Positions 1-64,000 of a DNA stretch of 64,000 bases are shown in pieces. The stretch's first letter is position 1. Each line of letters starts with the position of its first letter. This stretch comes from Watersipora subatra (lineage: Eukaryota > Bryozoa > Gymnolaemata > Cheilostomatida > Watersiporidae). Under the pieces are notes generated by a model, which was given only the letters and a program-made list of their open reading frames with translations, searched no databases and had not been told where the DNA came from. The stretch spans positions 11,402,869 to 11,466,868 of the forward strand of contig NC_088711.1 in the NCBI RefSeq assembly GCF_963576615.1. The letters run 5' to 3'. A program made the translations under genes and the position numbers.

Positions 1-1157
1 CTATTAAATGGATAGAAAACTATTTAAAAGATAGAAGTCAAAGAACAAAAATAAATACTACCCTGTCAGCACCACAAACTATAAAATGTGGTGTTTCTCA
101 AGGATCTGTATTAGGTTCAACTTTATTCTTAATATATATTAATTACTTAACATGCCAATTAGAAGTACTTTCACCAATATTATATGCAGACGATACTAAT
201 CTTTTTTTTAATCCAAAGACCTTCAAAAGCAAATACATTTGATAAATAAAGACCTAAAGATCCTTCGGAGTTGGTGCAACCAAAATAAACTAACAATTAA
301 TTTCAACAAAATTTGCTACATTTTATTAAAAAACCCACAGAACTCGTACCACTTTAATGAACAATCCTTACTAATTAATGGTCATCCAATAAATAAATCT
401 GACAATATAAAATTTTTAGGAGTACTTATTGACCCTCAGCTGACTTGGAGCAATCCTATATCCAAACTGTTAAAAGACTTAAGATCTTATGCTGGGTTGT
501 TTTTTCGATTGTTTCAGTACCTCTCTAGGGATGTTTTGCTAATTCTGTACAATTCCTTCATCAATTCCAAACTCTCGTATTGTGTTGAGGCATGGAGAAA
601 TGCTCCAGACTGCTACTTAAACAAAATTAAAGTTTTTCAAAATCGTTTACTCAGAATAATTAACAAGAAAGTTTATGATTTTTCTGCTAATCCGCTATTC
701 AACCTAAATAGAATTTTAACTATTAAAAAGTTATACAAATACAAAGTACTGATAAAAGCACACAACACATTTTATGAAACAAACCAAAACAGGATAATAA
801 CATATTTAACTACTCGTCAAACACACATAAACCTAAAAATACCATTGTTTAAATCAATAGCTGGTCAATGTTGTTTGGATTATCAAGAGTCATTGCTATG
901 GAATCTACTACCGGTTACACTGCGTAAAATTGTAGATGCTAATTCTTTCAAAAATAAACTGAAGCGCTACCTCAGACAACCAGACTAAACTAAACTAATT
1001 AGACAGACTTCTGCTGACTCTACTTTCAGGTTCCGTGCCATCACCTTCCCTGGAGTGACATTTTTTTCTATTTCTCTTGTTCTTGTATACTGTAAGGAAC
1101 ACTTTTCATATTATTTTTTTTGTAGTTATATTATAGATGTAAATAAACAAACAAAAC
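1..1157 (+). mobile_element. 3' end of a non-LTR retrotransposon (reverse transcriptase and tail)
   Basis: The first 230 bases read as the fingers/palm of a LINE reverse transcriptase, with the block SQGSVLG followed by the catalytic motif YADDTN. After about base 230 the frame shifts and the rest of the polymerase C-terminal part is open from 239 to 988 (249 residues: KFLGVLIDPQLTW, NSKLSYCVEAW, NRLLRIINKK), the usual layout of jockey/CR1/L2-type elements. A 3' UTR follows and ends in an AATAAACAAACAAAAC tail near 1140-1157. The 5' part lies outside the window or is lost. The frameshift and missing 5' end mean it is dead; the exact clade is not decided. Confidence 0.88.
239..988 (+). pseudogene. 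Reverse transcriptase C-terminal fragment
   Basis: Open stretch of 249 residues covering the RT thumb and C-terminal region of a non-LTR element. It lacks its own start: the catalytic YADD box sits just upstream in another frame (frame of base 3 against frame of base 239), so a frameshift near 190-238 separates them. Not a host gene. Confidence 0.85.
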
Positions 1158-1925
1158 ACAAATCTTGCTCCAGCTCCACTAGTTTTTCAATTAATTCTGC
1201 CTGCTTTGGAAACATTTGATAAAAACCATCAGTAATACATCAAAACAAAAAGCTAAATTGAAAAGAATTGTAGTGATTAATCTAGCTTCAGGCTGTGTTT
1301 GAATGCCGACATTGGAATAGATCCTGTGTGGTTTAGCATATCTTCAGTATCACAGCTGTATATCTTGCACTGCCTTAAAACAGATGTTTGTTAAAGACGT
1401 GCATACATCTAGCTCACTTTTTTTTACAACTCATTTAGACACCATGGCATTTGAAGTGCATGGATTTGAATTTTCAACTTCTATCATCGAAGTTGATGTT
1501 TGTTGGATGTTAAGTATGGCCAGTTCGATAGCTTCAGCAATGCCAAGTTCTTCAAACTAGGTTTTTCTTATCTGTAAATATAGTGCGGAACTTCCTGTCA
1601 ACTAAAAGTTCTAGCAAACCATGCTGGCACTATTGGCACGATCTCTGATGAAATACTTGAAGTTGTTGATGAACACTGCTTAGGCAATTGATTAAATTGT
1701 ATCAGCCAAAAAACTGCATGCACTTCGGTAAAGGAAGTTGCTATTTTATATTTTCAATTCTTTTGCGTAACTGTAATACAGTGGAAGTGAGACAACTCCA
1801 ATTTATATATACTTGTCTCACTATCTCCTCTCATATTAGCTAGTTATCATTAACAGAGAGAAATAGTAGAAAGTGTCTAGGATTGTTAGCAACAAATCTG
1901 GTTGGGACTTGATTAATCTTATGCA
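1158..1925. other. No gene seen
   Basis: AT-rich spacer between the LINE tail and a 39-bp tandem array. No long open frame, splice-linked exon or RNA gene was recognised. Confidence 0.5.
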
Positions 1926-2162
1926 TTTCCACATCGCCTCAGCCTTTGCTCATATAGTTGGGAGTTTCCACATTACCCCAGCCTTTGCACATATAGTTGC
2001 AAGTTTCCACATCGCCCCAGCCTTTGCTCATATAGCTGCGAGTTTCCACATCGCCCCAGCCTTTGCTTATATAGTTAAGAGTTTCCACATCACCCCAGCC
2101 TTTGCTCATATAGTTGGAAGTTTCCACATCGCCCCAGCCTTTGCTCATATAATTGAGAGTTT
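1926..2162. repeat. 39-bp minisatellite, about 6 copies
   Basis: Six head-to-tail copies of a 39-bp unit containing TTTCCACATCGCCCC and AGCCTTTGCTCATATAG. Because 39 is a multiple of three, frames stay open across it on both strands (98 codons plus, 105 codons minus), but the peptides only repeat a 13-residue unit and no gene context supports coding. Confidence 0.93.
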
Positions 2163-4285
2163 TAGCTAGCGACAGAGAGCGCCAACTCAAAGATAAGGAA
2201 AGCATGCTTATCTGTTTGTCTGCAAACACGGCACTCACTTTAGGAATGCCACACATCTACAGGTTTACCTATCATTTTTATTTTCCGTTGCCAGCAGTCA
2301 TGAGCTGCTGGTCATAAGCCTGTTTCATATGTGTAACCACATCCATTATGACTGATAGTAAAAAAATTTCTCAGTTTCAAAACTAGCTTCAAATTTAGAG
2401 TTAACTTGTGGTCATTCATAGTAATTAATCTTTATAAAAACACTCGATTGCTTTATCAGGTTTAGCACATGTTTTTATGATCATAGTTTTGTCTTGCAGC
2501 TATGCTGTTCTCATATGTACCAACTATAGGAAAACAAGCTACTTAAAATATAGCAACTAGAACATGCTCAGCTAAAATTTATGGCGTTCTAAAAAAATAT
2601 AATTTCCAAAGGGACGTTTTAATAATTAATTAGTAATTTTTATAGTTGTAAGTTAAGGCATGAACTCTCTATAGCTGTTTGGAGCATTGATGAAACAAAG
2701 CTTTGCATATAAAATCAATTCTGATTTCACTGTTAGAGAAACTCGCTACATGATATGCTACACCTCTGAGAATGGCACAAGGTGTTCCTAACAGACATCT
2801 GTAGAGGGTACTCAAAAATGAAATTGAGTTTTTGGCTTGGTGCATTTGAAGTGAACTATTTCACAGCAACATATCACTTTGTGAGTTCATTACAAATTTG
2901 GTCATCAGACGAAATGATGGTGTGTTGAAAGTTGCAAGGTTAAGAGTGAAAGATACAAAGAGTGTCGAATCAGCCCCCTGTTCTTCTTGTTCGTGTGAAG
3001 GCTAGCTATTTTGTATTGAAGCGATTTTCAATTTTCTCATATTTGTAATGAAGGTGTCAAATACCATGGAATATTTCATCAGCTTGGCTATGAACATTTA
3101 CCACATATCTAAAATATTCTTCAAGAGACAAACTCAAGGACACCAATGTAGGTGAGCCGAAAGATTGGTTTGATTGATGGACTTTAGCGAGTAGCAGAAA
3201 TAATATTCACAAGTAATTGTGTAGCCCAGCAAAAATGGTGCATCACGAATCCTGATGAATTTTCAAACCTTCCAACTGTGAACACACAAACCAATCTAAC
3301 TTGAGATGCCCTTTAAAGAGACAACTCCTCAATGTTTGCATTTCTGAGTGAAATCTGCAGCAGCTCTCGGAATTTCCTCGCAGGGTTTACGAGGCAGCAG
3401 CAAACTATCCAATGACTGAAGAATGCTATTGAGGTTGTATAAGCAAGACGAAGAAAAATATCATCTGAAAAAGCTATGCTTGCAGAAAATGGGGACAGTA
3501 GGGGTGAAACAAAAGATACTCATACTGGACCTGAGTATTTTCTAAGTTACGTGCTTCCTCTGCTTGAAATGCTCAGGAACCACTGTAGAAGCAGCATCAG
3601 ATGTCCTACACTTTAAAAATGTACAACTGCACAACAGACCAGTATGCCTACATCAGGATGTACACCTACCTAAACCACAACAGCCAAACAGAGTATATGA
3701 CTCTGTGGCAGGAGAAAATTCATGGACCCTTTAACTTTGTGTCAAAGTAAATAATCAAGTACGTACATCATTACCAACATAAAATCAATGATCAACATCA
3801 CTTTTACTGTGAGCTCTTTGCGATGAAAAACCTACTTCTACACCAAGAGGAAGGACAGCAAACTGCTGCTGATTTAAAAAAAATTTAATTTTCATATCAA
3901 TTTTTTTGTAATTACTCCTAGAATGGTTGTTGGGCCCTTAAAATACTTTTGCTAATCTGATTGAGTATGTACTTGGAATACTACAGACTTTGGGAAACAG
4001 CAATACATTACAAATTTCATGTATCATTTGGTAGCTACACTAGCGGATTAGTATTAGATTTCAAACTAGAACCTTGATTTGGTATCTTTCAAAGAAATGC
4101 TTCATCATTAAAAAAAATTCTTTAAAAAAAATTGTTTTGAAATATTCCCTTGCATATAACATACATACAGATCTAGTTCATCAGTGTCTAAAATTTAACA
4201 ACAATATAAAGTAAAGCTATAACCAATAAAAAATTCAAAAGATTACACGCTAATGCTCTCATTTAGCAAATACAAGCCAATATAA
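2163..4285. other. Spacer without recognisable gene
   Basis: About 2.1 kb of AT-rich sequence with only short open frames. Parts of 3400-3850 may be very old mobile-element sequence, but nothing was recognisable enough to name. Confidence 0.4.
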
Positions 4286-4287
4286 AA

Positions 4288-4545
4288 CATGTGAGGGTCA
4301 GTCAATAAGTAGCGGGAGTTTTATCATGACGTTTTATTACAATAGGGTAAAGCTTTAAATTTTTCTCCCTTTTCAACATATTCTCCTTTTTCTATACACT
4401 TGTTCCACTTCTTCCGGAGTTTGTATACGTAAAACAACGAGTGCAAAAGATTAGCAAAGCTTGGCTCTTTGGATACTTTGCAAATTTGCCTAAAGCAAAG
4501 CTGAAGTTCTACAAGACAGGAAAGAATACCATGAGTTTCCACTTA
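4288..4545 (-). mobile_element. Mariner-type transposon end with transposase C-terminus
   Basis: On the minus strand a 72-codon frame (4324-4542) ends with YKLRKKWNKCIEKGEYVEK, the usual closing block of mariner transposases (W-x-K-C-I-x-x-x-G-x-Y-V/F-E/D). Just beyond its stop lies GGTCAGTCAATAAGTAGCGG (4295-4314), which resembles a mariner terminal inverted repeat. The catalytic DD(E/D) core and the other terminus are absent, so this is a one-ended relic. Confidence 0.72.
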
Positions 4546-5575
4546 TCTTTTCACCAGTTAATTGAACTATCAATAATCTGATTTGTTGTACTACACTTAC
4601 TATTCTATGTGATAGTAACGAGTAGATGATCAATGGAGTTCATTGTATCTATGAATCTGCTAGATGTATTTTATATATTTGATGTGAGAACAATAGTAGG
4701 CAGAACATAAAATATTATAAATGAAAAAATTTTAAACTTCAAACACTCATTTCATCAATCACTTGTTGATATTACATTTTGGAAACGTCACAAATCTGTT
4801 TCCACCAAAATTTTCATTTTTTGGAGTAAACATTGCAGGGATAGACAATATCCGCTTAGCTAGCATTTGACCTGTTTTATTTCATTAGTTTGAAAAATTA
4901 TATCACATATAATGTGACTCTTACCGTTCTAAATATACATCGTAACCCTGAAATCATTAAAGCAGTATAATAATAATTTACAGGTCTTTATTATACGGCA
5001 ATTATATATATTCTAACAAGTTCCACTATTATTATCAAAGCAAGTAGCCGTAAATCAAAAATGGCCAAAATATTATCGTATAAAAATATTCAAAGTGTAA
5101 ATTATGAGAAGTAATTGCCATACTATTACTGCCTGCCAATTTATGATTGATTTTCATGAGCAAAGCATCTGCAGCTAGTAATTATCCATGACAGCACAAG
5201 GTAAATAATCATCACATTTATTAATCATGCCCTGTATCCAGCATCCTATCACCCGAACAGATTTCATCAGCAATTGTTGTTAGCTATATTGTTTGGGCTA
5301 ACATATACTTCTATGTTATAACCAATAAATGATCCACCAATAAATAATGCGAGACAGACGTCTTTTGGAGAATTCTGCAAACTTTTGAGAGTTTCTTGCA
5401 ATTTTATTTTATACCTATTTTTTACTGTATTTTACCTTCTATTTATATAACATAACATACTCACCTATTTTAAGGGAAGTAAGGCAGCTTAGCCTCTTCA
5501 GGCACTGCAGTGCTCGCAGGATTTTGAAAAAGCAAAAACCACTGTTCTAACAACTGTTCACTGTTCTGATTCACT
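4546..5575. other. No gene seen
   Basis: AT-rich spacer of about 1 kb. No coding, RNA or repeat structure recognised beyond short A/T runs. Confidence 0.4.
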
Positions 5576-5576
5576 G

Positions 5577-7540
5577 TTATAACAACTCAGTGCCACTTTT
5601 TAAATTTGAAAAGAAAAGCAATTTATGATTGGTCAGCTCAAACATGCTTGACAGTAATAAAACTCTAACGGGTCTGAGGCGATTTACTAATGGCAAACCT
5701 ACATCGTCAAGTACTAGTAGCTGTGGTGCTAAAAACACAAACCAAAAAGTTAATGACACTTCCACTCATATTTGTGGAATCTGCCATAATATAGTTATAG
5801 ATGAGAAAGTTGAATGTGAGGTTTGAATTACTTGGTTTCACTATGGATGCGTTAAATTTACTAGAGACTCATTGAAGATCATTTGTACTCTTGAGCTACA
5901 GGAGCTACAGTATTGCACCGGGTCTGACAAGGATTGCCCGAGTATAGAACATCTTTTCATGCACTGACAAAATAAAACATCTCTGTATGACTCTGCTCTT
6001 AGAATCAAACTGCAAACTTAGGAAAAAGATTGACCACACCGAGTCTGAAGTTTATCATAGTGAGCTTGATCCAACATTTAATGAAAAATTGAAAGCTTTA
6101 GAAACTAAACTTTACAAACCGGTCAAATCAACAGACCAATGTGTCAGGATTGAACTCCTTAGAAGTCAAATTTGATGAAGTAGCCAACTCACCTGTCCAG
6201 TTAACCTGCCCTGTTCCTAGCAACCAACAGATTGAAATTGGGTTTAAAAATGTCTATAAGAGTTCGTAGTGTGCAGTGATTAAGCAAAATGCGATCCTGG
6301 CTGGATCACTAATAAGTGGCTCACCAAGAAAAACAGCTGGGCTATAACATTTTTTTATCTCTAACAATTGTGTAGTGCTATACAACTTTAACAATAGATC
6401 CTTGGTGACAAACCACATAGCCGTTAGACAAGGTACCAGCAAATTGCTCAATAAACCAGTTATTACACTTTTAAAAAAATTTGAGCGTGATAAAAATGAA
6501 CCAAAGCTGATTATACAATTCACTAAATCCTTAACAGCTAGTAAACTTTTACAAAGAGGAAACCCTTCCACTAAAAATGTGATATTATAGACAGCCCCTA
6601 AAACCTGCTCCAAAAACTAACGGCATTTGCTTTGCAGTTCATAAAGATTTATCTGATACTGAGCAGCTTGAATATATAAAACAAAATTTTCCACTTTGTG
6701 AAAAAACTATTTTACTAGTGGTTTACCAGCACGGTGAAATTGATATTCAAGGAAAGTGAGGATCTACAAAAAGCTATTGAGAATGGCATATATGTTCAAG
6801 ACTTATGTCTGAAACTGAGAGTTGAGAAAGCCCATTCACCAAAACCTAGGCCACTGCAGTGTTACCAATGTTGGAGTTATGGTCATACTGCAGCAAACTG
6901 CAAATCTGACGAGGTTTGCAAACAATGCAGTGCCAAATTACCATCTGAAAGTGACCACCAAAAGTGTGCTGAAGCAAAGAAACGTTGCAACTGCGGGTCA
7001 CTAGAACACAATGCTACCAGCCAAATTGATTGCCCAATGTACATAAAAAAATTTCAAAAACTTGAACATAGCAAAAAAAATTAGGGAAACTCAATTATGA
7101 CTGCCATCTTATAAAACTGCAACAGCATCAGAAATAAAAATCACTATCAAAAACCACTTTGATCAAAACTTGTGACCCTCTCATTGTTGTCCTTACTGAG
7201 ACCCATTTGAATCCATCAGTTATAGACAATGAGTTAGGCCTGCACAACAGAAATTTATTACAGAAACCGCCTATCAAAAGGTAGGGTTGTTTTAGTTTGC
7301 ATGAGAGTGGTCAGTGGAGCGCAAATAGCAACTTTTTCAGAGACCTTGATGAAGAGAGGGTAACTTTTAGTACGAGCATTTTCCAATTTCCTGTCAGTGT
7401 AGTGGCCTACTATCGCCCTCCCAGTGTCAATAGTCTAAGCTCTCGCTTCAATTTCTATCATCACAGCCTTGACTGCAATTTTGTGTTGTTGAGAGATTTT
7501 AACTTTCTCAAGATTTAATGGGGTAATAGTATTCTGTAGT
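5577..7540 (+). mobile_element. Non-LTR retrotransposon: ORF1 and endonuclease remnants
   Basis: Broken plus-strand frames follow LINE order. At 5760-5950 a Cys-rich stretch (HICGICHN...) looks like the PHD-like finger found in some ORF1 proteins. At 6734-7084 a frame carries CCHC zinc knuckles (CYQCWSYGHTAANC, then CKQC and CNCGSLEHN). At 7180-7518 come APE-endonuclease-like pieces: LTETHLN, VVAYYRPP and a DFN near the end. Many stops and shifts interrupt it. The element stops near 7540, where BEL/Pao gag sequence begins; the reverse transcriptase is not seen. Confidence 0.75.
6734..7084 (+). pseudogene. LINE ORF1 fragment with CCHC zinc knuckles
   Basis: About 116 open codons. The first knuckle is C-x2-C-x4-H-x4-C (CYQCWSYGHTAANC); two further Cys/His clusters follow. 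ORF1 proteins of jockey, I and CR1-like elements carry such knuckles for RNA binding. The N-terminal part is in other frames, so the gene is broken. Confidence 0.75.
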
Positions 7541-7718
7541 CTTACCATCAGGCCGAACATTAGCTAAAAAGTTTTATCCTTCACAATACAAAAACGGAGA
7601 CGTTGAAAGGTTTTTAGAAACTGCAGTAGTTATTAAACAGAATATCATAAATATATTTGATGAGATCAATTCATGTCTGTCAGTTGACCAATACAAAGTT
7701 GATGAACACACACAAACC

Positions 7719-7916
7719 TTGTTTGACCAGTTTATTTCTGATACACAACTGGTTGAAAACTATTGCCAACAACACAAAACAGCGACACTCCAACACGAAA
7801 GAGAGTTAGCAGAAACTGAAAGAACCGTTGAAAAAGATAAAAAAACCTTTGAATTAAAAATGCAGCAGCTAGAAATACGCATAGCAGCACGATGGGCAAG
7901 AGTTCAACAGACTTGA
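7719..7916 (+). pseudogene. BEL/Pao gag N-terminal coiled-coil fragment
   Basis: A 65-codon frame (extending in frame upstream to about 7560) rich in Glu, Lys and Gln with heptad character. It precedes the F-x-G-D gag block by about 300 bases, where gag of this superfamily usually has a coiled coil. Broken by stops on its 3' side. Confidence 0.55.
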
Positions 7917-9041
7917 GTGGTCAGCAGCTGCACAGAATGAAGCGCAAACAGCCATGCAATCACAAGCAACAGAAGGTGATACGGTTTCACCAGCAAATCT
8001 TATGATGCCAGCTAGGCAATTAAATCACATAGACCACAACAAGAGAATCATCTAGTGTTTAGAACAAAAGACCACAGGTGAGCCAACTTCTACAAATAGC
8101 GAAAACAAGCAACCCATTAGCAGCAGAACACTAACAGTTTAAAAACATCATTTGATGTAAAACCGCAAACAGATGGATCCCAACAGCCAATATAGGGCAG
8201 GAGATAACCAAATACATGCACATTTTATTACTCGCTCCTTCAGAACCTAGTGTATTTACAGGTGACCATTTAGAGCATGCTGATTGGCGTGTTTCCTTCA
8301 ATAGTACTATTGACTCGAAAAAAGGTTCACTGATAAAAACGCTTCAGACTTGAAAAATTTGCTGATGGTAATGCAAAGCAAGCTATAAGTGGATATTTTA
8401 GGTTGCCAACCAAAGACAAGGAAGCATTGAACACTTTGCAAAAAAAATTTGGTAGAGATGACCTGGTAGAAAATAGCTGTCGAGATAGGATAGAATAGAA
8501 CAGGATTCTGAATAAAGATATCGATGCATTAAAAAGATATTCTTATTTTCTCAGTGTTATGATGTGGCCTAGTTGCACTCAATGTCCTGTTGTTTTTGTT
8601 TGCTATTTCTGTGTCTTGCATCATACTTGTTCATCATGCTTGCTGAATACAATGAGGACAGATTATCTTTAGCAATTATAGCGTTCAGTTGAATAAAGAG
8701 ATTAAAAACGCCAAAGACACAAATCTATGACTTTATAACACTCAGGTAGTGTCTCGCAGCACAGAGAGCCATCCTAAAGCTGCATATTTTAGACAAAAGA
8801 GGGACCGAGAAATACCTCAAAGTATCCCTACATGGTTAGTCAAACGCAGGACATAGAACAAAAAGAAAAAGTAACATTTTCACCATTCTCTACGTATGTA
8901 GACTTCATTCTGCATGAAGCAAGAGTATTGACAAATACGCTCAAAGATATTAAAAAAATCCACAAACAAAAAACAATTCAAACCTGTACATTGGCCTACA
9001 CTAAAGAGAGAGCTGCCAATTGATACCTTAAAATCAAACAC

Positions 9042-9429
9042 TCATGCCCCGAACTGTGTGCACTGCAAAAAAGGTTCCCACTCTATAATGGAATGTCGGT
9101 CATTAGCTGCAAAGAGTGAAACTGAAAAAAACAATTTTATTAAAACACAAAATTTTTGTGTTAGCTGTTTAAAAACTGGACACAACAGTAGAGGCTGTAA
9201 GAGGAAAGCCAAATGTGCTGAGTGTGAAAAATCACATCCAACAGCGTTGCCTAAAGGTTTAAGGAAGCTATTGGAAATGCATAAAAGTGCGGAAGATATA
9301 CAAATCCAACAAAAATTAGCTACAAGCAAACTAAAGAAAGCAAGAAAAATGCACATGCCCCAAAGCACAAAAACGGAAAAATCTGTTAAACATATTCTCC
9401 TAATATATGTATCATCAGGAAAAAAATGA
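9042..9429 (+). pseudogene. BEL/Pao gag zinc-knuckle fragment
   Basis: Open frame of about 123 codons with the paired pattern seen in BEL/Pao gag: CVHCKKGSHSIMEC, then FCVSCLKTGHNSRGC and CAECEKSHPT. The 'N-F-C-x-x-C-L-x-x-G-H' block is diagnostic of this superfamily. The protease domain that normally follows is disrupted. Confidence 0.85.
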
Positions 9430-10539
9430 CTAACTTGTCTATGCTCTACTCGATGCACAAGCTCACGCCAGCTTCATTTCATCTGATGTAGTTATCATTT
9501 CAGACCTAGTTACTATCGTGAACAAATTATAGTGAATACACGGCATAGTGAGGCGACCTAAGTATTGAATTGTTACACTGTCACAATTAGAGGATATGGA
9601 GTTCTGTACATGCAAGAAATTGAACTACTACGAGTCTACAAGCAAGATAACATACCTTGCAATAAAGGTCAGATACTGAGCAAGAGTCATGTACTAAAGC
9701 TGCCACACGAGCAACAATTAATTAAAGAGTTTTTTCCAAAGATGGACATGCCTGTAGGCATCCTCTTGAGTGTAGACTGCTCTGCAGCAATACCGCCACA
9801 AGAAGTTGTTTTAGGGGATGAAGGTGAAGCCTTTGCTATATGCATGATACTTGATTAAACAATGTATGGAGAACTTGCTCACAAGCAATCAAAACTGTGC
9901 AATGCATACTGAAAGGAAAGCATAAAAACTCATTTGAAGATGTGTATAGTCTCAGTAACGCGAAGATGTCACAAAATGACCTGCAGTTAACGTGTATATT
10001 GGAAACAAGAGCACACAAACTTAAAGATGAGTCTCGCTGTCAGCCTCTGTCTTCCAAAGATGTCGCCACATTGTTCAACATCAGTGTGGAAGCAGCGAGG
10101 AAACTGGAACAGCTAACGGACAAGCTCAACCGAAACCTAAAACAAAAGGAGGAGTATTGTCAGTTCATAAAGGATATGATTAACAATAGACATATTGACC
10201 TGGCAGCAGACAGCAGATGAGAAGGAGCAACTGAGTACATACCGCACTTTTATGTTCGCCATCCTAGAAAAAGGAAGTTACGCGTTGCGTTTGATGCCAG
10301 TGCAAAACATAGTACACAATCACACGATCACCTCTACATTGGTCAAGAGTTAATGAATAGCCTAATCAGAATCTTGCTGAAATTTAAGATGACGTAGTTA
10401 GCTGCCTCATTGATCCCTAAAAAAAGTTTTAGAATTTATTTGGCAATGAGGAGCACAGAGACTTCCTTTTGCTTCCTGTGACCTTCTTTAGAACAATGCA
10501 TGACAAATGTAAAGGAGGGGTTTGGGGACATAGCTCCAA

Positions 10540-10914
10540 ATGACCAGATATCTATTTGGAGCTACGTTTTCATCAGGGGTGGTTGTTTTGAGAAAGATAG
10601 CAAATGAGTATGGCAAAGACATGCCTACAGCATGCAGCTTCATGATCAACAACTTCTATACCGATGTTAACATAACTAGCGTGGATACAGTAAAAGAAGC
10701 CGTGATCTTCATAAAAGACATGACAGAGATATGCGGAAAAGCTAATCTACTTCTGCACAAGTTCCTATCTAACAACCGTGATGTACTAACAACAATACCA
10801 GCATCAGATAGTGTTAAACAAGCACAAAACCTGGACCTATCCCATGACAAGCTACCTTCAGAGCGAGCTTTAGGTTTAGAATGGTTGATAAAAACGAACA
10901 CAATCCAAGAATAG
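10540..10914 (+). pseudogene. BEL/Pao reverse transcriptase fragment
   Basis: A 124-codon frame covering the RT palm and connection. It runs from a FGATFSSGVV block (usual FGAxSSP) to NNFYTDVNITSVDT, where the catalytic YVDD box should be; here it reads YTDV, so a key aspartate is lost. LLLHKFLSNN follows (usual L-x-K-W-x-S-N). Non-functional. Confidence 0.82.
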
Positions 10915-11382
10915 TACGAAATCAATGCCACTTAACAAGCGTGGAATTCTGTCCGTGATATCCCAGCTATATAATCCATTAGTCTTGCTAGCACTTTTTA
11001 CTCTGAAAGGCAAGCGCATATCTCAAAAGACCTGTCAGGCAAAAGGAGCTTGGGATACAGGTTTCATTCACACTACAATCAGAATGGGAAAACTGGAAAA
11101 ATGAGTTGGACAATCTCAAGAATGTACAGGTAGACCGATATGTTGTACCAGAGGATTTTTGTGACATAACACGAAGTGAGCTCTAGCAGTTTTCTAACAC
11201 TAGGCTCAAAGGTTACGGTGCATGCACATATATATGTCTGTGTAACAAGCACAAGATAGTTCATACTGCACTAGTGACAGCCAAGTCAAGGATGGTTCTA
11301 TGCATGTATTTTGCTTCACATATTGTAGGAATGTCTTTTCACTTTACTTGATTGAGTTAGACTGACCTTATTTGTTCTATGA

Positions 11383-12036
11383 ATGAGTTTTGGGTCAAGC
11401 CCAAGTACACTGCAGGTAGTTCCTCTGAAACATATCATCCCTCAATTAGTGTTGCAATCAACTGTAGAAGCGGTTAAGCTCAGCACAATACTCAAATCAG
11501 AATTGAACATAGACACAGCTAAGGGGTATTTCTGGTCAGATTCTGCTATAACTTTGGGCTATATCGAAAACAGCGAAGCTCGACACCCCATGTTTGCGGA
11601 CAACAGAATAGAAAAGATTTGTAACAACTCTAACATTGATCAATGGAATGATGTGCCAGGAATAAGCAACCCAGCTGACATTCTGTCAAGAGGAACAGAC
11701 ATAATCGAGCTCTTACAGTCCGCCTGGCGGAGTGAACCGAGTTTCTTGTCAAACTCAGACATAACCATGTACCTGAAAAACAAGTCCGACTATACAAACA
11801 TACCTAAAGATGGCCCAGCGATAAAAAGGCCCAAGAATGCTCTTGAAACAACTACAACTGGCATTAATAGTATGTCTCAAATCCTTCAAAAGTTTAGTTC
11901 ATGGTCAGAGCTTGTCAAAGCCATTGATAATGCCAAGAAAATGCTAAACATTAGAAATTGGAAAAGGCCAGAGCTTTCACCTGCAGATCTGTTACAGGTA
12001 AAACACATAGTAAAATTATCCCAACTGGACTGTTGA
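11383..12036 (+). pseudogene. BEL/Pao RNase H-like region fragment
   Basis: 217 open codons. VVPLKHIIPQLVLQS resembles the usual 'APLK..TIPRLELQA' entry to the BEL RNase H region. FWSDSAITLGYIEN and DQWNDVPGISNPAD, ending in ILSRGTD, are the canonical downstream blocks. The integrase that should come next is missing; the frame stops about 60 bases before the TTAA element. Confidence 0.88.
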
Positions 12037-12098
12037 AAAGAGATAAAACAATTACGTAGTTCACAGACTGTACTTGTACTGTCGATGTTTTCTTTGCC

Positions 12099-12946
12099 TT
12101 AAAGGTTGACATGCAACAAAATTTACATTGCAGTTATTTGGTATCAAAAGATTCACCATGTCTTACTCTGCTGCTTTGTACATTAGGTGCAAAATATGTG
12201 GAAATGTGATTAAAAGCTCTTAAAAGCTCAAAAACGAAAAGCCGTCGTAGATTGGAATCAGTTTATTTCTTTGACGTTGTCATTACATTTGGTTATTGTT
12301 TTGTCATGTGATGTTCTCACAAAAATTGAAAGGCCAATAAAAGGCTCAATATAAAACTTCTTGTAGCGCCAGTTTATGACAAACACTTTGGGTTTTACCG
12401 AAGACCCTGTATCAAATATAGATGCTCGCTACTTTACAGTTTTGTTTCGGCTTGGTCTTAATCGTCTAGTCGTAATCTGATCATGTGACCCATACTTCGC
12501 AAATAATTGCTGCAGCATTTTTTGATTATCGCATTATGTACTCCTTCGAGCTAAGGTTAAAGAATTAAACGAATTTTTACGGTAAGTTGTAAGATATCTG
12601 AAAGAGACAGCATTACAATGACGACGACATAGACGCGTAAGAACAATAGACATGGTTTTATTGAATGCGTGAAGTATATCTGTGAAAATATTTTAACGAA
12701 TGAGGTTGCATGAAAGTGTATACAAAAGCAATCTTGTACAACTACTTCCCATTTGAGCCGTTTTGGAAAGAGATTCTAATCTACGGCGGTTTTATGATGG
12801 CTGCGATTAACTGTTCGTTTCAGCTTTTAGAAGCTTGTGATCACATTTCTACATATTTTGCACCTACAACACAGCAGAGTAAGACATGGTGAATTTTTTG
12901 ATACCAGATAACTGTAATGTGAATTTTGTTGCAAGTCAACCTTTAA
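12099..12946. mobile_element. 848-bp TIR element flanked by TTAA (copy A)
   Basis: The left end, TTAAAGGTTGACATGCAACA, is mirrored at the right end (GCAAGTCAACCTTTAA), and the match continues inward for about 75 bases, so the element has long terminal inverted repeats. TTAA stands at both edges, as in piggyBac-type insertions, though it may be part of the repeat. No transposase frame is present, so it is a non-autonomous MITE-like element. A partial copy in the opposite orientation lies at 17655-18200. It sits between the BEL/Pao relic and the gag-like 21-bp array ORF, whose stop codon is supplied by this element's right end. Confidence 0.85.
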
Positions 12947-14633
12947 CTTCTTCCAGAATTATTAGTTCTATTAGTTTTCTATTTTCGTCCAGCTTACTCT
13001 TGTTCTTGTCCAGCTTACTCTTGTTCTTGTCCAGCTTACTCTTGTTCTTGTCCAGCTTACTCTTGTTCTTGTCCAGCTTACTCTTGTTCTTGTCCAGCTT
13101 ACTCTTGTTCTTGTCCAGCTTACTCTTGTTCTTGTCCAGCTTACTCTTGTTCTTGTCCAGCTTACTCTTGTTCTTGTCCAGCTTACTCTTGTTCTTGTCC
13201 AGCTTACTCTTGTTCTTGTCCAGCTTACTCTTGTTCTTGTCCAGCTTACTCTTGTTCTTGTCCAGCTTACTCTTGTTCTTGTCCAGCTTACTCTTGTTCT
13301 TGTCCAGCTTACTCTTGTTCTTGTCCAGCTTACTCTTGTTCTTGTCCAGCTTACTCTTGTTCTTGTCCAGCTTACTTTTGTTCTTGTCCAGCTTACTCTT
13401 GTTCTTGTTCAGCTTACTCTTGTTCTTGTCTAGCTTGCTCTTGTCTAGCTTGCTCTTGTTCTTGTCTAGCTTGCTTTTGTTCTTGTCTAGCTTGCGTTTG
13501 TTCTTGTCTAGCTTGCGTTTGTTCTTGTCTAGCTTGCTCTTGTTCTTGTCTAGCTTGCTCTTGCTCTTGTCTAGCTTGCTCTTGTTCTTGTCTAGCTTGC
13601 TCTTGTTCTTGTCTAGCTTGCTCTTGTTCTTGTCTAGCTTGCTCTTGTTCTTGTCTAGCTTGCTCTTGTTCTTGTCTAGCTTGCTCTTGTTCTTGTCTAG
13701 CTTGCTCTTGTTCTTGTCTAGCTTGCTCTTGCTCTTGTCTAGCTTGCTCTTGTTCTTGTCTAGCTTGCTCTTGTTCTTGTCTAGCTTGCTCTTGTTCTTG
13801 TCTAGCTTGCTCTTGCTCTTGTCTAGCTTGCTCTTGCTCTTGTCTAGCTTGCTCTTGTTCTTGTCTAGCTTGCGCTTGTTCTTGTCTAGCTTGCTCTTGT
13901 TCTTGTCTAGCTTGCTCTTGTTCTTGTCTAGCTTGCTCTTGTTCTTGTCTAGCTTGCTCTTGTTCTTGTCTAGCTTGCTCTTGTTCTTGTCTAGCTTGCT
14001 CTTGTTCTTGTCTAGCTTGCTCTTGCTCTTGTCTAGCTTGCTCTTGTCTAGCTTGCTCTTGCTCTTGTCTAGCTTGCTCTTGTTCTTGTCTAGCTTGCTC
14101 TTGTTCTTGTCTAGCTTGCTCTTGTTCTTGTCTAGCTTGCTCTTGTTCTTGTCTAGCTTGCTCTTGTTCTTGTCTAGCTTGCTCTTGTTCTTGTCTAGCT
14201 TGCTTTTGTTCTTGTCTAGCTTGCGTTTGTTCTTGTCTAGCTTGCGTTTGTTCTTGTCTAGCTTGCTCTTGTTCTTGTCTAGCTTGCTCTTGTTCTTGTC
14301 TAGCTTGCTCTTGTTCTTGTCTAGCTTGCTCTTGTTCTTGTCTAGCTTGCTCTTGCTCTTGTCTAGCTTGCTCTTGTCTAGCTTGCTCTTGCTCTTGTCA
14401 AGCTTGCTCTTGTTCTTGTCTAGCTTGCTCTTGTTCTTGTCTAGCTTGCTCTTGTTCTTGTCTAGTTTGCTCTTGTTCTTGTCTAGTTTGCGCTTGTTCT
14501 TGTCTAGCTTGCTCTTGTTCTTGTCTAGCTTGCTCTTGTTCTTGTCTAGCTTGCTCTTGTTCTCGTCTCGCTGTTGAGCTTCTTCTTGCCGTAACTGGAT
14601 CAGCTTAATCAGTTTGTCAACTGTCTCTGCCAT
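12936..14633 (-). pseudogene. Gag-like ORF filled by heptapeptide repeats
   Basis: One 565-residue minus-strand frame from ATG at 14633. The N-terminus MAETVDKLIKLIQLRQEE is an amphipathic, retroelement gag-like start. About 75 copies of KSKLDKN/KLDKNKS (7 residues, 21 bp) follow, then LIELIILEEVKG and a stop contributed by the inverted repeat of the adjacent TTAA element. Variant units (KRKLDKN, SKLDKSK) and short units all keep the frame. About 60 bases upstream of the ATG, TTTTTGGCGACAAGGACT (14690-14707) recalls the leader of Ty3/gypsy elements. Best read as a gag 5' end truncated by a MITE insertion; a host repeat protein is less likely. Confidence 0.5.
12985..14570. repeat. 21-bp minisatellite, about 75 copies, 1.6 kb
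   Basis: Unit TTGTTCTTGTCCAGCTTACTC on the plus strand, nearly perfect. Two blocks differ by linked changes: CCAGCTTACTC up to about 13430 and CTAGCTTGCTC from there on. Shortened units at about 13435, 14035 and 14365, and paired GCGTTTG variants at about 13490 and 14225, show higher-order duplication of multi-unit segments. Length changes are multiples of three throughout. Confidence 0.98.
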
Positions 14634-14689
14634 TATCATATGATGTAAACAAGTGTAAACAAGTACTCCTGTTTTACCTGTAGGTTTTA

Positions 14690-14900
14690 GTCCTTGTCGC
14701 CAAAAACTTCGGTTGTTTCTCAATAGCTTGAAGTTTATAATGTGGTTATTTCAAAGGTTTGAAATACTGAGTCCTTCCAGCGTTTGAATAACAGTAGTAG
14801 TTTATTCGTAACTTGAGATTAGACTGAGGAGTACAGAATATGATTTCATTTATATATCAACTTGCTAGTTTTGTAGCTAGATAAAAGCATACGTATCAAA
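14690..14900 (-). mobile_element. Possible LTR and leader of a gypsy-like element
   Basis: Upstream of the gag-like ATG on the minus strand come the GGCGACAAGGACT leader-like motif and, further up, an AATAAA (plus TTTATT at 14801-14806) followed by GGAAGGACTCAGTATTTCA, compatible with the R/U5 part of an LTR. No second LTR exists here because the element is cut off at 12946, and the outer LTR edge cannot be fixed. Confidence 0.3.
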
Positions 14901-16055
14901 AAGCTTTAATGAATGATAAAAATATAGCCTTTAGCTTTTCAATAATAGAATAATTGATTTCTTTGCTTTCAAGTATTTCAACAAATATTCAGATATGATA
15001 CATATAGAGTTGGAGTTTACTGCAGTAGAGTAATTTGACCTATTATAAGCTGAAACTATGTTAGTGGCCACAACTTGGATGGGTGTTTTTAATGAAAACC
15101 TTTTGCTGAGATGAAAATTTGTTGGTTTGTAAAAATTATATAAAATAATGTTAAAGATAATGCAAAACGTGATTTGCAGAACATATTGAATACATTATAG
15201 CCCCGTTGTCACTTGTGCCAAAATCTTGTCTGATGAATGGATTTATGAAGTGTAATCAGAGATGTATTGACAGGTACTTTGGCATAGCTCAACTCAATTC
15301 CAACTCACCAAATATTAAGAACTACTCAAAAAATGTTTTTCTCCACATTACTAAGTGAAACAAGTGAGTCCACGCCACAAACCCCCAACCAGGCGCAAGA
15401 ATGGCTTTATTAACCCTTTGCCAGAATCGGTGGATTGATCGATTTCAAAGAAATTGACATTTTGCGTTCACTATTTTGGTCAAATCAAAAAACAATTCGT
15501 TTTGTACTTGAATCAACTAATCAATTGTGACCAGTAAACTTTTTTCTAAAATTGATACTAATAATGACTAGATAACATTGACTATACATGACATGGTTTC
15601 ACCGTATATTCGAACATATTCTTTTCAAAGATGCGGCTTGCTTATTTTATCTAGTAGCTAGTTTCCGGTGTGGGTAGCAATTTACAACTTCGCTAATACA
15701 AAGGCCGCGATGAAATAAGTTAACTCGGCAGTCTAGTTACCGCAGACTGGCAGAATCTTAGTTGGTACTCTGCTGTTTACACAGCATTTAGGGGATAATA
15801 ATATGATAAATTTTCAATTACCATTATTTGAGGGGTTTGGGACATTTATAATTATGTATCTGTAGCTAGATTTAAAATTTTATTCTAGCCAACATGAGCA
15901 AATACAAAATAAAATATATGTCAATAGAGCCGCGTAGGACTCGTCTCTTATCGCAATAACCGATGTGAATACGAAAGATACAGACAGGCTGCCTCACTAC
16001 ATACATCATTTTGGGTAAGTCTGGGCATGTTTTTTTTCTGAGCGTTTTTACCGTG
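14900..16055. other. No gene seen
   Basis: About 1.1 kb of AT-rich spacer with no open frame of note. The right edge runs into a half copy of the 450-bp foldback family. Confidence 0.4.
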
Positions 16056-16059
16056 ACAA

Positions 16060-16193
16060 ATTTTTGTTGATTTCAATCTTCAAATGTCTTGACAGTGAGA
16101 TCGCCTAAAACAACAAACAACATCTCAAATGGTAAAAAAACATCGATACTTTTTGTTAGAATCAACTAAAATTTGGCGCAATCACATCTTTAA
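16060..16193. mobile_element. Half copy of the 450-bp TTAA foldback family
   Basis: The run GATTTCAATCTTCAAATGTC, then AGATCGCC, CATCGATACTTTTTG and finally GCAATCACATCTTTAA, follows the right half of the elements at 44967-45408 and 53780-54227 in order. The left half is missing. Confidence 0.65.
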
Positions 16194-17654
16194 AGGAGTG
16201 CGACTACTTATCAGAGATGATTGAATCAAGGAAAATCTTGAACGTAGAAGGTTTTATGTTACTTCAGTCTTTAGAATCTCCAGGGTGAGAAAACTAACAA
16301 GAGCCTTCAAGGTAACGTTTAACTCACCCGAATGTCTGCAAAGACCATCAAGCATAAAGTGAGAACAAATGGTTTGATTTTATTGTTGAAGAATATAACC
16401 AGTCTTCTGTCACTAGATGCTACAATTGTCACCATTTCAAACATACTGCATCCTCCTGTCCAAATGATAAGTCTGTGGAAAACCACATTTACAACTATGG
16501 AAAACCATACCATAGCAATGTAGGCATAGATGTTCCTCAATGTGTGAATTGTAATAGTCAACATAGATCATCTTCTAGTGAATGTCAGGTTTTTAAAAAA
16601 TTACAAAATGTTGTCGCTTCAAGATTCAATGCTAACTCGGTCGAATCTCTATCTGTTCATGCCTGACTAGGTAATGATTACAGTGAAAACATTTTTAACT
16701 CTAACAGTGTCTCTATCTGTACTCTGCCATCTGATTTCATTCACAATGTCAGGTCTCTCCATGGAGATAAACATAACGAATTAAAGCAACTATCAAAGAG
16801 TTATGATATTATAATGCTTACCGAATTGTGGCTCGATGAAAAAAGGAACATCTTTATAATATTGATGAATTTCAACTACACAGTACATGTCACAGAGGTA
16901 ATAAACGAATTGGTGGTGGTGTTGTACTTTACGGCGAGATAATCACTCAGTTCTAAAGCTGAGTGAATACTTGAATAGATCCGTAACAACATTCAGGCTG
17001 CTTTTACAACAGTTAAACCATACACCGAATATATACTCAGTACTATACCGCCCTCCTGACCTTAAGAACTCTGAAAAGGATAAAACTATTAATCATATCA
17101 TTTCAAGCATCTCAAATATCTCAGAAAATACCCAACATCTAAATTATTTTTAGCTCTGAATTTTAATGATCTGGACGTAAGCGTGATCACAAACATTCTT
17201 CCAGTAGAGCAGATAGTCGTCTTTCCAGTAACAGAAAATAAAATGCTTGATCTTATTTTCACCGACAGAATACATAAATCTGGTTGATTGCTTCTACCAC
17301 TTATTCTATCTAATGAGTATCTGGCAATCATTTTGCCCCTCCAAGATATAGGGTCCTACTATGATCAAGAAACGTTTAATTACGCTAGTGTCTAAAATTG
17401 CTGTCACAAATGAATTGTAATCTGTCAGCTGAATTAAGTTATTTACATCTGACTCAGTAGATGCACAGGTTGACCTCTTACATAAAAAATGTGACTAATA
17501 TTTTGAACAGACATAGTCTAGAGCTGACTATTCTGGTGCCACAAGGTTGATCATTAATCACCTCACCACTTATTTGCAAGTTATCGACAGCTAAGAAAAG
17601 AGCACACAAAAAAGGATCCTTGAAAGGTTTTCTCAAAACTACCATCATGTAAGC

Positions 17655-18200
17655 TTAAAGGTTGACTTGCAACAAAATTCGCATTACAGTTATTTGGTAT
17701 CGAAAGATTCACCATGTCTTACTCTGCAGTGTTGTGAGTGCAAAATATGTGGAAATGTGATTACAAGTTCTTAAAAGCTCAAAAACGGCCAGTTAATCGT
17801 AGCCATCACGAAAACGCCGTAGGTTGGAATTTCTCTCAAAATGGCTCAAATGGGACGTAGTTGAACATGAAGGCTTCTGTTTACACTTTCATGCAACCTC
17901 AATCGTCGAAATATTTTCACAAATATACTTCACTCATTCAATAAAACCATGTCTTTTGTTCTTACGCGTCTATTTCATCATCATTGTAATGCTGTCACTT
18001 TGAGCACTGATATCTCAAAACTTACTGTAATAATTCTCTTAATTTTTTAACCTTAGCTCGAAGGAGTACATATCATCCTTTGATAAACATGATGAGCCTG
18101 TTGGTCACCTGTGATAATCGAAAAATGCTGCAGAAATTTTTCGCACTATTTGGCAGAAAGTATGGGTCTCATGATCTAATTATGACTAGATGATTAGACA
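17655..18200. mobile_element. TTAA element copy B, truncated, inside the LINE
   Basis: It starts TTAAAGGTTGACTTGCAACA and matches the reverse complement of copy A (12099-12946) read from A's right end, including ACACTTTCATGCAACCTC, CTTACGCGTCTAT, CTTAGCTCGAAGGAGTACAT and GACTAGATGATTA. The match stops near 18200, so about 300 bases and the far inverted repeat are missing. It lies in the opposite orientation to copy A. Confidence 0.82.
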
Positions 18201-18290
18201 CTGACCATTTTTTTGCTGAGCCAATGACAGACATTATAAATAGTATTCTTCAAGACGGTATATTTCCAGCATTTTGGAAAAAAATCTGAG

Positions 18291-18671
18291 GTGATAGTAA
18301 TAAATAAAGTGAAATCATCACAAAGCTTCAAGCAATTAAGAGCTGTATCTCTTCTTTTCCATCTTGGAAATATTGCTGAAACTAATATCTCCCAGCTCAT
18401 TGAAGGTCTTTCTACACCAACTAACCAATTTGCTTGTACATGTACCATGAAACTTAACACTACAGATGCTCTAGCCAAGTTCACATCTGATATATGCTAT
18501 GATATTAATAGTGAAGAGACATTGGCGATACAAGCTTTGTTGTTGGATTTCAGCAAGGCTTTTGACGAGATGTTGCTCCATGCATCTGTTGGAAAATTGC
18601 CCACCCTTGGTACCAACACATTCCTGGTGATCGACTGTAAAGTTTCTTCACAGACTGTATGCAAACAGTAA
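18291..18671 (+). pseudogene. Reverse transcriptase palm fragment
   Basis: 126 open codons with the RT blocks F-K-x-L-R-A-V-S-L-L and, further on, ALLLDFSKAFDEML, the motif A region of LINE polymerases. The catalytic ADD box is about 250 bases downstream in another frame. Confidence 0.8.
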
Positions 18672-19640
18672 ACTATGGAGGCTGCACTTCATCGTACGAA
18701 CACTGAAAGACCAGAGTTCCATCACTGCAAGGAACCATTTTGGGTCCTTCGTTATGGAATGTTTTTAGGCATGACATTAAACCAAGTGTCAAACATTGAA
18801 GGTATGCTGCTGATGACACTACCTTGTATGTCATAACCCATGTGAAGCGATATGGAGTGTCAGTCACCGAATCATCCAAGACTAAATCAATAACATCATT
18901 TACTTGTTAAAACCCACCACACCAAGCATCAGATCATGCATCAATTTGGTGTTAACAGAACACCACAACTCTGAAAACTGCCAAGTTACAATCTATCAAT
19001 TTTATCCTCAGAAAAACTATATGCAGCCCTTTTATCACCATAAACAATGTGAACATAAAATAGTGACAGTGTCAAGCTTCTAGGCATAAAAATAGACGAT
19101 CATTTACCATTTTCAAGCCATGTTGACTATATCATCTCAAAAACTAGACCATCAACTCACGTTCTAATTCAGCTCAAAAAGATAGGTGTAAAACAAAAAA
19201 CTCTATCACTTTTTTTACCAAAATCGTATATTGTCCATTTTGACTTACGCTGCTCCAAGCTGGTATCTCTTTGTAACGAAAACTGATAAAGAAAAATTAG
19301 ACCGATTTCAAAAATTATGCTTCATGGCTAAGCTGCCCGACATGGATAGCTATGACCAGCGTTTAATAGCCCTTAATGCTGAGGAGCTAAATGTCTTATA
19401 AAATATTTGTTGTACAAAATACTCTAATCCTATCTCCAATCTGCCTGACCATTCGCTATACATCCCAAAAAGTCATGCCTTATACCAGACACCAACATCT
19501 TGCCAATATACATTATAGAACATCGCAATGCAAAAAGAGCTTTCTCAATACACCTAATTTACTCCACTTTATTATTTTTTTGTCTCATAGTCTAATTTGC
19601 TCAAAACAGCATTGATTGGTGTAAATAAAGTTTATACCTA

Positions 19641-20415
19641 TTAATAACAAGGCTAGCCTATAAAATGGGCTATCGTGAGGATTACATTCAATAAATCGTT
19701 ACATACACCTGAAAAGCCAGACCGTCTTAAAAAGAACTAGACATTACAACTGGCAACCAATGTCAGCTAGGAGATGCACCTATGGGTCTCCATAAAGAAC
19801 GCAAATTATCATATTGAAAGTGTTTTGCTAGCTTTTCAGTCTGATGGTTTAAGAGTACTACAGCAGAGAACTATTATTATTTTATTAGTAAGTCGTGTGC
19901 TCATGATCCATGTAGTTGAGCAACAATGAACATCTTCGTGTCTGTATTGAGATTTTGATATAACAATGTAAAAAATACAAACTTCTCAGAAACAAGACTA
20001 TTCAATCTCAATATACTTTTAATATGCACAATTCACAAATACTAAATTGATATGTGGCAGTCTTTCCTGTCCCGATATGAATGTAAAGCTGGAACAGATG
20101 AGACAGGCCATTGCGATAGGACAGAGCTGAGAATGCTATTGCATATCTTCTTCCTATAACATCAGCAGATCATGTTTATGAGTTACTTATTCACTATTAT
20201 TGTTGCTATGTGGTGCAGTTCAAAAAATGTTGATTATCATTAGGGAATACTAACTAAACTACCCTTTAGAAACCCATGATTTTTTTCACGTGTAAAGGAT
20301 AGGTTTTGGCAAAAAATGCAAATCTTTTATCTCACTATTGCGAAGCTTGCAAAGTCGCGATGAGAACAGTGGCATCAATGCTGTACCAGCATACGATTAT
20401 TTTGGAAAGCATAAG
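19641..20415. other. Downstream flank of ILRUN; nothing else seen
   Basis: No coding signal. It lies 3' of the ILRUN stop on the minus strand and may include the ILRUN 3' UTR, whose end was not located. Confidence 0.4.
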
Positions 20416-20458
20416 AAAAATAATATCTTATTCTGTACTAGAATAAGATATTATTTTT
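20416..20458. repeat. 18-bp perfect hairpin just after the ILRUN stop
   Basis: Left arm AAAAATAATATCTTATTC and right arm GAATAAGATATTATTTTT pair perfectly around the 7-base loop TGTACTA. An 11-bp direct repeat TTTGGAAAGCA stands on both sides (20401 and 20456). On the minus strand it lies 23 bases beyond the ILRUN stop codon, so it would be in the 3' UTR. Confidence 0.9.
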
Positions 20459-20480
20459 GGAAAGCAATTTGATAGCACCA

Positions 20481-20839
20481 TTACTGCATACCCACCTTTA
20501 TCTGATAATTAATGGGACAAGAAGCGCCATTAAATGACGAGGTTGTGATAGGAGAAAGGCTGCTAGTGGCGGTAGACACGGCAGTCGTCGAATTTGTCGT
20601 GGAGCATATGACTGCTGCACTGTCAACTATACTAGGCATCGAAGTGCACGTTAATAATGTGTTGCCTTCACATGAATGTAATGTACTTTTATGGGGAGAT
20701 TTAAATGGATTATAGGTTTCATCTATATTTGTCATAGGAGTTGATCTAGAATTTCCCAAGTCACCCCCACATCTTGACATTTCTTGAGTTATATCCAACA
20801 CGCCGGTCTCTGAGACTTGAAGTATCACCCAGATAGTAT
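20481..20839 (-). CDS. ILRUN: ILRUN exon 4 (terminal)
   Basis: The acceptor TTTCTGCAG restores D in DTIWVILQV, the last FW strand. LDITQEMSR and YNPFKSPHKS follow, then a Ser/Thr-rich low-complexity tail to TAA at 20481-20483. A possible donor (AAAG|GTGGGT) six codons before the stop would allow an alternative end. Confidence 0.93.
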
Positions 20840-23800
20840 CTGCAGAAAAGGTATGGTTCATCTGACTTGAGTCGATAACATGCAACATATTTTAAACTGG
20901 AATATCAACACAGGGCTACTCACTCCGCCATCACATTCAACACTTTTCAAACGTCTTATGGAATACTAATGATTTTCATTCTACAAAAAGCTACGTATCA
21001 TACAACCTTGATCCTTGTCAGCATTCGCTGATGAATACCAAATAAACAAGTTAAACAACCATCTTCTGAAACCCTGAGTTACTCACCACCAAAGAGAGTG
21101 CCAGTCGAAGTGGACATACGCCATTGGCCATGATACATGCCGTCTGTACTTGGGCTTACCATAGGCACGCTTACATCAGATTCATTGCCTGCGGCTAGTG
21201 CATCCACTGCAACCTTTTCTCGACTTCCGAGCTGGTAACCCATAATAAACTTTAGGCAGCATCCGGATGGCCAAGAGTTTAAGCCTGTTTATCATACACA
21301 AACGTAGAGTAGTCAGTCTTACTTCATGCAATCGAGTTTCTGAATGGGAATGTTTTTTAAAACTTTCATTTGACAAACAATTCATTTTATTTAAATAGCC
21401 TCCAAATTTGAGGTTTTTTTCCTGGTTTTAATCCAAAACTGTTGCAAATGTCAAGTTTCTAATGTACAATAAAACAATTGATATAGCCATCATGTGATAT
21501 GAAAATATTGCTAAAGTGACCACCAGTAAAAGGACTAACATCTTAGTCATGTACCGCAAATCCTATCATGTTATAATAATTCCTGCCGAGTTCTGGTGAG
21601 AGTGACTTCATTGCAAAAAAAATTGGAATGTGTAAATGATATAATTCAAACCATAAAATAAATCATCTACATCACCAGAAACATAGCGCTGGCTAACTTG
21701 AAATAGCCAATCAGTAGACAGACTAAATATTATTTGGTAATTGCTTATATTTACGTCAGTCGCATACAAAACCATTCCTTATTTATGCAATGCAAATAGT
21801 TTGTTTATAAGATATAGCAACTAGGCATGGAACAGTTGCGAGCGAATACAATTTACCAATAGTAAAGAATTTATGACATTTCTAGAGCACCGGGCTTAGT
21901 CGACTCAGTGTGAAAATCCTGCCCTCAGAAAACCACACCATTTATAACTTCACGTACACTGGGTTTCCATGCTTCGAGTAGATTCGGAGTTCGCCTATGC
22001 CGATGAATTCGTACACCTTAACGTTTCAACGATTCAGAGTTGCTCTTTATCGATTTTTCCAAGACTAGCGATGTACTTCTCAAAACAGAGCTTGTTAAAG
22101 TAAACTCACTTTCGGGTCACAGTTACTTTTCAATTCACGCTTTGCATGTTTGTTGCACTAAGTATGCCAGGATACCTGATCAGAATTTTTTTAATTATTA
22201 CTAATATTAATATTCCTCAATCTTTATATATAAATCTCAGTTTGGATGTATGCGATTCGGTTTGTCAAGATATAGCTATTAAAATATTAGAATGAAGAAC
22301 CCGTATCACAGAAAATTTGATCTCGGAAATTCCCTTTCCCCAGAAAATATGCTAAACCTTTGAGCTACGCGAAATTGATGGATTCATTGGGCGATATATG
22401 TTGCTATGAGGGTACAAACACGCATATCGCTCTGGCTCTGCATCATGGCGCAACATCATTTTATGCTTGTTCTCAGGGCTCTTATTAGTAAGTTTACGCA
22501 AATTAGCCATTCGCATAGTGCCAGACTAATAGCAAGTGGCAGGCGACTGCATTACCTATCACTGTCTATAAGCTGATTTTTAATACCCGTGCAACGCCGG
22601 GCATTCCGCTTGTATTACAAAGCAGCAACAGAATTTACTACCTGCTATACAGTTGTGACTTCAAAGGTCGCATCATGCAAAATTGCTTTTAGTAAAACAA
22701 AACTTTTTTTATGCTAGAAGGGTTAAGCCTAGGGAGAGGTCGGAACCAGTGCAGTAGGAATATGTAAAACGGTAGGTTCAGTTACCTTAAAACCTCTAAT
22801 TAAATATCACCTCTATTGGGTTGAAAAATTGGGTCCAAACAGAGAACGGTTGAAAAATAGACCGCCACTCTCCGATCGAACGCCATCTCCATTTAACCGC
22901 CACTTTGACAGTATCTGATCTTTACGAGCCCATAATATCAACTGATCAGTAGAAAAGTCCGCTATAATATCATTGCAGGTCAATTGCAAGCAATAGATAT
23001 CAACTGGCAGAGATATTTCTCGGTTTCTTGATGCACATTTATAGGCGACATTGGTTTCGCACGTAATAGGGCTAAATTTATCTTCCAAAAAATCTGACGA
23101 GCCAGTTAAAAATAGACCGACAGCCTCTATTTGAACGCTGCCTCCAATTGACCGCCACTATAGAGTACATGTTGAAAAATAGAGTGCCATGGCGTTCAAT
23201 TAGAGATTTCACGGTATTTAATGAATAAGGTAATAAAAAAGTAATTAGGCCTACCTCATCATTGTCGTAGGAGCAACCTATCGTTGGCAACAGTAGTTAG
23301 AATAAACATGCGTGGTAGTGCGATGAAATGCGCTGAATTTTTTTACCTTCATTGGGGAGAGCTTAATTGGGTATTATCAATTCGAATCCATCGGCAGTAA
23401 GCATTTCTGTGACATCCAATAGTAGTCTCACTGCGAATGCGACGGTCGAATTGCTCACGGTCAAATCCATTGTGAATTTATCGTTTCTATCGTTCGGAGT
23501 AGAAGTCAAAAGTTCGCAGTGAAACTCCAAATCCATTTGAAGCATGGAAAGTCAGTATTAGCAGCATATGGGTAAACTGCTAAATTGGTAAAAAGCCTGG
23601 CTAACTTAAGAACAGCTTGAGATCAGTGACTCTGCGTGATAATAGTTTTACAGAGTATAATTGCACAAACTTACAAATCAAGCATTTAGCTTTCTGGAGC
23701 AAAGCTACATAATAAAGTGATCAAGTACAACAAAAGCTTTGAAAAGTTATTACACTCAAAGCTCAGCAGCTTACATATGAAAAATTTAGGAGCAGAAAGC

Positions 23801-24627
23801 CTAGTCTACTAAATTTACTGGAAATAACAGTTCCATTAGCGGCTTGACTATTTATGCAAAGCCAGTATTACAGCAATGTCAAACATCATAAAGTTAGCTG
23901 AGTAGACGCAATAACGCCAAGAACACTGGCACTGGGAAACACTGGAAGTTACAACTATACCTGTGTTTTTTATTCGCCATGTTTTGATAAAGTTAACATT
24001 GGGTCGTACGGATTCACCTTCCCCAATGGTAACATCTTTAACAAAGGACATGGAAGGAAGAGGAATCAGATCAGTTTGCTGTTCGTAATCATAGTAGGAA
24101 CCGATGGCAGCTTGCAGATTCCTGTAAAAACAACTAATTATTAATAAGAGGTATCAAGACCAATCTAAGCAAATAAAGCTATAAACTGAGTTAAAGATTC
24201 GGAGCATGAATGGTTCTACTTCAGATGAAATCAACAGAACTCTTCACTTAAATGCGCAAGCACCCTGAATCCCAGATACAAAACTCAGAAGCGTATTTCG
24301 GAAAGATTTGCTTACACACTAATTACACAAATTCATAGCAGCAACACCACATACAGTGTAAATGCATTATGACGCAATTTTAACAATGCTGCAGACAGAA
24401 CACATTATCGTTAGAAATAACTTGAAAACTTCTTGGCTTAGATTTATGCACTAAGTTTTTAAAGAAACTTACCAATTGTTCATATCAAGAAAAAATGTAC
24501 ACGCTTCAGGATTCAGTTGATTTCCTAGTAAACGTTGAAATTCGGATACTAAAACTTCTCGATCCTGAGTTCCCATGGAAAGAAATTGTTGCATTAGTTG
24601 ACCGTCAATATCATTGTCGACATCCAT
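20481..24627 (-). CDS. ILRUN: ILRUN ortholog (UBA-like plus NBR1-type FW domain), 4 exons
   Basis: Four minus-strand exons (24473-24627, 23961-24121, 21087-21284, 20481-20839) join in frame to 290 residues; human ILRUN (C6orf106) has 298. Residues 1-75 form the UBA-like part (LMQQFLSMGTQDREVLVSEF...NLQAAIGSYYDYE). The NBR1-type FW domain covers about 83-185: MSFVKDVTIGEGES, FIKTWRIKNTG, SWPSGCCLKF, GMYHGQWRMSTSTG, DTIWVILQV. A conserved YNPFKSPHKS block precedes a Ser/Thr-rich tail. Every junction uses GT/AG and the phases agree (2, 1, 1). In vertebrates ILRUN lowers p300/CBP and restrains IRF3-driven cytokine transcription in the nucleus; that role is inferred here. The next gene on this strand, BCL9, ends 1.4 kb upstream of its ATG. 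Confidence 0.96.
21087..21284 (-). CDS. ILRUN: ILRUN exon 3
   Basis: Follows a 2.7-kb intron. The acceptor AAACAG gives G-LNSWPSGCCLKF, then the FW core with GMYHGQWRM, ending TLFG at donor GTG|GTGAGT, phase 1. Confidence 0.95.
21285..22792. other. ILRUN intron 2, proximal part
   Basis: Intronic AT-rich sequence between exons 2 and 3. No exon, RNA gene or recognisable repeat was found. Confidence 0.6.
22793..23215. mobile_element. MITE with imperfect terminal inverted repeats in ILRUN intron 2
   Basis: The left end TACCTTAAAACCTCTAATTA and the right end (reverse complement TACCGTGAAATCTCTAATTG) mirror each other and continue into 'TTGAAAAAT'-type sequence. Internally, GTTAAAAATAGACCGACAG-type segments recur in both orientations (22848, 23105). 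No transposase frame. Confidence 0.65.
23216..23960. other. ILRUN intron 2, distal part
   Basis: Intronic sequence with no further feature recognised. Confidence 0.5.
23961..24121 (-). CDS. ILRUN: ILRUN exon 2
   Basis: The acceptor TTTTTACAG completes the Trp codon. It encodes NLQAAIGSYYDYE and the first strand of the FW domain (SMSFVKDVTIGEGES...TWRIKNT), ending in donor CAG|GTATAG, phase 1. Confidence 0.95.
24473..24627 (-). CDS. ILRUN: ILRUN exon 1
   Basis: Starts MDVDNDIDGQLMQQF; the ATG has A at -3 (AAAATGG). It encodes the first helices of the UBA-like region and ends ...FLDMNNW across a strong donor (TTG|GTAAGT), phase 2. An in-frame ATG further upstream was not needed: the human start MDVDLDPELMQKF aligns directly. 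Confidence 0.95.
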
Positions 24628-26058
24628 TTTTAGAAAGTTCATCCGCACTTGAGACAGTTATTACTCCATTACGTATATAGAGACATGATACCAATATTCG
24701 ATACAAGTTGGAAAGTCGATTTCCTACTTAATGGCCCTGAAATGCGGTACGCAGATCTAGTGATGCGTACGAGTGGTAGCGTTGGTGTGAAAAACCTGCG
24801 GCATAAACTACGTCACAGGAAATGGTAATTATTGGCGAAGTTTACGATATCAGAGTTGTGTTCTTTTACTCGTAATCAGTGGGAGAAGATAACATATCTA
24901 AAACAAGATCGTAATTATAAGGCATTTCAGGGCAGTTTGTACAGGCTGAACACTACATACCACGCATTATCTAGCCTCCTTTATTCTTTATACTAATATA
25001 TATATAACGTACACGCAGAAATTATCAGGTGAAAAGAATTTAACATTGAAAATATTGTTGCAAAAACTCGAGTGCAAATATATTGCATGAGCTTATGCTT
25101 GAAATTATCACACCTTCCTACCTACAGCGCCATGAACATCCATATAAGTAGTACTAGCCCATCATTCTATTAACTTTGATTTTGTATTCTATTTTCTATA
25201 CAAGTATTTGGTATTTTATAGCGAATCAAAATACTAAATCTATAATACAAAAACTGCTATAAACAACAGGAAAAACTGCATTCTGTTGTACAACTTCACG
25301 TCATGGCAAACCTTAAGTAGGTAACATCGAGATATTCACAAAAATAATCATGTCAGCGTGAATAATTATGGGCACAACTGATATACATATATGTGTAATA
25401 ATACAAATGACATTGAATAACATGAAATGTCTGTACTCATTGTTCATCTCTACAGTATATGAAGTAAACCAACGCAAAAAGAATGGATGTTTGAATCCAT
25501 GCTAATAATAAAAATACCAACGCTGAGCTAAATGGCCCACAGATAAATGTCAATAAAATAAAAAGACGATTCAGGGTGTCACACCCTCGATGCGTCCCTG
25601 ACGGTAAAAATATACATGGAGCAGTAAAAAATGAGAATACAAATTAGTGTAACAAGTCTTCGGTATTTGCAGATAATGATTAAATACAATCAACACAGTT
25701 ATTGTACAATGCAAGAACAAGATTTCCTGCGAATTCTAACTTTGTGGTTATTGTGTAGTTCAAATAAAGGTACAACAATAGTTGTCTCGGCAAATAAGTT
25801 AAGTAAAAGGGGAAATTTTGAATTATAGAAAAGCCTAACTGAAAAAATATATTCAAAGACAAGACAAAGCATAATTTAATACCAAAAATCGGTAGAGCTA
25901 CGATAAATACTTGAGAATAGGCAGTCACAATATGTACAAAGAGACATAAATAGTAAGTAAAAAGTATTGAGTCTAAGAGAGATGACTTCATTACAAATAA
26001 CTACAATAAATCACACTATATACATTATGTACAGCAAGGCTTGTCTACGCGCACAAGC
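24628..26058. other. BCL9 3' flank / ILRUN 5' flank
   Basis: The 1.4 kb between the BCL9 stop (26061-26059, minus strand) and the ILRUN ATG should hold the BCL9 3' UTR and the ILRUN promoter. A minus-strand AATAAA (plus TTTATT at 24980) is a possible BCL9 poly(A) signal, but others exist and no site is proven. Confidence 0.4.
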
Positions 26059-26414
26059 CTACATGCCACCCATCATGTATGGACTCGTACCGGGTCCAGG
26101 CCCATTCACATAGGGCGCTCCTTGCGGAGATATCATCATGTGCTGAGGAGGCATACCAGGGTGCCCTGGATGAGATATTTGCCTCGAAATGCCCATATGA
26201 CCTGCTCCTGGTGGAAAGTCTCCAGGAAATCCCGGATGCGCGCCATGGGGTGCGGGAGAAAAATCCATCGGCCCAGGAGGGTTGAAAGGAGAGTGCGATT
26301 GGGGCATCATGGCAGGGTGAGCAGGCATGTGAGCTCCCTGGTGAGGAGGCATATGTCCCATCATCATTGGTGCGCCTGGATGTCCGTGAGGAGAATGCAT
26401 TGGATCCATCATAC
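26059..26414 (-). CDS. BCL9: BCL9 terminal exon
   Basis: The acceptor TTATTCTCAAG restores Gly in GMMDPMHSPHGHPG. 117 residues rich in Met, Pro, His and Gly follow, ending SPYMMGGM and TAG. BCL9 proteins likewise end in a Met/Gly/Pro-rich tail. Long open frames on the opposite strand across 26041-26442 are composition shadows. Confidence 0.92.
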
Positions 26415-29400
26415 CTTGAGAATAAAATATCGACAGGCTTAACATTTGCATAACCCTGGATAGAGACAGGCAACAATGCTAAGGTTTTCCCAGCAGTCAA
26501 GCTAGCCACAACCATACATCCTGCTATTGCACATTGGTATGTTATACGCTAACCTCTTGAAGCATACACAAATTTCCCAATCATCTATTACCAACACCAG
26601 TTTCTAGCACATATGACATACCTATGTTAGGAGGTGCTTCCTGTCCAAGGGGTGGAGCCATCGGACCATATAAGCCAGAGGGTGGACTGTAAACACTGCT
26701 CACAGGAGGCATGTTCGGATGGGCACTAGTAAACTGGGACATGGGTGGAGCATGGCTAGGAGGCATTCCGGGTGACATGTGAGGTGCTGGTGTCGGGTGC
26801 ATCGTCATGCCCGAGTACTGTGGCAACCCAGCATGGTTGTGTGCTACAAAATGACAAGCAATTGCAATGGTGTATATACAGGCCTGTATGGAATAGAATT
26901 TGACAAACAGAATAAGCGATCCGTAAATAGAACACGAGGATAAAAATTTGCTTTCATCAATATCTCTGCATAACCCAGCAGATACTATGCATGATCAACT
27001 TTTAAGAGTGGCATAAACTGGAAACGGCTACAACTCTACAATATTACATATAGCTTGAAAATCTAGAGCTTGTCCGCTTAAAACCTAATTCATGCAAACA
27101 GATACACGTAGCAGCGATCATCTATTTTTAAGAGAAAATTATCATAGTTTCAATTTTGGTAAAGATAGGACTTGTTGAATGTCGATAAATAAAGACAACG
27201 ATCTGTGAAGATCGGTGTTTTTATTTATCGGTGTCATCCAGTGGCATCAGCAACATTACTGTTGTTGATGCAACTGGATGATAGAAAACAAATGGTCTAG
27301 CCTAGAAAATGTTGGAAGTGTAGCAGCTATGCTAACTGTGTCGTGACTGTGCATTGGCTAATCAATGTTGACATCAACACTGGCTCAGTAGCTTGTGTCG
27401 CTATTAAAAGTGTACATGTCTTTGAATATGAGGCCCCGAGTTTGATTCCCGTGTAAGGCAATCTTTTTCCTAACATGGCTTTGGACAGGTGGAAGGACAC
27501 GGCTCTTATTATAGTAAAGATTATTTGCTGTTAGAAATACAGTAAACGCTCCTATAATATACACCTCCTATAACATACACCTCCTACAACATACACCTCC
27601 TACAACATACCCCTCCTACAACATACACCTCCTACAACATACACCTCCTATAACATACACCTCCTATAACATACACCTCCTATAAAATACACCTCCTATA
27701 AAATACACCTCTTATAACATACACCTCCTATAACATACACCTCCTACAACATACACCTCCTACAACATACACCTCCTACAACATACACCTCCTACAACAT
27801 ACACCTCCTACAACATACACCTCCTATAACATACACCTCCTATAACATACACCTCCTATAACATACACCTCCTATAACATAAATTCCACATAAAGTAAAT
27901 AATTAATGTAAAGTTTTTGCTTCGTACAATATAAAAAATTTCATGTAACGTAAAGTGTCAAGTCAGTGCTCAAAACTTGTGGGTAGGCTAATAAATATCA
28001 ATTTTTCTCTCGCTGCACTTGGGAAAGAAAACGACGAATAGGGTTATCTCTATTATATATACGAGTACCGTGGCAGTTTAGCTCGCTGTGAGAAATCGTC
28101 AGGTGTGTCGATAAAGTCAGGTGTGTCGATAAAGTCAGGTGTGCCGATAAAGCACAGTAAATAAGTAGGCCTACCATAAGGATTTCAGCCCGAAATTGAA
28201 ATACCCATATTACCAGTAATAGAAACCAGATGAAACTTGAATGAGTAGGTGACAAGCCTGCTAACTACACGCATATAAAAGAGTAAGAGCATCACTGCTG
28301 CCCCACCTTGTGGAATGCTGCAGTTTACAGATTGTGGCAGCCGCTGAGGTGGGGGTGGTGGCAACCGTGAGTTATCTGGATAGTAACTGATCTTGGAGGT
28401 AGGCGTTTTACTATCTAGGTTTGGTAGGGGTGTCGCAAATGACTCATTTCTTCCAAAGTCAAAGGATTGTGGTTTTTGCACAACTGGCTCATTAGCTGGA
28501 GGCAGCGCTGCTGGATGGCTGACTGGAAGGTACTGTAATGTGTTGCCACCCTTTGCCTGCACTTTAACAGAGTTGGTAGTTGATGGGTTAGTAGGTGGAA
28601 AGTTAGGTTCTTCACTCGAAAAGTGAGGAGCTCCGGAAGTCATACCTCCGGTGTTCATTGTCACATCAACATTTTGTTGCATCTGTGTAGGCCTTCCTGC
28701 GCTGTCAAAGCCTGCGTGCTGCTGGGATGCATTAACATTTTGAATGTTAACCTGTCCAATTGACATGTGCGCATTTACAAATGTGTTGTTGACACTTGGC
28801 TGAGCACTCCCACTAGTAGCAGGTATGGCATTAGGACCTGCGGACGACTGGTTAGCAGAACTCGACATAGGTACAGGACCAGACGCTATAGCCGGTGTGA
28901 CACCCGGCTGTTGCGCAGGCTGCTGGCCAGGTTGTGGACCGGGCTGCTGCTGTAGATCCCTAAAAGGCCCACCTTCTACCATATTCTGCTGTATTTGCTC
29001 GACTCCCTTAGCCAGGTTGGCTAGTGTGGACGAGGTAATCTTTAGGTTAGAATGAGAGTTCATCGGACTTCCGGGACCTGGATGTCTCCCAGATTGGGCA
29101 CCAAACTGGTTTGACTCGGTGGAATCTGGACTTTGGTATGCAGTATTCGGCTGTTTAATAATCCTTAATTCTTTATTCTCAAACTGAGTATAGTACTGTT
29201 TTTGAGCGGGAGGCGTAGCCATACTTTCGAGGCCCCTTTTGTTGTTTGTAGACTGAGAGTAACTTGGAGGTGGTTTGTGTGAAGCTGAGCCTGATGCTGG
29301 GTGACCCTGAAAGTAAAGTAGGAAATGTGGAGTGGAGACATTATGTGGCATAGCACAACATCATTGAAAGAATCGGCAAGAACATGCGCCCCTCGTGAAC

Positions 29401-32400
29401 CCGACAAGTGATGAGTTGTCCCTGTAACTATTGCAATCCAAAAATAAAAATGTTACGTGAGATTTTTAAAATTTTGGGGCACATCCACGCAAAAAAACAC
29501 CTAAAACATTTTACTAAAAAAAATTCGCCTTACGTAACGGTATTCGTGTATGTTTCAACAATCTTTATGCAATGCCTAGAAGATGAAAAGTTGAAAAAGA
29601 GCCAGAAACTTAAAAGGTCGACTGTCGATAGGGAACACGTATAGTACTGGTAACTTCAAAGCTTAAATTCTAGCGCTCAAATTGCATGTATGGTATTCCG
29701 AAAGGCAGACCTTCAGTGCAAGTGCATCAGTATTGACGGTTCTTAGATGTGTCACATAAACTCCTATCTTCTAGATGAGAGAATATCATTACTGTTCCTT
29801 TCACATAAAAGATATTTGGCTACATAAATAAAAACTGGATAATTCTGAGCCATAGAGAAATTTGTTAAAACACTGAACAGATTCCTCCACTACAACAATA
29901 TATGATTTTTACCTGAAAGCATATTTTTTCGTCAAACAAAAAAAGCATATTTTCAGAGGGGAGTAGTAACACTTTTTAATGATTGTTATATCTAAAGTTT
30001 CTTTTCAACATGGGTCTGTAGTTGAAAACTTGCAAGGACTGACACGAGAGACATTCTTTAGAAACATCTAGCATCGAACAATGACTACTACCTCTTTTAC
30101 AGTCAAAGTTCCACTCCCAATTCTTTTTATTTACAAATGTTTTGACAAACAGAAGAAAATTTGAGCAAATATTTCTATGTATATATGAGGCAACTTACAA
30201 CATATCACATCTGAAATTTTATGAAACATGACAGTTTTATAAGTAAAATGAAAACAGTAAATAGAAAGAAAATGTAAAAATAATAAAAAACAAGGTGAAT
30301 TTGATTTAAACTATATGCAGTGTGAGTTAAAGTAAGTTACACGCGTATATCTATCCCTATTCTACAATTTAATCTATACATGCATATACACGTATGTAGA
30401 TTCAGTGGTAGAGGCTGAGGATCAGCATAGAATAAAGGCTGAACAGAGCTGAATCATCTATGTATGATGTATAGCATACATACATCTATGTATGTATGCT
30501 ATACATCATACATAGACGTATGTATGCTATACATCATACATCTATGTATGTATGTATGTATGTATGTATGTATGTATGTATGTATGTATGTATGTATGTA
30601 TGTATGTATGTATGTATGCTGAGTCTACACGTACATTCATGTTTCTAACATAAGGCAACAATAAAAACATCTTCATCCTGTTTATATTTAGTTTTCACAT
30701 AATTTATATAGTACTCGCAGTAAGACCAGCGTTTCCCAGAATTCCTTTCGTGTTCAATCAGATAGCCCCAGTACGTGTTCAATCAGATAGCCCCAGTACG
30801 TGTGTAGATTTTCAGCACATTGTTACACAGCTTTCACGACAACAATCTTATGAACACGTTCATTGAGGGCGATTGCGATTTCATGAGTTTTTTATCAGAT
30901 TGGATTTTAAGAGTCTAGCTCTTAGGAACCAGACAGGGTTTTGAAACGAAATATGTTTAACAACTTGGCAAAAGGCTCGATGGCACGGAGCATATGCATG
31001 TGAAGTTTTGACAAAATCGTTCAAGAAAATGTGAAAACGTATAACGTTTATGCAGACTAACAGACAGACACGATGACAAAGTGAGATTTATTAATATAAA
31101 TATTTGTTTTTGTTGTTTGGGGCTATGGAATGAATATACAAGACACAGTATATTCTTATGGGAATATTTGCTCCAAAACACGATAGTTTCGACACGTGAC
31201 GCAAGTGTGATCGAGATCTGACTGTACTACTTTAAAAATATAGTAGGGATTGAATTTTTCATGTTTTACAGCAAATAGGTCAATAGAAAACCTTTGGAAG
31301 AATAGAAAATATGTGAGAATATCTGTTATTCGAGTAAATGTCTTTGTGCATGACCGCAATGCTGCACTATCATAGATAAAACAAAGATTTTGAGACAAAA
31401 ATGTGAGAAAAAATCTTAAATTCTAGCGGTGAAATGACATTGAAAATCTGAACAAGAACTTCTGGTGGATGACGGAGGAATTTAACGTTGACCGTGCAAA
31501 CGTATCGAGGGTAAAAAAGTCTTTCCATTAGCAATGCTGCATGCTATTATACTTAGGCTAATCACATCAACCAGCACAATGTTGTACACAGAACTAATAA
31601 AGGCATGTAATAAGTAGAGGGCAGAGGTATAAAGAGGTCAAGTAGTTACTTGGAATGGTTCAGGCGGCCCTGCCTGCATGAGATTGCCCTGTTGAGAAGA
31701 GTGAGGAGGAGCGGACCCGTGAGGCCCTTTGTACATCTGCGAATGGCCAGTAGGAGGCATGCCAGGCTCTGATCCTGGAAATCCAGGACCCATTCCTGGC
31801 ATAATTCCTTGCGGAGTGGCGGTGAGAGGAGATGGGGGTATCTACAACAAAACCTTCTATTACAGAAAGAGAACATAGCCAAAATGGAGAGCCATTCTAG
31901 AAGTCCTCGTAAAAACTAAATAATTTAGTTTGAAGGATAACCTAGCAAATATATGATGCGCCAACCTGATACTTGGGAGATTTCAAAGACTGCCCCAAAG
32001 GAGACTGTGGGGCAGGAGACTGAGTGCTGCTTTTTCGTTTTTTAGATTTGCTTGTCCTCGGTGCAGGAGTCTCAGGTGCCGGTGCACTCATTGGAGCTTG
32101 ATACGGTGGAGGGGGTTTCGAGGGCATATTTGGTGGTCCAGCAGAATACATACCCATATCCACATGTGGTCCCCCAGCCATATGAGGAGGTACAGGTCCA
32201 TTAGGACTCATATGGGGGTGGCCAGCAGCAGACATTGGACCTGGGCCCATTGTGCCACTCATATGATGAGAGTGGGGATGGGGATGTCCGGGCATCATCA
32301 TTCCTGGCCCCAACGGTTGTCCTCCAGGGCCCATCATAGGTCCTGGACCCATAGTTGGTCCTCCTGGTCCAATAGGTGGTCCTCCTGGACCCATAGGATG

Positions 32401-35400
32401 GCCTCCGGGTCCCATCGGAGGTCCTCCTGGCATTGGCTGTCCATTCGGGCCAACCATCGGTCCAGCATGGCTCATAGGAGGTCCTCGTGAAGCTATTGGA
32501 GTACCTCCAGGACCCATGGGTGGTCCTGCACCTCCTGGTCCATAAACTCCAAAATCATCTATTGGATGTTGCATGTGTGGCCCTACAGGGCCCTGTCTGT
32601 CCTGAGCCATGTTTATGTGACTAAAGTCAGTCACTTGCTGCATCTGGGGGTCCATCAACATCTCATGAATCTTCCGCAAACTCGCCATTCCATTTTCTCT
32701 GTTTTGACGCTGCTCTGGTGTAAGATTCTCATCAGGAACAATATTGTGTGAAATATCTAGTTCACTTTGGTTTGTCGGCCCTACTGGCCCCCACATTCCA
32801 GAAGACTCGGGCCTAATGTCAGTGTATCCAGGCATAGGAGGCCGCTGGCCATTCCAGCTAGGATGATTCGGAAGGGGATTAGTACTTTGGGGAGGAAAAG
32901 AGGTACTGTTAGTGCCATTTACAGATGAGTATGGCATCTTCATTGAAGCTGATGAAGCATGGGGTGGTTTCATGCCGTGTTGCTACAAAAGAGATAGTAA
33001 AGATGTAATTGTGAGTCAATCATCTAATTAATTTTTAGACCAATACTTTACTAAGTATTACATAATACTAAATACTGTATTATGGCACAATTGAATAAAA
33101 AAATTACATGGGCCCATAACTTTATTTAAATAGCTTATTGTAACACCTTGTCCAGCAAAATAAACTAAATCAATAAATTGTTGATTAGTTAAAAAGAACA
33201 TGAAAAATAAATTGAACAAATATAGACTTTTGCTGTGGAGTGAGTCCTTTAAAGTGAACAAATATAGACATTTGCTGTAGAGTAAGTCCTTTAAAGTGAA
33301 CAAATATAGACATTTGCTGTGGAGTGAGTCATCTAAAGTGAACAAATATAGACATTTGCAGAGGAGTAAGTCCTTTAAAGTGAACAAATATAGACATTTG
33401 CTGTAGAGTAAGTCCTTTAAAGTGAACAAATATAGACATTTGCTGTGGAGTAAGTCCTTTAAAGTGAACAAATATAGACATTTGCTGTAGAGTAAGTCCT
33501 TTAAAGTGAACAAATATAGACATTTGCTGTGGAGTGAGTCATCTAAATTGAACAAATATAGACATTTGCTGTGGAGTAAGTCCTTTAAAGTGAACAAATA
33601 TAGACATTTGCTGTAGAGTGAGTCATCTAAAGTGAACAAATATAGACATTTGCAGTGGAGTAAGTCCTTTAAAGTGAACAAATATAGATATTTGTTGTGG
33701 AGTAAGTCTTTTAAAGTGAACAAATATAGACATTTGCTGTAGATTAAGTCCTCTAAATTGAACAAATATAGACATTTGCTGTGGAGTATGTCCTCTAAAG
33801 TGAACAAATATAGACATTCGCTGTGGAGTGAGTCCTTTAAAGTGAACAAATATAGACATTTGCTGTGGAGTAAGTCCTCTAAATTGAACAAATATAGACA
33901 TTTGCTGTGGAGTAAGTCCTCTAAAGTGAACAAATATAGACATTCGCTGTGGAGTGAGTCCTCTAAAGTGAACAAATATAGACATTTGAATCATAGACAA
34001 ATTGAATCAAGCCGTTAGGTTGATAGCCAGAGGTCAGCTGAAGAAAACCGATGATGGCCTAAAAAGGAGGGGTTAGTTTAACACCGCTAGTTAGCTAGTT
34101 TATAACCAGTGAATCTACGGTTGTGATGATGTAAAGTGAAACTGAGGAGGTGGGCCTTCTAACAGACACCATCCATTCACCTGAATGAACCGTTTCGTAC
34201 TCGGTTCTTCAATATGGTAAGAGATTATAGAATTGTGAGTGCCGCTGGAGACAGCGGAGGCTGCCATATTGGCTAGTGGTGTAGAGAAGACAAACACCTG
34301 GCTCGATTGGTTGCTCTCCTGATTTAACTTTGTACTCCCATGCCGGCAGTTTCCGTTTTTGTTGAACTCAGCTTTCCTCTCATCACCTGACGAATAAGAG
34401 AACCAGTAAAAATTCAATATGTTAAATGCGTTTGACGACTAGAAAGTCAGAATAGGCAGACTAAATAATAGCAATCTAAGCATACAGCGATAGCGTAGCG
34501 ACACACCCGTACGATAGCGTAGCGACACACCCATTTGGTGCTGCAATGCCATCATGGAAACAGCCGTGTCGCTCTCATTCAGTGTGGCTGTTTAGAAGAA
34601 AGGGACCCACGTAATGTGCCATTTTTGTGTCATGGAAACGGTCTTACCAACCAACGGCGTCGAACTTGGCGCGCGCATAGGTCTTGCTTTCCTGTTGCTT
34701 CATATGCAAAAATTTTAGTTGTCAAAACGTTTTAATCTATCTGTTTTACTTGAAACTGAAAATGGTGGAAGAGAAAGCTATATGGACCAATCATATCAAG
34801 AGCAGCAGGAATGTTTGTTGTACTATATCTTGATGCAGTAGCAGCAGAAGATGTTGATAAACTAGTATCATGTCGATCATCCATGGTTGGTTTTGTCCTT
34901 GACCTTTTAAATATACAACCTTGACATAAGGCATCGCATAACCACCGCCCTACTATAGCGTCTTATGGAAACATGATCTGCTTGTCGGCTCCGTGTAGCG
35001 ATTCGACACTGTCGCACCCACGTGTTGCTAGATTATCATTGTATGAAAACTTAGTAATTAGCTGCTACAAAAATCCCTTGCCCAGCGCAGATACCATCGC
35101 GCTAGACTCTCAACCATTTAGAGAAAACAGTAAGCACAAAGTAAACTAATGCAATAGTATATTACATATTACTAGCATAAGCGTAGGGCCGTTGAAGCAC
35201 ACATGGACACCATCATGATGTCAGCTGCATTATAGCATGCTGCAAGTTGAGCAGCAGCGCACGACTCCTCATCAGCACTACCCGGGTTATCCTCTATGTA
35301 CCCTACTCAGCACAAGTGAGTGACAGCAATTGAGTCACACAAATAAGGTTAGTAGGAAGCTAGTAGACTAATACGTGTACAATATACACCGAGACAACAA

Positions 35401-38139
35401 ACATTAAAGGTAAGGCCACACGAGACAAAATTCTCACGAAATCGGCGAAATTTGGACGAAACGATTCGTACGAATTGAAATTTGGACGAATTCGTCCATC
35501 GTTGGTTGCGCACGATGAACGAATCCTGAATTGGACGAAAGGTCTGAAATTCCTACGACTCGTTGTTTGATTGGTCGGTTGAAAAGGTTAGTTGAATGTT
35601 GAAGGCCGTTTTCTTTTGCGCATGTTTGGTCAGATCTAAAAAAGAAAACGATTTGCGAGTTTCTAGCCCGCAGTTCCTAACTCGGATTGAAAACTGTGTA
35701 CTGTGTTGGCGATTATATGTAATCAGTAGCACCATGGACGTAATGGATTTATTTAATAGAAATATAACTGTTTTGTAGCTAGACTAATATTTGCTGAAAA
35801 GTCAGGTTCCAATATGTATTTAATAGAAATATAACTGCTTTGTAGCTAGGCTAATAATTGCTGAAAAGTCAGGTTTAAATTTGTATTGTAATTAGAAGAA
35901 AAAGTAAAACGGTTTTGTGGACAAGCCAAAACCTGCTGTAGTCATACAAAAGAACCGTTTTGCAATGTAGTACATACGTAATAGTTCGTAATAATATTAT
36001 CAATGTACAAGCTCTATTCAAAAGTATACTAAAACCATTTACAACAACAGCCTACTACAACTACTCAGTGCAACTAGTATTAGCAGTTTTGTAGTTGCAT
36101 AGAAACGACCTTATTAACGCGCAGTTATATTGTAGGCGCCGAAATTAATTTACGTGTACATTCCGCAACCGATTTTAGGAATTAGGAATTGCGACTAGAA
36201 ACTCACAAATCGTTATCTTTTTTAGATCTGACCCGCATGTTTGTACTGAAGCAAATGATTGAAACGGAATCGGCTTCAATTTATCACCGCGTTATGATTG
36301 GCTAGTTGAAAGTTAGTTTCGTACGAATCCGTGGTGGGGAAACTCAGTGTGGCAGGTCAGAAATTTCGTACGAATGGAATTTCCCAGATTAGTTGAAATT
36401 ACACGATACGTGTGGCCCGGCCTTAAGACAATAAGTACACATTCAATGATGACTTCTATGCTGAATGATTGCAAAATCAAAAGATCTGCTTAGAACTATA
36501 AATGATCAGAAATGTTGGTTGTTAGTAGCAAGCGCTTGAAATGTTGGACAGTACCTGACTTTCTGGAATGTTCTTCTCTATGTTTATCTATAAAATAAAA
36601 GCATTAGCATTGAGTCTATAGAGCACACTATGAGCTAAGGATGACGTTTAACATGCCATTTGTAACATAGCGTGGTTGAGTACAAACATGGCACTACATT
36701 GCGCACTCATCAAATCTACGAGTAGTCCGCACTCTGATCTTAGAAGCTATTAATTAGCAGCAATTCGTATGAATAGCGGCTACACAGCTGAGAGCGGATA
36801 ACTCTGCAATGAAATGCGTAATGCACTACTTTATGACTTTTATCACTCTGAAGCAATCTTAGCTAGATAAGGCTGAGTACAGATCTATGCGGGCCTCATC
36901 ACACTTGAGCGAATCTTTCACTAATAAATCACTCGGGTGAATAAAATTAAAAATGTTTCAATTCATTGAGAGTAAGCAGTCTTATTCGTTCGCAAGAATG
37001 CTCAGCCATAATTCATTATGAGCTCTCTTTACCGCCAACACCCAAAACAACGCCGCTTTTTAAAATGGATTTTTAACAAGCTCACAATAAGTATTGGCAA
37101 GTGTGAGCAGACGGCCGAACAACTTTTACTGATGAGCAGCGAAACAATCGCATACTTATTCACTAAGTTTCCATGATGCGGTTAATCAGTGAGTTTGCGT
37201 CAATCCGTAAGTCAGAAACGGCAAAAATCCACAAATCAAGCGAGTTTTTTTTATCGCAAATCTTTATCGAATGTTTCATGCTTGCGAATGATGGAAACGG
37301 CATATGTGTAATGGTGCGCAAGAAAATGCGACGCATGCTTTCTATTTTAAACATTTTGCAAACTTCAGTTTTTCCTATTGCGATTTGACGATGCTAGAGT
37401 GCGCAGCCATGACCCCTGGCGTAGAATGTCACGTAAGCTATTCAATTTTTAACATTTTCTAACCTTCCGTTGTTCCTTTATCGAAAGTGTGTTGCTAAGC
37501 GAGACAGGAGTGCGCAGCCATGACCTCTGGCGTAGAATTCCTTATCTTTTTTAACAAAGTGCCCGCATTAATCCGTAATAAGTGAATGTTCATTGAAACA
37601 CTTATTGCATGGTAACTCAACGTGGGCACAACTCCAAACCCATATTATCCGCACAATGGAAGCATAGTGCATCTTACAACTTTTGACAGCTCTCATCGCT
37701 GATGCAAAAACCAATTAAATGCTACGGTTCATTACATCAATTGGTTTCTTCTCACAACATGACTGATGAGTTGCTACTCGAAAGTTCAATTTTATATTAG
37801 TAGTCAATATTATATTCTTTAAGACTGGTCTAACTGAGTTAACTGAGTCTGTCTCTCAATTTTGTAATCCGCTTTAGAGCAGGTCAGACTGACAAGCTCA
37901 CTGCTGTTTCAATGCAAATGGTACTCTCAAACATCACTTCAGGCAGTGGGAGGATACCAACCATGATCCTTGGGGACATTGCTGGAGGGTTCCTCATTAA
38001 GTACTTTGGTGAGCTCAGGGTTGGCTTTCGGGTCTGTCGTGTTGGCTGCTTGCATTTTCATTATATCCGATTCCTCTTTGGCTTTGATCTCATCGTCTGT
38101 AGGTCTTTGTACATTGGCCACCGCACCACTGGCCTTGTT
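26059..38139 (-). CDS. BCL9: BCL9/legless ortholog, about 8 coding exons
   Basis: BCL9/Legless bridges beta-catenin (HD2) and the Pygopus PHD finger (HD1) in Wnt-driven transcription. HD1 is in the exon at 34.2-34.4 kb (VFVFSTPLANMAA, then NSIISYHI); HD2 is in the exon at 32.0-33.0 kb (LTPEQRQNRENGMASL...KIHEMLM). Both match the family order and spacing. A KSKKRKS cluster near the end of the HD2 exon could be a nuclear signal. The rest is Pro/Gly/Met-rich, ending GTSPYMMGGM. Joined exons 37962-38061, 36555-36587, 34181-34386, 31966-32982, 31650-31841, 28307-29306, 26622-26843 and 26059-26414 give one open frame of 1041 residues; vertebrate and fly proteins have about 1400-1500. The six exons from HD1 on are secure; the first two are proposals. 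No paralog is visible in the window. Confidence 0.93.
26622..26843 (-). CDS. BCL9: BCL9 penultimate exon
   Basis: 74 codons in phase 1 on both sides. It reads AHNHAGLPQYSGMTMHP and continues Pro/Met-rich to PPNI at donor CATAG|GTATGT. Confidence 0.9.
27183..27281. ncRNA. Two adjacent hairpins in a BCL9 intron
   Basis: Hairpin 1 (27183-27230) pairs CGATAAATAAA with TTTATTTATCG and an inner CGATCT/AGATCG. Hairpin 2 (27234-27281) has 21-base arms, TCATCCAGTGGCATCAGCAAC against GTTGTTGATGCAACTGGATGA, with one mismatch, one G:U and a 6-base loop. Size and pairing resemble small-RNA precursors, but foldback transposon debris could look the same and no transcript is known. Confidence 0.35.
27381..27500 (+). 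mobile_element. tRNA-derived SINE copy
   Basis: Box A-like TGGCTCAGTAG at 27381 and box B-like GAGTTTGATTCC at 27438, followed by CGTGTAAGGCAATCTTTTTCCTAAC. The same tail recurs on the minus strand at about 42610-42640, so this is a dispersed family and not a tRNA gene. Confidence 0.6.
27548..27890. repeat. 16-bp minisatellite, about 21 copies
   Basis: Unit TACAACATACACCTCC, with TATAACATACACCTCC and TATAAAATACACCTCC variants grouped in blocks, lies in a BCL9 intron. No coding potential. Confidence 0.96.
28307..29306 (-). CDS. BCL9: BCL9 large C-terminal exon
   Basis: 333 codons plus one base. It starts GHPASGSASHKPPPSYS after acceptor ACTTTCAG. It contains NLKITSSTLANLAKGVEQ and NMVEGGPF, the least repetitive part and so probably a conserved block, plus a PQPGQQPAQQPG run and PPPPPQRLPQ near the end. 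Donor CAAG|GTGGGG, phase 1. Confidence 0.9.
29307..31649. other. BCL9 intron with microsatellite and duplication
   Basis: Intron between two BCL9 exons. It holds the ATGT microsatellite and flanking palindromes at 30.4-30.6 kb and a tandem duplication of a 28-bp unit with GTGTTCAATCAGATAGCCCC at about 30748-30803. No other exon was recognised. Confidence 0.6.
30456..30620. repeat. Palindromic ATGTATGC cluster and (ATGT)n microsatellite
   Basis: Alternating CTATGTATGTATGC/TATACATCATACAT segments form inverted repeats at 30456-30545. They run into about 19 copies of ATGT up to 30617. Confidence 0.95.
31650..31841 (-). CDS. BCL9: BCL9 exon, Pro/Gly/Met-rich
   Basis: 64 codons between acceptor GTTGTAG and donor CCAA|GTAACT, phase 0 at both ends. 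It starts IPPSPLTATPQGIMPG, comparable in style to the post-HD2 part of BCL9, and ends GPPEPFQ. Longer minus-strand open frames in other registers here are shadows. Confidence 0.85.
31966..32982 (-). CDS. BCL9: BCL9 exon with HD2 (beta-catenin-binding)
   Basis: 339 codons, phase 0 at both ends. After an N-terminal Ser/Pro-rich part, the HD2 helix LTPEQRQNRENGMASL...MLMD aligns with BCL9 'LSQEQLEHRERSLQTLRDIQRMLF'. A collagen-like run of GP/PMGPGG units follows, then a KSKKRKS cluster and SPKYQ at donor CAG|GTTGGC. The Gly/Pro/Met run is coded by short GGTCCTCC-type repeats (about 32100-32540). Confidence 0.95.
33210..33990. repeat. 42-bp minisatellite, about 18 copies, in a BCL9 intron
   Basis: Unit begins GTGAACAAATATAGACATTTG and ends GGAGTAAGTCCTTTAAA. 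The length is a multiple of three, so several frames stay open on both strands (up to 305 codons minus), but they only repeat a 14-residue unit and lie between the HD1 and HD2 exons. Confidence 0.97.
34181..34386 (-). CDS. BCL9: BCL9 exon with HD1 (Pygopus-binding)
   Basis: The acceptor CTTATTCGTCAG opens in phase 1 with GDERKAEFNKNG. The HD1 core VFVFSTPLANMAASAV and NSIISYHIEEPSTKRF match BCL9 'VYVFST-x-x-ANKAAEAV' and the following 'I-x-x-[FY]-H' block. It ends FIQ at donor CAG|GTGAAT, phase 0. Confidence 0.95.
34387..36554. other. BCL9 intron upstream of HD1
   Basis: Contains a tandem pair of GATAGCGTAGCGACACACCC (34486-34531) and the 1-kb foldback element at 35.4-36.4 kb. No exon seen. 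Confidence 0.55.
35404..36426. mobile_element. 1.0-kb foldback element with TTAA ends
   Basis: The left end TTAAAGGTAAGGCCACACG is mirrored at the right (CGTGTGGCCCGGCCTTAA). Inner segments also pair: GGTCAGATCTAAAAAAG at 35629 with TTTTTTAGATCTGACC near 36215, then the GATTTGCGAGTTTCTAG region. Near 35755-35875 a 66-bp segment (AATAGAAATATAACTG...) is tandemly doubled. A 60-codon frame inside shows no transposase motif. Confidence 0.78.
36555..36587 (-). CDS. BCL9: BCL9 33-nt micro-exon (proposed)
   Basis: A good acceptor (TTTTATTTTATAG) and donor (AGTCAG|GTACTG) bracket 33 bases that read KHREEHSRKS in the phase required by the HD1 exon, giving the polar run KHREEHSRKSGDERKAEF. Other phases put stops into the join. 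No direct homology supports it because this part of BCL9 is not conserved. Confidence 0.55.
36588..37961. other. Spacer or intron with 110-bp near-duplication
   Basis: GAGTGCGCAGCCATGACCCCTGGCG-type sequence occurs twice (about 37397 and 37508) with similar flanks (TTTTTAACATTTTCTAACC), a small tandem duplication. No exon was recognised. Confidence 0.5.
37962..38139 (-). CDS. Proposed first coding exon of BCL9 (or terminal exon of another gene)
   Basis: The acceptor CCTTGTAG opens a frame with acidic, protein-like content (DDEIKAKEESDIMKMQ, NPELTKVLNEEPSSNV). ATG codons lie at 38061-38059 and 38055-38053. Splicing at CATG|GTTGGT (a weak donor) leaves phase 1, which joins the 33-nt exon at 36.6 kb and keeps the frame to the BCL9 HD1 exon. 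Without that splice the frame ends at TGA (37941-37939, last residues GWYPPTA), which would make it a terminal exon of an upstream minus-strand gene, possibly the CECR2-like one. Both readings remain open. Confidence 0.45.
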
Positions 38140-41041
38140 CTACAAGGGTCATACGGTTACATCGGTTTGCTTAGCAAAAAATAACCACAAAGCATGTAAA
38201 ACCGCTATAGATCGCTAGAGACGGGAGACCCGTTTACCCCTCTGTCTAACGCACTGTTGTCAAGCATTCTAAGCCTGACGCGAATCATGAAATTGCGCCT
38301 AATGTTTGCTATTTGGCTTGCGAATCAATAAGTGTACACAAAGATGAATGGTGAGCTGTGTTACACTTCAAAGAGACGTCACTAAACCATTCTAGAACAA
38401 ATGAAGAACCAAATCGGCCTGAGCTATGCAGCTTGTGATACATGTCAAACTAGCCTGCCACTAATTTCTGGAGACGGGCACAATTCCTGTTGTTTCAATG
38501 AACGCTCACGAGGGCTGGGTATGAAGGGGTGGTGTACCAACTAACAGATAGATCCATGGCCATGCCGCTGGCAGGAACAGTCATATATAGTGTGGGTGAC
38601 TACTAAATTTTAGAATGGCGTAGCACTGTTCTTATTAGGCATTGTGAATCAGTGTGCCTTAGCTTGAGTTCTACTACAACTGTGTCACAAGGCGATTTTT
38701 AATTTTTTTCGCTACTAAAAATCCAGTCTTCTGAGCATGATTAAAATATGAAGTCGCCTGTGATCGTTGACAAACTTTTATACAGTCTAAAAGAAACATC
38801 GGCAATACCTTCTTTTTCTTACATGAGCGACTCTCTAGTCGTACATTCATTTTGGCGTGCGGCAAATGGCTGCCGTGCTACAGGTTCAAACCAAAAAAGT
38901 TTTCTTTACACATGACATGCTCAGCGGTATCCGTCCCTGAGCCTTTCATGGAACAACGGTATGTACGGTCAAACCTCAAACTATGATCATCTCTACATAC
39001 AATTTTTTTGGAAACTGCAGTTCTCCTTCCATAGTTTAGTTCCAAATTGCTTGAACAATATTAAACAACGCTTCACACCTTCCCTTCTTAGATTTAAGAT
39101 CACAGATCTCGAGAAGACTAGTGTGAGTGATGAAAGCAGCAGTCAATGCTCTTCTTAGAATTATAAGAATAATAGAAAGACACGATCAAACAATTTCAGA
39201 TCAATTCTTTAAAGAATTTTCGAAGCTATCGAGAGGTCATCGCGTGGAAGCAAACGAGGAAAGGAAAGTCACAAAAAGTGAAAGTGGAGAGGCTAGCTAG
39301 AGATTTACATGCAAAATTATGAAATATAAGAACAGAAATATATATGGATCAGTTTAGAATTCACGGGTTTTATTTAGACGGGCTCTGAATCTCAATGACG
39401 ACATTTACCTAAACCCTGTCCTTCTACATTCCAAGCAGCGTTATGCCTCAATTTTCTAGCCTTCAGCATAAAAGTAATATCATAATAAACATTTCTAATG
39501 ATTGACTCTTAATTAATTACTAATTAAATTTAGCTTCACCTACTCTAAATGCTACACTGTTACAATACTACATGTATATGTAGCGACCTGAAGTCACTTC
39601 AGGTCGCAACATATAGCATTACAAAGCCAAAGACCTAATGATAAGTACTTATCATTAAGTCTTTGGTTCTGGAATTAATCAATGAAACACAATGTATTTT
39701 CATAACAATATTTGCTCCAAAATACGACAGCTTTGACTTACAAAGCAAATATCAAAATGGATTAACTTAGTGCCGATGTTTGTCTGTATGTACTGTTTGC
39801 TACCAAAAGGGAATTCGGTACAGAATGACTACCAGTTAATGCTAGTATTATGTTGACCGATGTTGGCAAACCTAATTGTTTGGCAATAAATATCAAGATT
39901 TGAGTAAAAACAAGCAAGCTATCAGACTAGTTGGCAAATCAAACCATTTCCATGACAATTACAGTCTCACGATGGCAGTCAACAATCCCAATTTAAATAA
40001 TCATCTCGTAAGAATTCAATGATTCTCCAGGTGACAGAGGGCACTGCAGCTTTCAATAGCAGCTATTGAAACTATGGTCATGGCTACGGAGTATAAAAAG
40101 CTTACACAGTGTAAACTTACGGTAGTACTTCAAGCGAGAAGAGTGGATGACAGAGTTTGATTATTTTCTATGATAATAAAGCAACATGATTATTTTGGAC
40201 CAACGAAAATCTACCATATCGATTATGATTATGAATGAAAATGGCATGAGTCCTTTAATAAAACTGTCTTATGGCCTAGCAAGAAGCAGCCTAAGCAGCA
40301 GGTCTGCACGTTTAGAGTACAGCCAGATGGCTGGCCAGCTCCAGCAATCTTTCGAGATTTTTTATTTTAAAATGGTGTGCTCAGGATCTGGTACAAATCT
40401 GGTTCACTCCTTCTCCACCACCCCTCCCCTCCCGAACAGGGTATGTAACGACGGCGAATATCAGCGCAGAGACAGTCAACAACAGTATGATAAGTTGTAG
40501 AAAAGACAGCTATCGCTAGCCATGACGAGACCTGTGCCATGCACACTCACACAGGTGTATCAATCCTAGCATTGTTATGACTCTTCAGCAGTTCTAAGTA
40601 AACAGTCGGAATCCCGCACAAAGACGTGAAAGTTTCAAACTAAATAAGCGAGTGAGGCTCTTTGAGAAGGTGTTGACTCATGGTCTGGTCGTCGAGATGA
40701 ACGTGTCACTAGCAATGTAACTTGTCATCCCAATTGTCTACAAAGCAGAGCCAATCCTACGACCTATAGCGAGTGCTATTCGGTGCTACAATCGCATGCT
40801 GAGAAACGGTGACATCAGCGGTGGGCCTGCTGTGTGTGTAGAAAAGATGAGACTGTGCGGTTAGGAATATTTGAACATGAACTGTTTTTAAAACCAACAG
40901 AAACATTGTTGCAACCCCAAATCAATATTCTCCCCGTAAGTTATTCGCTATCAAGTCAACTCTCACTGGAATACAAGAGAAGTACGGGTCAAGGCTGAGC
41001 CAAAAACTATTGAACTTCTTAATAGTTAGGAGAGCAGCAGG
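38140..41041. other. No secure gene; small palindromes
   Basis: Lies between the BCL9 5' side and the CECR2-like exons. It should hold BCL9 5' sequence and any further CECR2 exons, but none could be proved. Perfect palindromes occur at 39.58-39.67 kb. Confidence 0.4.
39583..39666. repeat. Two consecutive near-perfect palindromes
   Basis: First: GCGACCTGAAG-TCA-CTTCAGGTCGC (39583-39607). Second: CCAAAGACCTAATGATAAGT paired with ACTTATCATTAAGTCTTTGG (39627-39666), one mismatch and no loop. They are 19 bases apart. Confidence 0.92.
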
Positions 41042-41514
41042 GTAAGGTTGGTTCACACTATATCGCTGTATCTCGGCGTTGATGCCACAATAGTTGGGTG
41101 ATCATCGATGATAACAATGTTCCCACTATCACAAACCATCTTGTGATTTTCGTTTGCTTCAGCAAATACTCCGTGACGTAGTGTTCTCATTTTTCTTTTA
41201 AAGTTTTTGCAAAAAAACCTCTTTATTTTTGCGCACTCAAATCAAATACTAATCTTGTAGTAACTATCATAAATAAAAATAAAGACATCACGCTATCCGC
41301 CACTGCGAATTACTATCACCAAAAAGGTTCGCATTGTACAGGCTGTCGTCGATGCTCAGCAAAATATCGGGAAAGTTTGCAAAGCTACAAACTTTCCTAA
41401 CGTATTGTTACGTCAATGCTATCGGTCCCTGACGCGCATAGTCGACGATGAGTGTCGAAAGGACAATGCCGACAGTGGGCAATATAGGGTGAACCAGGCT
41501 TTAAGGACAAGTAG
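41042..41514. mobile_element. MITE, about 470 bp
   Basis: The left end TAAGGTTGGTTCACACTATAT is mirrored by ATATAGGGTGAACCAGGCTTTAA at the right. TTAA stands at the right edge. No coding sequence. The end pattern (GG-TTCAC near a TTAA) resembles other elements in the window. Confidence 0.7.
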
Positions 41515-42087
41515 GAAAGGTTGAAAATATGGAGCCGCGTAGATATTAGCTGGGCTTCATGATTGATGATAAATACACGCGAAAGTTACGTATTGCATTT
41601 TAGACATGAGTGTGTTTCTGTTTGCTAAACGTATCTCTAAAGAGTAAATAAGAGATACCCATATTATTCCGAGTGTAAAATAATCAGGTGAATAAGTCAT
41701 CACTGATCAACTTGATTTTGAAAAATATAATTGGAATTAAGAGCAAACTTGAATTCCTACATATAACCTTCAAGCGTATAGTAAGAGATCATCATCATTC
41801 ATACCCACAAACTTACTTATGAGTTTACCTCCACACAGCGGAAAGTGGCCTGTATCCGTATATCAGTAGAAAATATTGATAAAGACCTGAGGCTACATTT
41901 TTAAATGATGCATCACAGAGGCATCTTGTTTCATACACCACTAGAGAAACTAACATATTTCTTCTGCACTTGAGAGGGGTTTGAGATTGGAATACGATCG
42001 ACACATACGTACAAATACGTACCCCTAAGCGTAGAAAACCAAAACGCACGCCATATTTTCTCATTAGAATGAGTAACTCTAAAATCA

Positions 42088-43590
42088 CTGCTTTGCGACT
42101 GCTACTGATAAAACTAATAAATACAGTTCACTGGTAATTGGGAATCTGTAAAACTGATACTAATCATTTCTAGCTTGGACTTGACTACAAGAAAATTTCC
42201 AGAGTATTTTTGGACCTGGAAGAGACCCTCTCTACTTAATTTATATTTGCTATTACTCTTTGTAACTTGAATGATTCATTTAAACTTGCAGGCATTGATC
42301 ATTGAAAATAAAGTTATTATCTATTTTTAACAATCTTCCACCTAATATCCATTCTCGTAGCAGAAAAAGACATTTTAAACACTATTTGTCAAACTATTTA
42401 TTCGATTTTAATGGCCCTTAACTGTTGCCCTTTTTTTTTGTTTTTTTTGTTTTACTAATGTTGTATGGCCTAATTTGAAAAACATTTCTATTTTTGTAAT
42501 AAAATTATTGCCAATAAAGTACTACCTACATCTATCTATTTATGCTTTAAATGATTTCGATAAGCTTTGCTATAATAAGAGCCGTGTCCGTCTATTTGTA
42601 GCTGTGCTCAAAGCGTTAGAAAAAAAGATTGCACCACACGGGAATCGAACCCAGGTACTTGGATCACTCAACCAATTTTCCACATCTATGAATAACTATG
42701 CACATAGTTATCACACATGACAAGCCCTCACAGCACACGGTGCTATCAGCGTATTAGTCAGCACTTTATATACTTATAAATTCGACCATAAGTAGGCAGT
42801 TCAGTTTAATTTTAGTCATGTATAACACTCTGAACACTGTTACCAACTAAACTATAGTAGCAAAGAGCGCATAAGGGGTTTTAAACATTGCTCTGCTAAA
42901 TTGTTAACAAGTGTTCTCCACCATAGCACCGCCTCTTACAGCATTATTTAATCATTGTTGAAAATTTATTCTAAAGTCTGCCATTGAAACAGGAGCGATG
43001 AAGACCATCTCTTGGTCCGTTTTACCGAGCGCATATTTAGAAATGAATCGTATTGTCAATAAATTATTAGGTGAGTAGTTAAACCCATTTGAATGTCACA
43101 CACACTTTTTGGCAGACTTTATAATAAACTTGACAAAAAGACGATGCTATGGCTCAACTGGCGTTATGGTATGGAATCGGGAATTGTCTCCATCTTATCA
43201 TAAGCGATGTGATGATCTATTACTATGGAGAGTCTCTGCCAAGCTTTGTATCCAATCTTTCTATTGAAATTAAAAAAGTTGTAACGAATGCTCACACCTT
43301 AGTCCGCTACTTTCTAGCCAGCGGCAGAACAGCCAACCAATTTGGCTGCACCAGAAAGGATCATATATTACTTCCTGTCAACTTTAAAGCTAATAAATCA
43401 AGCAACTGTCAGCGATTCACTATACAGGTTCTAAGTTACTTCCAAAGCAGCCGCGTGCTACCAAGATCCCCTCCACTCGCGGCCCTTTCGAGAAATATTC
43501 AAAGGAAACCAAATACTGCAGCAATCAAGCAATCCATCCATACGAAGGTATATTTACTCTTACGTCTATATAAAGGATGAACATTCTCAC
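42088..43590. other. No further secure exon
   Basis: Region downstream of CECR2-like exon 7, containing the SINE at 42.6 kb. A plus-strand 143-codon frame at 43149-43580 has no recognisable domain and is not called. Confidence 0.4.
42605..42685 (-). mobile_element. tRNA-derived SINE copy
   Basis: On the minus strand, TGGTTGAGTGA (box A-like) and GGTTCGATTCC (perfect box B) are followed by CGTGTGGTGCAATCTTTTTTTCTAAC, nearly the same tail as at 27450. The A-B distance is only about 25 bases, too short for a tRNA gene. Confidence 0.6.
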
Positions 43591-43652
43591 CTCTCCCTAC
43601 GTCTGCATCTTTCAAAAAGATGTTCCAGCCTCCAGAGTTTATACAGAAAACG
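43591..43652 (-). CDS. CECR2: CECR2-like exon 7 (62 nt, probable)
   Basis: The acceptor TATTACTGTCTAG and donor GAGAG|GTGAGA bracket RFLYKLWRLEHLFERCRRRE in the phase set by exon 6. A basic helical stretch after 'FLPSI' is expected in CECR2. It ends in phase 2; the next exon was not identified with confidence. Confidence 0.65.
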
Positions 43653-46600
43653 CTAGACAGTAATAGAGTCTGCCAACTATGCAGGACAAGATATGTTAAA
43701 TGGATAAATGGATTAACGCCTACGTGCACCCAACCGTAGCAACAGACCGATTCGAGGTCTACCATTCTATGCTTACACCAGTGACTAAGTAACAAAAGCG
43801 TGTTTTGACAAAACGCCAAGCAGTCCATCCATTGGCCAGTTAATGGCACCCCTTAATAGTTAATATCGAGATATCTGCGAAGGTTCTTGCATGAAGGTAG
43901 TCTACGTGAAATCTTTGATTATCCATAATGCCGGTCTGGTAACTATCTCAAACTGTTGTTCTGAAGGGGGAGGGGTGCTAGTACTGCCATCGTGCCATAA
44001 CCGAGGGCGATGCTATCGAGAACCCTAAAACTGATAATAAGAAGCGTGGTCATAGGGTTGTCTTACCTCTAAGCCAAGTCTTATACTCGGTAGAAAAAGT
44101 TGATCATTCAGGTAAGTATACAACTCTTTCTCCTGCTCGTTCTTAGACTTCTCGAGTTCCCTTATAAGCGACTGCCACTCATCCAAAGTGATGGCCACGC
44201 ACTGCCAGTCAGCCGCACCTTCCTTCGACTGCGGCGAGCTTTTCGATCTGTACAGTCGTAGGTCTAAATAGAAACATTCACATTGAAAGACACTTGCATT
44301 TACTGAATCTGCCACACTATCCTAGAGTAGATTGAATAGGTCGACCTCTCGTCGGCTAGATTACTCCTGTATCTGAATAGACAACTAACAGAATTCTGTT
44401 TTTGCTATAATTAGCAGAATGAGCATTTGCACTTAAAGCAATGACAATCAAACATGGATTGGGTGGAGCGGGACATGTAGTTATGTAAAACTATTTGCCA
44501 GAATCCAGCCCAGTTGCACCTGGCCCTGTCCAGATTCCGCAGGTGACTGGTCATTCATATAAAAAGTGACAGGAGAAAGAAAAATTTTGCATCAAATTGA
44601 TTTTTGAACGCACGTGTATGCTAGTCGTGTCAAAGGGTCAAGGCCTGTTACGGAGGTACGAAAATACAGCATATCTGCAGCACCAGTTTACTAAGGCTGG
44701 CAGCATGTCAACTGCAGCAGTTCACAACAACCATTAGTCACTGTCATTACCTGTCTTACCATCTTAACCTTGTGATTTATGTACCAGCAGCCAGCAACTA
44801 AAAAACCTTCCCAGTTTATAAATGCATACTTCTACACTTGAGTAGTTCAGAGCAATGCAAGCCCTGCGTAGGGTAGACCCAACAGTATCTTATTAGCTTC
44901 AGACCTACGCAGACACATTCGCAAAAAATATATGCCTAGCAACAGGCCGACCTGCCTTAAACGTCCTTAAAGATGACCTTACACAAAATCTTGGTAGATT
45001 TTATTAGAAAGCATCGATATTTTCCTATCACTTGCTTTTGATGTTTTGAGGTGATCATACAGCAAGAATGTTTCAAGATTAAAATTGACAAAACTTGATC
45101 GCTCAGAAGAAAAATACTAGTGAAATGACGTCATTATTTGCTATCGTTGCTATAGTTGATATCGACTATAATTGCGTTCAAGTTGCGACGTTACGAGTCT
45201 CTATTCTTTCAGTCTCTTTGCAACTATAGACGTCATAATCACACTTTCATTTGATCTGAGCATTTTAACTGCGATCAAGTTTTGTCGATTTTAATCTTAA
45301 AACATTCTGGCAGTCAGGCCTCAAACCTTAAAAACAACCACAAATGTTAGAAAAATATCGATACTTTTTGATAAATCTAATAAAAGTTTGTGCAAGTCCA
45401 TCCGTTAAGCTGGTCTACAAGGAGATATGTCAATATAAAGTCTCCACAATAAAGCCTGGTTTCCATATGACAGCGCAATGATTGTGCCCGGCCCTGTGAT
45501 CGTGCCCAATGCATTGCTTGGGCTGTGATGCAGTGTTTCCATAGCGCGAGTAGGCGCCATGCTTGCATTGGACAGGGTGGTTAATTTCCTTACTTTTTCG
45601 TACGGGAGACAGATTTCTTCGGAAAACAGCCCTCTGTTTGAATTGTGGGATAGGTTGAAAAGGTCGAGCGGTATATTGTGGGATACATCATCGCGCGCAC
45701 CCATCGCAAGGATCCATTCTGTTGGATCCTTGCGATCAGCGTACGCACATCGCGCGATCGTCGTGCGTTGACGTTTCCACATCACAGCCGGCCTACGCAC
45801 GACGTCGTGCGTCTTGTTGCGCGCCTTGCGCTGTCATATGGAAACCAGGCTTAAATGCTACAACTTAGCAGTGATCATCACTTGATCTGTAGATTCCACA
45901 TTGCGAGAGATGTGGCCAGTTTGTGTCAAATGTTCAATACATGGCTAAAGTCAATGACACTGAACTAGGCAACATTCACAAAAGGCAAGTGCTCTCCAGG
46001 TCCTTTCATAAAAGTCTCAGATAGGTTGAAAAATTTGTACCTCCCTCTTGTGGACTTGAGGCACCAGTACTTGTATCGTATCTAGGAAGATGTAGTCTGC
46101 CTAACTAGCACTTACACAGAGGCAGTAATGTTTTACGAGAAAATCGAAACGCCAGTTGACATGAGAGTTACCTATGAATACCAGTGATATGTAATGTACG
46201 ATTTAAACAAATACAGTTTATTAGGGTGCACTCAATGGTAATAAGGAATTAATCATTAACGAGCTAGCGTATTTGCGAAAGAGAATAGCTATGTGGTAAC
46301 ACTGAAGACAGATTTACACAAGGACATCGCTTTGTAAGACTGAGGAATGTTGTAATATAAGATGATTTGTTTACCTTCGGTATTAGCTAATAAATTTCAC
46401 CATATGGAACAGCCAATGCTAATAAAGACTCGTGCAAGGCATATCTGTATCTCAATTAGAAATTAATTATTAGCCGAGAATTGTGTAATAGCTAACAGAT
46501 AATCACTGACAAAAGAAATTCCAACAGTTTTTCACTGTAATAGCTTCTTCATATTTTGAGCTGCGCCCCAACCAATTATGGATTTGCCTCCCTTAACGTG

Positions 46601-49600
46601 ATGGAATGTTAACACGCTGATGACAAGGCACTAGTATAGTTGAGTACACAATATATATAATCGCGGAAAATTGGGTTCCTTCATATTTTAACACAACTAA
46701 AATAGGAAATTACGCACGTGCTGTTTTCTTGATATGTACATGAGTTTGACAAAAATCAAGTCAAAATTCAACTAATATTAAACTTTGCTGACATTTGAGC
46801 GACCGCATCAGCAAGATACTATTGTTATATTGATAAACAACAGCATGCAATACTTTTAGCAATGTACATATGAGAATTATGTGGTATGAAAATGTATCTC
46901 ACAATAATGTTAGTGATATGGTTAGTTTTTATGATGAATGTTAGGCAATCTTAAACAAGGGTCTATAAAAGTCTTAGACAGCAAAAAATGATGGGAGGGG
47001 GGATAATGCGTTACTCGAAGCATGTAACACTTTAGTTAATCAAGTGGATTTTAAGCTTGCCCAATGATTATAATTTGCTTCATACGCAAACTTCTTTGAT
47101 TAAAGTGAAGTTGTCTGCCCGTAATCATATTCATAAAATGCGCCTAATTGAATGTTGCCACCGCTTTTTTAACCTAACACAGATGCATGGCTGACAATTT
47201 GCACCGGTGTAGTTGATATGACGCAATTACTTTTTCTATCACATGATTTTTTATAATCAATTTGAAACGCCAAAGCCACCGATAAAATGACATTTCATAC
47301 ATGAAAACATGTAACATCGGGAAACAATTGCAAACAGCTATTAGCCAAAAGACTGCAACAAATAGCTTCAACTTGGCGCGGATGGATCGCTTATGACCGC
47401 CAGAAATGCATTCAGTGAGAGTCACGATTTGCTGTTCAAACTGTAGCATCAATGTTAAGCAATTTGAGATAGTAAAACTGCAGACAAAATCACCTGACTG
47501 ATGACGTCATAATACAAATGTAGTGAGTATAAGCCATTGGGGAAGAAAGATATGATAAACCAAAGCCAGGACCTCGTACCTTATCCTTGTTCAACTAGCT
47601 ATTATTCTACAAACACTATGACTACATACAGATCCAGAATCGGTTGCTTCTGTCATACTCGCTCCATCCCAAGCCGAGCGCATGGCTATATATTGCTGTT
47701 ACGTTTAGCAGATAAGGAGAGAGATTAAGATAAATCCAATACATAATTTATCACATTAATGTTACAGGGATGAGCGCTTCTCTCACCTGTTTAAATAGAT
47801 CAATACATAGATGCTATAGATGATGCGTTGCTATTCATTACTATCGGCGCAGGATCAGTAAGAGGAGTCCAGTAATCCCTGACACTCACTAGCAGCAGTC
47901 ATATGTTGAGTCAAACACTCTCAAATGTTGAAACAAGAAGAAAGATATTATCTTTTCCTCTACCGACTATCGTTACCAGTTAGTTGCTAGCTAGTATCAC
48001 ACTAGAGATAGCTACAAAATACTCTGTCCACCTTCTCTCCGATGTCAACCCAGCCTAATGAGGCACTCACTGTTCAAATCGCTCCATCCCTATTGTTAAG
48101 GCCAGGTCTTTGCAAATCTAATGGGTGGCATCACAAAAGACGTATTGTCCCTGGACAATGACAGGCTCTGAGGCAGTCTTAAAGCTTTCCATAGAAATGC
48201 AAACAAATGCTCCTTTGAATCATTTGACAGTTTAAAATAAGTTTATAAAATTTGAGCGCAGTTAAAACAAACAAAGGCCATTCAGCGATGCTGTTAAGCC
48301 TTAGGTAGATAGTATTTTAACTGTATTAATAAACAGTGTGCATACGCCAATGCTACGGTGTTACGCTGTTGTTACAACAAAGCTAATGCTCCATGCTAAT
48401 GCCACCGTAATGGCAATTGTATCAACATTCCTGGCATTTACAAAAAACTCTTCTCCCACAAAAATAACTTGGTTCAACCAGCCCTTCTGAGAAAAGTGAA
48501 GCAAGTCCGCCTTCTATATCCTGGACAATTTGACCATCTCAAACAAGGTAGACTAACGACAATAATCCTATCAAACTCTTCAAATAAACGTTCTGAAGTT
48601 TATCTTGGACTTTACCTAGAAAATTGAAAGTCAATGACGTGTTTGTGTATTTTTGCTTAAAACGTAAGGTTTAAGTGGTATGCAGCAAACATACTAAACA
48701 TCAAGTACGGTCTTGCTTAAAATCATGTAAAACTAGAAGTGTACTTGAAGTTGACGACTGGAAAAACCACAACTCTGGCAACAAAAGATGTGTACAACAA
48801 TTTATTACACAGCTGGCAATTAGAAGAGGCTGTTTTGCAACTCTGACTATTCAAACGATGCTCAAAAGGTTACGTTTCCATAAACTTGTAAACTATGTAA
48901 GGATACAGCGTACTCACACTACAAAATATAATGTGAGACAGCTGACAGCACTGACCACCAAAGAAGTTCTGTAAATCGTCACTCCACCATCACTAACCTG
49001 CTGATCAACCAAGCATAACCACCAATCTCAGGAAATAAAGAGGCTCTTACACTTAAAGCAACTGCACAATCGCGATATGAAAGACCGACGAAAAGACACA
49101 ACCTTGACTCAATGTTGTTGGCAAGTGTCGAACAGTAAGCAGGCGATGAACAATGAAATGATGACAAGACGGCGATATGACAGTGAATGAAAGCCAAGTA
49201 CACAACGACTGCGTGTTACAATAGAATATGCATAGGCAGAGAGAGTGAGAGAAAGATAAGAAAGACAAGGCTTGCTAAGGGTCGTGACACGATTGGGCAC
49301 TATCTCGCTCTCTACTGAAAGTTAATTGACGGATCATCAGCAGTGATTAGCAGCTTGTTGAGTAAGCAAGGCATGTCAGTGATAAGAGTCAAACAGAGGC
49401 AAGCAACTGCATCCCCCCATACCTACACATGCCATCCGTATCATCACGAGCTACACTGTATCAATCATCATCATCATTACTGCGTATCGAATGGTTGCTA
49501 TGCACGCTCTGCGAGAATTTCATGATGCTCTACCAGCTAGCCGGTCAGAGTTCAGTCATGAAACCTTAGCAACATTTACCAAACTAAAAACAGCAAATTC

Positions 49601-52600
49601 ATCTGTCTTAGTAGGCAAAACAACATGTAAACAGGTGTCTAGACCGGCTGATGTTTGGTACCAGTGTGTTTAGCACACACATGCGTTTGGATCGCTGAGG
49701 CCTCATTGGTCAATTGGACAATTGGGTATTTCTTGAACTCAAAAATGCCAAACATGATGTCCACCATCAAATTATAGTTATTCCTCAAGCTTCCAATAAA
49801 TATATTGTTACAATTAGTCTCTAAAAAGGGTGATATCTTATAGAGCGTAGTGGAGAAAAGACCAGAATGAATGACAACGTGCAAAAAGACTAAAGCATCA
49901 CTACGGTGCTCTGCGACAAACATCTGTGAGCTAGACGCTGAAATGTCTAGCTTAAAGCACTTTGTACCATTATTGCGAGGTTATTCCCATTCTACACAAA
50001 TATGAGATGAAGGCAGCATCTTTAATGGCTGAACGACCAATCATGAAGACACTATTAACCCGCTAATATGACTGGCTAATCGAGCATTACTTAATAAGCT
50101 GTTTTGTTACCAAACAATAGCATTTAACATTATCACATTATTTACATATGCAGGAAGAGACAATTCCACAAATTGTTTTAAAAACCTTTTATTTAGCAGG
50201 GGCATTAAAAAGCACACCAATATTCAGTCCTAATAGTACAGATAGAAAAAAACTCACCAGAGCAACCAAAGAATGAAATGCTAGGAGACAGAAGGATAGC
50301 CAGTACGACCTCTGTGAAACGTTTCACCATATAAGACCAAGGTAACACTAGCCCAGCCTTCTAATGAGCCTTCCTGACCGCAGCCAAAAGTCATAAATAA
50401 CTGCGCTAACCATTAGCCTGACAGCTCCGATGCGATGGCACACATAAACCATTTAAAAATGCATCAGCAAGCTATAGCGGTACATTTCCTGAGTAATCTT
50501 TGCAGGAGCAAGAATTTGTAGCGGAAATTGTCACTCTGGTGCAATGCCAAGCTTCTTCAAAATTTGGACAACTCCGGTCAAGATAGACGGTTACATAAAC
50601 TACGACTGTATAAGACGCGCCAAACACTCTACCTTTTATTGGTGCTAAAACCACAATGAAAACAAGACAAAATAACTCCTAACAGCCAAAGAAGAGATTT
50701 ATCTGCATATGTTTTTTGGACCTATAAAATTGCAGCTATGATGCCTGCCAAAAGCATATTACTAATTGAAATAACTAAATCATCCAGGTATTTTAATGAT
50801 TTCTGTCAACACTAAAACAACGTTAAGAGCTTTGCATTAAACGGGTATAAAATATGATAAATAACAGATTTTAAACATAAATCCTTTGCATACGGCTAAG
50901 TTGCATGTCATGAAATTAACTTTTAAAAGTTGGTAAATACACCACACACTCAGGCTCAAGGTCTATGACTAAACAAGAACAGATGCTTCTGCAGAAAAGT
51001 ACATTTGCTTATGTGAACGCATTGCATAAAAACTAATATGATTTGAAGTATTGACTCCCTGATTCATTTTAAGATATCTGGTAGCTTACCCAGACTACCC
51101 GCTATTGCTTCTCGAGTGTGTACGAGGAGCCTAATCTAAATTAACTAGCTAGCAGGTGGCTGAAGCCTACAGTAATATTCAAGAAATTTTAACAGACTTT
51201 TAACTGTCGTGTTAAATTTTTACTTGTATTTGTTATGCCGAGTTGAGACCTCTGGAGTACTTAGGGGCCACACGGCAGTGGGTAGGCTGTTTTCTAACTA
51301 GTTACTAAGCCAACTATAGCAAAATTCAGTCATTTTAAAAACTGCAATTGAATCATCTCACCAACCATATGTCTGCAGTCGGGCAATTTATTTGTCGGTA
51401 AACTGACATTGCCAGGTTTTTTTTTATATTACTGTTCTGTTTCTATGTAGCTTGACTACTAGGCTTGATGGTTGTACACTTCTCTGCAGACGATAATGGC
51501 ACCACACTCTGATTACTGTGGTAACAGTAGAGGAACAATTAGTTGAAAATCACTTTCTTTCCTCTAAAAATCGTAATAGGCTCTCAGCTGCAGCCCACCT
51601 AATCAACAAGTGTGTGCAGTACCCTTAAAAGGCTCTAAGTGCTTTGATCATGCATTCAGTAAGGAAATTAAATTAATCAATATACATTTAAATAAACTGT
51701 TCATGCGTTTCCCCAGCTTTAAAAACCTAAAATCATACGAATCACACAATTTGCATAAGTATTATGACACTTGCGTAATGTATTATTTGGTATATATTAT
51801 TTATTTTATAGGTTACTATGGCAGCACCACACTTTTTCTAATGATGCACATCAAGTAGATAGCAAAATATTGGATGCAGTTTTCATAGCATCCAAACTGT
51901 ATCTAGCTTTCGCTATGTCTCTTTCCTCCACCTGGTCAATTACAACAGTATCGCAAGGAATACATTTTTTGCGCTAGCAGATCATGAGTTGTACTACAAT
52001 GAAATGGATATCAGCTGCAAATTCAGCTCTTCTATCCTTTTGCAAAGCATTTATAAGCATAAGTTAACAGAGACCTTGCTGAAATGGTTATGCCTCATTT
52101 GCTGCACTTGGTTTTTGAAGCTGGAGAGGGGAAGACAACACTTTATAGTCTAAATAAACAAAATTTTAAAAACGTGTGGCATAAGTTCGTTACACGCAAA
52201 CGTAAACACATGGTTCACATCTGTTGGCTGTAAGAATATCAAAAGCATTAGCAATGTCAGTTCAAATAGAAACTTCCTTAAATGCATAAGATGCACATTT
52301 GACTTTCTCTCCCAGACTTTGCCAGCCAATACTCAAGGATACTAGACAGTGCATATAAACTTGGTGTTAATCTCAGATCTTACCTGCACAACCAACAAGC
52401 TACTGTGTCAATACTCACCATGGAAATACCAGTAGGTTCTGTTATCCGAGTCTTTACCGACATTTATCTCCTTCTACAAACAAATAAAACATTCTAGCAG
52501 TTTCACTAAAACCTGAGAACCTTCCTTTTCAACAATTCTAGTAAAGGAGAATGCGATGCAAAAGAGAGAAAAGAGAGAAAGTCTTAGAGGTAGAAGATGT

Positions 52601-55600
52601 GACTGAGAAGATCAGATGATCGCATCAGAACAGAGAAGAAACCACTGCACAGCCTCAGACTAGATGATGAATAATTGAACATACATGCCCGACATGTTGA
52701 ACATACATGCCCGACATGTTGACCATACATGTCTGACATGTTGACCATACATGCCCGACATCTTGAACATACATGCCCGACATGTTGACCATACATGTCT
52801 GACATGTTGACCATACATGCCCAACATCTTGAACATACATGCCCGACATGTTGACCATACATGCCCGACATGTTGAACATACATGCCCGACATGTTGACC
52901 ATACATGCCCGACATGTTGAACATACATGCCCGACATGTTGACCATACATGCCCGACATGTTGAACATACATGCCCGACATGTTGAACATACAATGCAAG
53001 TAAAATGGAATTAATCAGCTAGAATGAATCAGCTGTCAGTGAACACTCAAATGGCATTATATATCCAAAGGGGTCTGCAATACTATGAGTTACACTATCA
53101 TGAAACAAAACTTTAGCGTGGATACACAACTCCAGCTGAGGTTTATGGTGCGATGTACGCTCATGATTCTGAAGGTAAACAAACACGTTGGTCTATGTTG
53201 TTAAAGATGATTAGTTAAAATGGTTGATTACAGTGAGCATAATCTCAATTAAATTTCAACATTTTAGATTCACTTTCAAACTATGACAACAGGGATACAC
53301 ACAACATTTATATATTGAACAAAAATATTCTCATGTTTAACATATATGCAAAAACCACTAGTGTAAATCGGAATTGTTCATGAAACGTTTGGGATAATTC
53401 TTTAGGTATGTAAATATGTTGAAATCCAAAATTTATCGATAGCTTGATTCATGTCATAAAATCTTTATTATTATACCTAATTGATTGTCATCGATAATGT
53501 GTAACACTTTTTCCTCATTAACAATGTTTTCCTTGAACACATACAAAGCGATGCAAATATCTATATAGATGTTACAGCAATCAGCAATCACAAAAGTGAT
53601 CGCTGTATTAAATAACAATAATAACAACAGTAACGAAAAATCGAGCAAGTATGCCATGGCCTCCACACGACTGAGGTCAATTTTCACTGATCAATACATT
53701 TGTCAACAACGATTATAGACACTGCAAATGTCTACACTACATGTCGGTTGTGCGTTTTGTCAGTATGTCCAGCCAGGCCTTAAAGATGAACTCGCACAAA
53801 TTCTTCGCAGATTTTATCAGAAAGTATCGGAATGTTTTATTAATTGCGATTATTTTTGATGTTTAAGATGATTTGACTGCCAGGATGTTTCAAGATTAAA
53901 ATCGACAAAACTTGATCGCAATTAAAAAGATCGAAAGCAAAACGCGTGCGAAAATACGTCATTAGTTGCGATCGTCGTTAGAGTTGATATTGACTATTGC
54001 ATTCAAGTTGCAACATTCTGCGTCACTGTTCTGTCTAACTCTTCGCAACTATAGACATAATCACACCTGATCTGGGTGTTTTAACTGCGATCAAGTTTTG
54101 TCGATTTCAATCTTAAAACAACCTTGAGGTCAGATCACCTCAAACATAAAAAACAAACGCAAATGATAGAAAAATGCCGAGACTTTCCAATAAAATCTTT
54201 TAAAAATTTGCGCGAATTCATCTTTAAGGAAACAACAGGAATTTTGGTAGTTATCTCTTAGTTTAAGCGTTAATTATCACCTCTGTTTGTTCATCTGACC
54301 ATAATATCAACAACTACTAATTTGAGCACAAATGTAGAGCAGACAACTCTTGGTAAGAAAAAACCAGTTCGGCTAAAGTGACCTACAAAATGAAACTTTG
54401 TCACCACCATCCCAGGCCATAAGGTTTGTTGAAACTTTATATCAAATCCAACAAAATTTTTCAGTTGCCATAGAAGTTTGTGTAAAAATTTAAATGCATT
54501 CATCAGTGTTAACTTTCATACTAGCGTAAGAGGCGATACTTAGCATTACGCATAAAATCTGTAATCTAATAATATAATACATAGATTTGTACTCCAATGC
54601 ATAGATTTGTCAGTTGCGTCTAACGATTTTCCACAGGTGCCACTCACTACTGACAACTGTTGGCCACAGAGTAAATCCAAATAAAAGGTATGGTGTCTGA
54701 CAGTCTACTAAGCACTTACATCTTCCAGACGATCAGCAGCGGAATTGAACTCTTCTGAAAGAAATTCATTCACCTCGGCTTTCTTCTCTTTCGTCTCGTC
54801 TGCAAGCCACTTGAGAAGTTTGAGCTGCAAGCAACAAGCAGCTAAAACATCAAAGAGTGGCGACACGCTACTGACTGTACAACCATCGTTGTACAGTACG
54901 CTACAACAACCAGGACTCTCATGTGAACATCAACCTATCAGAATTCACAAAAATACAATTTGTGTTGAATTTTTGCTAATTATTTTCATCTCATTGACTC
55001 GCAATAACTTTTTTTTATTAATTTTGTGTTTTATCAGTTAAACGTAGGTCTGACCATCGTGCGCAGGATGTTTGAGACTCAATCGAGCCAGCGCTGGAGC
55101 CTCAGACCAGCTATAGGAAACATCAAACAAATGTCTTATAATGTTCAAGAAGTTGAAAAGCAGCCTACACAGAAGTAACAACTAATAAGCTGATACAATT
55201 GGGAAGGTTGGACAGACAACTCCAAGTTGTGTGCAACTCTCTACAGTATGTCTTTGATTTCACAAGGCTATCATGTCGGCTGTTACAAACAGGAAAAAGA
55301 AACAAATCTGTCATGCAGTTTCCAGTTGAAAGAATTAATGCATATTAAATAGCCAACAGAATTACTATATCCAAACTAAATAATTGCCTACTTGGACTAA
55401 AAGAATGATAATGAACATTTTTACAATAAAAGAAATGGGTCACCAGTGATGATATGCAGGATGTAGAACAGTAAATAAGATTGACAGAGGAAATCACGTA
55501 GGAGCTTATTAAGCGATAACAATCCCTTCCAACCAACTCCTGAACCTACCATCAGGTCTCCATACTAACTGCCGCGCCATCTTTCCTCAAATCATACTAT

Positions 55601-57851
55601 CATTCGCTAATCTATAAGGTTGTTTGGAGATTATTGAAGTTATCAACTATATTTAGTTCTTCATATTTTCTCAATCTTCTTGTATTTTGGTTTGAAAAGA
55701 CAAAAAGGTGATGATTTACTTGTAACAATTTTGCATTTTATGTTATACAACAGAACATAAAAATCTAGTGGCAAAAATGTGGATGTTTAATGCTGAGCTG
55801 ATACATTAAATTTTAAAACCATAAGACTTTTTAGTAACTGCTCAAACATTATCATCGAAGCTATTGTGAACAGGAAATTCCTAAAAGTAGCGGTATTTTA
55901 CAGTTGACACGTATGCCATAGCTTTAGATATAGCCGATGTACATAGATGCGTTTTCTAACATTCAGCTCTAATCACAATTTCTGTTCTCGTTTTTTTTGT
56001 CTGTTGCAACAAAATATAATAGATTTGTGTTTTACTGCTGTCAATGCTACCAATGCACACGTATATTACTACATGTTAGTTATTACATGTATAGCTAGGT
56101 ATGCTTGGTTAGAAACGCAGCTACTCCGTTCCAATGAAACAAGCTTCATTGAAAGAGTGACTTGGCTATTGTAACTTACCACACTAGCGATTGCCTTCTC
56201 TTAAATGACTGTCTAGAAGGATCACTCAGTTGACGGGCGAAAACAGTTCAAAAATATCGATGACCAAGTAGTTAAACTTTGGTACTCACCCTGTCAGCTG
56301 CGGAAATGGTTTTGTACTCGCTGTTGCTCAAAGGGTTCCACGAGGCGCTGCGAGAGACGAGCAGCTCTGACAGATGTGTCTCGAATGAGGTGTGTCTGCA
56401 GCAGAATCACGGCAATAATTTTACTAGAAATTGTTAAAGATAAACTTGCACAAAATTTTAGTAGATTTTATCAGAAAATATCGGTTTTTGTCTATAATTT
56501 GTAATTGTTTTTGATGTTTGAGGTGATTTGACTGCCAGGATGTTTCAAAATTAAAAATCGACAAAACTTGATCGCGGTTTAAAAACTCGGATCATATGAA
56601 AGTGCGATTATGACGTCGATAGTTGCAAAGAAACTGACAGAGTAGAGACGCTTAATGGTACAACTTGATACAATTTCTTCTGAGCCTTTTAGCCAGGATC
56701 AAATTTGCTCGATTTTCATTTTGAAGCATCCTGGCAGTCCGATCACCTCAAACATAAAAAGCAATTACAAATAATAGAAAAATACCGATACATTCTGATA
56801 AAATCTATTACTTTAATATCCTCTTATGAAATAAAGGGGGTCAAAAAAGGGGAGTAAGGAAACGGTGCCAGACCTGATGGATGTGTTCTGGAGGTGATGC
56901 CGCAAAATTCTTGCAAATATGTCAGATAAAAGTAAATCCTGTGGAAGAACTAAGCTCTTCTCTAATATCTGCAAATAGCAAAAGGGAAAGAGAGTCCACA
57001 CGCTGCCAGCCTTTCTATTGTTGACCGGTATGTCAGGGCAACTCCCACAATTTAAAAGGATAAATGTCGAGAGTGTCTTTATTGCTGTTTACATGATAGC
57101 TGCAGCTATTGACGTGGAAGCTTGTATATTGTGCTAAATAATAAATCAATGACTATAAGAATTGAATGACAGATTTATGCACAATACGACTCACTGAATA
57201 GCCTAGAGATCGATAAGCGAGGCAAAAACGCCACTGACTGTGCTCTATGTAGCTTTAACTCCGCTACTGCTGCCTGTCAAACAGCGGCATCACACGAATC
57301 ATGGATTCATCAACTGAATGATGTGAACTAATATGATTATCGCTGCCTTCCCGGCAGCCCAACAACAGTTTAGTAGCAATCAAAACATTATCTCAGTGAT
57401 AAGTCAATTAGAAGAGCTGTGTCGACAAGCTAGACGAATAAAAAGTCATCCAATAGGTTAGCTTTTATCGGGTGCAAGTAGGAAGTATTCCCAAGCCCGA
57501 TTATTTGACCAGTGAACTATCAGCGACACCAGCGAGGTGGCTGAGCGTATACTAATGAAATCGGTTACTAAAAACAATATCTAATCCTCATCATATTTAA
57601 TATCATATCATTTTCATATTGAAGTTGGAATAGAATGCCAAGTGGATGAAAACTGTCGATGTATATCCTGTCTGGGCAACTGAGCTATGCAGTATTTCAA
57701 ATAGTTTAGCAAAGAAACATGGGAGTTTTCCTTACCTCAGTATCAATAGCAGGAAAGTCAAACTTGTCCTTGTTCAAAGTAAGAAACTGGGCTAGATACG
57801 GCAATTCATACATAGAGCGTATGGCTGTCACCTCCATGCCTCCATCAGCCT
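43591..57851 (-). CDS. CECR2: CECR2-like DDT-domain chromatin gene, N-terminal seven exons
   Basis: Seven minus-strand exons (57736-57851, 56874-56968, 56290-56395, 54720-54824, 52419-52473, 44067-44263, 43591-43652) join with consistent phases to about 240 residues. They follow CECR2 in order: IRSMYELPYLAQF matches 'LRSWWEVPAIAHF'; LEKSLVLPQDLLLSDI and HTSFETHLSELL continue the DDT-type region; RLKLLKWLADE matches '...VEILHRLCDY'; GKDSDNRTYWYFHG matches 'GEDNSGALYWYFYG'; DEWQSL...ELYTYLNDQLFLPSI matches 'EEWRQV...QLYKLLSEDFLPEI'. CECR2 partners ISWI-type ATPases (CERF complex) and binds acetyl-lysine by a bromodomain. No bromodomain exon was found down to 38 kb, so the 3' part is missing, very distant, or absent from this gene. 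Confidence 0.88.
44067..44263 (-). CDS. CECR2: CECR2-like exon 6
   Basis: Lies 8.2 kb beyond exon 5. Encodes DLRLYRSKSSPQSKEGAADW, then DEWQSLIRELEKSK and EKELYTYLNDQLFLPSI. It matches the CECR2 'EEWRQVTESF...RERQLYKLLSEDFLPEI' block. Donor GAG|GTAAGA, phase 0. An in-frame ATG upstream of the acceptor makes a longer open frame but is intronic. Confidence 0.93.
44967..45408. mobile_element. 442-bp TTAA foldback element (family F1, copy 1)
   Basis: TTAAAGATGACCTTACACAA at the left pairs with TTGTGCAAGTCCATCCGTTAA at the right. Inner blocks AAGATTAAAATTGACAAAAC and GTTTTGTCGATTTTAATCTT are also inverted, so nearly the whole element folds on itself. It lies in the CECR2-like intron 5, like its relatives at 53.8 and 56.4 kb in introns 4 and 2. 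Confidence 0.88.
45450..45854. mobile_element. 405-bp MITE with 27-bp perfect inverted repeats
   Basis: AAGCCTGGTTTCCATATGAC (then AGCGCAA) at the left is exactly mirrored at the right (45826-45852). The interior is GC-richer, with CATCGCGCG and CGTGCGTTG motifs. TTAA at the right edge (45851-45854) against TAAA at the left. No coding sequence. Confidence 0.9.
45855..52418. other. CECR2-like intron 5
   Basis: About 6.5 kb of intron. Plus-strand frames at 48675-48974 and elsewhere show no family features. No RNA gene or tandem array was seen. Confidence 0.5.
52419..52473 (-). CDS. CECR2: CECR2-like exon 5 (55 nt)
   Basis: Short exon with the diagnostic GKDSDNRTYWYFH. Two acceptors three bases apart (TGTAG|AAG|GAG) would add or drop one Lys. 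Donor CATG|GTGAGT leaves phase 1, which joins AC of the next exon to give HDLRLYRSK. Confidence 0.93.
52676..52992. repeat. 22-bp minisatellite with internal ACATGT palindrome, about 14 copies
   Basis: Unit GACCATACATGCCCGACATGTT, alternating with GAACATACATGCCCGACATGTT. It lies about 200 bases inside the intron before exon 5 of the CECR2-like gene. 22 is not a multiple of three, so the open frames cycle through registers and do not indicate coding. Confidence 0.97.
53780..54227. mobile_element. 448-bp TTAA foldback element (family F1, copy 2)
   Basis: TTAAAGATGAACTCGCACAA at the left against GCGCGAATTCATCTTTAA at the right, with the same inner inverted blocks as copy 1 (GATTAAAATCGACAAAACTTG and its mirror). 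Lies in the intron between exons 4 and 5. Confidence 0.9.
54720..54824 (-). CDS. CECR2: CECR2-like exon 4
   Basis: 35 codons between acceptor GTTGCTTGCAG and donor GAT|GTAAGT: LKLLKWLADETKEKKAEVNE then FLSEEFNSAADRLED. This is the 'R-V-E-I-L-H-x-L-C-D' helix of CECR2/RSF1-type proteins. Confidence 0.92.
56290..56395 (-). CDS. CECR2: CECR2-like exon 3
   Basis: The acceptor TGCTGCAG supplies the third base of Arg, then HTSFETHLSELLVSRSASWN and PLSNSEYKTISAADR. It ends at donor AGG|GTGAGT, phase 0. Confidence 0.9.
56434..56807. mobile_element. TTAA foldback element (family F1, copy 3, right end lost)
   Basis: It starts TTAAAGATAAACTTGCACAA and follows copies 1 and 2 through GATTTGACTGCCAGGATGTT and the mirrored half, but the last 30-40 bases are missing. 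It fills almost the whole intron between exons 2 and 3 of the CECR2-like gene. Confidence 0.85.
56874..56968 (-). CDS. CECR2: CECR2-like exon 2
   Basis: The acceptor TTGCTATTTGCAG opens ILEKSLVLPQDLLLSDIF, then ARILRHHLQNTSI, like CECR2 'ELEAALHRDDVEFISDLIACLLQG'. It ends in phase 2 at a weak donor, ATCAG|GTCTGG. The foldback element at 56434-56807 ends only about 65 bases past this donor. Confidence 0.88.
57736..57851 (-). CDS. CECR2: CECR2-like exon 1
   Basis: Encodes MEVTAIRSMYELPYL and FDFPAIDTE, the opening of the DDT-type region. Two starts are possible: the ATG at 57837, or splicing at CATAG|AGGCTG (57851) from an upstream exon, which adds EADGG and would align one for one with human 'EEGGAAGLGELRSWWEV'. 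Donor GAG|GTAAGG, phase 0. Confidence 0.85.
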
Positions 57852-58551
57852 CTATGGACAGATGAAGTAATGATATTATACAGTATATGCATAGCATGAG
57901 TACTTGGAAAATGGCTGGCCTGGGGCTATAGAGATGAGCAGAAAAGAGAGCCGCAGCGAGCGAATGCAGCTGAAATGATGTGGTGAAATCAGGTAGGCCA
58001 TACGCTAAGAACAAAAGATGTGATTGATGAACCTGTGAACCCTGGCATACGAACTCCAATAGTTGACAGCAAGCAATAAATTAGCTGATGGACCATTAAC
58101 AATTAGTGGCCATTGATGCATGAAACTTGGGTTGTCCATTATGCACAAAACTCGATGAGGTAAAAGGAGCGATGCTCTGATTTCACCCCGGTTGATGAGC
58201 AGTGATAGCCGCTGACAACTGTGACAAAATGTCTCAAAGCTTGACACAACGACTCTGACCAACGGAAGAACAGCCCGACAAGTTTAAATGACCAGATCCT
58301 AGGCTCATTGCAAAGGAGAATGATATGAGATACAGGGAATAATGCCCCAATTTAACTACAAACAATGTAGAACAATTATTCGTTTCAAGCCTTAGATAAA
58401 TGCTGAACTATAGTTGCCATGCTACACTGATACAGGCTTTATCTAGCTGATCGCGATAAAGACTGCTATCCCACTAGTAGACATGGGCAGGCTTTGTGCA
58501 GCCAGCCTCAGACCGCTCAAGCGTTATTTCAAGCTGCCAGCTCTAACGTTG
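57852..58551. other. 5' flank of the CECR2-like gene
   Basis: Should contain the promoter or an upstream exon and first intron. The frame of exon 1 is open back to about 58059, but no start or TATA box was convincing. Confidence 0.4.
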
Positions 58552-58918
58552 TTCAGAGTCAGCCCAGGCATGAGCCATACAAATCTGAGACATTGAGTTC
58601 GGAGTCAGCCCAGGCATGAATCGTGCAAATCTGAAACATTGAGTTCGGAGTCAGCCCAGGCATGAACCGTACAAATCTGAGACATTGAGTTCGGAGTCAG
58701 CCCAGGCATGAACCGTACAAATCTGAGACATTGAGTTCGGAGTCAGCCCAGGCATGAACCGTACAAATCTGAGACATTGAGTTTGGAGTCAGCCCAGGCA
58801 TGAACCGTACAAATCTGAGACATTAAGTTCGGAGTCAGCCCAGGCATGAACCGCACAAATCTGAGACATTGAGTTCGGAGTCAGTTCAGGCATGAACCGT
58901 ACAAATCTGAGACATTGA
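58552..58918. repeat. 46-bp minisatellite, about 8 copies
   Basis: Unit contains GAGTTCGGAGTCAGCCCAGG and ATGAACCGTACAAATCTGAG, with few changes between copies. It lies about 0.7 kb upstream of the first CECR2-like exon. Confidence 0.97.
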
Positions 58919-60544
58919 GCTAAAGGCGGTAGAAGACAGTAGACCAGATGAGAACCGCATCATAACTTTCACATTGCAATTTGTATTGATTGTCTCGCAT
59001 TGCTGGGACTCGAATACTTCATAAAAGATTCATGCGCTATTCTAAGTCCAAATATCTGGGCTTGTGAGCTGTACTATCTATGACAAAAGAAAAAATTAAT
59101 TATTATGCCCCTTCCACCGCATTCCCAGCTTAGCACATTTTGCATTTTTTCACTTACTATCGGCATCCTACCAAAGGTATACTACATAATGACTACCAGA
59201 AACGCTATGCGTTAATGCCATGGTTGTCCTGCAATCGCTGACCAATTGCGCGAACGAACACGCAGTTGCAGCGTAGGTTGAAGAAATGCAAGGTCCTTTC
59301 GGTTAAGATCCTCCATTTTTTCATTTCAAATTTGCAATCCCCTAAGCATTCAATTACGGGAGTTCCTCATCATACTAAGACAAAGAGCAGCGAGTATTGG
59401 TAATTATCTGACACACTAACTGGGTTACGGAAACAATATGTATCTACAACAACTAGCACTTAGGACAACACGTAAAAACAAAGCTTTACTTATTATTTCT
59501 ACACTAAAAGTTGCTCCCATGCTGGCATTAATATGTTTCCAGCTTCACTAACTGTTCCATTGCTCAATTCATCAGAATGATATATTTTGGCTGAACGCCC
59601 TCTTATCACGATTACAAGGTGTGTTCGTTCAGGCACCGTAATTTACTGGCACACAATGCAGCATTCCCGAGATAACTTCAATGTCATGTAGCTAATTTTC
59701 AAAGTACAAAGGTTTTTAGTAAAACAAAAAACAAAATGAATCTTACCACAAACCAAACACTTTACCAAAATAACCATGTCTGGTGTAAAAAGAGACAATC
59801 GGCCTAGCATATGCAGGCCCTCTTGTTTGATTTTATGGAAAAACCTTGAACACAGGACTTTTTCTGCATACATTTTTACATCCACAGGTATCTGGAAGCA
59901 AGAAAACACTAGCAGAAGTTTTAATGGCATTCACAAAATCCCTTTGTCTTAACCCTATAATCCAACTATATGTATTCATCTTGAATAAGGACTTTGATCA
60001 GAATTTGACAGCACCTGTGTATTAAAGGCATGACTGAACTTATAATGCAAAAGACAATTGTAAAAACAGCATCCACAAGGTATGCTTTAAACAAGTATTG
60101 GAAAGAATGTAGCTGAAAAACGATAAATGTCGGTACATGCTGTATTGGATGCTGGAATTGCTAAAACAGATTCTTAATGTCTTATCATGCTGGTATTAGT
60201 AGAAACTTGGCCAATATTCAACCAGGTTCAATATATTGACTATGCTGGTATGACTTTAATTTAGCACATTCTAGGTCTATGATTAAACTAACAATTGCAG
60301 TAAATCAACATAGAAAAAAGGGATATATCTAATATTAGTAAAGAATCTAAATTGTCTCTGTATATCAGAAAGGATATCGATAGTGCAAGAGCTTGATAAG
60401 ACTGCGAACACCAAAAACTAAGTTAGCAAAAAATATATAAACAATCAACAACATAGCAGCTATCTTGAAAACATCAACTACCTGTACAAAAAGCTTTCCA
60501 ACACATTGTTATGCCACCAAGAATGACTTGAAAAAGTCAAGTAG
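58919..60544. other. No gene seen
   Basis: AT-rich spacer. A 95-codon minus frame (59643-59930) has no recognised features. Confidence 0.4.
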
Positions 60545-60579
60545 GACAGAGAGTGCCGACATGTCCCAGTGTGGGACAG

Positions 60580-60975
60580 AGACACGTGAGACAGAGACCC
60601 GAAGCACTTGGAACCGACACACTTGGAACCGAGATACAAGAAACCGAAACACGTAGAACAGGGACACGTAGAACAGGGACACGTAGAACAGGGACACGTA
60701 GATCAGGGACACGTCGAACAGAGACACTTGGAACAGAGACACTTGGAACAGAGACACTTGGAACAGAGACACTTGAAACAGAGACACTTGGAACCGAGAC
60801 ACGTGGAACCAATACAAGTGTAACATAGACATGCGAAACAGATACACACGTAACAGACACGCGTAACAGCGATACATGTAACAGATACTCGTGTAACAAA
60901 GACATGTGTAACAGAGACACGTTTAACATAGACACGCGGAAATGAGACACGCGGAACAAAGACACATGGAGCAAA
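60580..60975. repeat. 15-bp minisatellite, about 26 degenerating copies
   Basis: Unit GAACAGAGACACTTG in the centre, drifting to GAACAGGGACACGTA and more diverged forms at both edges. Frames stay open on both strands because 15 is divisible by three; the peptides are repeats only. Confidence 0.95.
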
Positions 60976-63598
60976 AACATGAGACCACCTATAACCAGTT
61001 ACATGACAAGCTCATTAGAATCACTGCAGCGGTGAAAGTACATGAACGATAAAAAGAACAAAATTCTAGGACAAATATAAATTAATCAAGAAAAATTTAA
61101 TGAAACTTTATTAAATACTAAACTTTCATTACGCTGAAATGTCCATGGCTTCAGTTTATTGAAAAACAAATCATTATATTAGTTTGAATTTAAGTCAAAA
61201 GTCAGCTGACAGTTTATACATTATAGTAAAATAGTTGTAAGCGTTGACAGAGCTGAGATAAACTACTATTGCTATAATCCAGAAGACAATCATTCTCAAG
61301 AGACCGACGTGTTTCTAGAGAGTGTCCTTAGGAAATGCAGTTATTCCTTATATGTTAATTTTCATTGCAGCCTAAGCTATTCAACCAGATATATCTAAAG
61401 GTATGCAATGCAAAACAAAAACTTGATAGAAGCATTAACTTGTAATTAATCTATCTTGCCTGCGTCAAAAATTTAGCTTCACTTTAAATGGTAAATGTCA
61501 AAAACAACTTTTGAAAATCTATACTTGTAAATTTTTCGCTGTCCTACATTAAAATGGCACTTAAAAATGTTGGCATAATGCTGTGGTATGTTATATGTAC
61601 GAGAGATTTGATGCAAGACTGGTGTCTTAAGCAAATTGTCATAATTATAGATAACTATTTTAGCGATACAAAGCATTCAAACAAGAATGCATATAATATA
61701 CTCGGTAAAGTTAAAAAGTTCACATATTAGCTGTAAGTAACATTAACATCTATAGAACAATCAGTTGTTAGGCGCTAGGCTTACTACTCTGAAAGACTAA
61801 AAAGTGACGTAATTCTGGATGGTGTTTCCCACATATCTAATCCTAGTACTTTTAATCTCAGCAAGTACATGTAAGTCAATAACTTTAACATTTATATTCT
61901 TACTGTTATATTGTCATGTTCGCTTGAAACAATTCAAGTTTTCATTTACTGTAATAAAAATAATATAGTAAATATAAAAATAATGCAATAAATTAGAGTT
62001 TTATTAGATAGACTGGCAGCAAACTTCATCATAGTAAATTGCGAATAATTTCTTGTACCATTTTAGTGAGCATCACTAAAATGGAAACCAGAGAGGGCAA
62101 ATTTTTTTTATTTCAGTAAATATCTATGTCATGCCCACGAGCGTGATGGATCATCCTGGGTATATATGTATATATACGGTATTTATATATATAATGTAGG
62201 TTATGTAGAAAGGATACTGGTAACTAATTCTAGTTTCTTCTGGTTAATGTATCCTATACGACCACTCGACCAGTAATATTACGACGAGTTGATGAATGTC
62301 AAACCGGACAACATGCCAAACCCTAGAGCAGCTACAAGAGGAGATCCACCAACAATGTACACAAAAACATCGGTATATTACAAGCTTCCTACTGAGAGCA
62401 GTTCGTGAACTAAAAACCAAGCTAACATATCACAGCTAACACATGTACACAATACAGCTAACTTACAATTAACCAACAATAACCTAGAACAGTAATAATA
62501 ATACAGTATACTTACTCGATAGTAATAGTACACTTGTAATTAGCCCCAAGGGCCTTGAGAAAGTGTCTCAGAAGTAAAAATTTGGTTAAGCTTATGGTTC
62601 ACCTAGATTTCAGCATTAGGCTGAGTTATGTTTCAGTCTGAGATTTAAGTCTCTAACGGTTTTGGGTAAAAAACGGTTTATAGTCCGAACCTCGACTGGT
62701 TTGAAGCTCGACGAGTTTGTATATCAACAACGGTTGGTCCAATCTCGACAGTGGTTTTACTATTTTACCATTTACTATTCTCATAGTAAATGAGCGATTT
62801 ATATGTAAAAGATTTATTTGCGCAAAAAATATCTTGTGATCCATTTGATGGAGCACTCTCCAGCTCATGTACGCCTAGCAATATTTTGTCCAACTTAAAT
62901 ATAAAACGAATGCTAAAATAAGTAACAATAGTAAATATGGTCTACTGTTATGCTAGCAGTGTGTTATATTTGAAATCTAAACTTCAGTGAGTAGCTTTGA
63001 TTTTTATTTTTTGAAGTGAGGACAAAACTGCGAAAGGCATTTATTATTATTTGTTGAAGATTAGTGCTTGAGAGCACCAGAATAAAGGATAAAATTATTG
63101 TAAAACTGCACTAGCCTTTGTCGATATTTACACCAACCTTTGTCTAGATTCGGACCAACCTCTGTCGAGATTGGGACTTGTCTAGGTTCGGACTTGTCGA
63201 TGTTGGGACTGTTTCCTAAGAAACTGTTATGAAAGAGGCGAGTCAAGGCATATATTGATGTTGGTTCACATCTAGTATAAATTGTGACATTCCATTGTTT
63301 TTTCTCCTCGTTACATAATAAGGCAACAATTTTGATATACAAATGCTGGTTAAGGACTAAAATTATCTGAGGCGCACCACTTGTTTTTACTCTAATGCGC
63401 ACTAATGAAGAAGATAATATATATATACTTGTTTCCGTAAGCATAATGTTTCGCTGTACTGCTTTCAACTATTCATTATTCTGTTTTGTTGAGTTCAAAA
63501 CTCTTGTTAATCATCATCAACGGTCAGAAAAAGCTATTTCGGGGTTATATGTAAAGATAATTGAAAAATAATTGGGATTCGTTAGGAGCAACACTCCG
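60976..63598. other. No gene seen; weak degenerate repeat at 63.1 kb
   Basis: Very AT-rich. At 63113-63210 the segments CCTTTGTCGATATT, CCTTTGTCTAGATTCGG and CCTCTGTCGAGATTGGG repeat loosely every 20-27 bases, a decayed short array. A similar CTCGAC-rich stretch is at 62690-62755. Confidence 0.45.
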
Positions 63599-64000
63599 AG
63601 GCAGTTCTCCGAGAAGTTTTAAGAGGTTTTACGGTACATTGTATATCACTCTATCACTCACGCTTTTTGAATGGATACCTATTGAATGTACATGTATCCT
63701 GTGTTTAGGTCAAACAATGAATAGTTTTTTTCAGCTAAGACAACATATACGTTTAATTACAACAATTTTTACAACAATTCAACACGGAATCAACGTCGGA
63801 ATGTTGAATGTTTAAAACGTCTTAAAAATTGTTGTAATTGAACCTATACGAGTATACGTTATCTTAGCAAAAAACTATTCATCGTTTGACCTAAACACAG
63901 AATACATGTACATTCAATAAGTATCCATTCAAAAAGCGTGAGTGATAGAGCGATATACAATGTACCGTAAAACCTCGTAAAACTTCTAATTGAACTGCCT
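63599..64000. mobile_element. 402-bp near-palindromic foldback element
   Basis: The left arm from AGGCAGTTCTCCGAGAAGTT is mirrored by the right arm ending AACTTCTAATTGAACTGCCT at base 64000. Arms of about 185 bases, including GGTTTTACGGTACATTGTAT and CACTCACGCTTTTTGAATGG, match with few differences around a short centre near 63790-63815. The right edge coincides with the end of the window, so the flank is unseen. Confidence 0.88.

Follow-up and report, generated by a model that had tools for sequence, protein, structure and literature searches.

Six exons of a CECR2-type DDT region

The DNA analysed here, which we call the window, is a stretch of 64,000 nucleotides on contig C4 (C4:11402869-11466868), and it was compared with the genome it comes from (783.7 Mb scanned, 239 contigs). 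Its minus strand carries six exons whose AG/GT ends and phases agree, and which when joined give a reading of 225 residues, 220 of them from the ATG. An initial annotation had proposed a chain of seven phase-agreeing exons, of which these six were confirmed; the seventh, ending at 43591, found no support, the frame at 43502-43852 having no Pfam match and no place among the 25 best matches listed for that interval between the window and a second copy of the region on contig C1. The six exons are given here with their C1 counterparts:

57736..57837, minus strand: exon 1, with the start ATG and the opening part of the CECR2-type DDT region; AG/GT ends, end phase 0, frame open from 57852, start Met common with the C1 copy
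56874..56968, minus strand: exon 2, DDT region; end phase 2; C1 counterpart low-scoring (20.0 bits), yet collinear and of equal phase
56290..56395, minus strand: exon 3, DDT/WHIM-like region; end phase 0; C1 counterpart 21.9 bits
54720..54824, minus strand: exon 4, WHIM-like region; end phase 0
52419..52473, minus strand: exon 5, YWYF block; end phase 1; 83-87% identity with C1
44067..44263, minus strand: exon 6, DEWQSL...FLPSI block; end phase 0; 48% identity with C1

The human CECR2 and RSF1 letters used as queries are approximate. The product of exons 1-6 matched this approximate CECR2 in two blocks, one of 169 aa at 25% identity and another on the W...EW...LY..L...FLP.I motif (E 9e-15 and 2e-4 when compared with that one sequence, and 8e-10 at a database size of 5e7 letters). 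Profile searches, which the initial annotation had proposed, gave a mixed answer for the window product: Pfam KIAA2026_hel lay above its cut-off (E 1e-7), WHIM1 lay under its own (E 0.063), and the product was absent from the matches to the DDT model PF02791 at E<=1, a model on which the approximate human CECR2 itself reaches 20.2 bits, under the 22-bit cut-off. The DDT part had no match in the PDB up to E 10, and no relatives were found in collections of viral contigs and genome contigs, which are not meant for animals.

The CECR2-type N-terminal DDT/WHIM-like region claimed for this locus is thus present, on the strength of the CECR2 alignment and of KIAA2026_hel, and so are the YWYF and DEWQSL...FLPSI blocks in CECR2 order, which align with the approximate CECR2 and are kept in the C1 copy. 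Judged by that copy, which is 44% identical over 212 aa with equal exon phases, the similarity of exons 1-6 is above chance.

A bromodomain-bearing CECR2 elsewhere in the genome

The initial annotation had noted that no bromodomain follows the DDT region, and both approaches used here agree with it. A bromodomain profile run over the whole genome gave 28 matches at E<=0.001 among 43 scored candidates, none of them in the window; on C4 the closest one is 11014681-11014821 on the plus strand, about 388 kb ahead of the window start. Likewise, tblastn with the approximate CECR2 gave no bromodomain match in the window. The many tblastn matches to CECR2 at 13-14.6 kb of the window were rejected as tandem repeat. 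At 12987-14572 about 76 copies of a 21-bp unit stand in tandem, and their open minus-strand reading consists of QEQAR- or KLDKNKS-type repeats.

An ordinary CECR2 exists elsewhere in the genome, since C4:41920001-41960000 (41.93-41.95 Mb) carries on its plus strand CECR2-type exons followed by a bromodomain, with 43.6% tblastn identity to the approximate CECR2 and a Pfam bromodomain at E 1e-19 (41.94 Mb). Given this separate gene, and given that the region in the window seems to continue into exons of BCL9/Legless, the window gene is probably not a shortened CECR2, and the suggestion of a short, DDT-only form is probably mistaken.

BCL9/Legless exons downstream

The other possibility raised at the outset, that the gene runs on with exons then unseen, appears to be right: exons of BCL9/Legless type extend from 38139 to 26059, in equal order in two genomic copies. 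These exons, and the gap that separates them from exon 6, are as follows:

38140..44066, minus strand: gap of 5927 bp between exons 6 and 7, either an intron of a fusion gene or a gene boundary; no conservation against the C1 gap above background
37962..38139, minus strand: exon 7, linker exon with NPELTKVLNEEPSS; phase 0 start and phase 1 end in both copies; core identical to C1 at 11/14 residues
34181..34386, minus strand: exon 8, BCL9 HD1 (Pygo-binding type); matches PDB BCL9 chains
31966..32982, minus strand: exon 9, BCL9 HD2 (beta-catenin-binding type); Pfam PF11502 above cut-off
31650..31841, minus strand: exon 10, C-terminal region; C1 reads through without the exon 9/10 intron
28307..29306, minus strand: exon 11, conserved BCL9 C-terminal block; 38% identity with C1 over residues 2-317 of the open frame
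26622..26843, minus strand: exon 12, C-terminal region; reading frame and splice ends only
26059..26414, minus strand: exon 13, the last, with stop TAG; weak low-complexity C1 match, E 1e-5

The HD1 assignment comes from phmmer matches to PDB BCL9 chains (six distinct sequences, E 6e-4 for 3zpv to 6e-3), and that of HD2 from Pfam PF11502, above cut-off in the window and in the C1 copy alike. For HD3, the ChiLS-binding helix with a W and an F/Y doublet, three hand-made patterns run over the minus-strand frames of both copies gave no convincing match.

From the ATG at 57837 to the TAG at 26059 the minus strand thus holds 13 exons that stay open and agree in every phase, for a product of 1276 aa. 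Three donors in the chain are weak (exon 7 gttggt, exon 9 gttggc, exon 11 gtgggg).

Several other features lie in this part of the window. Within intron 8, about 18.6 tandem copies of a 42-bp unit (33208-33988) lie in a minus-strand open frame of 310 aa. Intron 7 contains a dispersed repeat (35363-36490) that in translation is up to 97% alike to C4:41947082-41947520, a copy that sits directly past the CECR2 bromodomain exon. At 24657-23851, on the same strand as BCL9 and about 1.4 kb past its stop, are frames with UBA_4 above cut-off (E 1e-4) and a sub-threshold N_BRCA1_IG, which we take to be an ILRUN/C6orf106-like gene.

A second copy on contig C1

Searches with the DDT exons led to a second locus at C1:43173408-43194714, and in the surrounding region (C1:43.15-43.19 Mb) order and strand match those of the window: first come six DDT exons, and after them the linker exon, HD1, HD2 and the C-terminal block. 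The end phases of exons 1-8 are equal in both copies (0,2,0,0,1,0,1,0), with phase 0 at the end of exon 6 and at the start of exon 7. Identity is 44% over 212 aa between the DDT parts and 43% through HD2 between the joined products, and the start Met is common to both copies. The last exon has a weak, low-complexity match at C1:43154196-43154453. The C1 N-terminus falls under every DDT-type Pfam cut-off (DDT E 0.009, 16.5 vs 22 bits; KIAA2026_hel unlisted). An intron of 124 bp (31842-31965) separates exons 9 and 10 in the window; by our reading of the two sequences the C1 copy (C1:43161-43162 kb) lacks it, so it was gained or lost between the paralogs.

In the genome as a whole, the Pfam BCL9 search yielded 8 candidates and 5 matches at E<=10, of which the 2 above cut-off are the window and C1, both (2/2) with DDT exons upstream. 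Strong matches to the DDT exons were found only at these same loci, weaker ones (E 2.5-3.1) falling at C4:41.94 Mb, which is the CECR2 gene, and at C6:14.37 Mb. When genes flanking the C1 and C4 blocks were compared out to 20 kb, the further matches above 38 bits looked like dispersed repeats and were set aside. The best reading of the two loci is that they are a duplicated and diverged pair of DDT-BCL9 fusion genes; since the copies share their ancestry, they count as one line of evidence from one species.

One fused gene or two neighbours

We consider it quite probable that exons 1-6 make up the 5' half of a gene fusion, in which a CECR2-family DDT/WHIM-like module is followed by the linker exon 7 and then by an invertebrate-type BCL9/Legless (exons 8-13), for a protein of about 1276 aa, and we infer that the 13-exon chain is read as one transcript. 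This reading is favoured because all phases agree from ATG to TAG, because the C1 copy preserves order, strand and the phases of exons 1-8 at 43% identity through HD2, including a matching phase at the exon 6/7 junction, and because no Met between M1 and HD1 is conserved between the two products. It is favoured too because the genome has no above-cut-off BCL9 HD2 locus without DDT exons and strong DDT exon matches are confined to the same two loci, because the gap between exons 6 and 7 is of intron size in both copies (5.9 kb in the window and 4.3 kb in C1, where intron 5 measures 8.2 and 12.0 kb), and because in one spliced reading the first 687 residues score above the cut-off for KIAA2026_hel (28.3 bits against 27.8) as well as for BCL9 (26.3 against 25). 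The weak donors, the position of the C1 copy under the DDT-type Pfam cut-offs and the failure of the patterns to find HD3 count against fusion; an additional short BCL9 form made at this locus would not contradict it.

A rather unlikely alternative is that two same-strand neighbours were duplicated together, namely a bromodomain-less CECR2-like gene made of exons 1-6 and an unseen terminal exon, and an ordinary BCL9 that begins in an unseen start exon or in exon 7. No further conserved exon rose above background when the window and C1 gaps were compared, but the comparison has low power: the true exons 2 and 3 themselves score at background level, and a terminal and a start exon could therefore hide in the gap. 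Exon 7 has Mets in each copy, none of them conserved, and the frame about 1.4 kb beyond the BCL9 stop means that short gene spacing occurs here. CpG ratio and counts of polyA signals were uninformative as evidence of a gene boundary. Even so, under the two-gene reading a terminal exon and, unless translation of BCL9 begins in exon 7, a start exon must have gone undetected in both copies (gaps of 5.9 and 4.3 kb), the phase match must be due to chance (1 in 3), and linkage must have been kept in 2/2 copies at 43% identity; the lack of a conserved Met between M1 and HD1 also speaks against it. It is far less probable still that a duplicate of CECR2 has decayed here, losing both bromodomain and function; the lack of a bromodomain nearby would fit, but the exons are open with intact splice ends (all in the window, exons 1-8 in C1), identity in blocks such as YWYF remains at 83-87%, and a separate bromodomain-bearing CECR2 is present in the genome.

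Possible function and relation to known systems

The DDT domain of CECR2 is described as required for SNF2L binding (PMC7948406). For BCL9, PMC5352222 describes HD1 as binding Pygo and HD2 as binding beta-catenin, and reports HD3, which binds ChiLS, in all BCL9 orthologs. According to PMC4765067, which cites Song et al. 2009 (a reference that PMC8656404 gives as well), the ISWI complex NURF promotes Wingless transcription through an interaction with Armadillo.

By analogy with the CECR2 DDT region, the N-terminal module of the fused product would bind an ISWI-type ATPase, and HD1 and HD2 would bind Pygo and beta-catenin, so that the protein would bring ISWI remodelling to TCF/beta-catenin enhancers in cis; the transport of ISWI to beta-catenin is proposed because of the CECR2 DDT-SNF2L contact, the HD1 and HD2 partners and the NURF-Armadillo interaction. 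Perhaps, then, the DDT-BCL9 fusion tethers ISWI remodellers to beta-catenin. As a tentative model, which we regard as possible without leaning towards it, a single chain would combine an ISWI-docking DDT module with the beta-catenin/Pygo adaptor BCL9 and in this animal hard-wire nucleosome sliding to the enhancers of Wnt targets, a link that might stand in for the HD3-ChiLS contact.

The fusion of two genes hints that their halves work jointly. If true here, ISWI remodellers and the Wnt enhanceosome would be linked directly, a connection for which PMC4765067 cites fly work on NURF and Armadillo, and the question would arise whether BCL9 in other species associates with SNF2L/SNF2H-type complexes. 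No paper that joins BCL9 with a DDT domain was found in open-licence full texts, and among the listed open-licence papers naming both CECR2 and BCL9 none concerned such a fusion by title and the start of the abstract; we therefore found no description of the DDT-BCL9 architecture in the literature, and it may stand unremarked in protein database annotation.

KIAA2026 (BRD10) and RSF1 have a related N-terminal helical/WHIM region, as KIAA2026_hel above cut-off on the window product indicates, but this genome has its KIAA2026_hel gene on C2 at 66.29 Mb, and the approximate RSF1 scores below CECR2 against the window product and has no match with C1. BCL9/BCL9L/Legless, the adaptor of the Wnt enhanceosome, shares the succession of HD1 and HD2 and a Pro/Gly/Met-rich C-terminal part with a conserved block, whereas here a CECR2-type DDT module stands ahead of HD1 in both copies and HD3 was not found by pattern. 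CECR2, which acts with SNF2L in the CERF complex, shares the N-terminal DDT/WHIM-like region with its YWYF and EW...LY...FLP.I blocks; the window gene differs from it by the lack of a bromodomain, and the CECR2 that does carry one here is the separate gene at C4:41.93-41.95 Mb.
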